Source: a virus
Direction: 5' to 3' (one strand)
DNA: 60,641 nucleotides
IMG/VR virus record: IMGVR_UViG_3300034737_000014
Location: 1 to 60,641 of that record
The notes beneath the pieces were generated by a model that was not told the DNA's origin, made no database searches, and was given only the letters and a program-made list of their open reading frames with translations. Position numbers and translations under genes: made by a program. Of this stretch, positions 1 to 60,641 are shown in pieces (the first letter of the stretch is position 1; each line of letters starts with the position of its first letter).

Positions 1-55
1 TTTGGTTTTGCCCGTGTTGATCTCGGTAACAATTTTGCATTTGATGGTTTTGTTG
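1..55. repeat. Terminal overlap, copy 1 (circular assembly join)
   Basis: These 55 bases are identical to the last 55 bases of the window (60587-60641). An open reading frame runs through the join without a break, so the two ends are one sequence in a circular or circularly permuted genome. A perfect overlap of 55 bases is what a de Bruijn assembler with k=55 leaves at a closed circle, so this is an assembly join, not evidence of a biological terminal repeat. Confidence 0.93.
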
Positions 56-228
56 ATGTGTCTGCCCCTAACCAAGGGCAAGCGCAGTGGTTAGCGCAGC
101 CTTCTATTATGTACAGCTTTAATAAATCCTTTAGTGCCGGTATTGAACAACAGCTATACCTTAATAAGGGGTATGTTAAAGGACTCGATGAGTCAGTCCC
201 CCAGTTGAAACTTGTTTATGGATGGTAA
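1..228 (+). CDS. Outer-membrane beta-barrel protein, C-terminal part (continues from 60170)
   Basis: This is the second part of a 214-aa protein that begins at 60170 and is cut by the break point; frame 1 continues exactly from the frame at the right end. The segment alternates hydrophobic and polar residues, as expected of transmembrane beta strands, and the chain ends in an aromatic residue (final residues VYGW), the usual C-terminal signal of outer-membrane barrels. The pattern resembles Tsx/OmpK-type channels. It lies directly before a holin-like gene in the lysis region. See 60170-60641 for the N-terminal part and signal peptide. Confidence 0.85.
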   Translation, partial: FGFARVDLGNNFAFDGFVDVSAPNQGQAQWLAQPSIMYSFNKSFSAGIEQQLYLNKGYVKGLDESVPQLKLVYGW

Positions 229-232
229 AATT

Positions 233-511
233 ATGAAATTTGATGCACGTTATTTATGGTTGCTTGTAGTACCAGCAGTAGTATTGGGGTTAATTAACCT
301 AGATTTACTGATCGAGTATGTAAGTGTTTTATCCATCGTTCTCCTGATTGCCGGATTTACCCACATCATTAGGAAAATCTTAATGCCTTATGTTGATATG
401 GGAAAACTAATTGACGATGGTGCGGACAAGGGTTTGGTTTTCTTGGGCATGTCGATCATGATCAGTGCGTTTGCACTTGTCCTAGCGGCGCTGATTCATG
501 TCGGTCATTGA
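233..511 (+). CDS. Small membrane protein, holin candidate
   Basis: A 92-aa, very hydrophobic protein with about three membrane segments (roughly residues 6-24, 27-47 and 66-88) and short charged linkers. Size, topology and position, just before the muralytic enzyme and spanins, fit a class I holin that would release the endolysin. The ATG at 233 is chosen over an in-frame upstream ATG at 212, because 212 lies inside the end of the barrel gene and 233 has a GGATGG-type ribosome site. It overlaps the transglycosylase by 14 bp. No holin family can be named from sequence alone, and a second candidate exists at 59394. Confidence 0.6.
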   Translation: MKFDARYLWLLVVPAVVLGLINLDLLIEYVSVLSIVLLIAGFTHIIRKILMPYVDMGKLIDDGADKGLVFLGMSIMISAFALVLAALIHVGH

Positions 512-1085
512 TTTAGCAATGCCTCTTCTACCTGTTCTTAAAGAGGAACAGGTAGCATATTGGTGCGATCATCCCAAACCTACGCTACTTGCGGGCCAAG
601 TAGAGCAGGAAAGCGGATGGAAGGTTAATGCAACGCTAAAGACAGACAGGGAGTTCGGCGCTGGTTTAGCACAGTTCACTAAGACAGCTACCTTCGATGC
701 TATTGAGGAGCTTAAAGCAAAACATCCGACTGTGTTTGGCGATTGGTCTTTCACTAACCCATATACTCCCCGTTATCAGCTACGGGGTTTAGTCGTTTAC
801 ATGCACGACTTGAGTAGCGAGATTAGGGGCGCGGCAACGCCAGATGATAATTACAGAATGACACTATCGGCTTACAATGGTGGAATAGGCGGCTTGCGTA
901 AAGAGCGATTAAAGTGTAGCATTATGCCTAACTGTAACCCAAATGTGTGGTACGGCAATGTTGAATTAAGTAGTGTTAAAAGCCATAAGGCGTTTAAGGG
1001 GTACGGCCAAAGTCCTTATGATATTAACCGTGGCTACATTAAACTGGTCTATGAACGTGCCAAGAAATATGAAGGGCTATATTGA
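498..1085 (+). CDS. Lytic transglycosylase endolysin (SLT/goose-lysozyme-like fold)
   Basis: A 195-aa enzyme that should cleave peptidoglycan between MurNAc and GlcNAc. Motifs in order are QVEQESGW (residues 34-41, with the probable catalytic glutamate at E38), GAGLAQFT (about 54-61) and LSAYNGG (about 122-128), the typical order in soluble lytic transglycosylases. There is no signal peptide, so export would depend on the upstream holin candidate. It overlaps the holin-like gene, and its stop overlaps the start of the inner-membrane spanin (TGATG), which makes a compact lysis operon. It could instead be a virion-associated hydrolase, but the context favours lysis. Confidence 0.88.
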   Translation: MSVIDLAMPLLPVLKEEQVAYWCDHPKPTLLAGQVEQESGWKVNATLKTDREFGAGLAQFTKTATFDAIEELKAKHPTVFGDWSFTNPYTPRYQLRGLVVYMHDLSSEIRGAATPDDNYRMTLSAYNGGIGGLRKERLKCSIMPNCNPNVWYGNVELSSVKSHKAFKGYGQSPYDINRGYIKLVYERAKKYEGLY

Positions 1086-1561
1086 TGTGGTTTTACCCTA
1101 CAGTAGCAGCAGCGGTTATCGGTTTTTTCACCGGTTGGTATATAAACGGGTTAAGGCTCAATGCCGAGATTAATTCGTTGCACGCTACTTGGAATGAAGC
1201 TTACGCCAACCAAGCAAAGATTACTATGGACAAAGAGCACGAGCTTAATCAGCTAAACGTACAGGTGGAGGCGAATAATGCTAACCAAGCAAAAGCAATT
1301 AATGATGCGCATGATAAAAATATCAAGCTTGCTACTGACATTAAGCGGTTGCAGCAATCAGCCAGTGTCAGTTACGGCACCGTGCCCAGCGCCAGTGCTA
1401 CCTGCAAGTGTGCAAGCACAACCGCCAGGAGCGAATTTTCAGACGAGAGTATCAGCCTTCTTGTCAACCTGGCGAGAGAAGCTGACGACGCGGCAAGATA
1501 CGCCAACACCTGCCACGAGTGGGCAATAGGCGTTGCCAAAGAATTAGATAAACAACGGTAG
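1085..1561 (+). CDS. i-spanin (Rz-like inner-membrane spanin)
   Basis: A 158-aa protein with one N-terminal membrane anchor (about residues 4-20) followed by a long, charged, helical periplasmic domain rich in Asn, Ala, Gln and Lys, the classic Rz architecture. With an outer-membrane lipoprotein partner it fuses the two membranes in the last step of Gram-negative lysis. The partner is nested in the +1 frame at 1278-1529. The ATG at 1085 is preferred to a TTG at 1082; it overlaps the transglycosylase stop and has an AGGG ribosome site. Confidence 0.85.
   Translation: MWFYPTVAAAVIGFFTGWYINGLRLNAEINSLHATWNEAYANQAKITMDKEHELNQLNVQVEANNANQAKAINDAHDKNIKLATDIKRLQQSASVSYGTVPSASATCKCASTTARSEFSDESISLLVNLAREADDAARYANTCHEWAIGVAKELDKQR
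1278..1529 (+). CDS. o-spanin (Rz1-like lipoprotein) nested within the i-spanin gene
   Basis: An 83-aa reading frame lies entirely inside the i-spanin gene in another frame. It has a Lys-rich N-terminus, a hydrophobic core and the lipobox LSGC with the lipidated cysteine at residue 25. The mature part of about 59 aa is rich in proline, alanine and glutamine. This is the standard outer-membrane spanin subunit in an embedded Rz/Rz1 arrangement. The start at 1278 is supported by GGAGG six bases upstream of the ATG, the best ribosome site in the lysis region. Confidence 0.88.
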   Translation: MLTKQKQLMMRMIKISSLLLTLSGCSNQPVSVTAPCPAPVLPASVQAQPPGANFQTRVSAFLSTWREKLTTRQDTPTPATSGQ

Positions 1562-1569
1562 AATAGACG

Positions 1570-3186
1570 ATGATTATATCCAGTTTCCTAGGGGAGATGC
1601 CAGGACAAGGTGATTTAGGCAAACCCATAAACGCGGCTGACTTCGCGTCTAACTTATTGCTAGACGAAGGCCTGTTTCCTAAGTCATTCATTGTTACACA
1701 AGTATCGACTATTACCGAAGCGGACCAGTCAGTTGTTCGCATTGACGGCCAGGCCTACACACTACCCGCCGGCTTCGTTGCACGATCTCCGTTGGCTAAT
1801 GACGCAAAGGGGCGCATATACTACACATACGACACTCCTACCGACGGACAGACGGCATATGTTGTCTATTCAAAAGGCACCGACGGCCGCTTGCTCGGCG
1901 CTAACTCTGTCGTGCGTAAATTAGGCGTACCGCTGCCGTCAACGCCAAGTATTACTATTACTATTACTAACACCACGATTGACCCCCCTGTCGGAGAGGT
2001 GCCAGTAGCCACCTACTATGCAATTACGCTAACTAACGAGTGGGGCGAAGAGGGCGCGCTATCTAGCGCGTCACAACAGGCTATACTATACTCCAACACT
2101 ACGGTTGTTATTGACCGCCCTGCTGAGGCTTTAGGCGTTGACATCGCCAAGTGGAATATCTACATGGCTAACAACGGTCAATGGCAGTTCATGCAAGAGG
2201 TAGACAAAGCAACGTCTAGCGTAACACTGGTAGGCGACGCAGCTAAGTACCCAGCGCTCGGCGAAGTATGCCCATCACTTGATTGGTTGCCTCCGCCGAC
2301 AGATATTAAAGGCTTGGTCGCTATGTCTGGCGGTTTTATGGCGGCTTATTCTGGGCGTAACTTAGTATGTAGCGAACCCTATTTGCCACACGCTTGGCCA
2401 TCAGGCTATAGCTACCCAGTGCAGTACGATATTCTAGGTATCGTTCCTGTATCAGGTGGGGCAATCGTTGTTACCAACGGCCGGCAGTATGCCGCTTTAG
2501 GGGCTTCGCCGTCTACGCTACAGTTACAACAACTGGAAATGGACGCCGGTTGTGTTAGCCGCGATTCGATTATTGATATGGGTGAGTATGCAGTCTACGC
2601 ATCAACGGTCGGCCTAATTAAAATGGGCTTACAGGGTGTTGAGCTAATCAGTCAGGCGGCGTTCTCGCGCCATGCGTGGCGATCAGTTAACCCATCAAGT
2701 ATTAAGGCAATGCGGGTTAAGCATTACTACGTGTTCCAGTCAAATAATACACCAGTGTATGTGCTAGACACCAATACAGGCGTGTTTACCCGCACTGACA
2801 AGCTGAACCTAACACAGTTCTATCGCGGTTTTTATGACCCTACGGATGACCTAACCTACGCCATTAAGCATGATACAACGTTAACGCTTAACACAATCGG
2901 TATCGACTTTACGACCGGAAGTGTGTGGGAGTCGAGAGCACTGGCAAGCAATGCTGGCATTGCTCCGTCTTGGGGGCAGATTGACGCCGATACCTACCCA
3001 GTAACGCTTGAGTTCGGCACATCAGAAACAGGAACAGCATTTACCTACCAGGCATACACAGTCAACGATAGAAAACCGTTTAGATTGGCGTCGGGCCGAG
3101 AGGCGTTTGCCAAATTTCGCCTGTCTAACTTCCACGGCCAGATTTACCGTGTCGTGTTAACCAACGATAGGAGTGAATTTGTATGA
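1570..3186 (+). CDS. Virion structural protein, tail hub/needle-associated (beta-rich)
   Basis: A 538-aa protein rich in Thr, Val, Tyr and Gly with no membrane segment and many short beta-type stretches such as GGFMAAYSGRNLVCSEP and NGRQYAALG, which suggest repeated beta-propeller blades. It is the first of four overlapping genes (1570-5676) at the far end of the late arm, just before a lambda-J-like tip protein, so a role in the tail hub or tail tip is the best inference. I do not recognise a named family with certainty. Confidence 0.6.
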   Translation: MIISSFLGEMPGQGDLGKPINAADFASNLLLDEGLFPKSFIVTQVSTITEADQSVVRIDGQAYTLPAGFVARSPLANDAKGRIYYTYDTPTDGQTAYVVYSKGTDGRLLGANSVVRKLGVPLPSTPSITITITNTTIDPPVGEVPVATYYAITLTNEWGEEGALSSASQQAILYSNTTVVIDRPAEALGVDIAKWNIYMANNGQWQFMQEVDKATSSVTLVGDAAKYPALGEVCPSLDWLPPPTDIKGLVAMSGGFMAAYSGRNLVCSEPYLPHAWPSGYSYPVQYDILGIVPVSGGAIVVTNGRQYAALGASPSTLQLQQLEMDAGCVSRDSIIDMGEYAVYASTVGLIKMGLQGVELISQAAFSRHAWRSVNPSSIKAMRVKHYYVFQSNNTPVYVLDTNTGVFTRTDKLNLTQFYRGFYDPTDDLTYAIKHDTTLTLNTIGIDFTTGSVWESRALASNAGIAPSWGQIDADTYPVTLEFGTSETGTAFTYQAYTVNDRKPFRLASGREAFAKFRLSNFHGQIYRVVLTNDRSEFV

Positions 3187-4337
3187 TGTGGGCACCGGCC
3201 ACCTCCGGCGCTAGCACGAATCGTAATGTCGCTGCGCTTCCGATTCTGCCTAACGACGCAAACATTAACCCCCAGCTTTTGGCGCGGCTACAGGCCGCTG
3301 TTGAGCGTATAGCTACGCTCGACGGACAGCGCGGTGATGCCCTAGATGCTGCACTTACTAAGCGCGATTTGGTAAATGTTGGACTGCTAAAAGTAGGACA
3401 GAATGGCAGTATTGACGGCCTAAACGATAGCACTTTCTCCGGAGGCTGGACGAACATTCCATACCTTGATGCTATGCCTACGCCAGCTCCGCCAACATTC
3501 AAAACAGGGATAGGCGCAAACTTCCTTTTCTGGCAGCTACCAACCGCAAGAGGCGTAGGCGCTACCCAAGTATTCAGGCGCACAGACAACGCGGACGGGG
3601 CAATTATTGCCGCCCCCACCGGTTCTATATACGCTGACTTGCCTGTAGACTACGGTACTACCTACTACTATAAGATTCGTTTTGTGAGTGAACGTGGCGT
3701 TGCTGGGGACTGGTCGAGTGAGGTTGCAGTAGTTTCGGAAGCCGACCCTGCTTATTTGATTGAGACGCTACAGGGCAAAGTAGATGACTCTCTCCTGGCC
3801 CAGGACCTAAGAAACCAAGTGGCTATAGGGGGAGAACTAAAGGATTCTATCACTTCTGTAGCCGGAACTGGCGGAAGAAACGCTGGCTTTTCCTTCGGTT
3901 CAGACGGAAAAGTGTCGGGTTTTTATGTTATGGCCGACATGTTTGCTGTTCTGTCGTCCGCTAACGGGGCGCCAGTTACGCCATTCATTGTATCCGGTAA
4001 TAACACGTATATCAACAACGCCACTATTAAAGACGCTTCTATAACAGGGGCTAAGATAGCAAACGCAACGATTACCTCTGCGAACATCGCCAGCTTGGAC
4101 GTAATGGCAGTGGCCGTCGGCGGCACTATTAACTCAAGTAACTATAACCAGACAACGAAAACTGGCTGGGCCATTAACCAAGACGGCTCGGCTTTCTTTG
4201 GCGGCAATACGTCGTTTGGCGGTAAGCTAGATGTTAGACGAGCGGGGAGCGGTGCTGGTGTAGATATTACGAATGACGGCATTAAGGTTTATGACAATAA
4301 CGGCGTGTTGCGCGTAGTGATAGGGAAATTGGCATGA
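3183..4337 (+). CDS. Tail tip / host-specificity protein (lambda J C-terminal-like, DUF1983-like)
   Basis: A 384-aa protein. The N-terminal 70 residues are helical. Residues about 95-190 form a fibronectin-III-like domain (YADLPVDYGTTYYYKIRFVSERG). Residues about 240-384 resemble the lambda J C-terminus / DUF1983, with the sequence FYVMADMFAVLSS, then TPFIVSGNNTYINNATIKDASI, and a repetitive INxDGSAFFGG end. Such proteins tip or decorate the tail and help select the host. ATG codons at 3183 and 3186 are both possible, and AGGAG lies about ten bases upstream. It overlaps both neighbours by about 4 bp. Confidence 0.75.
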   Translation: MMWAPATSGASTNRNVAALPILPNDANINPQLLARLQAAVERIATLDGQRGDALDAALTKRDLVNVGLLKVGQNGSIDGLNDSTFSGGWTNIPYLDAMPTPAPPTFKTGIGANFLFWQLPTARGVGATQVFRRTDNADGAIIAAPTGSIYADLPVDYGTTYYYKIRFVSERGVAGDWSSEVAVVSEADPAYLIETLQGKVDDSLLAQDLRNQVAIGGELKDSITSVAGTGGRNAGFSFGSDGKVSGFYVMADMFAVLSSANGAPVTPFIVSGNNTYINNATIKDASITGAKIANATITSANIASLDVMAVAVGGTINSSNYNQTTKTGWAINQDGSAFFGGNTSFGGKLDVRRAGSGAGVDITNDGIKVYDNNGVLRVVIGKLA

Positions 4338-4642
4338 GTACAGGTGTTGGTTTTTACGATGAGAACGGTGCTCCGTTATGGGACACAACGGACTTTAACA
4401 TAAATACATACGGAGTTTACACAATAAACGCCGGGACTAGGGTTACAATACCTCTACCAAAAGAGCTTTACAACAGTAACATATACCTTCGGCGTAGGAA
4501 CGTAATCTCGCCTGGGGCTGTATATAGCTCGGCGCAGGTTTTTGATGCTTACGTACAAAGAGACCCAGCATCCCTAAGCATATATGTAGTTGTTGACGCA
4601 TCAAGGGCGCCTGCTGGTGTATTGGAAATTTACGTAAAATGA
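4334..4642 (+). CDS. Small beta-rich tail protein
   Basis: A 102-aa protein without membrane segments, mostly beta-type, with alternating Val/Ile/Tyr and Thr/Asn and the basic patch LRRRN at about 52-56. The gene overlaps the tip protein before it and the 345-aa protein after it by 4 bp each, so all three are translationally coupled. A role as an accessory of the tail tip is inferred from position only; no family is recognised. Confidence 0.55.
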   Translation: MSTGVGFYDENGAPLWDTTDFNINTYGVYTINAGTRVTIPLPKELYNSNIYLRRRNVISPGAVYSSAQVFDAYVQRDPASLSIYVVVDASRAPAGVLEIYVK

Positions 4643-5676
4643 GTTTATACGGTGGTCTATTCTATAACGACATAGGCACAGCATACGTCTCCGCCGATGT
4701 TCCCCACCTATATAGGGCCTGGACCGGCGTGGGGACTTGGGTATATCAGGGACACGCTTTCAATGGATTTCCGAAATACGTAGGCATATATTCAGGCAGC
4801 TACACCGTTTATAAATGGGTTACTTTCCTGCCATATATAGCCGGTGTTGGGGCGCCGTTATTGGTGTCTATGCGAGTTCCGAGTAGTGGCGTTCATGCCA
4901 TAGACTCCATAGAGCCTACCAACGGGGGATGGAACGTTTTCGGCACATCCGCCCCAAAAACGATAATATCGCAGTCTGCTACAACCCCCTGGTATAGCTA
5001 CAGCGGAAGGTACCTTAGACAGAACGAGTGCGGTTATGTATGGGTTGGAAATATGATACCGTCCGGACCGAGTGATGTTTTGGGGTATGATATCAACCCG
5101 GTAGATGCCCCAATGTTGCCGGTAATCGACGCCTATGCTGGCTACACGCCAAATATGCGTGACGGCTCAACGACCGGCATATCCATAGCTAACACTGCCG
5201 GGGTGGAAGTATTCGGGTATCCCGCTAAATTCAAACCAATTAAAGGGAGAGCAGACGTGTTAGTTGCCGCCCCTGTATCATTTTCTACCAATAGAACGCA
5301 GGCTTTAGTATCAGGAACATCAGGAAAGTCGATAGTTTTTTACGGAAGTGGCCAGTATCTTTTTGATCGTGCTTTTTATTATAAGTCAATTACTATGGAC
5401 TACGGCTGCGATGGTTATGGAGGATATATAGCCTCCTACCGCACGCTAGGACTTACAATAGTCCTACGCAACATGATAGCCGCGGACGGGTATGTATACC
5501 CTACACCGGTAAGCAACAGCGCATATAATGCGTTCTCCTACGTGGATAATTCACACTCTACTGACTCGTGGGGCGGCCCGATCTCCAATGTTAGTGGCAG
5601 CACCTCGTCTGGGTACCAGATTTCCACAACATCCATCAACCAAACGAGTGAGTATGCGGTGGCCATACCTATATAG
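4639..5676 (+). CDS. Distal tail-tip or receptor-binding protein, family unknown
   Basis: A 345-aa protein unusually rich in Tyr, Gly, Ser and Trp (for example WTGVGTWVYQGHAFNGFPKYVGIYSGSY at about 28-55), a composition common in receptor-binding and carbohydrate-contacting virion proteins. It has no signal peptide or membrane segment. It is the last gene of the rightward late arm before the convergent junction. The end-of-operon position and the aromatic-rich surface pattern make it a candidate adhesin, but this is inference. Confidence 0.5.
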   Translation: MSLYGGLFYNDIGTAYVSADVPHLYRAWTGVGTWVYQGHAFNGFPKYVGIYSGSYTVYKWVTFLPYIAGVGAPLLVSMRVPSSGVHAIDSIEPTNGGWNVFGTSAPKTIISQSATTPWYSYSGRYLRQNECGYVWVGNMIPSGPSDVLGYDINPVDAPMLPVIDAYAGYTPNMRDGSTTGISIANTAGVEVFGYPAKFKPIKGRADVLVAAPVSFSTNRTQALVSGTSGKSIVFYGSGQYLFDRAFYYKSITMDYGCDGYGGYIASYRTLGLTIVLRNMIAADGYVYPTPVSNSAYNAFSYVDNSHSTDSWGGPISNVSGSTSSGYQISTTSINQTSEYAVAIPI

Positions 5677-5725
5677 CCACCAACAAAACGCAGGACGCCT
5701 ACAGTCCTGACGCCACCTGATTCCA
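5677..5725. other. Convergent junction of late and early arms
   Basis: The two genome arms meet tail to tail in 49 bases. A small inverted repeat (AGGAC, 7-base loop, GTCCT, about 5693-5711) could act as a weak bidirectional stop, but no T-run follows it on either strand. No stronger terminator was seen, so read-through and antisense overlap here are possible. Confidence 0.4.
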
Positions 5726-5929
5726 TCACTCATCGTCCGTTTCCTCTTCGTCTTCTAACAATGCACGCCCTACTGATTTAGGGCGTACTTCCCACAAAGC
5801 ACAACTCGTAACGGTACAGGCTTCTACCTGCTGCCGCCAAGAGCCGCCGCCGTTATCGGGGTGATAACAGCACTCTTTGCATTTATCGTTGATTGACTTA
5901 CGTAGTCCTTTTCGTTTTTTGATTTCCAT
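5726..5929 (-). CDS. Small Cys-rich, probably zinc-binding phage protein
   Basis: A 67-aa basic-to-acidic protein with a cluster of cysteines (NDKCKECCYHPDNGGG, then WRQQVEACTVTSC) that looks like a compact zinc finger, followed by an LWEVRPKS segment and an acidic tail. Short proteins with the WRQQVE-C-VTSC core recur in tailed phages, but their function is not known to me. It is the last gene of the leftward early arm, downstream of the primase-helicase and the 200-aa unknown. Confidence 0.65.
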   Translation of the reverse strand: MEIKKRKGLRKSINDKCKECCYHPDNGGGSWRQQVEACTVTSCALWEVRPKSVGRALLEDEEETDDE

Positions 5930-5940
5930 GTTGTTTATCC

Positions 5941-6543
5941 TTATGGGTATTTGTAGTTGTTCTTGATAGGTGTTACGCCCCAGCGGTAAGCCGCCACGGC
6001 TGGGAAGTAGGATGATGCTAGCTTTCGTGATTCCCGTTCCGCGCCTTTAGGATTCGGGTACTGGAAGCACATAACGCCGGAGCCATATAGCGTCACCAGA
6101 TGACGAAGTGGTGGAGCAGGAGGCGGCGGCGTAAGAAGTAAAGGCAGATATGCTTTGTCAGTTCCCTCGTATCCTCTATGTTTGAATACAAGCTCACGGT
6201 CATGAAGCACGTACGCTAATAGCATTTCGCCTACGGTGCCTCTTGGTTTCTGCACTTCACTTAATCTCTGGGAGTTATTCGATAACCAGATCAGCTTACT
6301 GCGCCACCATCTGTCATCCTTAAGCATGAAGGGCGCGCCGGCTGTTATGACTAAGTTCGGATGTTTTAACACCTCAAAGAACGCCATAACCTCCGCTGCT
6401 CTAAATACACGGTCTCCCTTGTACAGCCCATCGGTGTGTATGAAGTGAAAAACATCGGCTGCCACTTTCATACGGTCAATAAAAACGGGGTCCTTGGCCC
6501 CGCTCTCATCAATGTAGGCTCGCAGATATTTGGTTTGCGCCAC
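5941..6543 (-). CDS. Hypothetical protein in the replication block
   Basis: A 200-aa soluble protein of unknown family. The N-terminus is rich in charged and aromatic residues (YLRAYIDESGAKDPVFIDRM), and a proline run (LLLTPPPPAPP) at about 135-145 separates it from a basic C-terminal part. It overlaps the end of the primase-helicase gene by 35 bp, so translation is probably coupled and a replication-linked role is plausible. No catalytic motif was found. Confidence 0.55.
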   Translation of the reverse strand: MAQTKYLRAYIDESGAKDPVFIDRMKVAADVFHFIHTDGLYKGDRVFRAAEVMAFFEVLKHPNLVITAGAPFMLKDDRWWRSKLIWLSNNSQRLSEVQKPRGTVGEMLLAYVLHDRELVFKHRGYEGTDKAYLPLLLTPPPPAPPLRHLVTLYGSGVMCFQYPNPKGAERESRKLASSYFPAVAAYRWGVTPIKNNYKYP

Positions 6544-9265
6544 TGACTGCTACCTCCTTCACTCCCATGTCTGCCACATAGCGACGGATAATAGGATGCG
6601 ATAATACCGCCGCGTAGTCAGCCTTCTCATCCCAATTAACTAACAGCGAACGGCTAGTACGGGCACCGCCAACTGCATCCAGTAGTCCAGGGGCTAGGCT
6701 CGTTGGCCCTAGGTATGCCACCCCTAACTGCTGTAAGCGACGGGTTAGCATGTTGGTGGAAATCTTCGATGCAGGCGATACCGCTTGATACAAACTCATT
6801 GCCACGCTGGTAGGCATACGGTTTGTCTCTGAAGCTTTTGTCGCGGCAACGTAGGCGATGTAGCGCATGGCGTGTTCCACCGCTGGCTTCTCGATCAAAC
6901 CTACGTCAGAGTCCACAGCATCAAATACGTTGGCAACCAAGGTATCGAAGTCGCCGTCTTTAATCCAACCAGCATAGGCGTCCATTGTGTTTTTCGATGC
7001 TTCAGCAATCATTTTGAAATCTCCGCAGTCATATAAAGATTGGGCAGTACGCTCGCACGCCTTAACCCGTGATAGTATTTCCCCGAACGCAGGGATTTCT
7101 TTCATAACGTATTTCTCTTTGAACTCAGCCCACGACTCGCATTGAGCCGCCAGCGGCACGCCTTCCATCATCTTCTTATGTTGGAACGGAGGCACATGGT
7201 AGCGTCGTTCAGTTGGGTCCACATAGAAACGGTCGTGATAGTTGGAGGCGAATATGTAGCCAGTGTTCAACTTGACGTTATCTAAGCGCGCGCCTTTCTT
7301 GTTAAGAGTAGCACGAGAACTAGACACCAACGTCTTGTACCAGTTGTAGACTAGCTGGCCTCCTTGTGTGCGTTGGCTGGCAGTAACCTCGACTTCGTCA
7401 ACAAGCACCAACTTCTTGCCTAAACGCCAGTCATCGAACGAGCTGATCGACAACGCCATATCAATAACATGAACGCTGTCGTCCAGTGCTTCGCGGCCGT
7501 AGTTTACCATCATGTGCAGCATGGTTTCAGCTAACGAAGACTTACCAGAACCATGTATCCCACGTAGCAGCCATGCAGTATTTACACGAGCATTTGGTCG
7601 CGTGAAAAGTACCGACAACCAGTTAATGAAGTGGGCCGCTGCTTTCTCGTCCGACCCCATAGCTTGGAGCACCGTCTGATAGTAGGCTGGAGTGCGCTTC
7701 TTCATTTCCTTGATGGCTCGCATCGGAGTTAAGTCCCGCTTATCATCAGGTAGAAATGAAATAACCATAGGCGATGTGTAGGTGTTGATGTAAAGCTCAC
7801 CTGCTTCTTCGTACATACTGCGGCTGTCGTTAACATCATGGACTAGAGTAGCGGTAGGGAACCCTTTATCCTTGTTATATTTGATGCCGAGAACCTTTGC
7901 CTGAGTCTTTGCCGAAGTTAGCTTGAGCGGTGACAAGGAGATAGTACCGTCACGACGACGACGATATTCGTAGTGTTCATCCTGTAAACGATCACGGAAA
8001 ATGAAATGCCCATCTGGGTGGATGTGCCCTGGTGGAATAATTGAAGGTGTCATTTCTTCTGTCGTCTCTAGTAAAGCGGGTAACAGTTCTGCCTCGTCTT
8101 CTACCTCGTCCTTGGCTTCTTCGACTTCCTCGTCTTCTTCCTCGTCTTCTTCCTCTGCCGGTGCGGCGACATAAGCGCCTAACCAGTCTGGCAACACTAA
8201 AGCCTGTTGCTTCTGGGCGATGTACCAGTCGTTCCATGCTTTAGTAAACTCTGGGTCTGCCGCTGCTAAAAGGAAAGGGTCTTCTTCTTTGAAGTTAAAC
8301 ATCAAGGTATCTTCAGTGATAACTCCGAAGCGGAAGTAGTAGGCTCCGCTGTCACCATTGTTTACGTTGCAGCGTACCACTCCATTCTCATGCAATGGTC
8401 CTGGTGCTTTGGAAACTTTAGTGTTAGGCGGCACTTGTAGATACTGAACGTCAAAGCCGTCTTCGTTACGAGTAGCACGGTGTTTGCGCAAAGGTTCTAA
8501 CCCAAGCACCGCACGCAATTCGTCGATATACTCGTCCATAGCATGGGCGAAGTAAGCTGTGTCTCTCCACATAGCGGGGAAGCGCCCGATGTTAAGGGTT
8601 TCGTATTCCTTATGGACAGCGAAGATACGGTCTTCCAGTGAGGCGAACGGGTCTTCCAGACCGCCCTCTAGTACCGGTGGGGCAAGGTAGATCAGCGATG
8701 CCTTACGAACAGCCGCGGTATCCAACGGACGGTGTACGGTCATGCGGGATTCCGACAAGGTAAACGCCGAGCGTAGGGTATCCGTATACCAGTTGATACC
8801 AAGTAATAAGGATTTAAGCTCCGTGTAGTAGGCTGGTTCGTCCAGTAGGAAGAATACGTGGGCGTTTAACCCATCCTTAAAACCTTGTGACGCTGAGTAA
8901 GCCACGATGTAAGATACGCCTTGCAGGTACGGTACGTCGCTGATGAAGTCTTCCACACTGTCATAGGGGGCGCCATCAAAGTCCATACATAGCCAAGGTA
9001 GCTTTTGCGCGTCCTTCGCCATGCCACTACGTGACTCTTTATTCAAGGTACGAGTTAATGAGGAGGTGAATAAAGCACGGCCTTTATCAGCATTGTCACG
9101 AAGCGCGTTCGTAAATTCGTCTATGCTATTTACTTCAGTAGTAAATGATGACACACGGCGGGCGTTAGGGTACGCGCTCTTGCTGATACTGCCGTCTGGT
9201 TGTTTACTAAATGTTTTGGCCAAGCGTCGTGCCCGGCCTATGCCTTCTAGGAAAGTAAGAATCAT
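6509..9265 (-). CDS. Primase-helicase: AEP/PrimPol-like domain fused to an SF3/D5-like ATPase
   Basis: A 918-aa replication protein. The N-terminal domain has an archaeo-eukaryotic primase signature: DxD at D95-D97 (CMDFDGA) and a histidine motif near H136 (GLNAHVFFLL). An acidic linker of Glu/Asp (about 365-405) follows. The C-terminal half has a Walker A (GIHGSGKS, about 568-576) and a DEVEVT-type Walker B further on, as in SF3/DUF5906-like phage helicases. It should make primers and unwind DNA for the family A polymerase, whose stop overlaps its ATG. It is the largest early gene, with no separate DnaB or DnaG in the window. Confidence 0.82.
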   Translation of the reverse strand: MILTFLEGIGRARRLAKTFSKQPDGSISKSAYPNARRVSSFTTEVNSIDEFTNALRDNADKGRALFTSSLTRTLNKESRSGMAKDAQKLPWLCMDFDGAPYDSVEDFISDVPYLQGVSYIVAYSASQGFKDGLNAHVFFLLDEPAYYTELKSLLLGINWYTDTLRSAFTLSESRMTVHRPLDTAAVRKASLIYLAPPVLEGGLEDPFASLEDRIFAVHKEYETLNIGRFPAMWRDTAYFAHAMDEYIDELRAVLGLEPLRKHRATRNEDGFDVQYLQVPPNTKVSKAPGPLHENGVVRCNVNNGDSGAYYFRFGVITEDTLMFNFKEEDPFLLAAADPEFTKAWNDWYIAQKQQALVLPDWLGAYVAAPAEEEDEEEDEEVEEAKDEVEDEAELLPALLETTEEMTPSIIPPGHIHPDGHFIFRDRLQDEHYEYRRRRDGTISLSPLKLTSAKTQAKVLGIKYNKDKGFPTATLVHDVNDSRSMYEEAGELYINTYTSPMVISFLPDDKRDLTPMRAIKEMKKRTPAYYQTVLQAMGSDEKAAAHFINWLSVLFTRPNARVNTAWLLRGIHGSGKSSLAETMLHMMVNYGREALDDSVHVIDMALSISSFDDWRLGKKLVLVDEVEVTASQRTQGGQLVYNWYKTLVSSSRATLNKKGARLDNVKLNTGYIFASNYHDRFYVDPTERRYHVPPFQHKKMMEGVPLAAQCESWAEFKEKYVMKEIPAFGEILSRVKACERTAQSLYDCGDFKMIAEASKNTMDAYAGWIKDGDFDTLVANVFDAVDSDVGLIEKPAVEHAMRYIAYVAATKASETNRMPTSVAMSLYQAVSPASKISTNMLTRRLQQLGVAYLGPTSLAPGLLDAVGGARTSRSLLVNWDEKADYAAVLSHPIIRRYVADMGVKEVAVSGANQISASLH

Positions 9266-11439
9266 TATTTTGCCTCTGCGTAATTATCTACAATACTGAT
9301 GGTACAGGAGAGGGGCATGCCCTCCAGGTATCGTGGGGTTGTGCTCATAATCTTTTTAATTCTCTCTGCTACCATCTGTGCTCTATCCTCTTTTACTACG
9401 CAAACAATCTCGTCATGAACTAGGTTAACGATAAGTTCCCCTAACTGTTTAGACAGGACATTATTGCGAACATCGAGGGCCATGTCAACGATGACGTCGC
9501 GAGAAAGTGCTTGGACAAGGTTCTCTACAAACAGTCCGCCGTACAAACCATGTAGTGCTCCGTCCCCGTATAGCCATTGCATACGACGAGAAACGATATT
9601 ACCGTCTTCATCTAAGTCGGTGGTTTCGCGTTTCTGCAAGTTGTCGTAGCGCAGGAACCTGCCAGACGGTAGGATAACTGCTTGGTGACGGAACTCGATA
9701 CCGTTAAACTTATGGCTAAACCCTTTGTACCTAGCCATACGGGGAATCATGTCGTCGCACAAATCCCAGAAAGCTGGAATCTCTGGGAAGGTCGCACGGT
9801 ACTTGTTCACAGCGAACTTCGACTCTTCGTCTGTCAGCTCTACCTTAGCTACAGTTTTAGCATAGGAGATAAACTTTCTCCACCCCATACCATAGCCTTG
9901 TCCAAGTACCGAAATCTTACCCATCTGACGCTGCGCCTTGGTTACTTCGTCAACAGGTACAGAGTACATCTCTGCTGCGGCTGTTTCGTAGATCAAAGAC
10001 GACCCGTCGGCAGGGAAAGCTTTGATGTACCCTTGGCACTGAGATAAGTAGCCTAACGTACGCGGCTCGATCTGTGATAGGTCAGCGACGACGAGTTTGT
10101 ATCCAGCAGGCGGGACAAGCAATGAGCGCAGCGTGGTGTCTCCACGGGATGGTAAGTTCTGTAGGTTGTACTCCTTACCGCTGTGGCGATTGGTATGCGC
10201 CCCGCAATAACGTAAAGGTGTAGGTATTTTGTTACCCATAGCCCGGCCTACCTGTGCTAGGGTGCGGGCACGTGTTTCGTTAATACTCGACATAATGTCT
10301 AAGCGAGCCTCTACCGCAGCGACGATTGCATCGTTATCGTGTTCTAGTAAAGCGAGCAAGCCTTCATCGGTTTTGGCTAGGGCTGGTTTGCGAACCAACT
10401 GCCCTACCTTTAGGTCTTTAGCTTTTAATGTAGCGAACAGGATAGCCTTGGCCTCGAATGCCTTAGCTACGTTGCGTTTCATGTTAGCGATAACACGAAG
10501 GTCTGCCTCAGCAGCTTTTGTAGCCTTGTTGGCTCTTGCATCATAGGCTGCTTGGCGTTCACGAATGCGACCGATTAATGCTCTAACCGCAGCGCGAAGG
10601 TCAGACAAACGGATGCGCGCTCTCTCTTTGGCCTTGCGTACTGCATTGACTGTACCTACTTTTGCCTTGACTAACTTCATAGGTACTTCGCCGTTGAGGT
10701 CCATAAGAATATCGTAGAAAGCTGGAGCGGAAGCAAACGCTCGTAAACCTAGGTTATCTAGGTTCTGCATTTGTTCCATAGACAAGGCCTCGCGTACGGT
10801 AGCGAAGTTCTTAGCCAAGCGCCCTTCTTTCTCGGAAGCTAGGCGGTCTGCGTACTCCTCCAGTTTGTCAGGCTTAGTCTCCCATCGTGGATAAACCATC
10901 ATATCAATAGTCATGTCGATAGCAGCAAGTTCTTCTGGCATCGTAATACCATGAAGCTGATTAAATATGTCACGACATATAACCAAGTCGCCGATAGCAT
11001 ATTCATCTAACGCAGCCTGTTCGTCGTCGGACAGTTCACGTTTACCTTTGGTGGCTTCGAGAGCATCGCCTTTATCCTGCAAACCTAAACGACGCGCAGC
11101 ATTTTTTAGTGCCATGTTGTCCCAGTCAAACCAATAACTAAGAAGTGATACAGTATCGCACCACTCCGCAGGGGTATATCCGTAGCGATGCACTAGGATA
11201 AAACCATCGAACAGAGTGTTGTGGGCGACAACACGTGTGTTGCCCCAGTCAATGTCTTTTAGAAACAAACGTAGCTTATCGTCAGGCAACCACAAAGGTT
11301 CTCCATCGTCAATAGCTACTGAGGCACCGCGTGATAGGAAGCGTTCGTCCATTACATACGCCGCAGTGGTCATTCGTTTTAGAGAGTATTCGTTGTCATA
11401 ATAGGTTTCAAAGTCTATGAACAAGGTTTGTAATGGCAT
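9265..11439 (-). CDS. Family A (T7/Pol I-like) DNA polymerase with 3'-5' exonuclease
   Basis: A replicative polymerase of about 724 aa. The exonuclease motifs are DFET near the start, HNTLFDGF and YAIGDLVICRD. The polymerase motifs are NLQNLP, motif A VVADLSQIEPRTLGY, O-helix RQMGKISVLGQGYG and motif C VHDEI near residue 680. The ATG at 11439 is chosen; a TTG at 11454 would add five residues and would overlap the upstream stop, and neither has a strong ribosome site. The 5'-3' nuclease domain of bacterial Pol I is absent, as usual in phages. It overlaps the primase-helicase start by one base. Confidence 0.93.
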   Translation of the reverse strand: MPLQTLFIDFETYYDNEYSLKRMTTAAYVMDERFLSRGASVAIDDGEPLWLPDDKLRLFLKDIDWGNTRVVAHNTLFDGFILVHRYGYTPAEWCDTVSLLSYWFDWDNMALKNAARRLGLQDKGDALEATKGKRELSDDEQAALDEYAIGDLVICRDIFNQLHGITMPEELAAIDMTIDMMVYPRWETKPDKLEEYADRLASEKEGRLAKNFATVREALSMEQMQNLDNLGLRAFASAPAFYDILMDLNGEVPMKLVKAKVGTVNAVRKAKERARIRLSDLRAAVRALIGRIRERQAAYDARANKATKAAEADLRVIANMKRNVAKAFEAKAILFATLKAKDLKVGQLVRKPALAKTDEGLLALLEHDNDAIVAAVEARLDIMSSINETRARTLAQVGRAMGNKIPTPLRYCGAHTNRHSGKEYNLQNLPSRGDTTLRSLLVPPAGYKLVVADLSQIEPRTLGYLSQCQGYIKAFPADGSSLIYETAAAEMYSVPVDEVTKAQRQMGKISVLGQGYGMGWRKFISYAKTVAKVELTDEESKFAVNKYRATFPEIPAFWDLCDDMIPRMARYKGFSHKFNGIEFRHQAVILPSGRFLRYDNLQKRETTDLDEDGNIVSRRMQWLYGDGALHGLYGGLFVENLVQALSRDVIVDMALDVRNNVLSKQLGELIVNLVHDEIVCVVKEDRAQMVAERIKKIMSTTPRYLEGMPLSCTISIVDNYAEAK

Positions 11440-11443
11440 CGTC

Positions 11444-11743
11444 TTAGTGTCCAATTATTTTAATTAGCAATAGTAGAAAAGGTTTAAGGGTTAGAAGGCT
11501 TAGAGCCGCGGCCAAACCTCCAGCGATACAAGCTAGCACGCCAACAGGGAGTAGAACCCAGTACAGATAGCCAGTGGCTTCTTTGCCTCGTCTTCCCAAC
11601 GACCAACGTGGTAGGTCGAATAAAGCTTCATTAACATCGCCATATACCCACGGGGCTATTAGGTACATGACTACCGCGACAAAGCCGCAGAGTTGGATGC
11701 CGGCGACTATGTAAGTCCCAGTCGCCCATTCTAAAAATTCCAT
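11444..11743 (-). CDS. Small multi-pass membrane protein
   Basis: A 99-aa protein with three predicted membrane segments (about 10-32, 58-78 and 80-97) separated by a basic loop (RWSLGRRGK). It sits between the DnaQ-like exonuclease and the DNA polymerase. It could anchor the replisome to the membrane or act in exclusion, but nothing in the sequence shows the function. A GC hairpin lies just upstream (about 11749-11770). Confidence 0.6.
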   Translation of the reverse strand: MEFLEWATGTYIVAGIQLCGFVAVVMYLIAPWVYGDVNEALFDLPRWSLGRRGKEATGYLYWVLLPVGVLACIAGGLAAALSLLTLKPFLLLLIKIIGH

Positions 11744-11775
11744 AAGTGTCTCCAGCCCCGTGGAGGGGCATTTAT

Positions 11776-12306
11776 CTATCTTCTAAGGTGCTGTAATATA
11801 GCATACAAATGTTCTACTTGATTCATTGCATCGTACCATGCGTGGTGCTTTGTTCCCTGGAACTCCGGTTTAGCTACTTGCGGGAACATAGCCTTAAGGG
11901 TACGGTAACAGCGGTCGTTGCCGTACGGGAGTGGCCACTCTATGCTGTTCCGTTTTAGCAGACTGCGAAGGATAACGTTATCGAATGAAGCTCCGTTACC
12001 CCATAACATGGCCCCACTATTATCGCGCAAGAACTCACTAACGTCATGGGCTAGCTTATACTCCGGCTTGGCGTCGCCCTCCACTAGCAACTCAGCTCGG
12101 GCAGCATCGTCCTGCTCCATCCACCACATCACGGTATCGGTGTCAATATCGCCCGTAATTGTTTTCTTATCTGCCTTACCGTAGTAGCTATCGACCGTTC
12201 TAAAGCTCTTGTCCTCAGCGTCGATCACTATCAATGCCACTGACAACACCGCTGCATTTGGTCCGGTGCCCAATGTTTCCAAGTCGCACATAATATGTTT
12301 TGTCAT
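11776..12306 (-). CDS. 3'-5' exonuclease (DnaQ-like fold, Rv2179c-type)
   Basis: A 176-aa nuclease with DEDD-type motifs: DLETLG (D8, E10), WGNGASFDN (about 102-110) and the late HHAWYDA (about 155-161). The length and the spacing of conserved residues fit the small RNase-T-like or Rv2179c-like 3'-5' exoribonuclease group. It may trim RNA, salvage nucleotides or proofread. It lies between ribonucleotide reductase and the polymerase. Because the polymerase has its own exonuclease, RNA turnover is more likely than proofreading. Confidence 0.82.
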   Translation of the reverse strand: MTKHIMCDLETLGTGPNAAVLSVALIVIDAEDKSFRTVDSYYGKADKKTITGDIDTDTVMWWMEQDDAARAELLVEGDAKPEYKLAHDVSEFLRDNSGAMLWGNGASFDNVILRSLLKRNSIEWPLPYGNDRCYRTLKAMFPQVAKPEFQGTKHHAWYDAMNQVEHLYAILQHLRR

Positions 12307-12326
12307 ATCGTTTTCTCCAAATTAAG

Positions 12327-12344
12327 TAGGGGCCGAAGCCCCTA
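12327..12344 (-). terminator. Hairpin after nrdA
   Basis: A perfect 7-bp stem (GGGGC core) closed by a UUCG loop on the minus-strand transcript lies four bases after the nrdA stop and is followed by CTTAATTT. The T-tract is weak, so it may be a partial terminator or an mRNA 3'-end stabiliser that lowers transcription into the exonuclease-polymerase genes. Confidence 0.6.
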
Positions 12345-12347
12345 TGG

Positions 12348-14564
12348 TTAAAGTTTACAAGCTCCACCTGCACAGCCGTCGTCTTCACTCGTGTCCGAGC
12401 CGTCGCGAGTATTGTGGTAGTAGAGGGTCTTGATACCTAGCTTGTAGGCTAGGGCTAGGTCTTGTAGCAACACCTGCACCGGTACACGTCCGTCAGCGAA
12501 ACGCGCTGGGTCGTAATTGGTGTTGGCGCTGATTGACTGGTCGACGAACTTCTGCATGATCGCCACCAACTCTAGGTACCCACGGTTGTTCGGGATGTCC
12601 CATAACAATTCGTAATCTACCTGTCCGATCTCCGGTACAACCTGTTTGTATAGGCCGTCTTTGTTACCTTTGATAGAAACCAAACCGCGTGGTGGCTCGA
12701 TACCGTTGGTAGAGTTGGTGATCTGCGAGCTAGTCTCGCACGGCATCAAAGCAGTGACGGTAGAGTTGCGCAAACCAAACTGTTCGATTTTGCGGCGCAG
12801 TCCTTCCCAGTCACAATGCAATGGTTCAGAACAAATACTATCCACGTCGCGCTTATAGGTGTCGATGGGTAGTAAGCCTTTCGCATATTTGGTATGCGGG
12901 AAGTACGCACAAACGCCGAGGTCCTGTGCCAAACGATTGCTGGCAGCAAGTAGGTGGAACTGAATCTGCTCCATCAAGCGGTGAGTCAAGTTGTTAGCCG
13001 AGCCGTCACTATACTTGACGCCATTCTTCGCTAGGTAGTAAGCATAGTTGGTTATACCCACGCCTAGCGAACGGCGTAGTGTTGCCGCTCTCGCCTCACG
13101 AATAGGGTAGTCCTGATAACTGAGCAGGGCGTCTAGTGCATAAACAATCAACTCCGCCACTTCAGGAATGTCCTCCTCGCTGCAAGCACCTAGGTTGATT
13201 GCTGCTAAGGTACACAAAGCGACTTCACCCATCTGCGTCTCGATGTCTACTGGTTTGGTAGGTAGGGCAATCTCCATACAAAGATTGCTCATATACACAG
13301 TATCAGTGAAAGCGCTGTGGGTGTTCATGTGATCGGCGTTCATCACGTAGATACGACCAGTCTGGGCACGCTCTTGTACCAGAGAACTGAACAGGTCAAC
13401 GGCTCTCATCGACTTTTTACGGATAGTCGGATCAGCTTCGTACATCTCGTAAAGAGTGGCAAAGTGATCTGGGTCTCCGAAGTAAGCGTCATAAAGGCCT
13501 GGCGTATCCGCTGGGCTGAACAGGGTAATAGTGCCGCCGGTGAGCAGGCGCTCGTACATGGTTCGGTTAAGCTGTACGCCGTAATCTAGGTGACGTTCAC
13601 GTGTCTCCTCTGTACCACGGTTGTTCTTCAGCACCAACAACTGCTCGGCTTCAATATGCCACAGTGGGTAGAACACCGTCGCTGCTCCGCCGCGTGCCCC
13701 GCCTTGCGAGCAGGACTTGACCGCCGCGCGTAGTAGTTTTAGGAATGGCAATACACCGGTATGGTATACGTCGCCATTACGAACCTTACTGCCTACTCCT
13801 CGGATACGTCCGATGTTGATGCCCAAGCCAGCGCGTTGGCTGATGTATTTGACTGCTGCCTTCACGCCGCCGATGATCGAGTCAAGCGAGTCGTCTATGT
13901 CGATCTTAACGCACGAGCTGAACTGCTTGGTCGGAGTACGCACACCGCCCATGATTGGGGTAGGTAGGCTAATCTTAAACGTCGAGCAGGCCTCGTAGTA
14001 ACGGGCTACCCGTGTTAAGCGATCAGGGTATTCGGCGTGCAGTACCATTGCCTGCGCCATGTACGCCATTTGCGGCGACTCGTAGACGCGCTTGTCTACG
14101 CGGTCTTGTACTAGGTACTTACTCTCCCACTGTACGGTAGCCGCATAAGTGAAGGTGAAATCACGGTTGTGTGTTAGCTGGGCGTTGAGTAATTCTAACT
14201 CTTCGTCGCTATACAAGGGCAGGCGTTCGTCTTCGTACCGTCCTAACTCGACCATGCGCTTGATGTGATCACGAAGGTGAGGAGGCTCGAACTGACCGTA
14301 GGCCTCCTTGCGCAAGGCAAACATCTTCAAGCGTGCTGCTAGGTACTGATAGTCCGGTGTCTCGGCGGTGATGAGATCGGCAGCGGACTTAACAATCAGC
14401 GCATGGATGTCTGATGTTTTGATACCGTCAAACAACTGCAGGTGGGCGTTTAACTCCACCTGAGATACTGATACGTCTAACCCCTCCGCGCCCCATGTGA
14501 TGACACGGTGAATCTTATCCAAGTTTACTGGCTCTACTGAGCCGTCACGTTTTGTTACATTCAA
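12348..14564 (-). CDS. nrdA: Class I ribonucleoside-diphosphate reductase, large subunit
   Basis: A 738-aa alpha subunit that reduces NDPs to dNDPs. The N-terminus is an ATP-cone (MNVTKRDGSVEPVNLDKI). The core has SSCVKI, NLCMEI and the redox partner cysteine region LCTLAAINLG. The tail ends in CAGGACKL, the mobile cysteine pair that is re-reduced by thioredoxin or glutaredoxin. The length matches the family. The start overlaps the stop of nrdB by 4 bp, so both subunits are coupled, and together with ThyX and the pyrophosphohydrolases they supply dNTPs for phage replication. Confidence 0.95.
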   Translation of the reverse strand: MNVTKRDGSVEPVNLDKIHRVITWGAEGLDVSVSQVELNAHLQLFDGIKTSDIHALIVKSAADLITAETPDYQYLAARLKMFALRKEAYGQFEPPHLRDHIKRMVELGRYEDERLPLYSDEELELLNAQLTHNRDFTFTYAATVQWESKYLVQDRVDKRVYESPQMAYMAQAMVLHAEYPDRLTRVARYYEACSTFKISLPTPIMGGVRTPTKQFSSCVKIDIDDSLDSIIGGVKAAVKYISQRAGLGINIGRIRGVGSKVRNGDVYHTGVLPFLKLLRAAVKSCSQGGARGGAATVFYPLWHIEAEQLLVLKNNRGTEETRERHLDYGVQLNRTMYERLLTGGTITLFSPADTPGLYDAYFGDPDHFATLYEMYEADPTIRKKSMRAVDLFSSLVQERAQTGRIYVMNADHMNTHSAFTDTVYMSNLCMEIALPTKPVDIETQMGEVALCTLAAINLGACSEEDIPEVAELIVYALDALLSYQDYPIREARAATLRRSLGVGITNYAYYLAKNGVKYSDGSANNLTHRLMEQIQFHLLAASNRLAQDLGVCAYFPHTKYAKGLLPIDTYKRDVDSICSEPLHCDWEGLRRKIEQFGLRNSTVTALMPCETSSQITNSTNGIEPPRGLVSIKGNKDGLYKQVVPEIGQVDYELLWDIPNNRGYLELVAIMQKFVDQSISANTNYDPARFADGRVPVQVLLQDLALAYKLGIKTLYYHNTRDGSDTSEDDGCAGGACKL

Positions 14565-15655
14565 AGCGATAGTCCTTGTAGTTGTTGTAAATCGACTGAC
14601 GAGTTAAGTGCGCCGGTCAGGTAGTTAGACAATTCTACTTCCTGCGGAGCCACCTGTACTGCGTCCCGGTTGATATAAGCGTTGGTCCACGGTAGCGGGT
14701 TGCGCTCCGTTTTATAACGCTCGCTAAAGCCTAGGGCTTTTAGTCTAGTGTTGGCAATGTACTCAACGTACTGACTGAGGATGGTGGCATTGAGGCCGAT
14801 GATGCTACCGTCTTTGAACAGGTAGTTAGCCCATGCCTTCTCCTGATCGACCGCTTCATCGAACATACGGAACACATCATCCAGGCAGTCATGTGCGGCG
14901 CGTTGCCATTCATCCTCTTCGTCTCCGTGCATCATGGCCTTGAGCATTAGCTGCGTGCCGGACAGATGGAGAGCTTCGTCACGGGCAATGAACGTGATGA
15001 TCTTACTGTTACCCTCCATCAACCCGCGCTCATTGAAAGACCAGGCGCAGGCAAACGATACATAGAAACGGATAGCTTCTAAGATGTTTACCGAGGCTAG
15101 GGTCTTAAACACTTGACGACGGTGGGACACTTGGTCGGTCTCCCCGAACACCTGCAGGCGCGAGTTAAGGTCAATTAACTTATCATACTCGCTAGTCACA
15201 GCCACGGCTCGATCAAGAATCTCTGGCGTGATAGTGATGCTGTCTAACACTTCTGTAGGGTTCGGGTATACATTGCGCAAGATGTGAGTATAGCTGCGCG
15301 AATGTATTAGTTCCGAGAAAGCCCAGGTGTGTAGCCATGTCTCCAACTCTGGTAGCGAACATATCGTTCCAAAAGCTAGGGTAGGCGCGCGCCCCTGTAC
15401 CGAATCGAGTAATGTCTGATACTTCAGATTACTTGTGAATACATGGCGCTCGTTGTCGGTCAGCTTCTCGCGGAAGTCTATGGCGTCTTTGGACAGGTCG
15501 ATCTCATCTGGTCGCCAGAAGAAACCCAACTGCTTGTCCGTAAGTTTGTCAATCCACGGATACTTCATTGTGTCATAACGAGCAACGTCTACACTTTCCC
15601 CTAAGAACATAGGCTGCCCTAGGTGTGACACCTCTGTCGGTTTGAAGATACTCAT
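14561..15655 (-). CDS. nrdB: Class I ribonucleoside-diphosphate reductase, small subunit
   Basis: A 364-aa beta subunit that holds the metal/radical centre for NrdA. The four-helix di-metal ligands are recognisable: an acidic residue in the first helix, EAIRFYVSFA, and ARDEALHLSGTQ (E and H ligands). Length and order upstream of nrdA are normal. It follows the 107-aa unknown with a 4-bp overlap. Without structure the metal type (Fe or Mn) and the radical tyrosine cannot be fixed. Confidence 0.94.
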   Translation of the reverse strand: MSIFKPTEVSHLGQPMFLGESVDVARYDTMKYPWIDKLTDKQLGFFWRPDEIDLSKDAIDFREKLTDNERHVFTSNLKYQTLLDSVQGRAPTLAFGTICSLPELETWLHTWAFSELIHSRSYTHILRNVYPNPTEVLDSITITPEILDRAVAVTSEYDKLIDLNSRLQVFGETDQVSHRRQVFKTLASVNILEAIRFYVSFACAWSFNERGLMEGNSKIITFIARDEALHLSGTQLMLKAMMHGDEEDEWQRAAHDCLDDVFRMFDEAVDQEKAWANYLFKDGSIIGLNATILSQYVEYIANTRLKALGFSERYKTERNPLPWTNAYINRDAVQVAPQEVELSNYLTGALNSSVDLQQLQGLSL

Positions 15656-15975
15656 TGCTGATACATCCCTGTGCTATCAATTATCGTTTTCATTGCGGCT
15701 AGAGTACGCTTGATATTCTTCCAGCCAATAGCTTCACGCTTCTTAAGAATTGCCATAACAGCGGAATCGTCGGGGTCTACGACGTAGGAAATACCATCGA
15801 CAGACAACATACACGGATGTGTTTTATGCAGTCTGAGCATATTGTCTATTACATTAAGTGTCTTAGCCTGCTGCTTGGCCCGGCCTAGGGTCTCTTCTAA
15901 CTTGGCTAGGTCAGGTAACTTTGGCGCTACTGTGTCCTGGGTGTCTACCTTCTTCGCTACTTTCTTAGTCGTCAT
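15652..15975 (-). CDS. Hypothetical protein upstream of nrdB
   Basis: A 107-aa soluble protein with a Lys/Thr-rich N-terminus (MTTKKVAKKVDTQD) and a predicted helix-beta-beta-helix body (CMLSVDGISYVVDPDDSAVMAILKKREAIGWKNIKRTLAAM). No family is recognised. The 4-bp overlap with nrdB suggests co-translation, so a link with nucleotide reduction or its control is possible but unproven. Confidence 0.6.
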   Translation of the reverse strand: MTTKKVAKKVDTQDTVAPKLPDLAKLEETLGRAKQQAKTLNVIDNMLRLHKTHPCMLSVDGISYVVDPDDSAVMAILKKREAIGWKNIKRTLAAMKTIIDSTGMYQQ

Positions 15976-15979
15976 ATTA

Positions 15980-16261
15980 TTAGCCTCTTGTATATGGATT
16001 GTACATTAGTAAACGAGTTGCCGTGCTACGCGCCCACTCGTTCTTCGTTAGGTGGTACCCTGTAGAACCGTCGAAGTCTTTGAACAGGTCGTCGAAAAAA
16101 CCGACAGGTTCTTGGTGCTTCTGTTGCAGCGCAACCAATTCATTAGCCCATTCCTGCCACGTATCGTCTGTAATCATCGGGGTATCCAATTCGTAGTACA
16201 GGTAGGAATGAACCATGAGTTGAGCGCGTCTGCGCCTTATCTTCTCTTCAGGATTTTCCAT
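15980..16261 (-). CDS. Stand-alone protein resembling domain Ia of NAD-dependent DNA ligase
   Basis: A 93-aa protein whose central part (YYELDTPMITDDTWQEWANEL) matches the pattern of LigA domain Ia (YYxLDxPxIxDxxYD), the part that binds NMN/NAD+. The adenylation lysine motif (KxDG) and all other ligase domains are absent, so it cannot be a ligase by itself. Small phage proteins of this kind are often annotated as ligase, but the role is unknown. It may bind NAD(H) or the nicotinamide moiety. Confidence 0.55.
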   Translation of the reverse strand: MENPEEKIRRRRAQLMVHSYLYYELDTPMITDDTWQEWANELVALQQKHQEPVGFFDDLFKDFDGSTGYHLTKNEWARSTATRLLMYNPYTRG

Positions 16262-16266
16262 AGATG

Positions 16267-16596
16267 CTATTCACTATTTGCCTCCTTATATGTTGCGAGT
16301 TCTTCTTCGATACAGAATAAATCATCGTTGAGTTGGTCTATTCTGTAATCTTGTTCGTCGATTATCGCGGCCATGTGTGCTATCTCCCGTTCTTGCTTCT
16401 GCAAGTCGTACTCGTAGTCAGCTATCCGCTGGTGTAACTCCTCAATAGAATTTCCATCAGCATCATAGAGTTCGTTATTCAGAATATATTTAACCAACTC
16501 ATATTCCACCGGGGTCAGCTCATGCGGGTGCCTCCACATATCTTCTACCTGTGCGTACGTCAGGTCGGTATGGCTGCTAGACATCGTTGTGTTCAT
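16267..16596 (-). CDS. Coiled-coil hypothetical protein
   Basis: A 109-aa acidic protein. Residues 1-45 are globular, with the sequence HELTPVEYELVKYILNNELYDADG, and residues 50-105 form a long heptad-type coiled coil (EELHQRIADYEYDLQKQEREIAHM). There is no catalytic motif. The start at 16596 overlaps the upstream MazZ-like gene by 20 bp; ATG at 16584 is an alternative. It probably forms oligomers; function unknown. Confidence 0.55.
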   Translation of the reverse strand: MNTTMSSSHTDLTYAQVEDMWRHPHELTPVEYELVKYILNNELYDADGNSIEELHQRIADYEYDLQKQEREIAHMAAIIDEQDYRIDQLNDDLFCIEEELATYKEANSE

Positions 16597-16933
16597 CTGA
16601 TACCAACTCTATCACAAACATTAAACTTGTTGCCGCGTGGGCTAGGTGTGACAACCCGGACTCTGGGTCACGTTTCTCGCCCCTGCGCCAAGCGTTTATG
16701 TGGCGTAGTGCTGCTGCCAAATAACGGGCTTCTGGGTTTTCCACCTTGCGCCAGTTATCGGGCGCATACTTACATGCTCCATACTTTAACACCCCAGCGA
16801 TCTTAAGTTCTGCTACGGCTGGCATCAGGTCGAAGCGAGCTTTACCCGCATCGTACTTGTGCCCTACAGTCATGTTGTTTTGGTCATACTGCGGAAGCGG
16901 TTCCATTACATTAAACGGTCCTACAGGTCTCAT
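16577..16933 (-). CDS. dATP/dGTP diphosphohydrolase-like protein (MazZ/DUF5664 family)
   Basis: A 118-aa protein with the family core KYDAGKARFDL, LKYGACKYAPDNWRKVENPEARY, AALRHINAWRRGE and DPESGLSHLAHAATSLMF. These are all-alpha MazG-like nucleotide pyrophosphohydrolases; relatives called MazZ act in phages that use 2-aminoadenine DNA. No PurZ-like adenylosuccinate synthase or DatZ phosphohydrolase is present here, so the product probably tunes purine dNTP pools and does not point to a Z genome. The real start may be internal (M9 or M21), since the first 20 residues look unlike a folded domain. Confidence 0.78.
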   Translation of the reverse strand: MRPVGPFNVMEPLPQYDQNNMTVGHKYDAGKARFDLMPAVAELKIAGVLKYGACKYAPDNWRKVENPEARYLAAALRHINAWRRGEKRDPESGLSHLAHAATSLMFVIELVSDEHNDV

Positions 16934-16947
16934 CTTAATACTCCTAC

Positions 16948-17142
16948 TTACTTTGCTAAGGCTGTTGCAGTAACGAAAGCGATAAGCGCTACCGATGCCG
17001 AGAACGAGACAACAGCCAAAAACTTAACCTCTTTGTCTGCCTGCGCCAACTGATCACGCAACAAATCTCGCTCTTCTGTAACACGATCAAACGCCTCTAC
17101 ACAACGCTTCATGCCTTCTCGCAACTTCTGGTTAGTCGTCAT
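16948..17142 (-). CDS. Small protein with N-terminal coiled coil and C-terminal membrane anchor
   Basis: A 64-aa protein. Residues 1-40 form a charged helix (LREGMKRCVEAFDRVTEERDLLRDQLAQADKEV) and residues about 42-62 form one membrane helix (AVVSFSASVALIAFVTATALA). CAGGAG precedes the ATG. The same plan recurs in the 50-aa gene at 17401-17553, which suggests related tail-anchored early proteins aimed at the inner membrane. Function unknown. Confidence 0.62.
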   Translation of the reverse strand: MTTNQKLREGMKRCVEAFDRVTEERDLLRDQLAQADKEVKFLAVVSFSASVALIAFVTATALAK

Positions 17143-17154
17143 GGTCTGCTCCTG

Positions 17155-17298
17155 TCATTGAATAATCGTCCTTTCAGGTGCCTTGGCTAGGCTTTCCTCT
17201 AAATCGGTTAGCGTCTGTTTGAAAAACCGTATTGAACTGGTCGCCATAGTTCGGCCGAAGTCGCCATCTCCCGCCAACTGTTCAAACACACTCAGCAT
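17155..17298 (-). CDS. Micro-protein, 47 aa (or 56 aa)
   Basis: This reading frame fills the gap between the two small membrane-protein genes. The product from ATG 17298 is 47 aa with an amphipathic helical body (SIRFFKQTLTDLEESLAKAPERTI). An upstream ATG at 17325 would give 56 aa. Neither start has a good ribosome site, and the gene overlaps the 40-aa gene by 17 bp, so translation would rely on coupling. It is supported mainly by its protein-like composition and tight packing. Confidence 0.45.
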   Translation of the reverse strand: MLSVFEQLAGDGDFGRTMATSSIRFFKQTLTDLEESLAKAPERTIIQ

Positions 17299-17404
17299 CG
17301 CCAGTGCTAAGGCGGGGGATACCATCCATCACTGGGTGGCTAGACATAACTGTTAATAATTCATCAGCCGCAGTATACACATTGGCTGCGTATCCTTCTC
17401 TCAT
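17282..17404 (-). CDS. Micro-protein, 40 aa
   Basis: A 40-aa product that begins MREGYAANVYTAADELL. The start is supported by a GGAGG site seven bases before the ATG and by an ATGA overlap with the stop of the preceding 50-aa gene. A longer frame reading back to 17524 is rejected because its N-terminal half is the shadow of the 50-aa gene. There is no recognisable domain. Confidence 0.58.
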   Translation of the reverse strand: MREGYAANVYTAADELLTVMSSHPVMDGIPRLSTGDAECV

Positions 17405-17553
17405 TTCAATACCTCCATTAGGGTTAAAGCTACAATCGACGCGACTATCATCAAGAACATTGCTGTGTCCTTTCTCTTGGTGTTTTCGCGTAACCTTTTG
17501 TTCTCCTCTCTCAAGGCGTTGCACGACTTGCGATAAACATCTAACATGTCCAT
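17401..17553 (-). CDS. Small coiled-coil, tail-anchored membrane protein, 50 aa
   Basis: A 50-aa product: a highly charged helix (residues 1-30, LREENKRLRENTKRKD) followed by one membrane segment (about 31-48, AMFLMIVASIVALTLM). AAGGAG lies seven bases before the ATG, and the stop overlaps the next start as ATGA. The plan copies that of the 64-aa protein at 16948-17142. It lies directly after thyX and is too short for most gene callers. Confidence 0.68.
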   Translation of the reverse strand: MDMLDVYRKSCNALREENKRLRENTKRKDTAMFLMIVASIVALTLMEVLK

Positions 17554-17555
17554 GC

Positions 17556-18239
17556 TCACTCCTTCTCGTTATCTACTAAAGCCGCCCATGATACAGGGAA
17601 CAACGGTCTTATAATTTCATTCCAGAGAGTTGCTAGATGTTGAATCTCTAGCTGACTGTGCGTATCGCTTCGTAGTTTATATGCACGAGCGAACGCCATG
17701 AGTGACCCGGTCACATAGTAGCTGGTCATCATTGACTGTGGCAGCACCATACGAGCCATCTCTGGTGCTACATTGGCATCCAGCATAGCGCGGTATAGGT
17801 CTTCTGCGTGGGTATATAAGTCATACACCGACGTATCTATATTACGCGCTTGTCCATAAAAATGCGGTAGGGCGGTGACCAAGTTTTGCCCGCTGCCCTG
17901 CTTAACGCTGCCCTCTGGGCGTTCGCGCCACTCGTCAGGGAGGAAAAACTCCGGTGTGTCGTCTACATAACGACGGCTGATCTCGTTGTAGGTAAAGCCT
18001 ACAGTATGCTTGAACCGTTGCCGTGCCACAAAGATAGGCACTGTCTCTCGCAGCGTGATAACGCAATGAGTAAAGGGTGTGAAGTGGTCGTGCTTGGCTA
18101 GGTACTTTATCAACTTTGCGTCTTTCTCTGGCTCACTGCCATCGCTCTGTTTGTTGAAACTGACGCGCGCTGAATCTACTACTCGCAAGTCGCTACCCAT
18201 GCAATCTATCAGTTCTGCTTTAATCTGGTTAAGCCCCAT
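17556..18239 (-). CDS. thyX: FAD-dependent thymidylate synthase ThyX
   Basis: A 227-aa flavoenzyme that makes dTMP from dUMP using methylene-tetrahydrofolate and NADPH. The signature region RQRFKHTVGFTYNEISRRY spans residues 73-91; the classical first motif RHR is RQR here. The later motif RSDTHSQLEIQ fits substrate binding. The ATG at 18239 is preferred to longer starts because AAGGAG precedes it and it overlaps the end of the previous gene. It provides thymidylate for phage DNA, together with ribonucleotide reductase. Confidence 0.93.
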   Translation of the reverse strand: MGLNQIKAELIDCMGSDLRVVDSARVSFNKQSDGSEPEKDAKLIKYLAKHDHFTPFTHCVITLRETVPIFVARQRFKHTVGFTYNEISRRYVDDTPEFFLPDEWRERPEGSVKQGSGQNLVTALPHFYGQARNIDTSVYDLYTHAEDLYRAMLDANVAPEMARMVLPQSMMTSYYVTGSLMAFARAYKLRSDTHSQLEIQHLATLWNEIIRPLFPVSWAALVDNEKE

Positions 18240-18498
18240 GTAGTTTCTCCTTAATACGTTTGTTGGCCTCATCGGCAAGGCGCATGTTCTCTATGATCGT
18301 ATAAGCGGCTAACTCTGCTTTCTCGACGCTTGCAAAGGTATCCGTCAAAAAACCGCTATCTTTTGAGGTTTGTACTGTCAACTTTATTGGGAGTACCCCC
18401 GCATCTCTAACCGATATATTGATACGCGGGTAGGGCTGGTCGTCGCTATAAGCTTCTGTATCAGCCAGCTCAATCTCGGTGAAATCTAAGGTACTCAT
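18229..18498 (-). CDS. Small beta-rich hypothetical protein
   Basis: An 89-aa protein beginning MSTLDFTEIEL, with alternating beta-type stretches (RINISVRDAGVLPIKLTVQTS) and a C-terminal helix (AELAAYTIIENMRLADEANKRIKEKL). The start at 18498 is fixed by AGGAGGG upstream and by an ATGA overlap with the stop of the 41-aa membrane micro-gene. No family is recognised. It overlaps thyX by 11 bp. Confidence 0.62.
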   Translation of the reverse strand: MSTLDFTEIELADTEAYSDDQPYPRINISVRDAGVLPIKLTVQTSKDSGFLTDTFASVEKAELAAYTIIENMRLADEANKRIKEKLHGA

Positions 18499-18620
18499 AC
18501 CACAAACCCTCCTGCTAGTCGGACGCCTTGCGCTACCCAGTACCCAATCCACATGAACACGGCAATGGATGCAGCCGCGGTCATTACCGCTGAGATAAGA
18601 TGTATCATGAAGTTATTCAT
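18495..18620 (-). CDS. Membrane micro-protein, 41 aa
   Basis: A 41-aa hydrophobic product (start MNNFMIHLISAV; one or two membrane segments at about 5-27 with a WIGYW patch). AGGAG lies seven bases before the ATG, and the stop overlaps the next ATG (ATGA). It occupies the space between the MazG-like gene and the 89-aa gene. Function unknown. Confidence 0.62.
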   Translation of the reverse strand: MNNFMIHLISAVMTAAASIAVFMWIGYWVAQGVRLAGGFVV

Positions 18621-18636
18621 ATTAATGCTCCTGTAA

Positions 18637-19167
18637 TCATAATGCTTGCGCCCCTATGTACTTAATTAATACCGGAGGGCGGTATGAAACTGGTTTAAGA
18701 ATCTTCCCGTCAGGACGTTTATGTACTGTGCCGTCCGGTTGAATCTTAGTTAGGTTGCTGGCCATAACTTCGTTGTATCCGCCAACCAAGTCATAGCCAA
18801 GCCCTTCGGCCAAACCTTGCAAGGTAACGATGGTGTCGGCGATGGCATCGAGCATGGCGACGTGGGCATCGGCTACAGTTACCTCATTCCCGTCTTCGTC
18901 ATACACCTTGGTACCAGTACGCAAGGCTAAGATAGCGTTCCATGCTCTGTTCAACTCGACATCGTACTCTTCGCGGACAAGCTCTCGGTACAACAGGGCG
19001 GTGCTGAAGTCAGACGGAGGCTGGTTAGCTGCTTGCATCATGCGGCGAACAGCGGCCATACCTATCTCTTTACGGTTAAATAAAGCCTCATGGGTGAGGC
19101 GTTGGTGGTCTGTTAGTACAGTGGTCAGTCGTTTTCTACAGTCCTGTAGTTTCTCTTTATCGTTCAT
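18637..19167 (-). CDS. MazG-like nucleotide pyrophosphohydrolase (HisE/PRA-PH-like)
   Basis: A 176-aa all-alpha NTP pyrophosphohydrolase-like protein. The helical core has LVREEYDVEL (the ExxE metal-binding pattern) and DAIADTIVTLQGLAEGLGYDL (the D-x3-D pattern), followed by YNEVMASNLTKIQPDG. These residues would bind magnesium and hydrolyse non-canonical or excess dNTPs. A second, different member of this superfamily (MazZ-like) lies at 16577. It overlaps the 88-aa gene upstream by 4 bp. Confidence 0.78.
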   Translation of the reverse strand: MNDKEKLQDCRKRLTTVLTDHQRLTHEALFNRKEIGMAAVRRMMQAANQPPSDFSTALLYRELVREEYDVELNRAWNAILALRTGTKVYDEDGNEVTVADAHVAMLDAIADTIVTLQGLAEGLGYDLVGGYNEVMASNLTKIQPDGTVHKRPDGKILKPVSYRPPVLIKYIGAQAL

Positions 19168-19430
19168 CGTTTCCAGCTCTCGATAATGTTTCGTGCTTGT
19201 TGGTAACCGTCTGGTCCTACGGCCTTGTCCATAACTTCTAATTCCTTATCAGTATAGAAGTATTCTGGATGAAGAAGCCGCGCATTGGCCATATACAAGT
19301 CGATCTTCTCCATGATCTCCCTATAGCGCGGCTCGTTAGTTACTCTGCCTGCCTCGTTTTTGCAGGCTTGTAACAACTTGGCTAAGGCCATCAGCCCTGC
19401 CGACCAAGGGGCGTTGAATGTATGGGTCAT
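19164..19430 (-). CDS. Small helical hypothetical protein
   Basis: An 88-aa, mostly helical protein with the segments GLMALAKLLQACKNEAGR and EIMEKIDLYMANARLLHPEYF. It overlaps the MazG-like gene after it by 4 bp and the 31-aa membrane micro-gene before it by ATGA. No motif assigns a role; it belongs to the nucleotide-metabolism run by context only. Confidence 0.58.
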   Translation of the reverse strand: MTHTFNAPWSAGLMALAKLLQACKNEAGRVTNEPRYREIMEKIDLYMANARLLHPEYFYTDKELEVMDKAVGPDGYQQARNIIESWKR

Positions 19431-19522
19431 GTGTGTCCTCCGATGTGGTACAAAATAATTAGTAACAAAAACGCTGCGGCATAAGCCCAGCGTGGTGTAG
19501 GATGGCGGTAGTGGTTATCCAC
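19427..19522 (-). CDS. Membrane micro-protein, 31 aa (GTG start)
   Basis: A 31-aa product with a charged/aromatic start (MDNHYRHPTPRW) and one membrane helix (about 13-28, AYAAAFLLLIILYHIG). The GTG start at 19522 overlaps the stop of the zinc-finger gene, and the TGA overlaps the next ATG (ATGA), so it is framed on both sides by translational coupling. A GGTAAGAG stretch may serve as the ribosome site. Confidence 0.5.
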   Translation of the reverse strand: MDNHYRHPTPRWAYAAAFLLLIILYHIGGHT

Positions 19523-19754
19523 CTCTTACCTTCCTCGCCCACTCAATGCGGCGTTGTTCTTCGACGTGGTCGCGTTGGCACTCCTCGTCGCAGTAAAGCT
19601 CTCCCTGCCCGACATCGTTGCCGCAGTAATGGCACGCACCGTTCGGTATCAAGCCTAGGGATGTTGCTCGCTCCTTGTGGGCTGCGAGTGCGTAAGCTGT
19701 TTCGTTCTCCGCCCACATCTGAGCGATGTCGAGAGGGTCTGTGAATCGTTCCAT
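19515..19754 (-). CDS. TraR/DksA-like small zinc-finger protein
   Basis: A 79-aa protein. The N-terminus DPLDIAQMWAENETAYALAAHK is helical, and a four-cysteine finger (C41, C44, C55, C59: CHYCG...YCDEEC) follows, as in short TraR/DksA-like phage proteins that bind in the secondary channel of RNA polymerase. Other zinc-ribbon roles are possible. Its ATG lies immediately next to a copy of the TAATAAG/CTTATTA palindrome, so the mRNA leader would be only about a dozen bases and the gene is probably controlled directly by that operator. Confidence 0.68.
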   Translation of the reverse strand: MERFTDPLDIAQMWAENETAYALAAHKERATSLGLIPNGACHYCGNDVGQGELYCDEECQRDHVEEQRRIEWARKVRGG

Positions 19755-19778
19755 AATAAGTGGCGCTTATCCTTTATA
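19754..19778 (-). promoter_or_regulatory. Operator-like palindrome with a -10-like box, before the zinc-finger gene
   Basis: On the minus strand a TATAAA box (19773-19778) is followed by ATAAG-CGCCA-CTTAT (19756-19770). Its core and 5-base spacer are the same as in the promoter at 36265. No good -35 is present. The ATG follows directly, so a start point inside the palindrome would give an almost leaderless mRNA. Confidence 0.6.
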
Positions 19779-19784
19779 GTTAAA

Positions 19785-19808
19785 AGAACCCGGGCGTGAC
19801 CGGGGGTT
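19785..19808 (-). terminator. Imperfect GC hairpin followed by T-rich sequence
   Basis: On the minus strand an AACCC...GGGTT stem with an inner GC pairing and a small bulge is followed by TTCTTTT. It lies between the VRR-nuclease gene and the zinc-finger gene, so it may end the upstream transcript before the operator at 19754 starts a new one. Confidence 0.5.
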
Positions 19809-19888
19809 AATTAAATCAAACCAGTTAGATACATTTTACCAACGACTGGGTGAATAGTCACGCCGTTAGGTAACTTACCAACTCGTTA

Positions 19889-20254
19889 CTAAGGTCTAGG
19901 CGCTTTGCAGTGCTGAAGAATATCAGAGATAAGCTGCGCCTTGGTAATTACCTGAGCGTCTTTAGGTAGACGCTTTGGATAATCAGGCCCCTTAAAAACT
20001 GCTACTTCGTTGGGGGATTTACCCCAAACTAACCAGCATGTCCGCCCTTCTTTATTCCTTTCAGTTAGCCATAGCTGTTGCAAAGCCGACGTTTCATGGG
20101 ATGTGCCATACTTATATTCAATCCACAGGTCACCTGTCGGGCCTGAGTAATAGGCATCTGGCACGCCGTTCTGGAAGGCGGCATTTATCTTCCACACGTA
20201 AACCTCCTTAGCTAGTTTACGGTGTACTGATTGAATGAAAGAATGTTCGTTCAT
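19889..20254 (-). CDS. VRR-NUC-type PD-(D/E)XK nuclease
   Basis: A 121-aa nuclease. The catalytic pattern is GVPDAYYS...GDLWIEYKYG with D33, E46 and K48, preceded by a helix with a conserved glutamine/histidine start, as in the stand-alone VRR-NUC proteins of phages. These probably cut branched or flapped DNA during recombination or packaging. It ends in two consecutive stops (TAG TAA), followed by 24 further in-frame codons. It lies next to the helicase, RecB-like nuclease and DNA-binding genes. Confidence 0.8.
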   Translation of the reverse strand: MNEHSFIQSVHRKLAKEVYVWKINAAFQNGVPDAYYSGPTGDLWIEYKYGTSHETSALQQLWLTERNKEGRTCWLVWGKSPNEVAVFKGPDYPKRLPKDAQVITKAQLISDILQHCKAPRP

Positions 20255-20266
20255 ACGAGTCCTTCA

Positions 20267-20635
20267 TTAAGCAGCAGTGTAAGACATCTTCGGTTCTTCA
20301 ATCCAACGAATACCTGGAATATCGCAGCCTGAGTCACGTAACTCTTTAGCATGAACTGCGGTGAGTCGGCGTTGGAAGAGGTAGCCTGCTCGATTATCGT
20401 AAACGTAGTCATACAAAGCGTCCCAGTCTTCTACTGCCGGGATTTCTTGTAGCTTCATGGACATCGTTAGTCCTTCGGCGGTTACCTTGCTCAATCCTTG
20501 AGAAGACATGAAGTCGATCAGGTCACTCTCTAGGTTAACAAGTTCAGCGTCGATAGCTTTGATCTGTTCGTTGAGGCCTGCTTTGTTAGCGCGTAGCTCT
20601 TTAATGCGGGCAGCTAGGTCTGATAGTGTTGCCAT
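20267..20635 (-). CDS. Phage protein with coiled-coil N-terminus, conserved type, function unknown
   Basis: A 122-aa protein. Residues 1-45 form a heptad-type coiled coil (LAARIKELRANKAGLNEQIKAIDAEL), followed by a beta segment (GLTMSMKLQEIP) and a helical C-terminus with DWDALYDYVYDNRAGYLFQRRLTAVHAKELRDSG. This coiled-coil-plus-DWDAxYxYV plan is common in tailed phages next to recombination genes. A role as a recombination or replication accessory is inferred from neighbours only. Confidence 0.65.
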   Translation of the reverse strand: MATLSDLAARIKELRANKAGLNEQIKAIDAELVNLESDLIDFMSSQGLSKVTAEGLTMSMKLQEIPAVEDWDALYDYVYDNRAGYLFQRRLTAVHAKELRDSGCDIPGIRWIEEPKMSYTAA

Positions 20636-20647
20636 TATGTTCTCCTT

Positions 20648-20678
20648 AAATAAATAAACCCCGCTTATAAAAGCGGGG
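20648..20678 (-). terminator. Rho-independent terminator after the probable DNA-binding gene
   Basis: On the minus strand a perfect 8-bp stem (CCCCGCTT with AAGCGGGG, 20659-20678) with a 4-base loop is followed by TTTATTTATTT. It lies 20 bases after the stop of the 218-aa gene and before the coiled-coil gene. It should isolate the 218-aa gene, which also has its own strong promoter, as a single-gene unit. Confidence 0.88.
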
Positions 20679-20697
20679 CGCGAAGGGATGGGTTAGC

Positions 20698-21354
20698 TTA
20701 TTGTTTCATAACCGCTTCAGAAAGTTCTACTAACTGACGCATCGTAGCTTCGTCTGGGACATGGCCGTCAACAGATGCTTCGATAACGTAGCCAACTGCA
20801 GAGCCTTTGCTGTACTTAATTTTCTTAGCAGTCAACTTCCAGATCAACGCCTGGCGAGGCACGTTACCGTACTCCATAACGATTGAAGTGTTCCAGTCAC
20901 GAGAAGCACGTACCGCTGACTTAGAGCTGGCATGGATGATAGCGGCGGCGAGACCAGAATCGCTGTCCGCGCGGACTACAAAGTTCTGGTGGCCTTCTGT
21001 TACCACTGACCCTACGTGTTGTTTGCTTAATGCTTCCGCTTCTTCGCGAGTTAAGCGGTAGCCGAAGTATTCTTGGTTCTCAGAGTCTTCAGATACAACG
21101 CGGAACACTTTACGCATACCGAGGCTATAGACACGGATACTATCGAAGGCTTCGCCAGTTAGGGAGTTGACAAACTTACCGATCTTGGTTGGGTCTTCGC
21201 CAGCGAGTTCAGAAGTAGGTTGTACTAAGGTAATGCTCGGGACGGAAAAGTCCGAAGCGTCCATCTTAGATGTGTCTTTAGCAGAGGCAAAGCCCTGTAA
21301 GAATGAAGGTAATGTGTTAGCAGTTTGCATTGAGTTTGCTAGTTCTTTAGCCAT
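20698..21354 (-). CDS. Probable single-stranded DNA-binding or recombination accessory protein
   Basis: A 218-aa soluble protein. It begins MAKELANSMQTANTLPSFLQ, has a beta-rich centre (FDSIRVYSLGMRKVFRVVSE, QNFVVRADSD) and ends in a charged helix. The start at 21354 is favoured by TGGAG upstream; a longer frame to 21423 would read through the leader. It has its own promoter and terminator, which suggests high expression, as for a DNA-coating protein. Neighbouring nuclease and helicase genes fit that role, but there is no clear OB-fold signature, so the assignment is tentative. Confidence 0.6.
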   Translation of the reverse strand: MAKELANSMQTANTLPSFLQGFASAKDTSKMDASDFSVPSITLVQPTSELAGEDPTKIGKFVNSLTGEAFDSIRVYSLGMRKVFRVVSEDSENQEYFGYRLTREEAEALSKQHVGSVVTEGHQNFVVRADSDSGLAAAIIHASSKSAVRASRDWNTSIVMEYGNVPRQALIWKLTAKKIKYSKGSAVGYVIEASVDGHVPDEATMRQLVELSEAVMKQ

Positions 21355-21531
21355 GATCGTAATCTCCAGTACATAAAAATAAAATGACCTCAACTTGAGG
21401 CGCGATGTCTTTCCATCAGTCAAACGTCTTTCCGTTGGTCAGCCTAGACATTACTCGGAGATGTCGTCGGTCACCGCTGTTATTCCTCACCTGCGGCTGG
21501 AGGCCCTCATCAATAAATGATGACTACAACG
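21355..21531 (-). promoter_or_regulatory. Structured 5' leader with attenuator-like hairpin
   Basis: About 175 bases separate the predicted start point from the ATG. A CCTCAAGTTGAGG palindrome (21391-21403) is followed by ATTTTATTTTT on the minus strand, which looks like an intrinsic terminator or attenuator inside the leader. Short direct repeats of GTCTTTCC lie nearby. The leader may control how much of the DNA-binding protein is made. Confidence 0.5.
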
Positions 21532-21537
21532 AGTATT

Positions 21538-21567
21538 ATTATAAGCGTTGCTTATTACTTCCGTCAA
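21538..21567 (-). promoter_or_regulatory. Sigma-70 promoter with palindromic operator in the spacer
   Basis: On the minus strand TTGACG (21562-21567) and TATAAT (21538-21543) are separated by 18 bases. The spacer contains the TAATAAG-CAACG-CTTATAA palindrome. It drives the 218-aa probable DNA-binding gene. The layout (palindrome inside the spacer) is the same as in the promoters at 36265 and 39886, so one regulator could act on all three. Confidence 0.82.
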
Positions 21568-22319
21568 CCCCCATTACCTACATAATATGGGGCAGGGAAG
21601 TGTTCTGGGTTGTAAAACTCAGGACGCTGAAGTACGTCCTTGTACCAGGGGGCAAGCCCTATAAGCGTGTCGGGCGGAGCAAATGCTGACTTACCATAGG
21701 TCAACATCTTCTCGCCTTCAGCTACCCAGAACTGAGTAGCTTGCTTCATCAGGCGTTTATCGAAGTTGATGATTAAAGGTTTGTGTCCGTCCAGATAGTG
21801 GAAGGCCACCTCACATTCATCAACACCGAATACTTTGTGCAGTACAGCAGCGTAGAGTTGCCCTTGCTGCGTATGCTTTATCTCGTACTTACGCCCTGAC
21901 TTCCAGTCAATAATCTTCGGTGGCAGATCAGGGTGGGTAGCGAGTACGTCCATGATAGCGGTCATGGCTTTACCTTCCCCAGTAGGAAGCCGTTGCCAAT
22001 CCCGTGTTAAGTAGAATGCTTCTTCCGGCAGTAGGGTGTACCCATTTGCCTTAAGGGCGTCTACTACTTCCTTACCTACATCGTGGCAGGTAACTGCTTT
22101 GCCGTGGATGTAGTCCTCGATACCTTGGTGAAGCTCAGTGCCACGGCTGGCGGCACCATTGGATTCACGTCGGATACCTAACACCTCCTGGGCATAGAGT
22201 AGGTAAGGTACCTCCTTCATCAATGACCAGGCAGAGAAGCTCCACTTATTAAGGACTGGTTTCTCTGGCTCGGGCATGTAAGCTTGAAGGAAGCTGGGTA
22301 GTTTATTAGCGTCGAACAA
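21564..22319 (-). CDS. RecB/Cas4-like PD-(D/E)XK exonuclease
   Basis: A 251-aa nuclease. After a helical N-terminus come RGTELHQGIEDY (H64), AIMDVL (D124), IIDWKSGRKYEIKH (D138 and K140) and QGQLYAAV (the Q-x-x-x-Y motif, about 153-157). This is the full RecB/Cas4 motif order (H, D, D-x-K, QxxxY). The Cys residues of Cas4 iron-sulfur clusters are not seen, so it is closer to RecB-type phage exonucleases. It probably resects DNA ends for recombination with the SNF2 helicase upstream. Confidence 0.82.
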   Translation of the reverse strand: MFDANKLPSFLQAYMPEPEKPVLNKWSFSAWSLMKEVPYLLYAQEVLGIRRESNGAASRGTELHQGIEDYIHGKAVTCHDVGKEVVDALKANGYTLLPEEAFYLTRDWQRLPTGEGKAMTAIMDVLATHPDLPPKIIDWKSGRKYEIKHTQQGQLYAAVLHKVFGVDECEVAFHYLDGHKPLIINFDKRLMKQATQFWVAEGEKMLTYGKSAFAPPDTLIGLAPWYKDVLQRPEFYNPEHFPAPYYVGNGG

Positions 22320-22322
22320 TAG

Positions 22323-23678
22323 TTACTCCTTCAATAGTTCTAACAAGTCCAACTGCTGATCGCGTTTCTGCATCAAGCGTTGGTATAGTTTCTGTTCATA
22401 GGTATTCTCGGCGGCTATCATAATAACCTCGGTGCGTTGGGTCTGCCCGATGCGGTGGTTGCGGGCGTTGAACTGCTCGAACCATTCGGTGTTTGCTACA
22501 GCGCCAGTCCAGATAATTGTGTCTGCTCGCGTCATCGTTAGGCCGTGGCCTGCTGATTTAGGATGGCACAGTACCGTCTGATATTCGCCGGCTTGAAAGT
22601 CGGCAACAATCTTATGGCGGTTCTGGTCTGGCGTGTCGCCGTCGATCACTGCGAAGGTGATACCTTTGCGCTTAAGTACGTCGGACAGGTGGTCACGCTG
22701 CGCTTTGAAAGCGAAGGCAACTAATGAGTGCGCTCGCTCTGCAATCAATTCAGCGATCAACTCATATCGCTCCTCGGACAGGCAGTGTGCGTCATGGTCT
22801 ACGTCGTAAACAAAACCACTGGCTATCTGTAATAACTTCTGAGCTAAGGCTCCAGCGTGTACCGAAGTGGCCATAGTGTCGCCAAGTTCAAGCAATGCGT
22901 TTGCCTTGAAGTCCTCGTAAATCTTACGCAATGACGGCGATAACTCTACCGTCATAGTGCGGAAGGTTCTCTCAGGCAGGTCGACGCAATCTTCCTTAGC
23001 GAAACGGATGATGGTATCCGAGAAGTAAGCAATCAACGCGGAGCGTACCCCGGGTTTCTCCTGCCACTCGGTTACCTTCAATCCGTTAGCAAACCGTTTA
23101 GTTACTGGGGTACATACCTCAGCCCTAAACGCCCCGAACAAAGGTAGCTTATCTGGGCGAACAAACTTTAGCTGCGCCCATAAATCCAGGATAGATTGTG
23201 GGGTAGGGGTTCCGCTCATGCCGATTCGGTTAGGCCAGTGTCTGCCTAGTTTGAGTAGCGACTTGGTGCGCGCGGCTGTGCCTGACTTGAACGCTGTCGA
23301 CTCGTCTACTACGCAGGTGTCGAATAACAAAGCGAGTCCTGGTGTTTCTTCAATCAGCTTAATCGAATCATGGTTAGTGATTACGATGTCATAGCGCGGC
23401 TCCTTTAGTAACGCTAATTTCTGTTTAGCTGTACCAGTAGCTACGGCTGCTTTGAGTTTAGGAGTAAATGTCTTTACGTCCTGGAACCACGCGGCTTTCA
23501 TGATAGACTTGGGGCACAGCACAAGCAGGCGCCTGGCTCTGCCTTCTTGCTTTGCCTTCTCGAACCACCACAGCACGGTGGCGGTCTTACCTGTACCTGG
23601 GTCAGACGCAATGAACGTCTTGCCCTCGGAGGTATCTATGAAGTTAAGCGTGGTTATCTGGTGGGAATAGGGGGTCAT
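22323..23678 (-). CDS. SNF2-type superfamily 2 helicase/translocase
   Basis: A 451-aa motor protein. Walker A is GTGKT (residues 28-32), motif II is VVDEST (about 121-126, a DExx variant), motif III is MSGTP, and the C-terminal lobe has the SNF2 signature NARNHRIGQTQRTEV. The length is that of a minimal phage SNF2 helicase without extra domains. It would translocate on double-stranded DNA in recombination or replication. It is coupled to the RecB-like nuclease gene, with a 3-base gap. Confidence 0.92.
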   Translation of the reverse strand: MTPYSHQITTLNFIDTSEGKTFIASDPGTGKTATVLWWFEKAKQEGRARRLLVLCPKSIMKAAWFQDVKTFTPKLKAAVATGTAKQKLALLKEPRYDIVITNHDSIKLIEETPGLALLFDTCVVDESTAFKSGTAARTKSLLKLGRHWPNRIGMSGTPTPQSILDLWAQLKFVRPDKLPLFGAFRAEVCTPVTKRFANGLKVTEWQEKPGVRSALIAYFSDTIIRFAKEDCVDLPERTFRTMTVELSPSLRKIYEDFKANALLELGDTMATSVHAGALAQKLLQIASGFVYDVDHDAHCLSEERYELIAELIAERAHSLVAFAFKAQRDHLSDVLKRKGITFAVIDGDTPDQNRHKIVADFQAGEYQTVLCHPKSAGHGLTMTRADTIIWTGAVANTEWFEQFNARNHRIGQTQRTEVIMIAAENTYEQKLYQRLMQKRDQQLDLLELLKE

Positions 23679-23681
23679 AGG

Positions 23682-24159
23682 TTACTCCTTATTATTGTTA
23701 CAGATTCCAAGCATTGCCTTGGCGTGCAGGATTGCCGCCTTCTTACCATATTCTGTAAACGGGTAGCACAAACCATGCGCAACAAGATGTTCATCTACCC
23801 CAGAAGAACAAAATTGTATTCTCATGTATAAATCTGAATGAATGGGAAAAGGAGTGTAGCACACTTCACCACTACTAGGACTGAAAGAAATATCAGGGAC
23901 TTCAACCCCATTGATAAGCTTCATCGGTACTGGTCTAGTTGGGGCTTTGAACTTAACCTCGTCCCAAAACAAAGATTGCATGGGCACGTCATCATAGTAA
24001 TACCCGTCCATAGTGTAAGCTCGTGCAGTACGGAAACGGAACTCTACAGAAATAGGGTAAGTGCTAATAGGGTCTACCATCGCTATCACCCCCCCACCCG
24101 TAGGTTGGTGAAAATACTTTGTCGCCTACCTTGGCGGCCTCGAAAGTTGTGGTTGTCAT
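23682..24159 (-). pseudogene. Phage YGWG/YP-type protein, frameshifted at a G7 run
   Basis: One gene of 158 codons appears split. The first part starts at ATG 24159 (MTTTTFEAAKVGDKVFSPTYGWG) and hits a stop. The second part starts again at 24080 or a GTG at 24089. Removing one base from the run of seven G (plus-strand C7, 24089-24095) joins them as ...TYGWGVIAMVDPISTYPISVEF..., a pattern known from full-length phage proteins of this type (KVGDxVxSPxYGWGxV...YPxxVxF...LFWDEV). It could be a base-count error, a true mutation or a phase-variable switch. Function of the intact protein unknown. Confidence 0.78.
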
Positions 24160-24161
24160 AA

Positions 24162-24491
24162 TTAAATCTCCTTGTAGTCTGGTATTGGCATCCAACGTGT
24201 CACGTTATATAAATGATTATTGTCTGCGCTAAACCATTGATCGTACTCTGCTACATATATAGCTATATGGCGCCCTTCTTGAGAATCTAACACTAATACC
24301 TGGATAAAAGAGGGCGGTAATTTATCATTAACGCTATACCAATCTGCTTTTACAGGTGCTTGTTCGGCCCACGGCGCGCGCTGCCACATCTTTTCGTACA
24401 GTACCTTTGCTACTGGGTTCATGAAAGAATCTACGGCGCCTAACATTTCAGCGGTAGGCTCACTTGGTAGCCATTTGTATTGTGCCGTCAT
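24162..24491 (-). CDS. DUF551-type phage protein
   Basis: A 109-aa protein. The C-terminal 60 residues (WYSVNDKLPPSFIQVLVLD...HLYNVTRWMPIPDYKEI) match the DUF551 pattern WxSVxDxLP...VLV...VTHWMPLP, which is common in accessory regions of phages and prophages. Its role is unknown. It overlaps the 83-aa gene before it by 4 bp and lies just upstream of the frameshifted gene. Confidence 0.75.
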   Translation of the reverse strand: MTAQYKWLPSEPTAEMLGAVDSFMNPVAKVLYEKMWQRAPWAEQAPVKADWYSVNDKLPPSFIQVLVLDSQEGRHIAIYVAEYDQWFSADNNHLYNVTRWMPIPDYKEI

Positions 24492-24739
24492 AGCTTTGCT
24501 AACTCCTTCAATGGTTCAATGGATACTGCCATCGAGTTGACAATATCCTTGGCTACGGATATTGATTTAGCCACGGCATCTTCAGGGGTTGGGTGGTTCC
24601 ATCCAGATTCCGCTTGTAGGGTAACGTGACTTATTGTCGCAAACTCTATGACGCAGTAGTACAATCCACTAGAGGTTGTTACTATACGTACTGCGCCGTA
24701 CTGCCGTGCTTCTCTAAACAAGGCTGATAAGTTGTTCAT
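24488..24739 (-). CDS. Small hypothetical protein
   Basis: An 83-aa protein with an N-terminal helix (LSALFREARQYGAVRIV), a beta hairpin (GLYYCVIEFATISHVTLQAESGW) and a C-terminal helix (PEDAVAKSISVAKDIV). The small beta-beta-alpha plan resembles the micro-proteins at 32058 and 32695. No family is recognised. Confidence 0.55.
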   Translation of the reverse strand: MNNLSALFREARQYGAVRIVTTSSGLYYCVIEFATISHVTLQAESGWNHPTPEDAVAKSISVAKDIVNSMAVSIEPLKELAKL

Positions 24740-24759
24740 TTAACCACCTCCTATGATCA

Positions 24760-25224
24760 CTACTGGTTTGTTTCTTTAGGCTTCCCTGATGGCCATCCTA
24801 GCGACACTAGGGCACTAACGGCTAGCGTGGCTGGTAAGTTAGCTAGCTTCTCTTCTGGCTTAGGAAAATAACTAGCGAACTCTGGCAGGGCTTTCTCTAG
24901 CTGCTTCAGGGTACGGCACTGATTAATGACGCCTTTTAGGTCTTGCTCCGCTTTCCAGCGTGCCTCCTGCTTTTTAATAATGTCGCTGAATACTTGATTC
25001 GGGTTCGCATCACCTATGACTAACGTTCTCGTATAGTCCCCGACCACACCGTATATAGATTGAACACGTAACGCATTCTTGTTTGTATCGTATATCCGTT
25101 TTATTGGCTCGCTCATAGCGTTATACAGCATCCGCTGCGCTTCATCCTCTGTTAAACTTACAGAAGGAACATCGTCCATAATTGATCGTAGTATGGCCTT
25201 CTTCATATTTTGTGTTAGATTCAT
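24760..25224 (-). CDS. Nmad5-like protein (putative nucleotide-modification-associated family)
   Basis: A 154-aa protein. The N-terminus MNLTQNMKKAILRSIMDDVP, a central RVQSIYG...RTLVIGD segment and the C-terminal QCRTLKQLEKALPEFASYFP pattern resemble the Nmad5 group of phage proteins, predicted from gene neighbourhoods to act with modified DNA bases. Biochemistry is lacking for the family, and the resemblance is a recalled pattern, not an alignment. It lies in the accessory block before the helicase-nuclease genes. Confidence 0.5.
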   Translation of the reverse strand: MNLTQNMKKAILRSIMDDVPSVSLTEDEAQRMLYNAMSEPIKRIYDTNKNALRVQSIYGVVGDYTRTLVIGDANPNQVFSDIIKKQEARWKAEQDLKGVINQCRTLKQLEKALPEFASYFPKPEEKLANLPATLAVSALVSLGWPSGKPKETNQ

Positions 25225-25237
25225 CTTAAGTTACCTT

Positions 25238-25460
25238 TTAGTTTGTGTCTGTGGTTGATACGTTAATAATGACCGTGGTGTTTTTAGTTATTGCATCAAC
25301 TATAAAGCTTATCCCGAAAAAGAATATCGCTACTGTAGCCATGTATAATGTAGCTAAACCATAGTTCGTAAAGAAGCACAGGTATAGCGACGATACAAAA
25401 AGTAAAAAACGCTACCACATCCACGGCTGTAACATTTTCTAGTAGGTTGAAGGTATTCAT
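25238..25460 (-). pseudogene. Small membrane protein, apparently frameshifted at a T6 run
   Basis: As read, a 54-aa frame starts at ATG 25460 and stops at 25296. Removing one base from the run of six T (plus A6, 25404-25409) gives a continuous 73-aa protein ending at 25238, with two strong membrane segments (VVAFLLFVSSLYLCFFTNYG and LATLYMATVAIFFFGISFIV) and an ITKNT tail. The start overlaps the stop of the gene before it (ATGA), so the gene is real. This is the second one-base excess in a homopolymer within 1.5 kb. Confidence 0.62.
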
Positions 25461-25618
25461 TTTTTCACCTCGCATTTGTAAACCTTATCACCCAAATAAA
25501 AGCTGCCTAGCTTATCACAGTTTTCACCTATAGCACAGGCAGACATCGACCACGATAACACCAGCAGTATCGCTGTCACCGCTGCGCCCACAAAAAAAGT
25601 AAATAAAGAATCGCCCAT
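25457..25618 (-). CDS. Small exported or lipoprotein-like protein, 53 aa
   Basis: A 53-aa product beginning MGDSLFTFFVGAAV, with a hydrophobic segment (7-24) ending in SMSAC, a possible though imperfect lipobox (C28), and then a short Cys-containing tail (ENCDKLGSFYLGDKVYKCEVKK). GAGGGG precedes the ATG at 25618. The longer frame to 25693 lies in the neighbouring gene's 3' end and is not used. It may be a periplasmic lipoprotein or a simple membrane peptide. Confidence 0.58.
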   Translation of the reverse strand: MGDSLFTFFVGAAVTAILLVLSWSMSACAIGENCDKLGSFYLGDKVYKCEVKK

Positions 25619-25635
25619 ATTATTTCCCCTCACAT

Positions 25636-26334
25636 TTATATACTTTTCACTTCTAATATAGCCATTAGTATAGGCTTCCATTTGTTCCACCACTGTAACG
25701 CTTTATCCGCATCACTATCCATAGCGCTGATTTCCTCGTCTGTAAAAGACCACCATTGTTGTTTCGTGTGTTGCTGACATCCTATCTTGATATGGTTATC
25801 AGTTACGGTAATGTCATATGTATCGAAGTCAATACTTAGTACATTGTTGGTAGCAACTGTCTCACCTGCTACTTTTGCACTACTGCATACCCTTGCATCT
25901 CCGGATACCGACGCCCGGCCGTATACCCTCGCGCGGTCATATACACGCGCCTTACCAGATACCTTTGAATTGCCGTATATACTCGCATTACCATATACAC
26001 TCGCAGTGTCGTATACCTCTGCGTTTAGATTTACCCGTGCGTTACCAGCTATTAGTGCATTGTCACGCACTATAGCGTTTCCAGATACCCAGGCATTACC
26101 ACATATACAGGCGTTACCAGATACACGTGCATCACAAGATACGTATGCCTCGTCATATACTCGTGCGTCGTCATATATCCACGCATCATTTTTATGAGAT
26201 AGGTTTGATTCCTTCTCTACAAAACCTCCTAGGTCTCCTTTGTTTACATCAGAAAAAGTACGCAGACTTTTGATTCTATATAACGTAATACCAGATACTA
26301 CTTTGGTTTCCTTGGTTAGTTCAAACTTTTTCAT
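25636..26334 (-). CDS. Hexapeptide-repeat (left-handed beta-helix) protein
   Basis: A 232-aa protein. The N-terminus TLYRIKSLRTFSDVNKGDLGGFVEKESNLS is followed by about 17 near-perfect six-residue repeats of the type NARVSG, NAWVSG, TASVYG and DARVCS (residues about 50-155), which fold as a left-handed parallel beta-helix as in LpxA-like and phage polymer proteins. The C-terminus is mixed, with a WWNKWKP motif. There is no catalytic residue pattern, so a structural or decoy role is likelier than acyltransfer. GGGAGG precedes the ATG, which overlaps the upstream stop (ATGA). Confidence 0.8.
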   Translation of the reverse strand: MKKFELTKETKVVSGITLYRIKSLRTFSDVNKGDLGGFVEKESNLSHKNDAWIYDDARVYDEAYVSCDARVSGNACICGNAWVSGNAIVRDNALIAGNARVNLNAEVYDTASVYGNASIYGNSKVSGKARVYDRARVYGRASVSGDARVCSSAKVAGETVATNNVLSIDFDTYDITVTDNHIKIGCQQHTKQQWWSFTDEEISAMDSDADKALQWWNKWKPILMAILEVKSI

Positions 26335-27011
26335 GCCGGCACCTCCCACGACCTGCCTGTTTTCTGGTAAGGCGCGTCAGCGAAGAAGATTTCCGCAGTA
26401 AACTCGTTCATCAGGTACTTGGATACAATCCAATCGTCAGTTTCTCGCTCGTGGTACATCCATTCGTACACAATATTTGTGTCTGGTTTGATGCGGTATT
26501 GGATGCCCTCGTACCAAGCAGGATAGGTTTCTTCTATCCATTCACCGTGGGCGTAATACTGAATCTTAGCACCATCACGGTGTGCCTGAATAAGCTCATT
26601 GTGCGGATGAAGGCGGTAGGCCGTAGACTCATCCCATTCCGGCTCAACCCATACACCGTTTCTAATACAGTCGCGGTAGGCGCTTGTTCCAGCGGGCATA
26701 CACTGCCACGCCTGCCCTACTTGGTAAGAGTCAACAAGGTGTTGATGAACGTTATGGTACTTGGCTTCCTCCACTGCGTTACGGTGGCATAAGTCCCATG
26801 CGCCGTTTATGACCGGGGTTGGGCCTCCTGTTTCCACCTCTTCCCAGATGTCTTCGCTGTAATCCTCCCATACCCTATCCATACTGTTCAGACCACACCG
26901 AAAGGGGTTTTGTAAGTTTGCGTCGTAGTAAATTACTACTCCTCTATGGTTTTTGAATCGCTTGCCTTCTAATAAAGCCCGCGCCATTTGTTTTTTGCTC
27001 GTAAATTGCAT
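26331..27011 (-). CDS. Phage protein with repeated H-W-Y/YRIKP-type units
   Basis: A 226-aa protein. The N-terminus (FTSKKQMARALLEGKRFKNHRGVVIYYD) resembles a short beta-alpha unit common in phage accessory proteins. The C-terminal half has HNELIQAHRDGAKIQYYAHGEWIEETYPAWYEGIQYRIKP, a pattern that recurs in phage proteins of unknown function. It overlaps the hexapeptide-repeat gene after it. Function unknown. Confidence 0.65.
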   Translation of the reverse strand: MQFTSKKQMARALLEGKRFKNHRGVVIYYDANLQNPFRCGLNSMDRVWEDYSEDIWEEVETGGPTPVINGAWDLCHRNAVEEAKYHNVHQHLVDSYQVGQAWQCMPAGTSAYRDCIRNGVWVEPEWDESTAYRLHPHNELIQAHRDGAKIQYYAHGEWIEETYPAWYEGIQYRIKPDTNIVYEWMYHERETDDWIVSKYLMNEFTAEIFFADAPYQKTGRSWEVPA

Positions 27012-27023
27012 ATCAATCTCCTA

Positions 27024-27251
27024 TTAGTGTTTTGATGGATTAAGCTGTTTCCATTCCTTTGTTTCTTTCGCATAGTCTCTAAGGTCATCGTAGTCTATGC
27101 GTACACACTGATGTATGTGCGCCTTCCCTTCCGGTGGCTGCTTATCTGCTATGGCTCTAAGACAGGCTGGTTGATTCGGGTACTGCCCAACCAAGGTGAA
27201 GTCACCATTGGTAACGGACAGGGACAGGATTGTCCACACGACAAGAGTCAT
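27024..27251 (-). CDS. Small secreted or membrane-anchored protein
   Basis: A 75-aa protein (ATG 27251; a GTG at 27254 is also possible). The hydrophobic N-terminus MTLVVWTILSLSV can serve as a signal anchor, followed by a hydrophilic domain with two cysteines (PACLRAIADK and IHQCVRIDY) that may form a disulfide in the periplasm. The ATG overlaps the previous stop (TGATG). No family is recognised. Confidence 0.55.
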   Translation of the reverse strand: MTLVVWTILSLSVTNGDFTLVGQYPNQPACLRAIADKQPPEGKAHIHQCVRIDYDDLRDYAKETKEWKQLNPSKH

Positions 27252-27550
27252 CACCAGTTCTCACGGCTGGCGGAATACTCATAGTCGCCTGCCTCGATAG
27301 CGTAGTCATTAAGGTCTTCGACTAGGCTAGCCACGATCTTCTCTTCGTAAGTTTCGTAGAGCGCGTCGCAAATGAACTCGTCAATGCACACCCACTCATT
27401 CTCATCGTGTGGGTTAGTCGTTACGTAGAACTCCATATAGTCAAAAGTGAATGGTGTTGTTTTCAGTTGTCGATAGTTGCTCGGTGCTTCGTCCAAGTGG
27501 TACTTGACCACAAGAAACCCTTTGTGAATCTCGTCGATAAAAGTTGCCAT
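27251..27550 (-). CDS. Acidic hypothetical protein
   Basis: A 99-aa protein starting MATFIDEIHKGF. The start at 27550 has AAGGAG upstream; the longer frame to 27586 runs into the ArdA gene. It is acidic and aromatic-rich (FTFDYMEFYVTTNPHDENEWVCIDEFICDALYETYEEK). The acidic surface and its place next to ardA make a DNA-mimic or counter-defence role conceivable, but there is no direct evidence. Confidence 0.55.
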   Translation of the reverse strand: MATFIDEIHKGFLVVKYHLDEAPSNYRQLKTTPFTFDYMEFYVTTNPHDENEWVCIDEFICDALYETYEEKIVASLVEDLNDYAIEAGDYEYSASRENW

Positions 27551-27566
27551 CCTGCTCTCCTTTAAG

Positions 27567-28094
27567 TTAGATGGATGAGAATACATATAACACGCCGTCG
27601 CGTTTTACAAATGTCATACCGTCGATTTCGCAGCCACGAAGGTACGCGCTAAGGTCGAAGTAATTCTTAGATACTTCGCTCCAGCCATCGAAGAAGCAAG
27701 TATCCTCAAGGTAGCTGTATAACCACTCCTCCTTCGCCTTGTCTAAGGTGTTAAACCCGATGTCTGCTGTTCCTAAAAGGTGTTCTAGTGCATACTCAGC
27801 CGATGCCGAGCTGTCTACTTCGTCCCAGTACACCGCGACGGTTGTTAAATCTGGTTCGTCCATATATACCCAGTCCCATAGACTGTCGCAAACGTAGCTC
27901 TCTTTGATGAGACACTGCGGAATGTCTTCCCAATCTTGGAACATGAACTCTGGGCATGTTTCATCGCTATGCAATTCGCGGCAGGCGGCGTAGAAATCAT
28001 CACGGTTCTCGTAGTCCGCAGGTTCCAGCCATTCACCGAACAAGTTGCCGTTGTTGTACTTGGCGTAGGTGCCAACATAAATACGTGGGTTCAT
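27567..28094 (-). CDS. ardA: ArdA-type antirestriction protein (DNA mimic)
   Basis: A 175-aa, very acidic protein. The N-terminus RIYVGTYAKYNNGNLFGEWL, then FYAACRELHSDETCPEFMFQDWEDIP (residues 35-59), match the conserved ArdA first domain. ArdA folds into an elongated dimer that mimics DNA and blocks type I restriction-modification complexes. The length (about 165-180 aa) fits. It lies in the early region near the hub, the expected place for an early-acting counter-defence gene. Confidence 0.93.
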   Translation of the reverse strand: MNPRIYVGTYAKYNNGNLFGEWLEPADYENRDDFYAACRELHSDETCPEFMFQDWEDIPQCLIKESYVCDSLWDWVYMDEPDLTTVAVYWDEVDSSASAEYALEHLLGTADIGFNTLDKAKEEWLYSYLEDTCFFDGWSEVSKNYFDLSAYLRGCEIDGMTFVKRDGVLYVFSSI

Positions 28095-28294
28095 TTACTC
28101 GTCTCCCCCGCTAAACGTTCTAGGAACGCGGCGGCGAGAAGAAACTTATCCGTCATATCAATTGCTTCGTCGGATCGCAGGTCGGTAACGAAACGAGTTA
28201 AACCGTACATCTTTGCCGTGGTGTACGCTCGAGCAAAACCTGTGTCTTCGTAGTCGCATATGATGTCTTCATAAGAAACGTCTGGTGTGTCCAT
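28091..28294 (-). CDS. Small acidic hypothetical protein
   Basis: A 67-aa acidic helical protein (DVSYEDIICDYEDTGFARAYTTAKMYGLTRFVTDLRSDEAIDMTDKFLLAAAFL). It overlaps ardA by 4 bp, so it is probably co-translated with it. No family is recognised; an accessory of the antirestriction function is only a guess. Confidence 0.52.
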   Translation of the reverse strand: MDTPDVSYEDIICDYEDTGFARAYTTAKMYGLTRFVTDLRSDEAIDMTDKFLLAAAFLERLAGETSK

Positions 28295-28305
28295 TAAAGT
28301 TCTCC

Positions 28306-28569
28306 CTAAGCTGCTTTTGGTTTAAGGCGTTGCGGCTTGATGGTGCCAAGAACGCCGATTAAAAAATGGGTTGCGTGCCATGCGTCGTAGGTATCGTCGT
28401 CCATATCTTCTGGCTCTATAGCCGTGCGGTGTAGTGTTTTCATCGCTTCGGTAAAGTCATGGAAACGCAGCGGCTGATAGCGTGCCATCTCAAATAATTC
28501 TTGTTTAATTACGCGGCGCATTTGCGCAGCCGCGTTATCCGCTCGTAGTTTGGTTACGTCTTTATTCAT
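28306..28569 (-). CDS. Small helical hypothetical protein
   Basis: An 87-aa helical protein. The ATG at 28569 is chosen because GGAGG precedes it and it overlaps the upstream stop; four extra codons upstream are possible. The segments MRRVIKQELFEMARYQPLRFHDFTEAMKTLHRT and DDDTYDAWHATHFLIGVL carry no known motif. Confidence 0.55.
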   Translation of the reverse strand: MNKDVTKLRADNAAAQMRRVIKQELFEMARYQPLRFHDFTEAMKTLHRTAIEPEDMDDDTYDAWHATHFLIGVLGTIKPQRLKPKAA

Positions 28570-28840
28570 CAACGCCTCCATTAAGTACCGCGTGGATTGC
28601 TACTAGGGTTTCGTCGATGTCTCGCAGGCGTTTTTCTGCTATGTCGGTTGCGTCAAGCACGGCTTGTAGCATGACACCTCTGATGTCGTCGAACACGGTA
28701 GAGGAATTGAACCTAAAGAAGTTCTCGCCCGGTGCGTCGGATATGCGAGAGAATGGGTCTAAGTGTTTTTGAAGTCTATACAGGTAGGTTAATTGAACCT
28801 TTAGGTCTTTTCTTTCTTGCAACATCTCTCTGAGATTCAT
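28562..28840 (-). CDS. Helical hypothetical protein
   Basis: A 92-aa protein, nearly all helical (MNLREMLQERKDLKVQLTYLYRLQKHLDP; then AVLDATDIAEKRLRDIDETLVAIHAVL), probably a coiled-coil dimer. It overlaps the peptidase gene before it by 4 bp and the gene after it by 8 bp. Function unknown. Confidence 0.55.
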   Translation of the reverse strand: MNLREMLQERKDLKVQLTYLYRLQKHLDPFSRISDAPGENFFRFNSSTVFDDIRGVMLQAVLDATDIAEKRLRDIDETLVAIHAVLNGGVDE

Positions 28841-29943
28841 TTTGTTTCTCCTTGTAAAGGGTATTTAAGGTTAGCGTAGGAACACCATTGGAATACGGCA
28901 GCGTCAATGTCTTGGTCTTGCGCCTCCCATATAGCGTCGAGGTACCAAGCGTCTTTCAATTCAGCTACGTCATGGGCGTGTTCCATTGCGGCGTCAAAGT
29001 CAGCTAGGATGAACTCATCCCAATCGTTAAACGCGGCTGGGTTTACAGGTACTCTACTGTCATAACGTGGCGAGTAAGCGCCATACCAGTCGTTGTTGTA
29101 ATAATCTATGCGTGAAGGGTCACGCCAAACAGGCAGCGCTGACCAGTCTAGCTCACAACAAACGTCAGCTAACTTCAGCAGGTGCTGGATGTCTTGTGTC
29201 TCGGCCGAGGTATGCTCGTTGCCGTACCCTACGGACACGTTGAAACATTCAGGCACTAGGTTTCGATATAACTTAGTGTCCGTGAACGAACCGCCGTCAT
29301 CTGGCTGATAATCAAAACCGTGACGATTAAGTAGGTAAGCGAACACGCCTGCCGTACCTTCGCTAGCGCAAGTCTGCCCTCCCTGCTGCCAGATAATGTC
29401 ACGGGTACCGCGACGGTCAAAGGCGATGGCATGTGTTATGTCGTCTAAAACTTCTGGCGTGTTCTCTACTATGTAATGAGAACCAACGCCGCCTACCTCT
29501 TCGCTAGCGTGGAAGATGTACAAAGCTGGTACACGTGCCATAATCATACGCGCCATGACGAAGATACCAGACGCATCGTCAGCCCCGATACAGGCGTCGA
29601 CGCCTGAGAAGTATAAGCCGTCATCGGACAAAGCAACTTCGTTAGTGTAGCCATTTGGTTGTATACCGCGATGCGCGCTATCATAGTGCGCGCTGAACAG
29701 TACGGTAGACTTCTCGTCACGCATGTCAACGATGATGTTACGGGCTTGGTCTAGCACGAACGGTACTCGTTGCTTCTTAAGGAATCGTTCGATAGCAAAG
29801 GCCGCAAGGTATTCTCCATGCGTATTAGCTGGACGCTTGGTCGTTAGCAGGTTAGCAAACAAGCGTGCCGCTTTGGTACCGCCCATTAGTTGTTCGATTT
29901 CTATTTCAGTTGTAGGGTTGAACCCTGTATATTTTGTAGCCAT
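28837..29943 (-). CDS. M28/M20-type zinc aminopeptidase-like protein
   Basis: A 368-aa enzyme with the complete set of co-catalytic zinc ligands of clan MH: H86 in SAHYDS, D122 or D123 in GADDASG, the catalytic/ligand pair E148-E149 in ASEEVGG, D176 in AFDRRG and H244 in GNEHTSAE. It has no signal peptide, so it acts in the cytoplasm. It could trim peptides for amino acids, process a host or phage protein, or neutralise a defence peptide. It is rare in an early phage region; the substrate cannot be read from the sequence. Confidence 0.82.
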   Translation of the reverse strand: MATKYTGFNPTTEIEIEQLMGGTKAARLFANLLTTKRPANTHGEYLAAFAIERFLKKQRVPFVLDQARNIIVDMRDEKSTVLFSAHYDSAHRGIQPNGYTNEVALSDDGLYFSGVDACIGADDASGIFVMARMIMARVPALYIFHASEEVGGVGSHYIVENTPEVLDDITHAIAFDRRGTRDIIWQQGGQTCASEGTAGVFAYLLNRHGFDYQPDDGGSFTDTKLYRNLVPECFNVSVGYGNEHTSAETQDIQHLLKLADVCCELDWSALPVWRDPSRIDYYNNDWYGAYSPRYDSRVPVNPAAFNDWDEFILADFDAAMEHAHDVAELKDAWYLDAIWEAQDQDIDAAVFQWCSYANLKYPLQGETK

Positions 29944-29964
29944 GATAGGCGCTCCTTGTTATGG

Positions 29965-31740
29965 TTAAGCGGCACGAGCACGAGCGCGGGCATTGCGCTG
30001 TTGTTCGCGGTACGCCAATAGGGTGGGGTGATTTTCGGCTGCTTGGTGACACAAGTCATCAAACAGTAACCCCAAGTTTAGACTGCCTAAAAATTGTCTT
30101 AGGCGTTTAGCCTTAGCAGGCAGAACGTTCGTTCGCAGATGTCTTGACAGGGCGTCCCCGTCATAACGCGCCATCGCTGGCATGTAGTTTACTGCGTATA
30201 CGGATTCGATAGCCTTCTTCATGCCCAGCTCACAGGCCACGCTTAAGCGCATACCTTTAGCGTTGTTGTCATCTACGTGATAGGCAATCTCGCAGTTGTC
30301 TACGAGAAACTCATCAGCACTATCACGTATATAGGCTAGGGTATACAGCTCGCCGTTGACCTCCACACAATCACTGCTAAGGGCATAACAATTCTCCCAC
30401 TCACAGTAAACGATATCGGGGTGTTCGCTGTCGTAGTATTCTCCATCAGCTTGGACAATGTAGCCGTCGCCTAGGAATTGCCCAAGCTCACCGTTGAGAA
30501 CTGGCGAGTCGAACCCGATAACTTCTGTTGTAGGGTTATGATAATGCACCGACTCTTCCCAATGGCGGCCAGATGAACTATATCGCAGCACTACAATCGT
30601 GTCCTCTTCGTCGTAATAGTCTCCGTCGTACTCCGAATAGACGGCGTCGTCGACGTGAAGATATTCCGAGTAGTAGTTAGACCATACGGCGTCATCTGGG
30701 TCAACAGAATCACCGTTTCGTAGGGTTATACGCTCATCTTCCTGCTGGTCACTCCAGCCAGCGGTATTGTTACAGGCGTAGCTGCCATCGTCGCCTTTAC
30801 TGCACACCGTCATCCATGAGTCGCCCTCTTCCCACAAAACGGCTTGATAGTCACCGTCAATGTAGGGGGCAGCGACTCGGCCATCGCCGTCTTCATCTAT
30901 GAATCGCAGGCGTAGGCCTTCTAATGCCCCTGAATTGTGCAGGTAGCCCTCTTTCTCTAGCAGGGCTAGGAAAAGCTCACGCCACTGCGTATCTGTTTTC
31001 TCTGCGAACGTTAATCCGCCGTGTGCTGTTGGGTAGGCACGCACAAACTCTTGTGTGCCACTGTTGCATACAGCGCGTCCGACGACGGTACCGCCATACA
31101 TGGCGTACACAACGGAAATGTCTGGCGAATCGTACACACGAACAGCGTCTTCGTCGTTCATACACGATTTACATATCGTGTTGTCTTCATAGATAGCGAC
31201 GATGTCGTCGCCGTTCTCGCATACCTGCAATACCAGGTCTGTTACTGGGGTAGTCAGTGTTTTGTAACGTTCTGCCAAGCGCTTGACTTCTTCATCGTCC
31301 AAATTAGTTGTTCTATGCAGCCACTTCCCGAGCGTCGTCATGACACGAGTATACCGCCCGTCGTTTTTACGCTGCGAGTAGGCTACGCGGGTAGGGTCGC
31401 TAACCGCTTGCCATAGCGCCTCCTTGTGACAAGCAACGGGATGCGCCTTGTATAACTCGGCAAAAAAGGATTCTACACGTTCGTCGTCGAACGCTGGGAT
31501 GTCCGCTTGTTTGATTTTGTGGCGGCTTAATATGCCTGCTACTGTTTGAGATAGGGGGTGTCGCCCTTTGATGAAATTCTTAGCGTAAGACCAATCGGAA
31601 AACCTAGAATATAGGCTGATTCCTTTGTAAACGCAGCAGCGATTCATTTTAATAGCGAGATACGCGGCTTTAATAGCCGTAGCGGTATACCCGCTACGTG
31701 GTACAGGGCGGTCGGTTAAGTTTAGGAACATCTTTTCCAT
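29965..31740 (-). CDS. Large Asp/Tyr-rich early protein with repeated units, function unknown
   Basis: A 591-aa protein. The start at 31740 (MEKMFLNLTDRPVPRSGYT) has GAGGAT upstream; a longer frame to 31848 enters the gene before it. Residues 1-180 are helical and basic. The centre and C-terminal half hold imperfect repeats around the pattern Y-x-D-x-DAVYSEYDGDYYDEEDT and CYALSSDCVEVNGELY, rich in Asp, Tyr and Trp. The tail is basic (REQQRNARARARAA). Similar repeat proteins occur in large phages without known function. Confidence 0.6.
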   Translation of the reverse strand: MEKMFLNLTDRPVPRSGYTATAIKAAYLAIKMNRCCVYKGISLYSRFSDWSYAKNFIKGRHPLSQTVAGILSRHKIKQADIPAFDDERVESFFAELYKAHPVACHKEALWQAVSDPTRVAYSQRKNDGRYTRVMTTLGKWLHRTTNLDDEEVKRLAERYKTLTTPVTDLVLQVCENGDDIVAIYEDNTICKSCMNDEDAVRVYDSPDISVVYAMYGGTVVGRAVCNSGTQEFVRAYPTAHGGLTFAEKTDTQWRELFLALLEKEGYLHNSGALEGLRLRFIDEDGDGRVAAPYIDGDYQAVLWEEGDSWMTVCSKGDDGSYACNNTAGWSDQQEDERITLRNGDSVDPDDAVWSNYYSEYLHVDDAVYSEYDGDYYDEEDTIVVLRYSSSGRHWEESVHYHNPTTEVIGFDSPVLNGELGQFLGDGYIVQADGEYYDSEHPDIVYCEWENCYALSSDCVEVNGELYTLAYIRDSADEFLVDNCEIAYHVDDNNAKGMRLSVACELGMKKAIESVYAVNYMPAMARYDGDALSRHLRTNVLPAKAKRLRQFLGSLNLGLLFDDLCHQAAENHPTLLAYREQQRNARARARAA

Positions 31741-31754
31741 ATCTTTATCCTCGG

Positions 31755-32045
31755 CTATGGTTTGTAGTAGACAACACGTGTCCATGTATCTACGATGAAA
31801 TATTTCCCGTGTTGATACACGGTACCAGTGCGGTCGATGTGAGAACATTTGCCATCTGGTTTACGCAGGGCGATATTGGTTTTGCCGTGGTCATACACGC
31901 GGTCGATAACCATGTTGTCGGTTGATAAGGTGTCTAGCGACGCGGCGAGGTCATCGAGCGTTGTTAGGTGTTTAGGGTGCGACCCTACAAAGCAAACGCC
32001 TTCATGAAAGGCGTCTATTAGTTTGTTCCATGATGACTTGGTCAT
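31755..32045 (-). CDS. Small hypothetical protein
   Basis: A 96-aa protein with an N-terminal helix (SWNKLIDAFHEGVCFV), a middle helix (LDDLAASLDTL) and a beta-rich end (TNIALRKPDGKCSHIDRTGTVYQHGKYFIVDTW). No family is recognised. It is the second gene of the leftward run after the iteron-like region. Confidence 0.55.
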   Translation of the reverse strand: MTKSSWNKLIDAFHEGVCFVGSHPKHLTTLDDLAASLDTLSTDNMVIDRVYDHGKTNIALRKPDGKCSHIDRTGTVYQHGKYFIVDTWTRVVYYKP

Positions 32046-32057
32046 GTCTATCCCCCC

Positions 32058-32222
32058 TTATCGTGTTGAGTGCATAATTCGCACTGGGTTTAACTGTTGC
32101 GCGGCGTCAACCGCTTCTGTATATGTAGCGAACCAATGGCGTCGAGCGCCCTTCAAACCGTGCCCCCATTGGGCAACTGTTAACTGCCATCCACGGGCGG
32201 TTTTTGAGATTATTGCAAACAT
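32058..32222 (-). CDS. Beta-beta-alpha micro-protein, 54 aa
   Basis: A 54-aa product beginning MFAIISKTARGWQLTV, with a beta hairpin and a final helix (YTEAVDAAQQLN). AGAGG lies about ten bases upstream of the ATG at 32222. An overlapping frame (32107-32334) is rejected because it runs over the iteron-like repeats and has no ribosome site. It has the same fold plan as the 49-aa protein at 32695. Confidence 0.6.
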   Translation of the reverse strand: MFAIISKTARGWQLTVAQWGHGLKGARRHWFATYTEAVDAAQQLNPVRIMHSTR

Positions 32223-32694
32223 GGTTTATTCCTCTTTTTAGAGTTGAAAATAATCGCCAATTTAGAAGCGTAACAGCCAAAAAATGAGCGAATGGTTTAG
32301 CCATTAAGAAAATGTTACGGATAAAGCGTAACATCCAAGAAAAAGCGTAACGGCGGAGAGGCCTATACAGGCTGGTTCTGTTACTATTATTACTATTATT
32401 ACTCTTTTATAGGTATATGTGAGTAATAAAATGTGTATATAGGGTGTAGTAGGAATAGCGAACAGAAAATATACCCAAAAGCGTAATCCGTAACAAAAGC
32501 GTAACAGCGTTTTTCACGTTGATTGGAACATTTTTCTTGTTGATTGGGGCGTGTTCGCCTATTAACTATTAACCCTGCCAGCATGTAGGCAAGGCTAATA
32601 GGTGATAGGGTGCGCGATTACTTAACTAGGTAGCCTGAAATAGGCAGGCTGAAATAGGGTACGGGGTGCGGCGCCCCGTTCCCCGATTCCCGTA
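32223..32694. other. Non-coding region: iteron-like repeats, AT-rich tract, inverted repeats
   Basis: About 470 bases with no credible gene. It holds five AAGCGTAA(C) units, an 8-bp inverted repeat ATGTTACG/CGTAACAT (32312-32334), an AT-rich (TTACTATTA)-type tract (32388-32412), a pair of GTTGATTGG repeats 21 bp apart (32518 and 32539) and a GC hairpin (ACGGGG/CCCCGT, 32661-32679). This composition fits a replication origin or a regulator-binding region. Confidence 0.7.
32266..32507 (+). repeat. Iteron-like array of AAGCGTAAC, five copies
   Basis: Units start at about 32266, 32324, 32343, 32479 and 32497. Four carry the full AAGCGTAAC, and the unit at 32479 reads AAGCGTAAT. All have the same orientation; two pairs are spaced 18-19 bp apart. 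An inverted GTTACG half-site (32314-32319) faces one copy. An AT-rich tract lies between the two groups. This resembles plasmid or phage initiator-binding iterons, but no initiator gene is identified. Confidence 0.7.
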
Positions 32695-32844
32695 TTAATT
32701 CCAACGAGTCAACCCCCGCACCTTAACAAACGCACGGGCTTCCTTAATGCTAGGGAAATAAACCTTTTCCCCTAGCGCCTCGTTTCCGTTGTGGATGACC
32801 ACGATACCTTTCTTTGTTGTGCCGTAAATGCTTGCGTATTTCAT
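32695..32844 (-). CDS. Beta-beta-alpha micro-protein, 49 aa
   Basis: A 49-aa product beginning MKYASIYGTTKKGIVVIH: a beta hairpin followed by a helix (SIKEARAFVKVRGL). AAAGGA lies nine bases before the ATG at 32844. It is basic and could bind nucleic acid. It lies between a strong terminator and the iteron-like region and shares its layout with the 54-aa protein at 32058. Confidence 0.65.
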   Translation of the reverse strand: MKYASIYGTTKKGIVVIHNGNEALGEKVYFPSIKEARAFVKVRGLTRWN

Positions 32845-32860
32845 GATTGTTCCTTTATGC

Positions 32861-32885
32861 AAAAACCCCGTAGCGTGGTACGGGG
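32861..32885 (-). terminator. Rho-independent terminator after the first leftward gene
   Basis: On the minus strand a perfect 7-bp stem (CCCCGTA with TACGGGG, 32866-32885) with a 6-base loop is followed by TTTTT. It lies 20 bases after the stop of the 168-aa gene and should separate it from the rest of the leftward arm. Confidence 0.9.
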
Positions 32886-32905
32886 TGCGGTTGAGTAGGT
32901 TACGA

Positions 32906-33412
32906 TTATTTCAGTGCTGAAGCCATATCCATCAACATCAAATAAAGCTTCATTTTCTGGTCGTTGTCTAGGCTATCCGCCTTTTTCTTAATACTTATTA
33001 GTCGCTCGCTGATTAGGTCGAACGGGTCACGGGAAACAGCGGCTTTACGCTCGTTATTTAGCGATGATTGCCAGCTAAGGTATATATCCAGCCAGTTTGC
33101 CTGAACATATTCTTTTTTAGTGGTTTTTACGCCATTCTCTAGGGTACGTTTAGCGGGCGAGATTGTATCACTAAACTGATTAGCGTCCTTATCGAATTGG
33201 TGAAACGCGATGGCGCGTACGAGAGATTGTACATCTACCTCGTACCCCGTACCGTCAAGCTCGCACACTAGCGCGTTTAGAACGTTATGATTAGCCTCGA
33301 CAGCATACGCCTCGCAAGCCTGATACATTACTTCAAAAAACTTAGAACGCGCTTTTCTAGCAGACTTGTAAAATGTTTTAACTTGTTTGATTGCTTCTAT
33401 TGCTTGTGACAT
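32906..33412 (-). CDS. First leftward early gene, hypothetical
   Basis: A 168-aa helical, basic protein (MSQAIEAIKQVKTFYKSARKARSKFFEVMYQACEAY; VRAIAFHQFDKDANQF; a Lys-rich DPFDLISERLISIKKKADSL). GAGGG precedes the ATG. It is the first gene leftwards from the hub and has its own strong terminator, so it is probably transcribed alone and very early. This position is usual for host-takeover or regulatory proteins, but no domain is recognised. Confidence 0.62.
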   Translation of the reverse strand: MSQAIEAIKQVKTFYKSARKARSKFFEVMYQACEAYAVEANHNVLNALVCELDGTGYEVDVQSLVRAIAFHQFDKDANQFSDTISPAKRTLENGVKTTKKEYVQANWLDIYLSWQSSLNNERKAAVSRDPFDLISERLISIKKKADSLDNDQKMKLYLMLMDMASALK

Positions 33413-33880
33413 GATAATGCCCTCTTGTGTTAAGATTAGTGATTAATCAAGACACTGTTAGCAATGCCTTGACCAATCACCGACGCAAACGAAACGGCAC
33501 GGCTCGCCGATTCTATTAACAACCTGCATAACGTAGCAGGTAGCTTGCGCCGAATGATTCGCATAATATGCGCCTAGACTCTCAATCGCTTCGCCTAGGT
33601 ATGTGCGCTATGAATCAGAAGAGGGGCAATCGTTATGCTTTGCTCTCGTTCATAGATTCCCCAAGTTGTTAAAGAAGCAAGGTGTACCGCCATAATGGCA
33701 TTTGGTACGGTGCCGAGTTTACCCGTATTTCGCTCATGGCTTCACGGTGTAGATGACGTACAACATACGGGCATTGTGCTTGCTATCACGGCTTGTTGCC
33801 TAGTAGCCCCGTTGCCTTTTCGTTTGTTGCCGCCTCTCGACAAATTCAGTAGAACACAAAACGGGATTCTATGCGGTCAA

Positions 33881-33907
33881 CCCCCAGCACCCCTACCCCC
33901 TAGCCCC
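33881..33907 (-). other. Four-run G-quadruplex motif
   Basis: On the minus strand the order is G4-N3-G5-N2-G4-N4-G5, with loops of only 2-4 bases, which meets and exceeds the canonical quadruplex rule. It lies in the middle of the non-coding hub. The neighbouring plus strand (33954-33996) also holds several G3-G5 runs. No coding constraint explains it. Confidence 0.8.
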
Positions 33908-34050
33908 TGCCAACGCTTTCGCCGATTCGAGATTTTGGATTCGGGATTCGAGAGGGGGTGAAACGGGGAAAGGGCGGCTGGATGCGTGAGGCGGGGAGGA
34001 AAAATCACGCACAAATCTACATAATTCTCGATTCCAAATTCCAGTCCCAA

Positions 34051-34075
34051 GTCAACCCCTTCCAATCAACCCCCA
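34051..34075 (-). repeat. Tandem GGGGTTGAY repeat
   Basis: On the minus strand GGGGTTGATTGGAA is followed at once by GGGGTTGACTTGGG. Related GGGGGTTGAC elements occur on the same strand at 33876 and 32706 and at the -35 box of the promoter at 21562. They may be protein-binding sites or -35-like elements. Confidence 0.5.
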
Positions 34076-34082
34076 CTCATGT

Positions 34083-34103
34083 TATAATAAACGCAGCTTA
34101 TTA
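34083..34103 (+). promoter_or_regulatory. Promoter -10 and operator before the RHH regulator gene
   Basis: TATAAT (34083-34088) overlaps the start of TAATAAA-CGCAG-CTTATTA (34085-34103), a one-mismatch copy of the genome-wide palindrome. The -35 is poor (TTCCAA at 17-base spacing), so an activator or a phage-altered polymerase may be needed. The RHH gene starts 13 bases downstream, which fits autoregulation. Confidence 0.65.
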
Positions 34104-34115
34104 ATAGGGACGCCA

Positions 34116-34316
34116 ATGGCATCGAACACGAAACAAGCAGTCAGCCGCCGCAACCGCCGCGCTGCCGGGTACAAAGAATACAAGCTGGTGGTACCACCGG
34201 AGAAAGCTGCCGTGCTCAAAGACCTAGCTGACTATAACAAGGTGTCGATCAATAAGTTCCTACATCGAATGTTAGATAGGGCGTTGCTCGGTGGTAGTGC
34301 AGCTAAGACCCGGTGA
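34116..34316 (+). CDS. Ribbon-helix-helix DNA-binding protein (candidate master regulator)
   Basis: A 66-aa protein. A basic N-terminal arm (SRRNRRAAGY) precedes a beta strand (EYKLVVPP) and two helices (EKAAVLKDLADYN and SINKFLHRMLDRALL), the Arc/MetJ-type ribbon-helix-helix plan. Such dimers bind palindromic operators through the paired strands. It is the first gene of the rightward arm and sits directly after one copy of the repeated palindrome, so it may repress or switch its own and other promoters. It overlaps the next gene by 26 bp. Confidence 0.72.
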   Translation: MASNTKQAVSRRNRRAAGYKEYKLVVPPEKAAVLKDLADYNKVSINKFLHRMLDRALLGGSAAKTR

Positions 34317-34701
34317 ACGCGCCGCTTTAGAAATGATCGAACGTGGCTTCGACCGCGAGGACGTTATACGTGTAACAGGAGTGTCTATGTCCCGAATAAA
34401 CTCACTTTCACGCCGTCAGCGAATACAGATAAACCGCGGCCTTGTGACTAACATGCTTCTTGATGCCTACGACACGGCCGAGTCAGCAAACGAAATGGTT
34501 AATGCTGCCAGAGAACTCGGTAAACTGCACGGCCTGTATGAGCCAGAAAAATCTGTAGTAATAAATGGCGACCTTAATGAGGCAGCCAAGCAACTATCGT
34601 CTATGAGCACCGCAGAACTGGAACGTTTAGCATCAGTGACTACAGAGATGGTTGCAGTAGAAACCCCAGACGGTATAGTATACGAGGTACGCGGTGAGTA
34701 A
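34291..34701 (+). CDS. terS: Small terminase subunit (probable)
   Basis: A 136-aa protein. The N-terminal part has a helix-turn-helix-like segment (ALEMIERGFDREDVIRVTGVSMSRINSLS), and the C-terminal helices contain ARELGKLHGLYEPEK, a pattern common in small terminases. The stop overlaps the large terminase start. The start is uncertain: GTG at 34291 or 34297, or ATG at 34333, none with a clear ribosome site. It would recognise the packaging site, which is probably nearby. Confidence 0.7.
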   Translation: MVVQLRPGERAALEMIERGFDREDVIRVTGVSMSRINSLSRRQRIQINRGLVTNMLLDAYDTAESANEMVNAARELGKLHGLYEPEKSVVINGDLNEAAKQLSSMSTAELERLASVTTEMVAVETPDGIVYEVRGE

Positions 34702-36268
34702 TATCCCCACCTTCGGTCTAACGACTGTGCCGCCAGACACGCCGCACGAACTCCAACAGGCGAAACTACGTGCTGAGGCGAAGAAAGAACTCGCCAGTCG
34801 TGAGCTAGCCCGCCGTACCCTGCGTCATTATATCCAGCGCATGATGCCAGAATACGTATTTGACTGGGTACATGATGTAACCATTGAGGAGTTGCAGAAG
34901 TTTTGGGAGGCAGTGGAACGCCAAGAATCACCACGGTTGGCTATCTTCATGCCTCCACGGGTAGGTAAGAGTCAGCTATCGTCTATCTTCCTGCCGTCTT
35001 GGGGGCTAGGGCGCTCGCCTAAGAAAGAGCTGGTCATTACTGCCTATGCTGCCAACCTTGCCGATGAGTTCTCTAAAAAGACTCGCGAACTCCTACGTGA
35101 CCCAGATTATCAGTTGATCTTCCCAAATACCAAGCTGCACAAGGACATGGCCTCTGTAGACGCATGGCGTACAACGCAGATGGGCGGGTACGCCTCAGTC
35201 GGGGTAGGCGGGGGTTTGACGGGTAAAGGTGCTGACCTATTAATCCTCGATGACTTATACAAAGACCGCGCTGACGCTGACAGTGACTCCTACCGCAAAA
35301 TGGTTGAAGACTGGTTTAAGTCAACGGCGTATACACGTATCCAGCCAGGTGGCGGATGCCTGGTGCTTTTCACCCGTTGGCATGAGGCAGACTTAGGTGG
35401 TTTCATTGAAGAACACATGCAGCACGAGAACTTTAAGATTCTACGTTTTGCTGCGCTGGCAGAGCATGACGAACCACCATATCGTTTAGCTGGAGAATCT
35501 ATTAACCCTAAGCGCAGAAGCGTTGAGGACTACCTAAGAATTAAAAAGACTGTAGGGGTTAGGGAGTGGCAGTGCCTGTACCAACAGGACCCAGTACCAG
35601 CAGACGGTACAATGTTCAAGCTATCCGATGTGCGGTATTATGACAAGGACATTGACGAAGATACGCCAGACCTTAAACGGCTACCGGATAGCCAGGACCT
35701 TGCTACCTTCTCCGCTTGGGACTTTTCTACTGGCCGCGGTACAGACTTCACTGTAGGCGGCGTTGCCGCTATTGACCGCGACTACAACCTATACCTGATC
35801 GACGTAAAACGTGGTAAGTGGGAAGCCTTCGACATCGCTGAACAGATTATCGAAGCAGCCACAGAGCACAGGACCCAGCGTAATGGCATGGAGCAGGGGC
35901 AGCTTTCGGCCATGATCGAGCCTATCCTTAACAAGCGGATGCAGGAGAAGCAGAAGTTCATTAACATAACACCGCTAAAACCAGGTAGACAGAACAAAGT
36001 GGCGCGGTCAATGACCATTCACGCCCGTATGCAACAGGGTAAAGTGTTCTTACCTAAGAACGCCCCTTGGTTGCAGGATTTCCTAGCTGAATTGATGAAG
36101 TTCCCCAATGGCCGTAACGATGACCAGGTGGACGTGTTCAGCTACTTAGGACTGATGATCAATGATGTTTCAGCCCCAGCCAAAGCGTCAGCCAAGCCCA
36201 AGAAGTCTTGGAAGGATAAGCTTAAGAAACTAAAGGCAGACGGCGAAACTTCGTGGATGTCAGCTTGA
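34694..36268 (+). CDS. terL: Large terminase subunit
   Basis: A 524-aa packaging motor. The ATPase has Walker A PPRVGKS (about 87-93) and Walker B LLILDDLYKD (about 181-190). The C-terminal RNase-H-like nuclease has SAWDFSTGRGTDFT (about 340-353) and NGRNDDQVDVFSY (about 476-488). It pumps DNA into the prohead and cuts the concatemer. The last codons overlap a near-perfect promoter at 36265, so portal and later genes also get their own transcription. Confidence 0.95.
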   Translation: MSNIPTFGLTTVPPDTPHELQQAKLRAEAKKELASRELARRTLRHYIQRMMPEYVFDWVHDVTIEELQKFWEAVERQESPRLAIFMPPRVGKSQLSSIFLPSWGLGRSPKKELVITAYAANLADEFSKKTRELLRDPDYQLIFPNTKLHKDMASVDAWRTTQMGGYASVGVGGGLTGKGADLLILDDLYKDRADADSDSYRKMVEDWFKSTAYTRIQPGGGCLVLFTRWHEADLGGFIEEHMQHENFKILRFAALAEHDEPPYRLAGESINPKRRSVEDYLRIKKTVGVREWQCLYQQDPVPADGTMFKLSDVRYYDKDIDEDTPDLKRLPDSQDLATFSAWDFSTGRGTDFTVGGVAAIDRDYNLYLIDVKRGKWEAFDIAEQIIEAATEHRTQRNGMEQGQLSAMIEPILNKRMQEKQKFINITPLKPGRQNKVARSMTIHARMQQGKVFLPKNAPWLQDFLAELMKFPNGRNDDQVDVFSYLGLMINDVSAPAKASAKPKKSWKDKLKKLKADGETSWMSA

Positions 36269-36293
36269 CAATAAGCGCCACTTGTTGTATAAG
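36265..36293 (+). promoter_or_regulatory. Consensus sigma-70 promoter with operator in the spacer (before portal)
   Basis: TTGACA (36265-36270) and TATAAG (36288-36293) are exactly 17 bases apart. The spacer contains AATAAG-CGCCA-CTTGTT, a copy of the palindrome; the core and its 5 central bases are the same as at 19756. The -35 overlaps the stop codon of terL. It should drive portal and downstream head genes. Confidence 0.9.
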
Positions 36294-36328
36294 ACTACCA
36301 TAGCGCTATACTAATCAGGACCCAGTAG

Positions 36329-38440
36329 ATGATTATCCCGACACAGGAACCGGACAAAGACGAGAAGAAGATTGCTGACGCTAATCTTAAAGCTTTCCGC
36401 CGTGCATACGAGGCAGGCTTCACTAAATGGCTGACTGTAGCTGATCTGTGTGACCGTTACTACCAAGGAGACCAGTGGGAGAAAGAGGACTTAGATGTCC
36501 TTGCCAAGCTTAAACGCCCAGCCTTAACGCTAAACGTGGTTCGTCCAACGATGAATGCCATCCTTGGCGAGTACGTTAATAAGCGCGCTACGTTCAACGT
36601 TAAGCCTCAAACCGAAGGCGACCAGCAGGTTGCTGACGTGCTTACTAAGATCATGATGCAGATTGCGGATGAGAACCAGTTCGAGCACGTAGAGGGTACA
36701 GTATTCCAAGACGGTATGATTACCGACCGCGGTTATTTCGATATTCGCATGGATTTCGACGATAACATTAGCGGAGACATCCGCATTACCTCCCTAGACC
36801 CAACAACTGTGGTACCAGACCCGCAGGCTAAGGAGTGGAACCCTGATACATGGCGCGAAGTTTACATCACAAAATGGTTAAGCATTGATGATATTGCCGA
36901 GCTGTATGGTGACGCGAAGGCAGAAGACGCGCGAACTCAAGCATTAAGTACCAACTTAGGGGCTGAATATGCAGAGTATACACGCCGCGGTACTTTCGGT
37001 ACACCAGAGTTCGGCTATGCCTATGATCAGATTCCTTCAGATGAACGCGACGTTAAGCGTATTCGTGTCATTGACCGCCAACATTTTGTCATTGACCGCC
37101 AAAAAGTATTCGTAGACCCTATTACTGGTGAAGAATCTCAAGTCCCGGACAACTGGGACGACGCTAGGGTCGATGAGTATACCGCGTTGACAGGCAGCTA
37201 TATAATCACTAAGACAACAAAACGCGTACGTTGGACAGTATCAGCAGGGTCGGTAGTCCTTCATGATGACTTCTCACCTTATCCATTCTTCACAGTTGTA
37301 CCTTATTTCCCACAATTCCGTCGCGGTAAACCACTAGGGTGGGTACGTGACCTGATTGACGCCCAGCAGCAGATCAATAAGTTGGCCTCCCAGTCTCTTC
37401 ACGTTGTCAACAGTACCGCTAATAGCGGCTGGGAAATGGAAGAAGGCGCGTTGGTGAATATGACGCCTGAAGAATTGGCAGCTAACGGTTCTAAAACTGG
37501 CTTGGTTTTAGTGCGTGCTCCTGGTAAACAAATATCTAAGATTCAGCCGAACCAGATTCCGTCAGGTTTGATGCAGTTCGTAGAGTACGCGCAGGATATG
37601 GTGCGCCGTATCAGTGGCGTATCAGACTACATGGTTGGTGAAGGCAGTTCAGAGGTTAGCGGTATTGCCCTAGACGCCCGCATTAGCCGCAATTTATCTC
37701 AGTTGCAACCAGCGTTTGATAGCCTAGATCGTACGCGTACCTTGTTGGCTAAACGCATGTTGCATCTGATTCAAACATATTACACCGATACTCGCATTTT
37801 CCGCATCACCTCTGAAACCGAGACTGGTGAAGCTACCCGTGAGGCCATCGCCGTCAACCAGCCTACCCCAGAAGGCACCGTGATTAATGATTTAACCATT
37901 GGGGAGTATGACGTAGTAGTTTCTAGCCAGCCTAGTCGTCAGACTTTCGTAGAGACTCAGTTTGCACAGGCTATCCAAATGGCACAGGCTGGTATCCCAG
38001 TACCACCAGACGTTATGGTTGAGTTGTCTAATTTCGCACGTAAGAATGAGATCGCGGAGCGTATCCGTCAGCAGATGGGTATGGGGCAACCTACGCCAGA
38101 ACAGCAGCAACAACAACAGATGCAGCAGCAAATACAGATGCAGCAGGTCATGCTGGAGATGCAGAAACTTCAAGCGCAGATCACCGAGCTTAATACTCAA
38201 GCAGAGCTTAACCAAGCTAAAGCTTATGCCGCGGTCACTAATCCATCTATTGAGTACAAAGGTACAGTGGCTAAACAGCAGACAGCTTTGCAAAACAAAT
38301 CTGCGGAGCTGGACGCTAAGACAGCTATCGCTCGTATGCAAACGCTGGCGCGCTCCGCAGAAGGCGGTCGTATACGTGAGGCAGAGCCTTATCGACCAAA
38401 TCAGATTCAGAGTATGACAGCAGGCGCGGAGGGAATCTAA
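36329..38440 (+). CDS. Portal protein (P22-like)
   Basis: A 703-aa portal: long helical N-terminal domain (FRRAYEAGFTKWLTVADLCDRYYQGDQW), a stem/wing region with LNVVRPTMNAILGEYVNKRATF and PYFPQFRRGKPLGWVRDLIDAQQQINKLASQ, and a Gln-rich helical barrel (about 590-640, QQQQQQMQQQIQMQQVMLEMQKL). The length and the order after terL fit P22-like portals of podoviruses. It forms the dodecameric ring for DNA passage. It overlaps the next gene by one base. Confidence 0.93.
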   Translation: MIIPTQEPDKDEKKIADANLKAFRRAYEAGFTKWLTVADLCDRYYQGDQWEKEDLDVLAKLKRPALTLNVVRPTMNAILGEYVNKRATFNVKPQTEGDQQVADVLTKIMMQIADENQFEHVEGTVFQDGMITDRGYFDIRMDFDDNISGDIRITSLDPTTVVPDPQAKEWNPDTWREVYITKWLSIDDIAELYGDAKAEDARTQALSTNLGAEYAEYTRRGTFGTPEFGYAYDQIPSDERDVKRIRVIDRQHFVIDRQKVFVDPITGEESQVPDNWDDARVDEYTALTGSYIITKTTKRVRWTVSAGSVVLHDDFSPYPFFTVVPYFPQFRRGKPLGWVRDLIDAQQQINKLASQSLHVVNSTANSGWEMEEGALVNMTPEELAANGSKTGLVLVRAPGKQISKIQPNQIPSGLMQFVEYAQDMVRRISGVSDYMVGEGSSEVSGIALDARISRNLSQLQPAFDSLDRTRTLLAKRMLHLIQTYYTDTRIFRITSETETGEATREAIAVNQPTPEGTVINDLTIGEYDVVVSSQPSRQTFVETQFAQAIQMAQAGIPVPPDVMVELSNFARKNEIAERIRQQMGMGQPTPEQQQQQQMQQQIQMQQVMLEMQKLQAQITELNTQAELNQAKAYAAVTNPSIEYKGTVAKQQTALQNKSAELDAKTAIARMQTLARSAEGGRIREAEPYRPNQIQSMTAGAEGI

Positions 38441-38799
38441 TGGCTAAGATAGATGAAGTACGGCAACTAAGCCCCCTAGCGCAGTTAGGGGCATACGGCG
38501 ATAGATTCAATGACAATACTAACCGCTACGGCGGAGCCGGTTTGAAAGGCGACGGTTGGTTCGGCCCTATACCCCTATCTAACGGCGAAGTAGCTACTGA
38601 ATACTCATCAGCGGATAAGTTCGGCACTAACCGTTATATAGGTTTCCCTACTAACCCCCCAACCCTTACTCCTATGGAGTTGATGCGATGGAAGCAAGCT
38701 GCATCCGCACATGCAGAGGTGCCAAATGACATCTACGAAAAAGCTAGGGAATTTGCTAAACAGCGTCTTGACATGGGGCTATCGCCTTTTGTAGAGTGA
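38440..38799 (+). CDS. Small head-associated protein
   Basis: A 119-aa protein without membrane segments (IDEVRQLSPLAQLGAYGDRFNDNTNRYGG...TLTPMELMRWKQAASAHAEVPNDIYEKAREFAKQR). It lies between portal and scaffold and overlaps the portal stop. Proteins with a KGDGWFGPIPL-type centre occur at this place in other podoviruses; a portal or head accessory role is inferred. Function unknown. Confidence 0.62.
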   Translation: MAKIDEVRQLSPLAQLGAYGDRFNDNTNRYGGAGLKGDGWFGPIPLSNGEVATEYSSADKFGTNRYIGFPTNPPTLTPMELMRWKQAASAHAEVPNDIYEKAREFAKQRLDMGLSPFVE

Positions 38800-38870
38800 A
38801 GGGGAGACCTAGCGTACGATTTTCAACAATAATTAGTTTTTTATGACCAACAAATATAAGGACTACACCA

Positions 38871-39827
38871 ATGAGTGACTGGATGACTGAACTCGAAGAC
38901 GAGTTGAAAAACAAACCTACTGAAGCTCCAGTAGCAGCAGTAGAACCAGAACCCGCTGAAGAACCAGCGGCAGCGGCAGCAGAACCAGAGCCTACTGAAG
39001 CGCCAGCAACGGCAGCAGTAGAGCCAGAACCTACTGACCCACAACCCATAGATGAAGGCACTCCGCCTGTATCCACAGGAGAGGAACCAGCGCCTCAACA
39101 ACGTGCGCCTATGATTCCCAAGTCTCGTCTCGATGAAGAGATCGAGAAGCGCCGTAAGCTAGAAGAAGAACTTAAACTGGCACGCAGCTTTGTGGAACAA
39201 ACGATGCAACAGCGTCAGGCGCCACAGCAACAACAGGAACCTCAGCCAACGCCAGATGATATTCTCAATGCGCTATATAAACGTGAGTATGATGCGTTAC
39301 TAGATGGTGACACGGCCGCAGCAATGCAATTCCGCCGCCAAGCCGACAGCCTTCGCACTGAAATGATTCGTCAGCAGACACTACAGGAAGCCCAGAGCGT
39401 AGTTCATGGTAACTTTGAACAGACAGCTTTCAACCAGCGTTTATCGCAGGTTGTAGAACAATATCCTGTTTTCCTAGAAACAAGCGATGACTATGACCCA
39501 CAACTAGCCCAAATGGCATTGACTATGGGTAACGCGTTTAAGGCCCAAGGATTGAATAGTGTGGCGGCACTTGAGAAAACCTTGGAAACATTAAAGCCAA
39601 TCCTTGACGCACGGTATGCCCCACCTGCACAGACCCCCGCAGCTCCACCAGCTCCGATCAAAAACGTAGCTGCTAAGGTAGCTGCCTCTCGCGCCCAACC
39701 ACCAGCTACGCAGAATGCTGGGTCTACTCAACGCGCTGCGGCTAAGGTAGATGTGATGTCTATGACGGTAGAAGACTTCGAGAAACTGCCGCAAGACGAA
39801 ATCAATAAACTATTACGCGGTGGATGA
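38871..39827 (+). CDS. Capsid scaffolding protein
   Basis: A 318-aa, highly charged, Pro/Ala/Glu-rich protein. The N-terminus has degenerate EPEPxEAPAxAAV repeats (about 15-55), followed by a coiled coil (SRLDEEIEKRRKLEEELKLARSFVEQTMQQRQ) and a C-terminal helical domain (MTVEDFEKLPQDEINKLL) that would contact the capsid protein. Composition, length and position just before the major capsid gene are typical for a scaffold. A terminator follows. Confidence 0.88.
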   Translation: MSDWMTELEDELKNKPTEAPVAAVEPEPAEEPAAAAAEPEPTEAPATAAVEPEPTDPQPIDEGTPPVSTGEEPAPQQRAPMIPKSRLDEEIEKRRKLEEELKLARSFVEQTMQQRQAPQQQQEPQPTPDDILNALYKREYDALLDGDTAAAMQFRRQADSLRTEMIRQQTLQEAQSVVHGNFEQTAFNQRLSQVVEQYPVFLETSDDYDPQLAQMALTMGNAFKAQGLNSVAALEKTLETLKPILDARYAPPAQTPAAPPAPIKNVAAKVAASRAQPPATQNAGSTQRAAAKVDVMSMTVEDFEKLPQDEINKLLRGG

Positions 39828-39851
39828 TACTGTCCAGTCTGCCCGGGCTTT

Positions 39852-39880
39852 CCCCTCTTCGGAGGGGCTTTTTGTATTTT
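39852..39880 (+). terminator. Rho-independent terminator between scaffold and capsid promoter
   Basis: A perfect 6-bp stem CCCCTC/GAGGGG (39852-39867) with a UUCG loop is followed by CTTTTTGTATTTT. It lies 25 bases after the scaffold stop and 6 bases before the next promoter, so it resets transcription for the capsid gene. Confidence 0.92.
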
Positions 39881-39885
39881 AGGGC

Positions 39886-39914
39886 TTGACAATAAGCATA
39901 ACTTATTATATAAA
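39886..39914 (+). promoter_or_regulatory. Consensus sigma-70 promoter with operator in the spacer (before capsid gene)
   Basis: TTGACA (39886-39891) and TATAAA (39909-39914) are 17 bases apart. The spacer carries AATAAG-CATAA-CTTATT, a perfect 6-bp-arm copy of the shared palindrome. It directly follows a strong terminator and drives the major capsid gene from a long leader. Confidence 0.92.
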
Positions 39915-39920
39915 GGGAGC

Positions 39921-40122
39921 GTACAACCAGATTCCTCGTCAGGCCACGATACGGCCAATCTGAGTGTGCCGGTTCGTCACCGTTAACAGTCGTATTTTTT
40001 ACTTTCGTGTGCCTTCTGGGAGTGTCCTGGTGGGCGTGGCAACGACACAGCCAAGTGATTGGATTGGGTGTTCCCCAATCGAAAGAACTTTTTTGTTATT
40101 TGCCAACATACAGGAGAAGTAT
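39921..40122 (+). promoter_or_regulatory. Long structured leader of the capsid gene
   Basis: About 200 untranslated bases. They contain a GTGTC/GACAC inverted repeat (40022-40047) and a hairpin GATTGGG/CCCAATC (40062-40080) followed eight bases later by CTTTTTTG, which looks like an attenuator. An open frame crosses the leader in frame with the capsid, but it has no ribosome site and odd composition. The leader may set capsid output or mRNA stability. Confidence 0.55.
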
Positions 40123-41247
40123 ATGGCGACTATTAATGCTCTGAACAGCACCTCATTTGCGGCGATGAACGCCGAAGAGAAAAAGATTTGGTCCTTAAAC
40201 TTCTGGAAAGAAGTACGTAACCAGTCATTCTTAACTGGCTTCTTGGGCGCAGACCAAAACGCAGTAGTACAACGTGTTAGCGAATTGAAAGCTACCGAGA
40301 AAGGTACTAAGGCAATCATCCACTTGATTCCTAATGCTTCATTAGGCGGTGTGGCTGGTGACAACACTTTACGCGGTAACGAAGACACTGTTACTGCACA
40401 TAGTATGGAAATTCAATACGACCAATATGCTATCGCTATGGCAAACAAAGGCCGTATGGACGATCAGAAATCTGTGTTTGATTTCCGTACAGTAGCTAAA
40501 GATCAGTTAGCTTACGGTATGGCTAAGTTGGTGGACGAGTTAGCCTTCCAAACTATGGCGGGTATTCCTTACACTCTAAACGTCGATGGTTCTCCACGTA
40601 CCACAGGCCAAGTGAGCCAGTTAGCTTTCGCTGCTGACGTATCTGCTCCTACAGCTAACCGTTGGTTACGTTACAATCCAAATACTGACAAGTTAGAAGC
40701 TGGTGACACTGCGACTATGACATCTGACAACAAGATGACATACCGCGCTTTGGTTCGTGCTAAAGCTTATGCAGTTAGCAAGCGTATCAAAGGCTTGACG
40801 ATGAATGGTAAAGAAACTTACCACGTGTTCGTTGACCCTATCACTATGTCTAACTTGAAACTAGACCCAGACTTCTTAGCGAACGTTCGTGCTGCTGCGG
40901 CTTCTTTGGGTAACAACTCTGAGTTGTTCAAAGGCGGTATCCCAACAGTTGACGGTTTGGTAATCCACGAGTCTATGTATGTTCCTAACACTTTAGGCGC
41001 TGCATCTGGTTCTAAGTGGGGTAGCGACGGTAAACTAGATGGCGCTCGTTGTTTGGTGGTCGGTGCTCAAGCGCTTGCTTTCGCTGACATCAACACTCCT
41101 GAGTGGGAAGAACAGACAGAAGACTACAACCGTAAGTTCGGTATCAGTATCTCTAAAATCTTTGGCTTCAAAAAACCTAAGTTTATGAGTTCTTACTCTG
41201 GTACGGTTGAAGACGTTGGCGTAATCGCGTTCGACGTAGCACTGTAA
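40123..41247 (+). CDS. Major capsid protein (N4-gp56 family type)
   Basis: A 374-aa HK97-fold capsid protein. It begins MATINALNSTSFAAMNAEEK. The residues KIWSLNFWKEVRNQSFLTGFLG and NTLRGNEDTVTAHSMEIQYDQYAIAMANKGRMDDQ are the typical N-terminal region of N4-gp56-type capsids, and the C-terminus has VVGAQALAFADINTPEWEEQTEDYNRKFGISISKIFGFKKP. AGGAG seven bases before the ATG fixes the start. It has its own promoter, terminator and long leader, as expected for the most abundant virion protein. Confidence 0.92.
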   Translation: MATINALNSTSFAAMNAEEKKIWSLNFWKEVRNQSFLTGFLGADQNAVVQRVSELKATEKGTKAIIHLIPNASLGGVAGDNTLRGNEDTVTAHSMEIQYDQYAIAMANKGRMDDQKSVFDFRTVAKDQLAYGMAKLVDELAFQTMAGIPYTLNVDGSPRTTGQVSQLAFAADVSAPTANRWLRYNPNTDKLEAGDTATMTSDNKMTYRALVRAKAYAVSKRIKGLTMNGKETYHVFVDPITMSNLKLDPDFLANVRAAAASLGNNSELFKGGIPTVDGLVIHESMYVPNTLGAASGSKWGSDGKLDGARCLVVGAQALAFADINTPEWEEQTEDYNRKFGISISKIFGFKKPKFMSSYSGTVEDVGVIAFDVAL

Positions 41248-41263
41248 TCTAGGCAACTAGGAT

Positions 41264-41281
41264 GGGCGGGGGAACCCGCCC
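41264..41281 (+). terminator. GC hairpin after the capsid gene
   Basis: A perfect 7-bp stem GGGCGGG/CCCGCCC with a GGAA loop lies 17 bases after the capsid stop. Only CTCTT follows, so it may be a leaky terminator or an mRNA stabiliser that makes capsid mRNA more abundant than downstream mRNA. Confidence 0.55.
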
Positions 41282-41300
41282 TCTTACTAAGGAGAACCTT

Positions 41301-41486
41301 ATGGCTTTAGTTAAAGCATTAAACGGTGTGATTCAGGTCGTAGACGGTATCCACTCGTTTTCAGTCGGTACAGAACCGCAAGAAATTCCCGATGCGTTGG
41401 TAGATGCCGCCGTATCACAAGGCTGTCAGTTGGTTGAAAACAAACCAGCACGCACAGCAACAAAGAAAGCAGAGCCAACTGAATAA
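41301..41486 (+). CDS. Small head protein, 61 aa
   Basis: A 61-aa protein beginning MALVKALNGVIQVVDGIHSF, with a beta-rich first half and a Lys/Ala-rich tail. AAGGAG precedes the ATG at 41301; the longer frame to 41262 is not supported. It lies between capsid and adaptor genes and could be a head decoration or connector protein. No family is recognised. Confidence 0.55.
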   Translation: MALVKALNGVIQVVDGIHSFSVGTEPQEIPDALVDAAVSQGCQLVENKPARTATKKAEPTE

Positions 41487-42097
41487 TGGACGTACTCAAC
41501 CTTCGCCGCAATGTTGCGCTAGTAACCAAGAACGCTCCCGATTTTATTATCGAGGAAGCGATTGTGAACGCCACACAGCAGTTGTGTGTGGAGGCCGAGA
41601 TTTGGCAAGCGATGATTGAGATTGATACTTCACCTGGTGACAACGAGGTATCAATCTCATCTCCATCTGGCGCCTCAGTGGTGCGTATTATGTGGGCCAC
41701 GCTAGGAGATCGTAAGCTGCAAGCCGTAGGCCCTTCGGAGTACGCTACAGCATTTACAGATACTGATCGTGCTACGCCGAAATACTACTATCAAGTGGAT
41801 AGTGGAACCTTGGCAGTGTTCCCTATGCCGGCAACAATAGAGACAGGGCAGGCACGAGTAGTTTGCCGCCTACGGGATAATACAACTAATTTACCCGATG
41901 ACCTATACTCGCTGTATAAAGAAGCGATTGTTTTTGGCGCGCTAACACGCGTACTAGCAAACCCGAGTGACTTCGGCAACCCTTCGTTGGCCAACCAGTA
42001 CGAGCAACGTTGGTTTGCTGCTATTGATAGAGCCAGAGGGCGAGCTACCCGTAGCAAAGACAACACCGTACTAGAAGCTACCTACGGAGGTTACTGA
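41486..42097 (+). CDS. Head-tail adaptor protein
   Basis: A 203-aa protein of the gp6/T7-gp11-like adaptor type by layout: a helical N-terminus (NVALVTKNAPDFIIEEAIVNATQQLCVEAEIW), a beta sandwich centre and a C-terminal helical part (LPDDLYSLYKEAIVFGALTRVLAN; LANQYEQRWFAAIDRARGRA). It would attach to the portal. A second protein of similar plan lies at 52670. The assignment comes from layout and position, not from a strong motif. Confidence 0.68.
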   Translation: MDVLNLRRNVALVTKNAPDFIIEEAIVNATQQLCVEAEIWQAMIEIDTSPGDNEVSISSPSGASVVRIMWATLGDRKLQAVGPSEYATAFTDTDRATPKYYYQVDSGTLAVFPMPATIETGQARVVCRLRDNTTNLPDDLYSLYKEAIVFGALTRVLANPSDFGNPSLANQYEQRWFAAIDRARGRATRSKDNTVLEATYGGY

Positions 42098-42546
42098 TGC
42101 TATATCGCCTGAACGAGCAAGCCTTAGTGACCTCCGCTGATTACTTGTTGGACGGCGACCATGCTATCATGCTTATTGAGGGTCTCGCAGAAGTAAATAA
42201 ACAATCCGGTATGGAGTTAGATACTGACGCGGTTGGTAAAGATGTTTTGTCCGGCCGACTGCGTAACCTGACAGTGGTCGATAACGAGTTCAACCCGATT
42301 GGTTTTGTTCTTTACCACGTGTCAAAAACAGGATACGATATTAACGTCGGTTTGCACGTAATTGCTATGTACATGCGCCCTGGTCATGCAGCAGTAACCA
42401 CTAAGCTGCTGGACTTTATCAAACTGGTAGCCCGCTCTTTGGGGGCTACTAAGGTGGTAGGTATTTCACGACGGAAAGGCTGGTCTCGCAGGATGAAGCC
42501 CGACGTAACTTTTCAACTAGGTATTTGGGATTTAAGCAATGAGTAA
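42097..42546 (+). CDS. GNAT-like acetyltransferase-fold protein in the virion module
   Basis: A 149-aa protein with the GNAT-like order: acidic helix (AIMLIEGLAEVNKQSGMEL), beta strand VVDNEFNPIGFVLYHVS, then VIAMYMRPGHAAVTTKLLDFIKLVARSLGATKVVGIS (acetyl-CoA-loop region). In T7-like podoviruses a GNAT-fold internal virion protein sits at a similar place. It may be a core component and not an enzyme. It overlaps both neighbours. Confidence 0.65.
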   Translation: MLYRLNEQALVTSADYLLDGDHAIMLIEGLAEVNKQSGMELDTDAVGKDVLSGRLRNLTVVDNEFNPIGFVLYHVSKTGYDINVGLHVIAMYMRPGHAAVTTKLLDFIKLVARSLGATKVVGISRRKGWSRRMKPDVTFQLGIWDLSNE

Positions 42547-43177
42547 AGGCGGCAGTGCTCCACCTCCACCAGAAGAGAGTCAATACTCCAAGACTTTGGC
42601 GCGCATCGCAAACGAGCGTTGGGCTGATTATAAGGACCGTTTTCAGCCTGTAGAATCGGCGTATATGAATAGCGTAAACCAGCTAGATAGTAATACTAAC
42701 TATGCTGGCGCTATGGCTAAAGGTATTTCTGCGGCTAACTCTACCGCAGGCAACCATTATATGGACGCTGCCTTGCAGATGGCCGCCGGCGGCTCGGCGT
42801 CTCCGTTGATGCAACTTGGCTCTGCCTCTATGAATGCAATGGCTGACGGGGTGTACGGCGGTGCAGCGAGTCAGAGGGGCAATTTCCTACAACAGGCGCA
42901 AGGCGTAGCTAACTTAGGAAACGGAACAGTTGATCAGACTATTGGCACATTCAAAACAGTAAGTGACGCAGACACCTCCCGCATCAATAGCAACTTTGCG
43001 AACTTAGCGGGCAGTAGAATTTCCGCGCAGAATGCCAACACTGCCCTACTAGGCGAGCTTACCCAACTAGGTGCCATGTACGGCGCGCATAATGGGTGGT
43101 TCAGTAGTAAACCGAAAGACGTAAATATTGGTGGTAAGTTAGATGGTATTAGCGGCACAGAAGGGTGGTTTAGATGA
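42539..43177 (+). CDS. Internal virion / ejection protein, paralogue 1
   Basis: A 212-aa Ala/Asn/Ser/Gly-rich protein starting MSKGGSAPPPPEESQYSKTLARIANERW. The next gene starts with a clearly related segment, so the two are tandem paralogues. The composition (small residues, amphipathic helices, no cysteines) fits pore-forming ejection proteins of podoviruses. It overlaps the GNAT gene and its paralogue by about 4-8 bp. Confidence 0.7.
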   Translation: MSKGGSAPPPPEESQYSKTLARIANERWADYKDRFQPVESAYMNSVNQLDSNTNYAGAMAKGISAANSTAGNHYMDAALQMAAGGSASPLMQLGSASMNAMADGVYGGAASQRGNFLQQAQGVANLGNGTVDQTIGTFKTVSDADTSRINSNFANLAGSRISAQNANTALLGELTQLGAMYGAHNGWFSSKPKDVNIGGKLDGISGTEGWFR

Positions 43178-43728
43178 GTAAAGGAAGTTCAGCTCCGGCA
43201 CCAATTCCAGAGAGCGAATACAGTAAGTCGATGGCGCGTATAGCCGACGACCAGTACAACTACTACAAGTCTAACTACCAACCGTTTGAAGACAATTTAA
43301 TTGCCAAAAGCAAAGAGAGTCCTTTGGCCGGACTAGGTCGCGTTAATGACTCTTTCACTGCTGGAAGTGCCATGACTAATGGTATGGCGGGTAGAAGCTT
43401 GTCACGCTTTGGCGTAGCGCCCATGCCAGCTCAACTCCAAGATATGTCACGCCTTAACTCGTTAAATACAGCCGCTGCTACAGGGAAAGGCGTAACAGAT
43501 TATGCTACTAATACAGTCAACCAGGACACAGCGTTACAGGGTATGCTAGCCGGCATGGGTAAGAGAGCTGTAGGCCAAGCAAGCGACGGGCTAGGTACAG
43601 CCAACAGCAATTACATGTCGCAGCAGCAGCAGTACCAGCAAGCGCAGATGGCGCAAAATCAGGCGAATCAAGCGGCTACCAACCAAAATATTGGCACCGC
43701 TGCGACTTTTGCGATGATGTTTTTCTGA
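43174..43728 (+). CDS. Internal virion / ejection protein, paralogue 2
   Basis: A 184-aa protein starting MSKGSSAPAPIPESEYSKSMARIADDQYNYYKSNYQPFED, closely parallel to the first 40 residues of its neighbour. The C-terminus is Gln-rich (SQQQQYQQAQMAQNQANQAATNQ) and ends in a hydrophobic stretch. It probably forms part of the ejectosome with the other internal proteins. Confidence 0.7.
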   Translation: MSKGSSAPAPIPESEYSKSMARIADDQYNYYKSNYQPFEDNLIAKSKESPLAGLGRVNDSFTAGSAMTNGMAGRSLSRFGVAPMPAQLQDMSRLNSLNTAAATGKGVTDYATNTVNQDTALQGMLAGMGKRAVGQASDGLGTANSNYMSQQQQYQQAQMAQNQANQAATNQNIGTAATFAMMFF

Positions 43729-44426
43729 TGAAAGCGATACAGTTCTCAGGTGGCAAAGATTCCACAGTCATGCTTTATAGGTTGAAGCATTTGTGGGACG
43801 AAGCCACTGTATTCTGGGTTAGTACCGGGGATACCCCGCCAGAGGTACGTGAGTTTGTGGAAGCTGTCCGCGCTATGGTACCGAGCTTTGTTGAGATAGC
43901 ATCGGATGTAATAAGTGACAAGGCCGCTAATGGATTTCCCACGGACTACCTTAGTAACACTGACAGAATCGCCGCCGCTGGCGGGACGAACAACGGCAAG
44001 AAACGAAGGACGTCTTTTGATTGCTGCTTTAGTAATATAATGTTACCCATGCACGAAGCGATGAAAGCGCGTGGTGTAACAGAGATTTACCGTGGACAAC
44101 GCAACGATGACGCTAACAAGGCACCTTTACAAGATGGCCAAGTAGTGGACGGGGTTACCTACCGATTTCCCATAAAGGACTTGACTGAGCAGCAGGTATT
44201 AGCTGAGTTGGATTTGCTAAGAAAACAGGGCTTACCTGTGCCTACGTGGTACAATGAGCTTAATAGCACCCCCGACTGCTTGCACTGTACCGGATGGTTA
44301 TCAGAGAACCGCGGTAGCTGGTTAAAGAAAAATCATCCAGAGGCTTACATACTGTATTCTAAAGAGATAGCTGCGTTAGTTGATGACTTACGCGCAGCCG
44401 CACAGAGATTAGAGGAGGCTAGATAA
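43728..44426 (+). CDS. PP-loop ATPase, PAPS-reductase/adenylyl-transfer-like
   Basis: A 232-aa enzyme. The PP-loop SGGKDS (residues 7-12) starts the protein. VFWVSTGDTPPEVREFVE follows, then C99-C100 and the CxxC pair C184/C187, which could hold an iron-sulfur cluster or a redox disulfide. The family adenylates or sulfur-transfers to small molecules, RNA or DNA (CysH, TtcA and DndC types). It is fully embedded between two internal virion genes with one-base overlaps, which is unusual for a metabolic enzyme. The substrate is unknown. Confidence 0.8.
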   Translation: MKAIQFSGGKDSTVMLYRLKHLWDEATVFWVSTGDTPPEVREFVEAVRAMVPSFVEIASDVISDKAANGFPTDYLSNTDRIAAAGGTNNGKKRRTSFDCCFSNIMLPMHEAMKARGVTEIYRGQRNDDANKAPLQDGQVVDGVTYRFPIKDLTEQQVLAELDLLRKQGLPVPTWYNELNSTPDCLHCTGWLSENRGSWLKKNHPEAYILYSKEIAALVDDLRAAAQRLEEAR

Positions 44427-45133
44427 TGGCACAGATATACGAAATCCCGCGTTTCAATACCGCGTCACCCTTGGCAGGTATCGCGCAGTTGTATGCGACA
44501 TATAAGGGCATTGAGCGACAAGACGCTCAGGATCAGTATGCGAAAGAGAAAGACGCTAAAACCTTTGCATTGCAAGAACAGGAGGTAGGGGCTACGCGCG
44601 ATAGAACGGCTATGGAAGCGGAAATCGCGGCCCGCCGTATGCAGCATGAAGGTGCCCTCCAGCAAGCTAAAATGGATTGGGAGAAAGACCCGAATAACCC
44701 TGACACTAAGTACCGTCTAGCGATGGCGGATGCAGCCTTAAAGAACGCGAATACGCAGGCTGGGCTAGACGCCGCGCACGCAGATTATTTTGGGCAGCTT
44801 GGGTCAGATTTAGCCGCTACTAGGGAGTTAATGTCTAAGTTCGGTAACATCATCTTAGAGGCGCAACAAAAAGCAGGCCAAGCCCCTACACCGCTAGGCA
44901 ACCTGGCGCCGACAGGCAATCCTCAAGCGAATGATAAATTCGTGGCGCAACCAATTGTCGCGGCGCAACAATATGCCCCGACGCCTACCCCGCCTGGTAG
45001 TTTGTCTGATGCAGACTTGCAAAGGTTGGTTATGCAACAACACCGAGCTATGGCTGGAGTGCGGGGTTACAATGGTATTTCGTGGGATACACCACGCCCG
45101 GTAGGAACCAATAGTAGAGGAGCGGTTCGATAA
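44426..45133 (+). CDS. Internal virion protein (helical)
   Basis: A 235-aa helical protein. Residues 40-120 are coiled-coil-like and rich in Ala, Gln, Glu and Lys, with charged helices and no cysteine. The C-terminus is Pro/Gln/Ala-rich with APTPLGNLAPTGNPQ and TPTPPGSLSDADLQRLV. It resembles other podovirus ejection proteins in composition; no sequence family is recognised. It overlaps the genes on both sides by one base. Confidence 0.6.
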   Translation: MAQIYEIPRFNTASPLAGIAQLYATYKGIERQDAQDQYAKEKDAKTFALQEQEVGATRDRTAMEAEIAARRMQHEGALQQAKMDWEKDPNNPDTKYRLAMADAALKNANTQAGLDAAHADYFGQLGSDLAATRELMSKFGNIILEAQQKAGQAPTPLGNLAPTGNPQANDKFVAQPIVAAQQYAPTPTPPGSLSDADLQRLVMQQHRAMAGVRGYNGISWDTPRPVGTNSRGAVR

Positions 45134-46203
45134 TGGCAGGAATGAGCGATCTAATACAACAAGCCCGTTTGATGGCGGCGGTAAAAGCTTACGATGCTGG
45201 TGATACCGAGACTGCGTATCGCGCCCTTGGTATTTCTATGCCTGGCGCTATCGACCCATCACAACGTGCGTTAAATGACACACGCACCGCTCTTGGACAA
45301 CAACAGTACGGGTATAACGTAGAAGCTAATCCTCTAAGAATAGATGGGTTGTCCCTTAGTAACCAAACTAAGGAGCAGCAATTAGCGCAACGTGAGGCTA
45401 AGTTCCAAGATGAGCTACTAAGTAAGCAACTATCCAATGGTAAAAACGCTACTGATGTTATCTACGACATCACTGAGAAAGCAGTAGCTCCGCATACCGA
45501 TGTCTCCAGTATGGATAAGAAACAGGTAGAGGCCTTAAACGCGCAGCATAAGATTAACGGCACAGCTCTAGGCAATACTGTTTTAGCTATGTTAGGAGAA
45601 TACAACCTTCCAGCTACCCCAGAAAACATTCGTACGCTGGCTAACGCACAGATGGCCGCCGAAAAAGTAGATATGGGCATTTCCGGGCCAGTTAGTAAAG
45701 TTAATATGGGCGCTATATTAGCCAACCATGCTAAAGCAATCGGCCTAGGCGGGGTAGTACCGGGGGATATGGATAACTATTACGCCGTCGCAGACTCAGG
45801 CATCAATGCCTTATCTTCGCCTACAAAGGACAACCGTATGCGCGAGGTTTTGTCAGTGCTAGGTACTAATGCACTCAAAGCACAGGGCCAAGGCGACTTG
45901 CTAAATGGTACATTTGCTTTTTTAGGTGATCGTAATGGTCCGCTTGATAACACAGTGATGGACAGTTTACACAATTACGCTCGGGCAAAAGACCCTAATT
46001 ACGAAACCAACCTGTCTATGTTCTATGGTCATTTGCCAACTATTTTAGAGACAGCGGCCAAAGCATCTGGCTTTAGCGGAGCCAAGGAAATGGTAGAGCG
46101 TATCCAAGACCAGAAAGAACCGGATGCGGTGTGGAGTAAGGTAATGCAGGAAGCCTACGACAAGTATGGTAAACTTTATCAGCGCAGCTTTAACGACCGG
46201 TAA
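45133..46203 (+). CDS. Internal virion protein (large helical)
   Basis: A 356-aa soluble, helical protein with Ala/Asn/Gln-rich segments (DLIQQARLMAAVKAYDAGDTETAYRALGI; QRALNDTRTALGQQQ; DVIYDITEKAVAPHTDV) and no cysteine. Placement between the 235-aa protein and the 2112-aa giant suggests a role in the internal core or DNA ejection. It is followed by a promoter/operator region. Confidence 0.62.
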   Translation: MAGMSDLIQQARLMAAVKAYDAGDTETAYRALGISMPGAIDPSQRALNDTRTALGQQQYGYNVEANPLRIDGLSLSNQTKEQQLAQREAKFQDELLSKQLSNGKNATDVIYDITEKAVAPHTDVSSMDKKQVEALNAQHKINGTALGNTVLAMLGEYNLPATPENIRTLANAQMAAEKVDMGISGPVSKVNMGAILANHAKAIGLGGVVPGDMDNYYAVADSGINALSSPTKDNRMREVLSVLGTNALKAQGQGDLLNGTFAFLGDRNGPLDNTVMDSLHNYARAKDPNYETNLSMFYGHLPTILETAAKASGFSGAKEMVERIQDQKEPDAVWSKVMQEAYDKYGKLYQRSFNDR

Positions 46204-46245
46204 TCATGCGGTATAATAGCCAGGCATAATAAGTCTGGCTTATTA
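46189..46245 (+). promoter_or_regulatory. Promoter and perfect 7-bp-arm operator before the giant gene
   Basis: TTTAAC (46189-46194) and TATAAT (46212-46217) are 17 bases apart. TAATAAG-TCTGG-CTTATTA (46227-46245) lies over and just after the expected start point, with perfect 7-bp arms, the best copy of the palindrome. It probably controls the 2112-aa ejection gene. Confidence 0.78.
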
Positions 46246-46278
46246 CTTTCAGTATTAATTTTATACAGGGACTACCTA

Positions 46279-49200
46279 ATGGCGACTCCTCCTAATCAGG
46301 CACAATCACCGTTAAACTTCTTGGGCCTGCCTGAGACTAGACCAGGAACCTCTTTGATTACGGAGAACCCCGGTTTCTTGGATGGAGCACAAGCCGTAGG
46401 TTACTCCCTTGCAGCCGGCGTGGCTAATGCCAGAGCCTTACTGGCCGATTCTGACCAAGAGTTAGAGCTACATCGCCGCGCCGCCGAAGAGATGACACGC
46501 CGTGCTTCGTCCCTTACTAACGAGGCTAGCCTAGTTAACCTATGGGGGAACGCGGGAGCGCAGATTCTAGGAACTGCAGCCACTGGCGGACTAGCCGGGC
46601 TTGGGGTGAAAGCCGTAGGAGGAACCGCTTTAGCCCGTTTAGCGGCGGCAACTGCTGCCGGCACAACGCTAAATGCGCCGGCCGCCTACAATGAGAGTGT
46701 CAATACTCAACTCGACCAAGGCGTCCCCTATAAGCAGGCCTTATCGGATTCTATCGCTCCGGCTATGACTAACGCCGGGCTAGATTCAGTAACTCCGATG
46801 ATGATGATTGCTAAAGGACTAGCGGGCAAAGGAGTTGATGCTGCGGCTCATGCTACTGGTGACAGCGTATTAAAACGTTTCGGTAAAACTACCGGGGCAG
46901 AAGCCTTAACTGGCGCAGCGCAAACAGGCGTAAATATCGCAGGCGTCGACGATGCTTATCAGAAGTATGACGTGTTCAGCGAGAAAGGTATCGGTGATAT
47001 GGCCAATGCTGGTATGATGGAGGCCATCGCCGGCTCGCCTTACACCGCGGCTGAATCGGTACTACATAACACCCCGGCGCAACCCCCAGTAGCTCCAGCC
47101 GCCTCGCCACAACCAGTTGAGGTAACGTCGCCATCGGCTGAGGCAACTGTAGACCCGAGCACCGAAACGGTAATCGAAGATAGTAACGGACAAGTACCTC
47201 CAGGTATGGATACCACTATTACCCCGGCGCAAGCGCGCGCGGCACGTGCTGCTGAGTTACTAGCTAACGCCAGCAAAGGCGGTGAGTTCCTGAATCTGAA
47301 GCAATTAAATGACTTCACCAAACAGCTTATTGACGATTTAGGCGGAGACCAAAACGACAGGAAAGCCCTAGCCTCTCATTTAATGTCTAAGGCTAAACAA
47401 GATTTCAACGGTAAATCAGCATACAACGCTACGACTATCGCCCAAGAACTAGACTCTCGTCTGCCGATCTTTGCCGCAGGTATTGAACAGAAGAACGCAG
47501 CGCGCGCTAATGAAGCCAATAATTCGACGCTTGAACAGGTAGGTGTAGTGACTCCGCCTACCGGCGTTACCGAGCAGGATGTTGCAAAAGCGTTTGGCAA
47601 GAAAACCTATGAGGTCCCGGCCGCAGACTTACCGAATGGAGACTTGTTTGGGTACGATAACCCGAAACAACTTAATGCTAACTTATCAGAAGTAGAGCAG
47701 AGATTAGCCCAACCGTTTGCTAACACGGTACCGCACCAAGAGGTTTCAGGTAATCAACCTATTGCTGAACCAGCTATCCCAGGCAACACACCACAGATAG
47801 AGATGTTTGGCCTGGGCGGTCAGGTAAACCCACAGGCTATGAACATGCCGGCGTTGCCTGCTCCTCCTGTTGGTTTGAGCGAAGACCACCTTAACCAAGC
47901 CGCTAGACAGTTAGCGGCTGAACAAGGTAATCACCCAGTACAGGCAGATACCCAGCCTACTGCTCCAGTGCTTGTGCGTAACCAGACGCTAGGCATTGGG
48001 GGCGACCAAGCAATTCCTGTTTTACCCACCGGCGAAGCTATGGCGGACGGTTTCGGCAAAGACCCGTTGAAAGCACTGGTCGAGTTAGAACCGACATCTT
48101 GGAAACAAGACACCACGATCACGGGCCTCCTGCCGAAGAACAAAAGCGCATTACTACGTAAAGCAGTGGAAAGCGCTGATACTATTGAACAGGCTATCGC
48201 TAATTTAGGCAGCTACAACAAAGGCGTAACACGCCAGAAAGCAAGTGATTTAATCCTAGCCTTGAACAAGCTGTTGCCTGCGCAGGAGACAGCGCCAACC
48301 GTAGAACCTACCCACGCGGCACCAGCCGTACAGCTACCCGCCGTACAGTCTATGGTTGAGCAGTCTCCAGCTAAAGCCGCCCCCGTGGCCAAACCAGGAG
48401 CTACCGCTGTCGCTGCCCGCCCTTCGCCAGCGCTACCAGCAGAAACTGTTCTAACTGATACCGACGTACCAGCTTCTAAGATAAAACTATCATCGCGCAA
48501 GACTGGGTTCAAGACACCAGTGGCTGCGGTTGCTGCCGCCAAGAAAGCTAAAGTGGCCAATCCTTTGCCAGTTAAGCTAGCTGACGGTACCTACGGTTAT
48601 ACGTCAAAAGAACTGCTAGATGCTAAAGAAGACCCGCTAGATACCCCAGTACCTGCGGAGTTGGTAACTAACAAAATTACCGCGAAGACCTCTAAGAAAG
48701 GCATTACTGCCCGCGAGTGGTTGATTAACTTATTCGCACGTAAAGACCCGCTTGACCCGCAGATAAGCGAGAAAGCCTTAGCGTATGTGGCTTCGTTGAA
48801 AGATGAACCTTTGGTTAGTTCTGACCCAGAACTTTTAACTACTCTATTGAAAGACCCCGACATCGCGGATTTAGCTGCTACACTAGACGACCCAGAAATG
48901 TCTTTGTCAGAACTAGCGTTCGCTCATTTACAGGACTTAGAGACCATAGCTCAAGCAAAAGCGGATATAGCAGCGGAATCAAACGTTGTAGAGGAAGCGG
49001 CTAAGACGCCACCTAAACCCGTTCAGAAAAAAGTAGCAAAGACGGATAACAAGCTAGCCGACCAGGTGTATGACAAGTGGACCCCGCACGAAGACGTTGT
49101 TAAAGCCGCTAACGCAATCGCCAGTGGTACTCTAAAGAAACGCGTCTTAGCCGCCCTTAAACAAACCATGCCCGGGGAAGCTGTTACATCTTTAGAACGC

Positions 49201-52200
49201 TTGAAAGACGAATACGAAGATAATGAAAACTTTGTAGAAGATATTGAGGCAGTTCAGCGCGAGCTAAAGAGAACTCAGCGGGAGCGCGGTGTAGCCCGTG
49301 CCGCTGCGTCTGGTAGCGCTGTAACGGAGATAAATGACCCGGCAGAACTAGCCCGAATTGCCGCTGAATTAGAAGCTAACACAAAAACAAAAGCTTCACT
49401 GTCTACTAGCTCTGACAAGCTAGCCCAGATCGAAAAAGAAAGTTATCGCAACAAAAAGCTATCTAACACGGCTGTGCAGGAAGAAGCGCCACTAGACACC
49501 AACGTCGACAAGGATGGTTTCTCAGCTACTACCGACGATACTCACGGCGATGCCCTACTTCGTCGAGAGGTGCGCACACTAGCCGAACGTATACTTTCTG
49601 AGTTCACGACCCCGCCTAACATTGAGGTAATTCTTGACCTTTCAGAAGCACCTGAATCAATCAAGAAGGCAGCAGAAAAAGCAGGTTTCGATGGCACGAC
49701 TGCCCAGGTTAAAGGGTTCTTTCATAAAGGCACCATGTATATTGTTTCGTCAGCGCACACTGACAAGGATTCCGTAGAGCGCGCCGTTTATCACGAAGCC
49801 TTCCATCTAGGACTGCGCCAGGCTGTATCTCCTAGAAAGCTAACGGCGATACTGAACGCGGCCATTGACCAGATGGGCGGCAGAGACGGCATCATTAAGT
49901 TCGCCAAACAGATGGGCGTCTATGACCGCCTAGTCCCTTATATCCAGAAGTACGACGACGATGTGGCTAACGGAACCCGCAGCCGCCAATCGGCAGATCG
50001 TATGTTGTTGGAGGAGACATTGGCACCTTTAGCTGAGACTCGCAGTGTGCCTAAATTATCAGGCTTATCAAAATTCTTAGGCTCTATAGCCCGTGCATTA
50101 GAATCGGTAGGCGCTATTAAGCCAGCGGCTTGGGTGCGCAAATGGTCTCCTAAATTAGTAGCTCAGGCTTTCTTAGATTTGGCCAACAAGGGGCTTAATA
50201 GTGGAACACCCGCAGACGTTCAGGATACAGATGCCGGTTTTATGGCTGTCGCTAGCCCTTCGCAGCTCTCTGCCGCCGCAAAACGTACTTACAACGATAT
50301 TAAGCAAAGAGCCGAAGATACTCAGGCATCGTTGAATAAACTACCGTACCGAACCGCTACAAGACGTCTTGCTACAGCACTTTCAGCTATGGGCGGTAAA
50401 GGAGCGGTATTTACGGCACGTCAGTTGGTATCATCCACCAAAGGTATGCTAACCAGTTTAGCGGATTCGTTTGAGTTATCAGGCAAACCGGAGCTGGCAG
50501 GCAAACTACGCAACATGATTCACCGTTTGGAAGTAATCACTGCTAAACAGGATACTATCGCAAATGAGTTTTTAGGCAAAGCGCTCCGTTCTATGGAACA
50601 CTTATCAGAGGCCAGCCAGAAGAAAACATGGGAAGTATTCCAACTTGAACTAACGCCAGAAAAAGCCGCTGAACGCCTCAACGCAGAAGAGATGCGAGCT
50701 TATCGAGGCCTACGTGATACTTTCAATAAGTTCTTCGATAGAGTAATGCGACCAGCCTATGAACGCGAGGCTAACATTCTCTTAGCTGACGGAAAGGACA
50801 CATCTTCGGTTATGGAGCTGGCAGTTGGTATGGGTGATTATGTTATCCGCCACGGCCGGTTTGAGCGCGTAGCGCAGGGGCAGGGCACCCACCGCTTGAC
50901 TAACTACCGTGCCAACTACTCGCCACGTATATATGACCGTGAGAAGATTCGTGCGAATCAAGAACAGTTCGTTAAAGACATGATGGCTAGAACAGGCATG
51001 AGTGAAGAGCAAGCTACCAACTTGTTAGACGACATCATGGACGATACTACCAACGTATCTCAAATTGGGCAGGCCCCAGTGATCGGTATGGGTAAAGCCG
51101 GTTCGCAGAAAGCACGTAAGATCAATCTGCCTAACTCCGTTTTTGATGGTTACTTGTCTAAAGACCTTGGCACTGTATTGCCGGTTTACCTGAACCGCAC
51201 TGTCCAACACTCGTTGTTCACGCAAGAGTTTGGGCGTATGCAGACCGCAGCCGATGGTAGCCTACGCATGGCCCCAGGAAACGAGTGGGCTGAGATTCAT
51301 AATGCCATTGATAGTGAAGATGACCGCGTCGTTTTCAGACGTATCATGAATACTATTACTAGCCGTACTGGTCTAACAGATTCAGCGCTTGCCCGTACTG
51401 CGTCGTCAGGTTTACGCGCCTTTGGGTCGATTATGATGATGTCACTTATCCTACTTAAATCAATCGGCGACGTAGCGTGGATCGCCGCTGCCGGCAAAAA
51501 CGGCATCGAGCGACAAGCAGCTCGTCAGGCGTTAAAAGATGTCGTTAACTCTATGATGAAGGGCGATAAAGCGCGCTCTGTAGCGGCTAATCGTATCTTC
51601 TACCAACACGCCGGATTAGTTACTAACTCGATCATGGACCGTACTTTAGCGGACTTGACCGATGTGGCTAGTACCGAAGGCTGGGAAGGTAAGTTCAACC
51701 GTGCTACGACTAAGTTCTACCAACGTACCGGTATCCACCACCTGACTACTATTCTGCGTAACGTAGCCCTCGACGCCGGACAGATCGCCGTCGATCATTC
51801 TATTGCTATCTTAGCTGATGCCAACACTACGGAAAAGGAGAAAGCGGATGCTAAGGATACTCTGGCGCGTTTCGGAGTTGATAGTGATAAGTGGACATTG
51901 TGGAAAGATGCAGGTAAACCGACGGTAGAACAGGCGCTGGAGTCAGGCAATCCTGAACTAGCCGCTGCCGCTGACAGCGCTATCACTACTCTTACTAGAT
52001 TTAGAAACAGCCATGTTGCGCACCCTACTCAGTTAGACAAGACTTTGTGGGCAGACAACGCTATCGGTAAATTGTTCTGGCAGTTTCATAGCTATTTCTA
52101 CGCATTGCAAAACCATGTTATGACTGGGTTCTTCGATAACATCATGGACCATAAAGGCAGCGAGGCCTTCAAGCAGATGGCTATTTATATCCCAGTGGCG

Positions 52201-52617
52201 CTAGTAGTTGGGGGAGCTGGTTTATATGCAGCCCATGCGTTACAGTATGCGGCCCCCGCTGCTTTCTGGGGCAACCCTCTACCTCCACAGTCTATGACTG
52301 GAATGGACTTTGGAGACGCGGCCCTTGAAGCGCTGAAATACACGGCCTTGTCTGGTTTCTCAGCCGAATCATGGAGTACAGCAGCAACGATGCCGGGCGG
52401 GTTCATGGACATCACTAACCTTGCTCCATCTGTTGGTTTATTTACCAAAACATTCGGCGTTGATAGCCTATCATCTGCGCCAGAGGACCTACTGAAGCAC
52501 GCCAAGAGTATGGCCGACAACCTATTGTACGCGGCAGCCGTCTATAAAATTTGGGGGCCAGGCAGTGACAAGCTTATGGAGGCTAGACAACGCGAGATAG
52601 AGAGGTTGACAAAGTGA
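46279..52617 (+). CDS. Giant polyvalent internal virion protein with metallopeptidase motif
   Basis: A 2112-aa protein, the largest in the genome. The N-terminal region has Ala/Gly-rich hydrophobic segments (GAQILGTAATGGLAGLGVKAVGGTALARL). A long Pro/Ala/Lys-rich region follows. A zinc-protease motif AVYHEAFHLGLRQ has HEAFH at 1172-1176. The C-terminal third is helical and contains a membrane segment near residue 1970 (IYIPVALVVGGAGLYAAHAL). It resembles phage polyvalent ejection proteins that are injected with the DNA; the protease may cut host proteins or the peptidoglycan path. It is not an N4-type RNA polymerase. Confidence 0.82.
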   Translation: MATPPNQAQSPLNFLGLPETRPGTSLITENPGFLDGAQAVGYSLAAGVANARALLADSDQELELHRRAAEEMTRRASSLTNEASLVNLWGNAGAQILGTAATGGLAGLGVKAVGGTALARLAAATAAGTTLNAPAAYNESVNTQLDQGVPYKQALSDSIAPAMTNAGLDSVTPMMMIAKGLAGKGVDAAAHATGDSVLKRFGKTTGAEALTGAAQTGVNIAGVDDAYQKYDVFSEKGIGDMANAGMMEAIAGSPYTAAESVLHNTPAQPPVAPAASPQPVEVTSPSAEATVDPSTETVIEDSNGQVPPGMDTTITPAQARAARAAELLANASKGGEFLNLKQLNDFTKQLIDDLGGDQNDRKALASHLMSKAKQDFNGKSAYNATTIAQELDSRLPIFAAGIEQKNAARANEANNSTLEQVGVVTPPTGVTEQDVAKAFGKKTYEVPAADLPNGDLFGYDNPKQLNANLSEVEQRLAQPFANTVPHQEVSGNQPIAEPAIPGNTPQIEMFGLGGQVNPQAMNMPALPAPPVGLSEDHLNQAARQLAAEQGNHPVQADTQPTAPVLVRNQTLGIGGDQAIPVLPTGEAMADGFGKDPLKALVELEPTSWKQDTTITGLLPKNKSALLRKAVESADTIEQAIANLGSYNKGVTRQKASDLILALNKLLPAQETAPTVEPTHAAPAVQLPAVQSMVEQSPAKAAPVAKPGATAVAARPSPALPAETVLTDTDVPASKIKLSSRKTGFKTPVAAVAAAKKAKVANPLPVKLADGTYGYTSKELLDAKEDPLDTPVPAELVTNKITAKTSKKGITAREWLINLFARKDPLDPQISEKALAYVASLKDEPLVSSDPELLTTLLKDPDIADLAATLDDPEMSLSELAFAHLQDLETIAQAKADIAAESNVVEEAAKTPPKPVQKKVAKTDNKLADQVYDKWTPHEDVVKAANAIASGTLKKRVLAALKQTMPGEAVTSLERLKDEYEDNENFVEDIEAVQRELKRTQRERGVARAAASGSAVTEINDPAELARIAAELEANTKTKASLSTSSDKLAQIEKESYRNKKLSNTAVQEEAPLDTNVDKDGFSATTDDTHGDALLRREVRTLAERILSEFTTPPNIEVILDLSEAPESIKKAAEKAGFDGTTAQVKGFFHKGTMYIVSSAHTDKDSVERAVYHEAFHLGLRQAVSPRKLTAILNAAIDQMGGRDGIIKFAKQMGVYDRLVPYIQKYDDDVANGTRSRQSADRMLLEETLAPLAETRSVPKLSGLSKFLGSIARALESVGAIKPAAWVRKWSPKLVAQAFLDLANKGLNSGTPADVQDTDAGFMAVASPSQLSAAAKRTYNDIKQRAEDTQASLNKLPYRTATRRLATALSAMGGKGAVFTARQLVSSTKGMLTSLADSFELSGKPELAGKLRNMIHRLEVITAKQDTIANEFLGKALRSMEHLSEASQKKTWEVFQLELTPEKAAERLNAEEMRAYRGLRDTFNKFFDRVMRPAYEREANILLADGKDTSSVMELAVGMGDYVIRHGRFERVAQGQGTHRLTNYRANYSPRIYDREKIRANQEQFVKDMMARTGMSEEQATNLLDDIMDDTTNVSQIGQAPVIGMGKAGSQKARKINLPNSVFDGYLSKDLGTVLPVYLNRTVQHSLFTQEFGRMQTAADGSLRMAPGNEWAEIHNAIDSEDDRVVFRRIMNTITSRTGLTDSALARTASSGLRAFGSIMMMSLILLKSIGDVAWIAAAGKNGIERQAARQALKDVVNSMMKGDKARSVAANRIFYQHAGLVTNSIMDRTLADLTDVASTEGWEGKFNRATTKFYQRTGIHHLTTILRNVALDAGQIAVDHSIAILADANTTEKEKADAKDTLARFGVDSDKWTLWKDAGKPTVEQALESGNPELAAAADSAITTLTRFRNSHVAHPTQLDKTLWADNAIGKLFWQFHSYFYALQNHVMTGFFDNIMDHKGSEAFKQMAIYIPVALVVGGAGLYAAHALQYAAPAAFWGNPLPPQSMTGMDFGDAALEALKYTALSGFSAESWSTAATMPGGFMDITNLAPSVGLFTKTFGVDSLSSAPEDLLKHAKSMADNLLYAAAVYKIWGPGSDKLMEARQREIERLTK

Positions 52618-52634
52618 CCTACTTCGTGTATAAA
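52606..52634 (+). promoter_or_regulatory. Consensus sigma-70 promoter after the giant gene
   Basis: TTGACA (52606-52611) and TATAAA (52629-52634) are 17 bases apart and overlap the end of the giant gene. Only a weak AAGT...ACTT inverted element lies in the spacer. A GCTTATTAA half-site lies 26 bases further on, just before the GTG start of the next gene. It should drive the tail genes. Confidence 0.85.
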
Positions 52635-52669
52635 GGATACAAAATCAAATACAAGCAGAGCTTATTAAA

Positions 52670-53299
52670 GTGGCAACAGTAACTGTACAGAGCCTTATCG
52701 ACCAAGTCAGAACCATCCTGCAAGATCAGGATGCTACTCGCTGGTCGAACACTGAGTTTTTGTCGTGGTTACAAACAGCCTATGCTGAGATAATTGATAA
52801 AAAACCACAGGCTAATTCGACGCGGTTAGTGTTTGCTTGTCAAGCGGGTACGCAGCAGAATCTGCCCGCTGATGGAGCTTTGTTGATCAGTGTTATTCGC
52901 AATGAGTCTCCTACGGCTAAAGCAATACGCCCGGTAGAGCGAGCGGTTATGGATAGTCAAGACCCTGATTGGCACAGCGCAGCAAACAACGGCGACGTAA
53001 GTTACTATGTGTATGAGGCCCAGTCGCCAAAAGTGTTTTATGTGTATCCGCAGGCGACCGCAGGACAATTAATTTCTATCCAGTACGCAAAAATCCCGGT
53101 CGCCCATGCCTCCACAAACGAGCCTATCCGCTTAGACGATACCTACGCTGGCTTATTGACGGACTACCTTCTTTATCGTGCCTACGCTAAAGATGCAGGA
53201 GCAGGGGACTCTAACCTTGCTAATACTTACCGCGACCTTTTTTACACCAACCTTGGACTCAAGCCGCTGTATCCGGCTAGAGCCATCACAACTGTTTAA
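52670..53299 (+). CDS. Second adaptor-like tail/neck protein
   Basis: A 209-aa protein, GTG start (MATVTVQSLIDQVRTILQDQ). The N-terminus RTILQDQDATRWSNTEFLSWLQTAYAEIIDKKP is the conserved start of phage gp-adaptor-like proteins (a helical layer binding the portal or tail ring). The core is beta-rich, and the C-terminus is helical with LLTDYLLYRAYAKDAGAGDSNLANTYRDLF. Its layout repeats that of the protein at 41486. The start has no strong ribosome site. Confidence 0.7.
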   Translation: MATVTVQSLIDQVRTILQDQDATRWSNTEFLSWLQTAYAEIIDKKPQANSTRLVFACQAGTQQNLPADGALLISVIRNESPTAKAIRPVERAVMDSQDPDWHSAANNGDVSYYVYEAQSPKVFYVYPQATAGQLISIQYAKIPVAHASTNEPIRLDDTYAGLLTDYLLYRAYAKDAGAGDSNLANTYRDLFYTNLGLKPLYPARAITTV

Positions 53300-53315
53300 T
53301 ATAGGAGATTCTTAA

Positions 53316-53735
53316 ATGGCAGGTTCAGCTAGTGACTACTTAGAAAACGCGTTAATTAACGCCGTATTGCGTGGTCAGCAATATACATCACCATCGTCTC
53401 TGTACTTGGCGCTATTTACCGCCGACCCTACAGATGCAAATATTACAGCAAACGAAATCGCAACCGGTACTTGGTACGCTCGCGTTGACATGACTCTTGG
53501 TGGAACTATCAATTCCGCATTTACTGCCCCTGCTAATGGTGTTACGTCAAATGCTAAGGTGTTGACATTCCAGCCAGTTACAGGCGCTCAGGTCACAGTT
53601 ACTGACTTCGCCATCTATGACGCCGCTACTGGCGGTAATATGCTTTATCATAGCTCACTTACTACGCCTAAGACATTATTGATTGACGACGTATTAAGTT
53701 TCGCTATCGGTTCGATCCAAATCTCTGCAACATAA
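53316..53735 (+). CDS. Tail-associated structural protein
   Basis: A 139-aa protein. MAGSASDYLENALINAVLRGQQYTSPSSLYLALFTADPT is a well-known N-terminal pattern of small phage tail-fibre or structural proteins (SASDYLEN...LYLALFTxDPT). The rest is beta-rich, with TVTDFAIYDAATGGNMLYHS. GGAG lies upstream of the ATG. It probably forms a small trimeric fibre or ring component. Confidence 0.78.
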   Translation: MAGSASDYLENALINAVLRGQQYTSPSSLYLALFTADPTDANITANEIATGTWYARVDMTLGGTINSAFTAPANGVTSNAKVLTFQPVTGAQVTVTDFAIYDAATGGNMLYHSSLTTPKTLLIDDVLSFAIGSIQISAT

Positions 53736-53738
53736 CAG

Positions 53739-55076
53739 ATGCAGCTTAATGGTTCGGCAGTCAACACAACGGCGCTGGGCAATGCCTCGCGCAGTTATGT
53801 TGTGCAGGTGCAAGGGCTGGCAATCGCGCTGGCTTTTTCGCTGTCGGCCGAAGCAACAAGAGTAGTTCAACCAGAACCCGTCACGCTCTACCAAGTAGAG
53901 CAGACGATGGGGGCGGCCGATAGGTACGTTTACCCAACATCCTATTTAGGCACAGATTTCTTAGCTTCTGCTAACGGAGTGGTAACACGCCGTGTTAGCG
54001 GAGGCATTTCCGTTACCACAGAGATGTCCGGTCACGCAGGTGTCTATACGACACAGTATGATGTTAGCGATATAACCAGCGGCAGCAGCGTAAACGCCTA
54101 CGCAACAGCAAGACACATGGCGTTGGGCCTTTCTATTTATACACAGACGTATATGGGCGGGATTCCAAATAGAATTGTCCTTGCCGACCCGTATGTTATA
54201 GAACTGCCTTTTACTGTTACAGGTAAAGGCTCGCACACAAAATACACTAACGACGAGGAGTTAGTAGCGTCTTTCAGTATGGATGGCACGCCGTTAGCGG
54301 AAGCGTTTGTTATCAATACCGCTGCGATGGTTACAGGCGCGGCAACCAGAGTTCACCAAGCAAGCGGCTCCATCGCGGCATATAGTGAGGCGGTCGCAGA
54401 AGCAGGTGGTGTAAAACGAGGGTGCAGCGCTAAGGCAGCGACGGGTTTTGTCGTATTAGGGTTCCCTGCGCTAAAAGGATTCCAAGATGGCTACGCAGAG
54501 GCAGAGACAGGTTTTTCGGTAGAAGTAGGCGAGGTTCGTGTTCTCCGCGGTTTGCAGACTTTCATTGACACCGAGAGCATTGTGTACGGCAGCGCCCATA
54601 TTATCCAAGCTGCTAAGTGTGTTCCGGTGTATAATGCTGTCAGCGTCAGCGGGGTCTATAACGTAACAACACACGGAAGTGGATACATCGCGGCGCCACA
54701 AAACGTCACCGCGTCGCCAAGACGCTTTGTGTTTCCGCACAATGAGGGAATAATCAGCATACCACTTGTAGCCGGGGAGACATTTGTCAACCACGGGTGC
54801 GCCGGAAGTATACAAACTCCGCACACGGTTACTGGTTTTGCCCGTATCCGCCGTTCTGCAGTGTGTGATGCAATCTGTATGGAAAGCCGTATCGCCGCTG
54901 CGGCTATTAGAGTTCTACAGGGCAAAGCGTTTGTAAATATCGACTTCGCTGTTCTTCGTGGGCAAGCACTGACTAACCTATCAAGACCCGCACCGGAAGA
55001 TAGGGTGTTCCCCGTGGCAGCTCGGGCAGACTCCATCTTCTACGTTGAGCCATATACAAGGGAATTTTCATTATGA
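53739..55076 (+). CDS. Tail or tail-sheath-less baseplate structural protein
   Basis: A 445-aa beta-rich protein beginning MQLNGSAVNTTALGNASRS, the N-terminal pattern (LNGxxVN...LGN) of a group of phage structural proteins. There are many short beta segments rich in Val, Ala, Thr and Gly, and scattered cysteines late in the chain (CAGSI, AVCDAICM). No ribosome site is evident before the ATG, so it may be coupled to the gene before it, which ends four bases upstream. Exact role unknown. Confidence 0.62.
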   Translation: MQLNGSAVNTTALGNASRSYVVQVQGLAIALAFSLSAEATRVVQPEPVTLYQVEQTMGAADRYVYPTSYLGTDFLASANGVVTRRVSGGISVTTEMSGHAGVYTTQYDVSDITSGSSVNAYATARHMALGLSIYTQTYMGGIPNRIVLADPYVIELPFTVTGKGSHTKYTNDEELVASFSMDGTPLAEAFVINTAAMVTGAATRVHQASGSIAAYSEAVAEAGGVKRGCSAKAATGFVVLGFPALKGFQDGYAEAETGFSVEVGEVRVLRGLQTFIDTESIVYGSAHIIQAAKCVPVYNAVSVSGVYNVTTHGSGYIAAPQNVTASPRRFVFPHNEGIISIPLVAGETFVNHGCAGSIQTPHTVTGFARIRRSAVCDAICMESRIAAAAIRVLQGKAFVNIDFAVLRGQALTNLSRPAPEDRVFPVAARADSIFYVEPYTREFSL

Positions 55077-55375
55077 TTTTAGGTGTTATCGTTAAGCAGC
55101 CAGCAGACTTCTTAGATTACGACATTAGTTTTGCGAAGTGGTTAATAGCCACAGATTCCCTAGCTACCGTTACGGCTGATATTGTAAGAATGGATGGTGC
55201 TGTTTTGGGCGAAAAAGATTTAGAAGCACGTTATGTTATCAATAATAATCCTATTGCAAAGCTGTGGCTCGCAGGCGGAATAGACGGCGTTGGGTACAAG
55301 GTTACGTTGAATGTTACAACAACCGCAGGGCGCATGACGCAAGCGGAGTTACGTGTGAAAGTTAAAGAGGTATAA
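55073..55375 (+). CDS. Fibre-tail adaptor-like protein (Ig-like)
   Basis: A 100-aa beta protein (DFLDYDISFAKWLIATDSLATVTADIV; AKLWLAGGIDGVGYKVTLNVTTTAGRMTQAELRVKV), the pattern of phage proteins that join fibres to the tail (D-x-LDYxIDxxxWL...W-LxGG...YxVTxxxTTxxGR). An Ig-like fold is inferred. It overlaps the previous gene by 4 bp. Confidence 0.72.
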   Translation: MILGVIVKQPADFLDYDISFAKWLIATDSLATVTADIVRMDGAVLGEKDLEARYVINNNPIAKLWLAGGIDGVGYKVTLNVTTTAGRMTQAELRVKVKEV

Positions 55376-55377
55376 GA

Positions 55378-56004
55378 ATGCCAGCCGTATTTATAAACAA
55401 TTACGCAACCACAACAACCTCCGCACTATCGTCGTCGGATACTAGCGTTAGCGTGGCCGATGCGCTACCGGCGCTCACTGGCAGCAACTATTATCTTCTG
55501 ACGTTTTTCTATGTCGATAACGGCGTCGAAACTAACAGAGAGATCGTTAAAGTCACGGCTGTAGGCAGCAACAACACGCTTACGATTGTTCGCGGCCAAG
55601 AGAACACTAACAGCTATGCGTGGGCGTCCGGTTCTAGGGTTGAGTTACGTGTCACATCTGCGCCGCTAAATGATTTCACTGCAAAAAAAGTAGATAAAGA
55701 TTCTGATACGGGCGCGGCGCTATTGCCATCTGGAACGACAGCACAACGCCCAGCAGACGGCCAAGCAAAACTGCGATTCAACACTGATCTCGCTAAGTTT
55801 GAAGGACATAATGGTAGTGCTTGGGGGTCATTAGGTGGGGCAACAGGTGGTGGTAATGACGCTGTATTTTATGTCAACGGGCAAACAGTAACAGCTAACT
55901 ATACTGTTCCTTCAGGGCAAAACGCCATGAGCGCGGGACCTATCACTATTGCGGATGGCGTAACAGTTACTATATCTGATGGTTCAGTTTGGACCATCGT
56001 TTAA
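55378..56004 (+). CDS. Tail fibre protein, proximal
   Basis: A 208-aa protein. Residues 1-100 are beta-rich (INNYATTTTSALSSSDTSVSVADALPAL; REIVKVTAVGSNNTLTIVRGQENT), a common fibre N-terminal domain. A GTTAQRPADGQAKLRFNTDLAKFEGHNGSAW segment (about 118-150) follows, as in tail fibres. The tail ends GPITIADGVTVTISDGSVW. It likely starts the fibre assembly to which the following AT-rich modules attach. Confidence 0.78.
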   Translation: MPAVFINNYATTTTSALSSSDTSVSVADALPALTGSNYYLLTFFYVDNGVETNREIVKVTAVGSNNTLTIVRGQENTNSYAWASGSRVELRVTSAPLNDFTAKKVDKDSDTGAALLPSGTTAQRPADGQAKLRFNTDLAKFEGHNGSAWGSLGGATGGGNDAVFYVNGQTVTANYTVPSGQNAMSAGPITIADGVTVTISDGSVWTIV

Positions 56005-56015
56005 GGGGATTATAA

Positions 56016-57077
56016 ATGTCAGTAAAGGTAGACGGAACTTCCGGTATTAGTGCTATTCAATCAGTAGCATTAACAGATAAATTAGGTAGAAGAAACTACC
56101 TAATTAACGGTAATTTTGATAAATGGGATTATGCTACAAGCCAGACAGCGTCTGGATTTGGTTCTGATAATAGATGGAATAATCTAAATAATGGTTCAAC
56201 CAAGACGGCATCTCAACAAACCTGCGGCGATACAGAACGCGTGTTATTTAACGCTATGTATTTTAGTAGAACAAAAGTAACTACTTCGTCTGGTTCGAGT
56301 AACTACGTATCTAAAATACAACCTATAGAGAATGTTAATCTGTTAGCGGGTAAAACTGTTACATTATCCTTTTGGGCTAAAGCGGATGATAACAGAAATA
56401 TTGCTGTAGAGTTTCTTCAGAATTTTGGAACTGGTGGAAGCCCAAGTACATCAGTTACTGGTATTGGTTCTCAACTTGTTGCTTTAACTACGTCTTGGAA
56501 AAGGTATGTAGTTACTGTAACTATTCCATCTATTGTAGGAAAAACTCTTGGGTCAGATGGAGTACAGACTACATGGACAGGCTTAAACCTTTGGTTTGAC
56601 GCCGGCAGCAACTATGCAGCTCGTGCTGCTAACTTAGGGCAGCAATCAGGTACATTCGATATTGCTCAAGTTAAGATTGAAGATGGTTCAGTTGCTACTA
56701 ATGGCTGGCATCCTTATGACGGGGAGTTTGGCGGAGAAGTTGATGCCTGTGCTAGATACTATGAAAAAACTGACAGTTTTGGGGTCATCGTGGCTGAAGT
56801 AACTGACGTAGATAATCGCGGGGGAGGAGCGTGGCATTTTAGAAGTGTCAAGAGAGTAGTACCCACAATCATTTTTAATGGGGCGCTATCTAACTACAAT
56901 ATTCATAACTACAGTACAGACACAGACGTCGCTGTAACTGGCATGAGCTGTGTTGCTACAAATTTAAGCAGTACAAGAATTTTAGCTTCATCCTCCTCCA
57001 ATATCTCAAGAGGTCATGGCACTGATATTTCTTCAACTAACGCCAATGCGTTTATTGCTGCTTCAGCAGAGTTCTAA
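56016..57077 (+). CDS. Tail fibre / receptor-binding protein (carbohydrate-binding-like)
   Basis: A 353-aa protein. RRNYLINGNFDKWDYATSQTA and the following NLLAGKTVTLSFWAKADDNRNIAVEF pattern match the CBM-like jelly-roll of phage tail fibres. The rest is Ser/Asn/Thr-rich. AAGGGG lies upstream of the ATG. Base composition is clearly more AT-rich than the head genes, which suggests recent exchange. It probably contacts the host receptor or surface glycan. Confidence 0.8.
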   Translation: MSVKVDGTSGISAIQSVALTDKLGRRNYLINGNFDKWDYATSQTASGFGSDNRWNNLNNGSTKTASQQTCGDTERVLFNAMYFSRTKVTTSSGSSNYVSKIQPIENVNLLAGKTVTLSFWAKADDNRNIAVEFLQNFGTGGSPSTSVTGIGSQLVALTTSWKRYVVTVTIPSIVGKTLGSDGVQTTWTGLNLWFDAGSNYAARAANLGQQSGTFDIAQVKIEDGSVATNGWHPYDGEFGGEVDACARYYEKTDSFGVIVAEVTDVDNRGGGAWHFRSVKRVVPTIIFNGALSNYNIHNYSTDTDVAVTGMSCVATNLSSTRILASSSSNISRGHGTDISSTNANAFIAASAEF

Positions 57078-57091
57078 GAGGAATTAAAACA

Positions 57092-57442
57092 ATGGTCTAT
57101 ACGATTGAAATTACCTCTGTTAAAATCCAATCTAACGGTTGGTTACTAAACGGAAATACACATGTCCCTGATGCCCCAGGCAATAAAGAACGAGAAGCTA
57201 TTCTAAAATGGATTGCAGAAGGTAATACACCTGAACCACAATTCACAGATGAAGAACTAGCTGCTAACAAAAAAGCGAAAGCTATATCAGATGCTAGGAC
57301 TGTATTAGCTTCAACTGGGTGGATTATGGAAAAGTATACTGATTTGGTTGTAATACAAAAACTTATGGCAGAAGAAGAGTTTAATACCAAATATGCAGCC
57401 GTATTAAAGCAAAGAAATGATGCAAGAGAGGCGCTTAAATGA
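57092..57442 (+). CDS. Tail fibre assembly chaperone-like, unit 1
   Basis: A 116-aa protein following the first fibre. IEITSVKIQSNGWLLNGNTHVPDAPGNKEREAILKWIAEGNTPEPQFTDEELAANKKAKAI is the typical start of small fibre-assembly proteins, and a helical Lys/Glu-rich C-terminus follows. AGAGG precedes the ATG. It would help trimerise the fibre before it. Confidence 0.68.
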   Translation: MVYTIEITSVKIQSNGWLLNGNTHVPDAPGNKEREAILKWIAEGNTPEPQFTDEELAANKKAKAISDARTVLASTGWIMEKYTDLVVIQKLMAEEEFNTKYAAVLKQRNDAREALK

Positions 57443-57897
57443 GTTCATTAGCCTGTAAGAATGTAAAGATACAAGATACTAATGGAAATGTAGCAAGTAC
57501 GATAAGTTGGGACGGCAATAATGTTACATTTGATAAGCCTGTATTAGTACCAACTGCGCCTGTTGGCACGAAAAACACCCAAGTAGCTACAACCGCTTTT
57601 GCTATGGGGGCTGGCGTTGGTAGCAACCAAACTTGGCAGGATGTAAAATCAAATAGAGCACTGGGCACTACATATACAAATTCTACTGGAAAACCTATTA
57701 TTGTCTCCGTTAGGTATGAGATTACTGGTATTGCAGTCTCTATGATAGTAGATGGCGTAACTGTGGCGTCATTCTATAATTCAACTAACTCACAGTTAGG
57801 GGTCACTCAACAAGTAGTAGTGCCAAATGGTTCTACTTATACGGTTACTGCTTCGTCTGGCTCTCCAACGCTAACAATATGGACTGAACTTAGATAA
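57439..57897 (+). CDS. Tail fibre tip module, unit 2
   Basis: A 152-aa protein. The N-terminal half has VKIQDTNGNVASTISWDGNNVTF and the fibre motif VPTAPVGTKNTQVATTAF, shared with the protein at 58211. The C-terminus (TWQDVKSNRALGTTYTNSTGKPIIVSVRYEITG) is a receptor-binding-type beta domain. The start overlaps the end of the chaperone-like gene before it. AT-rich. Confidence 0.72.
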   Translation: MSSLACKNVKIQDTNGNVASTISWDGNNVTFDKPVLVPTAPVGTKNTQVATTAFAMGAGVGSNQTWQDVKSNRALGTTYTNSTGKPIIVSVRYEITGIAVSMIVDGVTVASFYNSTNSQLGVTQQVVVPNGSTYTVTASSGSPTLTIWTELR

Positions 57898-57908
57898 TGG
57901 AGAACACA

Positions 57909-58214
57909 ATGAAATACTATAAAGATGTAAACAATAATGTATACGCATACGAGTTAGATGGTTCACAGGATTATCTAATAGGTGATAAAGTCGCTATGAC
58001 GTCTGATGAAGTTGAAGCACACCTTAACCCATCTATTACACCAGAGCAACTCACTCAAAACCGTATCAACGAACTTAAATCACTTTTATCTAGTACGGAC
58101 TTCAAAGTATTACCAGATTATCAACAACGCAGCGGTAAAACTGATGCGGAAATGGCACAGATACTTTCAGATCGTAAAGCATGGTATGATGAATTGAAGG
58201 GGCTAACTAAATGA
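57909..58214 (+). CDS. Tail fibre assembly chaperone-like, unit 2
   Basis: A 101-aa protein beginning MKYYKDVNNNVYAYELDG, with TPEQLTQNRINELKSLLSSTDFKVLPDYQQRSGKTDAEMAQILSDRKAWYDELKGL (DUF4376-like), a common plan of fibre-assembly proteins. ATG 57909 has GGAG six bases upstream; 57897 is an alternative. It pairs with the tip module before it and overlaps the next fibre by 4 bp. Confidence 0.68.
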   Translation: MKYYKDVNNNVYAYELDGSQDYLIGDKVAMTSDEVEAHLNPSITPEQLTQNRINELKSLLSSTDFKVLPDYQQRSGKTDAEMAQILSDRKAWYDELKGLTK

Positions 58215-58750
58215 GCGGTAGTATTGGAAGCAACTCTAATGGAGACTTAGAGTTATATAGTGGCTCTACAAAAGTATTAACAGCACATGCTACAACAGGA
58301 GTTACCGATTTTGTAAAAACACCAACAGCACCTACACCTACCGCTGGCGCGAATGATACCCAGGTGGCTACTACTGCAATGGTACATGCGGCAATTACAA
58401 ATGATTTGCATGTTACGGGGGCTGCGCCTATGTACGCTTGCAGAGCATGGGTGAATTTTGATGGTACACAATCAACTCCATCTATTAGAGGAAGTGGTAA
58501 TATTAGTAGTGTTACAAAAAACGGTACGGGTAACTATACTATGAGTTTTACAACAGCTATGCCTGATGTAAAATATGTATCGGTTTTTGGTGGTAGAAAC
58601 AATGGCGACGGAAACGGTTGTTGGCTGGCAGAATACGGTGATCCTTCTACACAAGCAGGGAAAACAACTACTTCTCTAACAGTTGCGAATTATAAAGACG
58701 ATGGTACTTCTCTTGATATGTCTACTTTTATGACTACAATCTTTAGATAA
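58211..58750 (+). CDS. Tail fibre tip module, unit 3
   Basis: A 179-aa protein. GDLELYSGSTKVLTAHATTGVTDF and TPTAPTPTAGANDTQVATTAMV parallel the second unit. The C-terminus (CRAWVNFDGTQSTPSIRGSGNISSVTKNGTGNYTMSFTTAMPD) is the standard phage fibre C-terminal knob pattern. AT-rich. It would be an alternative or additional receptor-binding tip. Confidence 0.75.
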   Translation: MSGSIGSNSNGDLELYSGSTKVLTAHATTGVTDFVKTPTAPTPTAGANDTQVATTAMVHAAITNDLHVTGAAPMYACRAWVNFDGTQSTPSIRGSGNISSVTKNGTGNYTMSFTTAMPDVKYVSVFGGRNNGDGNGCWLAEYGDPSTQAGKTTTSLTVANYKDDGTSLDMSTFMTTIFR

Positions 58751-58764
58751 AAAGGAAAAAACAA

Positions 58765-59037
58765 ATGGTAGTAATTTACGAAAAACCAGATAAGTCAGTT
58801 TCAGTATTAACCCCAACACAAGAAGCATTAAGCTTTGCTACGATTCAGCAAATCGCCGAGAAAGATGTACCTTATAATCTACCCTACTGGATTGTCGATG
58901 AAACAACTTTACCAGATGCACCAATAGAGTATTGGCAGTTAGATGGAACACAAGGCACACCAGACGGTTTCGGCGGCGAATCTAACGAGTTTGACGCTGA
59001 GTTATTAGAAAAGTTTAAGCAAGGAGTTATCGGATGA
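58765..59037 (+). CDS. Fibre-associated small protein, unit 3
   Basis: A 90-aa protein (MVVIYEKPDKSVSVLTPTQEALSFATIQQIAEKDVPYNLPYWIVDETTLPDAPIEYWQLDG), a pattern often found after tail-fibre genes and believed to aid fibre assembly. AAAGGAAA precedes the ATG. It overlaps the next gene by 4 bp. Confidence 0.65.
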   Translation: MVVIYEKPDKSVSVLTPTQEALSFATIQQIAEKDVPYNLPYWIVDETTLPDAPIEYWQLDGTQGTPDGFGGESNEFDAELLEKFKQGVIG

Positions 59038-59318
59038 TCACGGTTAATAAAGATAAAGTTTCACAACAGTTCGCTCAACAAGCTAAATCCGCTGTTTATG
59101 ATTTACTCGACCAAACTGCACAAAACTACGATTATCGTAGTTTCGCTGAAGTAGCGCAGTTTGTAAATAGCAACGTATGGAAGGCGGAAGCGGACGGTTT
59201 ATTGGCTTGGCAAGATGCTGTTTGGCTAAAAGCTTACGAACTACTAAAAGAGCCTATTACAAACATTTTTGATTTTATGGCGCAGTTGCCAAAGTATGTT
59301 CCATCTAGTGGTTCTTAA
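59034..59318 (+). CDS. Fibre-associated helical protein, unit 3
   Basis: A 94-aa helical protein (VSQQFAQQAKSAVYDLLDQTAQNYDYRSFAEVAQFVNSNVWKAEADGLLAWQDAVWLKAYELL). The aromatic/helical layout resembles small chaperones encoded after fibres. It ends the fibre block before the lysis cassette. Confidence 0.6.
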   Translation: MITVNKDKVSQQFAQQAKSAVYDLLDQTAQNYDYRSFAEVAQFVNSNVWKAEADGLLAWQDAVWLKAYELLKEPITNIFDFMAQLPKYVPSSGS

Positions 59319-59393
59319 GATTTAATAGCCTATTATTACTGATAGGAAATTCATGGTTAGTAAGAGAGTTATTTTAGGTGTAGAGGGCACACA

Positions 59394-59678
59394 GTGGCAG
59401 AAGAAACATTTAACAGACGTAGCACTGATGCAAATTATATACAGCTTAGGGGTGAGCTTGAGTTATTAAAGCAGAGCCTAGATAGCCGTATTAATGGGCT
59501 TTCGGAAAAACACGGCGATTTACGTGGGGATGTTGATGCTCTAACTAAAGCAGTCCAAGGACTAACTAATACAGTTAGTAGTGCAGTTAAGTACATCCTA
59601 GGCGGGGCGGCTGTTATCAGTTTCCTAATGTCTGGTTACGGCATTAAAATACTAACGGTCCTGGGAGGTGGCACTTAA
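59394..59678 (+). CDS. Coiled-coil, tail-anchored membrane protein (holin/XhlA-like)
   Basis: A 94-aa protein with a GTG start and GAGGG upstream. Residues 15-65 form a coiled coil (IQLRGELELLKQSLDSRINGLSEKHGDLRGDVDALTKAVQGL), and residues about 67-88 form one membrane helix (YILGGAAVISFLMSGYGI). This XhlA-like plan is common in lysis cassettes. It is the first of two holin candidates; the other is at 233-511. Confidence 0.65.
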   Translation: MAEETFNRRSTDANYIQLRGELELLKQSLDSRINGLSEKHGDLRGDVDALTKAVQGLTNTVSSAVKYILGGAAVISFLMSGYGIKILTVLGGGT

Positions 59679-60166
59679 TGTCCCAGATTGATAGACAAAT
59701 TTTCTACTTCCAGTGGTTTAATCGTTTATTTTTAATGATGCTAGCGTTGACTGTAGCTGTTTTAACCTATTGGACCCTTGAGCCTGACCCATTGCAAGTA
59801 TATTATGTAGACGGCGAAATAAACTGGTCTACTTGTGCCCACAGGGAGTATAGCTTTGATCGTTATGTTAGGTCTGAGAAAGACTTAACAATTATCGTAC
59901 AAGAACGGTGGCATGACCTTGATGGCATGATGGATTATAATGGCATAGAAGGCGAATACGTATATGGCGACATTATTACTTATACGCTAGGAGCAGGCTT
60001 TAATAAAGTTATGACGTTTAATAAAAAAGTACCTAAAGATATTCCTGTAGGTAGGTATGAATATAGGCCTTGGGCTACGTATAAAGTTAATCCGATTAAA
60101 ACAATCACTCGCTTACTACCGGTACAAGAAGTTACAGTGGTTTGTAGCGCAAAAAAGGATGAATAG
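59678..60166 (+). CDS. Periplasmic protein with N-terminal membrane anchor
   Basis: A 162-aa protein. One membrane helix (about 17-34, LFLMMLALTVAVLTYW) is followed by a beta-rich domain with two cysteines (NWSTCAHREYSFDRYV and TVVCSAKK) that could form a disulfide in the periplasm. It lies between the XhlA-like gene and the barrel gene. It may act in lysis, in exclusion, or in folding/insertion of the barrel protein; no family is recognised. Confidence 0.55.
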   Translation: MSQIDRQIFYFQWFNRLFLMMLALTVAVLTYWTLEPDPLQVYYVDGEINWSTCAHREYSFDRYVRSEKDLTIIVQERWHDLDGMMDYNGIEGEYVYGDIITYTLGAGFNKVMTFNKKVPKDIPVGRYEYRPWATYKVNPIKTITRLLPVQEVTVVCSAKKDE

Positions 60167-60169
60167 AAA

Positions 60170-60641
60170 ATGGAATTTGTTTTAACATTACTAGCAGCCA
60201 CCTCGATATTATGGGGCGCCGTATTCAAAGACGCCGATGCCGCTGACTTCCAGCGCACAACAATATCTTACCTGGCTGGGGACGGCTATGTCACTGGGGA
60301 ACACCAACGAAACATCATCAGCCTCGACACCATCAACGCAGGTAGCGCAGGATTGTTATATGCAAACATCGACCTACAAAGCTTTACTGGACCAAAAGCG
60401 TACAGCGTTAGCCGCATTGTCGGGCATCTTGGTACAGGATTACATCTCGCAGGACAGCTCCAAAATGCACAAGGATACAGCAATACCAATGTTGGTTTGG
60501 GTTACGATTGGTTTACTTCTAATGGCTTTATTGGTGCAGATGTATATTATCGTACAGATAACCTGAGAGGTGATGGTGTTTACGTATTTGGTTTTGCCCG
60601 TGTTGATCTCGGTAACAATTTTGCATTTGATGGTTTTGTTG
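60170..60641 (+). CDS. Outer-membrane beta-barrel protein, N-terminal part (continues at 1-228)
   Basis: This is the first part of a 214-aa outer-membrane protein. It has a signal peptide with a hydrophobic core (about 3-19) and an ADA|A-type cleavage site after residue 24, then alternating beta strands (GYVTGEHQRNIISLDTIN; AGLLYANIDLQSF; HLAGQLQNAQGYSNTNVGLGYDW; FIGADVYYRTD). The layout resembles Tsx/OmpK-like nucleoside channels. It continues in frame through the assembly join to 228. Possible roles include superinfection exclusion, uptake of nucleosides for phage DNA, or weakening of the outer membrane at lysis. The start follows the previous stop by three bases. Confidence 0.82.
   Translation, partial: MEFVLTLLAATSILWGAVFKDADAADFQRTTISYLAGDGYVTGEHQRNIISLDTINAGSAGLLYANIDLQSFTGPKAYSVSRIVGHLGTGLHLAGQLQNAQGYSNTNVGLGYDWFTSNGFIGADVYYRTDNLRGDGVYVFGFARVDLGNNFAFDGFV
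60587..60641. repeat. Terminal overlap, copy 2 (circular assembly join)
   Basis: These bases are identical to 1-55. The barrel gene crosses the join in frame. See the first copy. Confidence 0.93.

Follow-up and report, generated by a model that had tools for sequence, protein, structure and literature searches.

The question raised by this virus is why a single palindrome recurs at promoters along its genome and which regulator it may serve. The window, meaning the whole stretch of DNA analyzed, is the 60,641-nt IMG/VR record IMGVR_UViG_3300034737_000014, of which 6.0% is intergenic according to the gene list used in the analysis. A preliminary description had listed six intergenic copies of TAATAAG-N5-CTTATTA. 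All six were found, their positions being correct to within about 5 bases, and every one is intergenic (6/6, binomial 5e-8), but a seventh intergenic copy had been overlooked. The motif itself does recur, but it is a perfect 7+7 palindrome only at 46227, and the conserved core of the window copies is ATAAGY-N3-RCTTAT. When all gapped palindromes were enumerated, ATAAG-N5-CTTAT ranked first with 5 exact copies versus 0.07 expected, while the second-ranked family had 3 copies; it is the sole strongly recurrent gapped palindrome of the window. With up to 3 mismatches allowed, the 7+7 motif matched 12 times in the whole window versus 3.6 expected, a count reached by none of 100 shuffles, and the intergenic DNA of the window holds 7 ATAAGC-N3-GCTTAT-like near-palindromes versus 0.02 expected. 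Rearranging the letters of the half-site abolished the signal: 0 of 104 other arrangements reached even one copy at ≤1 mismatch, whereas the actual arrangement has 4. Nor are copies equally frequent in coding DNA, where the single one (46730..46744, plus strand, ATAAGCAGGCCTTAT) lies within the giant virion gene. A match at 20652 was rejected as an operator; it is part of an intrinsic terminator stem and probably coincidental. The AT-rich spacers of near-consensus promoters might seem palindromic through composition alone, and several copies do overlap TTGACA or TATAAT elements. However, the shuffles, the permuted half-sites, and the enumeration all contradict such an artefact, some copies lie outside the spacer, and the sites are conserved in relatives while the equivalent promoters of the closest relative, L005 (14.7 kb), are not palindromic. 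We regard this explanation as already refuted.

All seven intergenic copies are located at or adjoining sigma-70 promoters, and at 21.5, 36.3, and 39.9 kb the palindrome sits in a 17–18 bp promoter spacer just as first described. On the minus strand, the putative operator at 19754..19772 (2 mismatches to the 7+7 motif; ATAAGCGCCACTTAT in gene orientation) is at the promoter of a gene for a 79-aa DksA-like zinc-finger protein (19515..19754, minus), and it has ATAAGCGCCACTT in common with the copy at 36.27 kb, as had been noted. In prophages of Motiliproteus, Oceanisphaera, Aggregatibacter, and Pasteurella, the homologous zinc-finger gene is again closely preceded by a putative operator. The second minus-strand site (21539..21557, 1 mismatch) fills the 18-bp spacer of TTGACG-18-TATAAT, the promoter driving a 241-aa ssb-like gene (20698-21423), and counterparts precede the gene in the same position in G006, G008, Motiliproteus, Endozoicomonas, Parendozoicomonas, Aggregatibacter, and P. 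fluorescens. The remaining putative operators are on the plus strand. The one at 34085..34103 (1 mismatch) follows a TATAAT-like box and precedes the start of the gene for a 66-aa ribbon-helix-helix (RHH) protein and of the terminase operon; putative operators are likewise found at the TerS promoters of G006, Motiliproteus, Endozoicomonas, Parendozoicomonas, Aggregatibacter, and Pasteurella. The most degenerate copy (36269..36287, 3 mismatches) fills the spacer of the portal gene promoter, TTGACA-17-TATAAG, and has equivalents upstream of portal in Motiliproteus, Bermanella, P. fluorescens, and L163. At 39890..39908 (1 mismatch), the spacer of the major capsid gene promoter, TTGACA-17-TATAAA, is filled in the same way, and in 10 of the 10 operator-bearing genomes compared a putative operator precedes the capsid gene by ≤300 bp (0.5 expected). 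The portal and capsid promoters of L005 are present without an operator. The perfect copy (46227..46245, 0 mismatches) covers the expected start point of the gene for a giant 2112-aa virion protein; in Oceanisphaera, a putative operator is found 29 bp upstream of the homologue. The seventh, weaker site (52649..52667; 3 mismatches to 7+7, 1 to the core) is just downstream of TTGACA-17-TATAAA, with the GTG of gene 52670-53299 following after 2 bp. G006 and G008 also have putative operators after the giant-protein gene.

The same type of palindrome was identified in relatives with only ∼45% portal identity. ATWAGC-N3-GCTWAT occurs in 14–19 exact copies per genome in two phage genomes with an integrase (G006 and G008) and in Motiliproteus and Endozoicomonas prophages; the window-type palindrome is top-ranked in the first three and abundant in the Endozoicomonas prophage. 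The window sites match these repressor-bearing kin in core sequence and spacing (ATAAGY-N3-RCTTAT versus ATWAGC-N3-GCTWAT), with half-sites shifted coherently from TATWAGC to AATAAGY (Fisher 5e-7). In other prophages the palindromes are different ones, TATAGG-N5-CCTATA, TATAAC-N7-GTTATA, AACAGT-N3-ACTGTT, and ACGCA-N1-TGCGT. Each of these is found almost exclusively in its own phage, where it occupies orthologous promoters (those of the capsid, terminase, portal, ssb-like, and primase genes). When seven operator types were scanned against 19 sequences, the result was essentially diagonal. The exact composite promoter-operator pattern had no match in IMG/VR, and among the matches listed from a broad IMG/VR scan with TATAAGC-N3-GCTTATA, relatives were mixed with unrelated contigs. 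Within the window's own lineage, a complete early region is available from a single genome, and L005 was the one additional member found.

These distributions bear on whether a host transcription factor binds the sites, the phage exploiting a host regulon. The window promoters are of the host sigma-70 type, and the same palindrome occurs in phages that have no recognizable regulator gene in common with the window: profiles from 79 G006/G008 protein pairs, searched against the window for a shared small regulator, recovered only replication, nuclease, peptidase, and structural genes. A 627-aa early protein was rejected as a common regulator, having no family match and no recognizable DNA-binding domain. 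On the other hand, scans of whole host genomes placed nearly all copies of the palindromes in the phage region or contig (Parendozoicomonas, 7/7 places; Aggregatibacter, 5/6; Bermanella, 4/4; Motiliproteus, 7/10; Endozoicomonas, 16/17), and prophages of different hosts carry different palindromes. A host factor is therefore very improbable.

The 6-bp stem and 3-base loop of the palindrome also resemble N4 early promoters, raising the idea of hairpin promoters for a phage-encoded single-subunit RNA polymerase. In G006 and G008 the copies lie very near start codons, and their asymmetric half has a fixed orientation (15:0). In Motiliproteus, however, the bias runs the opposite way (1:6), and because of this reversal orientation was dropped as a promoter signature. 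The sigma-70 boxes are intact in the window, polymerase-like motifs occur only in DNA polymerases, primase and, by chance, TerL, sequence comparison linked the giant virion proteins to no polymerase structure, and PF00940 gave no match in a search run without a positive control. We consider an N4-type mechanism extremely unlikely.

What accompanies the palindromes across relatives is a gene for a lambda-CI/LexA-type repressor. The CI-like protein of the kin has an HTH and an S24-like C-terminal domain, its model matches lambda CI, 186 CI, and LexA, and in G006, G008, and the majority of the prophages its gene lies directly 3′ of one for a VRR-type nuclease. In G006 and Endozoicomonas, putative operators adjoin the repressor gene itself. 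The association has exceptions: two search methods gave no convincing palindrome family in the CI-bearing prophages of Vreelandella massiliensis, Spirabiliibacterium, and Shewanella gaetbuli, and in the last of these the AACAGT-N3-ACTGTT palindrome expected from its Bermanella-like recognition helix was not found. KPP25 and a Neomarinimicrobiota-bin phage, both CI-lacking, have no recurrent palindrome. Profile searches without heuristic filters detected no CI-like gene in the window, whose record may miss a little DNA at its ends, and no integrase was found there. The window does encode the nuclease homologue (19889..20254, minus), but the CI-like gene that comes next downstream in temperate kin is missing, and the zinc-finger gene holds the place after the nuclease gene. 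A reading of the 19756 site as an old CI operator was dropped because the zinc-finger genes of four other prophages have an operator of their own. Because the cognate CI-like gene is absent, we classify the window as a carrier of sites rather than a complete system, and because both CI-like gene and integrase are missing, the phage appears to be a lytic descendant in the manner of mycobacteriophage D29.

The proposal that one regulator coordinates both arms is supported by sites at early and late promoters that recur at orthologous promoters of distant relatives, but its choice of the 66-aa RHH protein (34116..34316, plus) as that regulator is not supported in the form proposed. This protein could be a substitute regulator that binds the palindromes, controls its own gene from the putative operator that separates the −10-like box from the start codon, and sets the timing of early and late promoters in lytic growth, after a take-over of the CI network. 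An AlphaFold model of moderate confidence (pLDDT 73) predicts an RHH-like helix order with an unstructured N-terminal ribbon, and its structural neighbors are RHH-dominated with no match at E<0.001. The half-site shift in the window is coherent, as a new binder might leave it, and among the window proteins scanned the only other sign of a DNA-binding domain was a weakly matching HTH in the small terminase. However, a profile built from the protein and its L005 counterparts retrieved no homologues from G006, G008, or the prophages of Motiliproteus and Endozoicomonas, all of which carry the same palindrome, and at this locus L005 carries a pair of RHH-type genes with no palindrome at the corresponding promoters. 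A take-over would also need a switch of fold with the site sequence retained, which is unparsimonious. The protein has no Pfam match, and neither it nor the DNA polymerase has close relatives in IMG/VR. Its predicted fold resembles P22 Arc, AmrZ, and CopG and would suit an Arc/CopG-like regulon, but it lacks a sequence family match to them and RHH genes do not co-occur with the palindrome across relatives. Since none of the other operator carriers examined encodes it, the RHH protein is at best a recent substitute. We consider it rather unlikely to be the present regulator. It is also unlikely that, after CI loss, it turned a lysogeny network into a lytic timing circuit with the AATAAGY shift as a record of the change.

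Among the known systems compared are repressors of the lambda-CI/LexA type (also N15, phiKO2, PY54), with which the kin share the HTH and S24-like domains and palindromes overlapping promoters; the putative operators stand at orthologous lytic promoters, as such a network would predict. In lambda and N15, though, operators are few and clustered at OL/OR (PMC4488713), whereas the sites here cover nearly all lytic promoters, including those of terminase, portal, and capsid. Cluster A mycobacteriophages such as L5 have many repressor sites in early and late regions, mostly intergenic, that differ in sequence between relatives and track immunity, and D29, a lytic deletion derivative without an intact repressor, keeps them (PMC6550527, PMC5712189). 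The scattered, mostly intergenic sites of the window likewise persist without a repressor. The L5 stoperators, as characterized in PMC9283540, are asymmetric 13-mers; most of them influence elongation at positions remote from promoters, and their repressor is monomeric. The window sites, unlike these, are palindromic and at or beside promoters; neither they nor the CI-like fold of the kin correspond to the 13-bp GGTGGc/aTGTCAAG site and gp71-type repressor, and the window phage and its kin are P22-portal types with Gram-negative hosts. Another parallel is the SPbeta SPBRE, described in PMC10516654 as a 15-bp element at about ten promoter regions of one prophage and bound by the master repressor MrpR. 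MrpR, however, has a tyrosine-recombinase fold, unlike the candidate repressor of the kin, and the sections of PMC10516654 consulted describe no lineage-specific variant set like the one found here. The nearest sequenced phages by TerL and portal are Kochitakasuvirus KPP25 and phiR18 (Pseudomonas), Aeromonas phiA008, and Acidovorax AP1. No recurrent palindrome of the window kind was found in KPP25, phiA008, or AP1; KPP25 has no CI-like homologue, and none of the three matched PF00589, although the AP1 record nonetheless annotates an integrase.

Taken together, the sites, their promoter geometry and orthologous placement, the confinement to phage DNA, and the co-occurrence with CI-like genes that the window itself lacks make it probable that a temperate ancestor passed on a phage-wide repressor circuit and that the palindromes serve as its operators, the window phage being a lytic descendant that lost repressor and integrase. 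In temperate kin, the CI/LexA-type repressor encoded directly after the nuclease gene would act as a dimer, binding the palindromes at almost all lytic promoters (those of early replication, terminase, portal, capsid, and virion genes) and at its own. By sitting on the spacer, over the start point, or on the first bases to be transcribed, it would exclude host RNA polymerase, keeping the prophage silent and the cell immune, with an operator sequence particular to each lineage. The window phage would have retained at least six or seven operators; its promoters would be open in naive cells and could close in a cell with a prophage of matching immunity type. The AATAAGY shift suggests that the sites have, or until recently had, their own binder rather than undergoing pure decay.

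In textbook cases a lambda-type repressor silences its prophage from one or two control regions, and the co-change of a repressor with many scattered sites has been studied mainly in cluster A mycobacteriophages. From our results we would expect podovirus-like phages and prophages, largely of gammaproteobacterial hosts, to make up a family in which a lambda-type repressor has its operator at almost every lytic promoter, the operator sequence being swapped wholesale between lineages while positions stay constant. With about six operator types and a dozen CI-like proteins, they would form a comparative set for following such co-change. Sequence alone would then predict which prophages make cells immune to which phages, the apparently lytic window phage included.

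All six copies of the palindrome reported in the preliminary description (at 19754, 21539, 34085, 36269, 39890 and 46227) were found in the window, and the promoter geometry described for them, with sites placed relative to sigma-70 boxes, was borne out. Every one of them lies in intergenic DNA, which makes up 6% of the window by mechanical gene calls. At up to 3 mismatches the window held 12 matches against 3.6 expected, and 0 of 100 shuffles scored as high. When all gapped palindromes in the window were enumerated, ATAAG-N5-CTTAT ranked first, with 5 exact copies against 0.07 expected (core, ATAAGY-N3-RCTTAT). A seventh intergenic copy, at 52649, lies directly downstream of TTGACA-17-TATAAA. 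The 60.6-kb record encodes a P22-type portal and a large terminase of a T4-virus-type Pfam family, with the early arm running leftward and the late arm rightward.

The palindromes are absent from the portal and capsid promoters of L005, the contig nearest to the window (portal identity 77%), which retains the promoters themselves (TTGACA-17-TATAAG and TTGACA-17-TATAAA, respectively). The large-terminase frame of this contig (L005:2413-4374) is 653 aa versus 524 aa in the window; matched residues 21-524 cover 631 codons, implying a ~127-aa insertion within the gene. Conservation in related phages was nevertheless confirmed at ~45% portal identity. In G006 and G008, two virus records of 61-64 kb, ATWAGC-N3-GCTWAT occurs in 14-16 exact copies per record, mostly closely upstream of genes, and a third lineage, L163, carries 5. 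Prophages located in named bacteria with a portal profile have 14 copies (Motiliproteus coralliicola) and 19 copies (an Endozoicomonas assembly). Because the sites are nearly confined to the phage in whole host genomes (in the 4.2-Mb Motiliproteus genome a 58-kb stretch holds 7 of 10 site places, and in the Endozoicomonas assembly, of 5.9 Mb, a single 76-kb contig holds 16 of 17), a host regulon is disfavored. Asymmetric copies (ATAAGC..GCTAAT) are oriented with transcription 15:0 in G006 and G008 (L050-L053, L054-L057), 1:6, the opposite way, in Motiliproteus and 9:4 in Endozoicomonas. G006 and G008 also share a conserved perfect operator copy within the coding region of primase (L050:10436, L055:3377). 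Other shared genes include an early-arm ArdA antirestriction protein (window 27567-28094; PF07275, E 3e-19), with a homologue in G006, and a peptidase gene paired with a fast-evolving early gene (28837-31848), a pairing kept in G006, G008 and the Motiliproteus prophage; the ~627-aa product of the latter is Cys-rich in its C-terminal part and had no Pfam match. For a stand-alone 93-aa protein (15980-16261), the match is limited to the N-terminal NAD+-binding domain of NAD-dependent DNA ligase (PF22745, E 9e-31).

When 60 kb around the portal gene was compared in 12 further bacterial assemblies, several had an equally recurrent palindrome of other sequence: TATAGG-N5-CCTATA in Parendozoicomonas, TATAAC-N7-GTTATA in Aggregatibacter, AACAGT-N3-ACTGTT in Bermanella and Oceanisphaera, ACGCA-N1-TGCGT in Pseudomonas fluorescens C2 and, with borderline significance, TGATA-N9-TATCA in Pasteurella testudinis. 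A cross-scan of every palindrome type against every genome gave an essentially diagonal table, and nearly all exact copies genome-wide fall in the phage region or contig (Parendozoicomonas 7/7, Aggregatibacter 5/6, Bermanella 4/4, Oceanisphaera 2/2). The sites lie at orthologous genes: the capsid gene in 10 of 10 operator-bearing genomes compared and, repeatedly, the terminase small subunit, portal, ssb-like and repressor genes and the zinc-finger gene before primase. Apart from the match at 20652, part of an intrinsic terminator stem, each intergenic window site has an orthologous-gene counterpart in at least one relative. No convincing recurrent palindrome was found in three CI-bearing prophages (Vreelandella massiliensis, Spirabiliibacterium and Shewanella gaetbuli); the type predicted for S. 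gaetbuli from its recognition-helix similarity to Bermanella (AACAGT-N3-ACTGTT) was not found on scanning. Open-licence full texts yielded no description of this operator family.

A CI-like gene, whose product combines an HTH at the N terminus with an S24-like domain at the C terminus, is found directly 3' of a VRR-type nuclease gene in G006, G008, Motiliproteus, Endozoicomonas, Parendozoicomonas, P. fluorescens, Oceanisphaera, Bermanella, Aggregatibacter, Pasteurella, Spirabiliibacterium, S. gaetbuli and V. massiliensis. Its Pfam matches fall under curated cut-offs; the top structures for its AlphaFold model (pLDDT 83) are a lambda-186 hybrid repressor, lambda CI, 186 CI and LexA. G006 and G008 each encode a tyrosine integrase, and the Motiliproteus, Parendozoicomonas and other prophages are embedded in long chromosomal contigs. 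In the window, no CI-like gene follows the nuclease gene (19889-20254) or was found elsewhere, even by filter-free profile searches, nor was a tyrosine or serine recombinase; the record carries no end repeats and a small part of the genome may be missing from it, although the locus matching the repressor position of its kin is wholly inside it. The window is a case of operators without a repressor. Phage KPP25 and a phage from a Neomarinimicrobiota bin have neither CI after the nuclease nor a recurrent palindrome.

What binds the window sites today? The 66-aa protein encoded at 34116 is a tempting regulator because an operator adjoins its own gene start. The ribbon-helix-helix (RHH) fold proposed for it was recovered by modeling (structural neighbors AmrZ, Arc and CopG, none passing E 0.001). 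The other palindrome carriers checked gave no homologue, and the L005 locus has two RHH-type genes and no palindromes, which together indicate that the ancestral partner was not the RHH protein. Ahead of the first of these L005 genes, at L005:1400-1580, lie direct repeats (CATAAAACGCTTTTGATATAC and variants) that may be that phage's own regulator sites. Of the 14 window half-sites, 11 have A as the base flanking ATAAG on the outside, compared with 16 of 126 in kin (Fisher 5e-7), and the window sites also accept T after ATAAG. Since a shared half-site change is not expected from random decay, the window sites appear to have tracked, up to the recent past or even now, a binder that has a preference of its own. 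That binder may be a CI once encoded by this lineage and since lost, the RHH protein, for which we consider the role unlikely, or something unrecognized.

We propose that a dimeric repressor on a spacer or start-point site would keep host RNA polymerase from forming an open complex or escaping the promoter, so that one repressor could shut every lytic unit of a prophage. The SPBRE sites of SPbeta, to which MrpR binds (PMC10516654), offer a comparison. In naive cells the window promoters are expected to be active, and cells with an ATWAGC-type prophage might resist the window phage. This predicted situation parallels that of phage D29, in which part of the repressor gene is lost and L5-type sites remain, and which shows homoimmunity with its relatives (PMC5712189).
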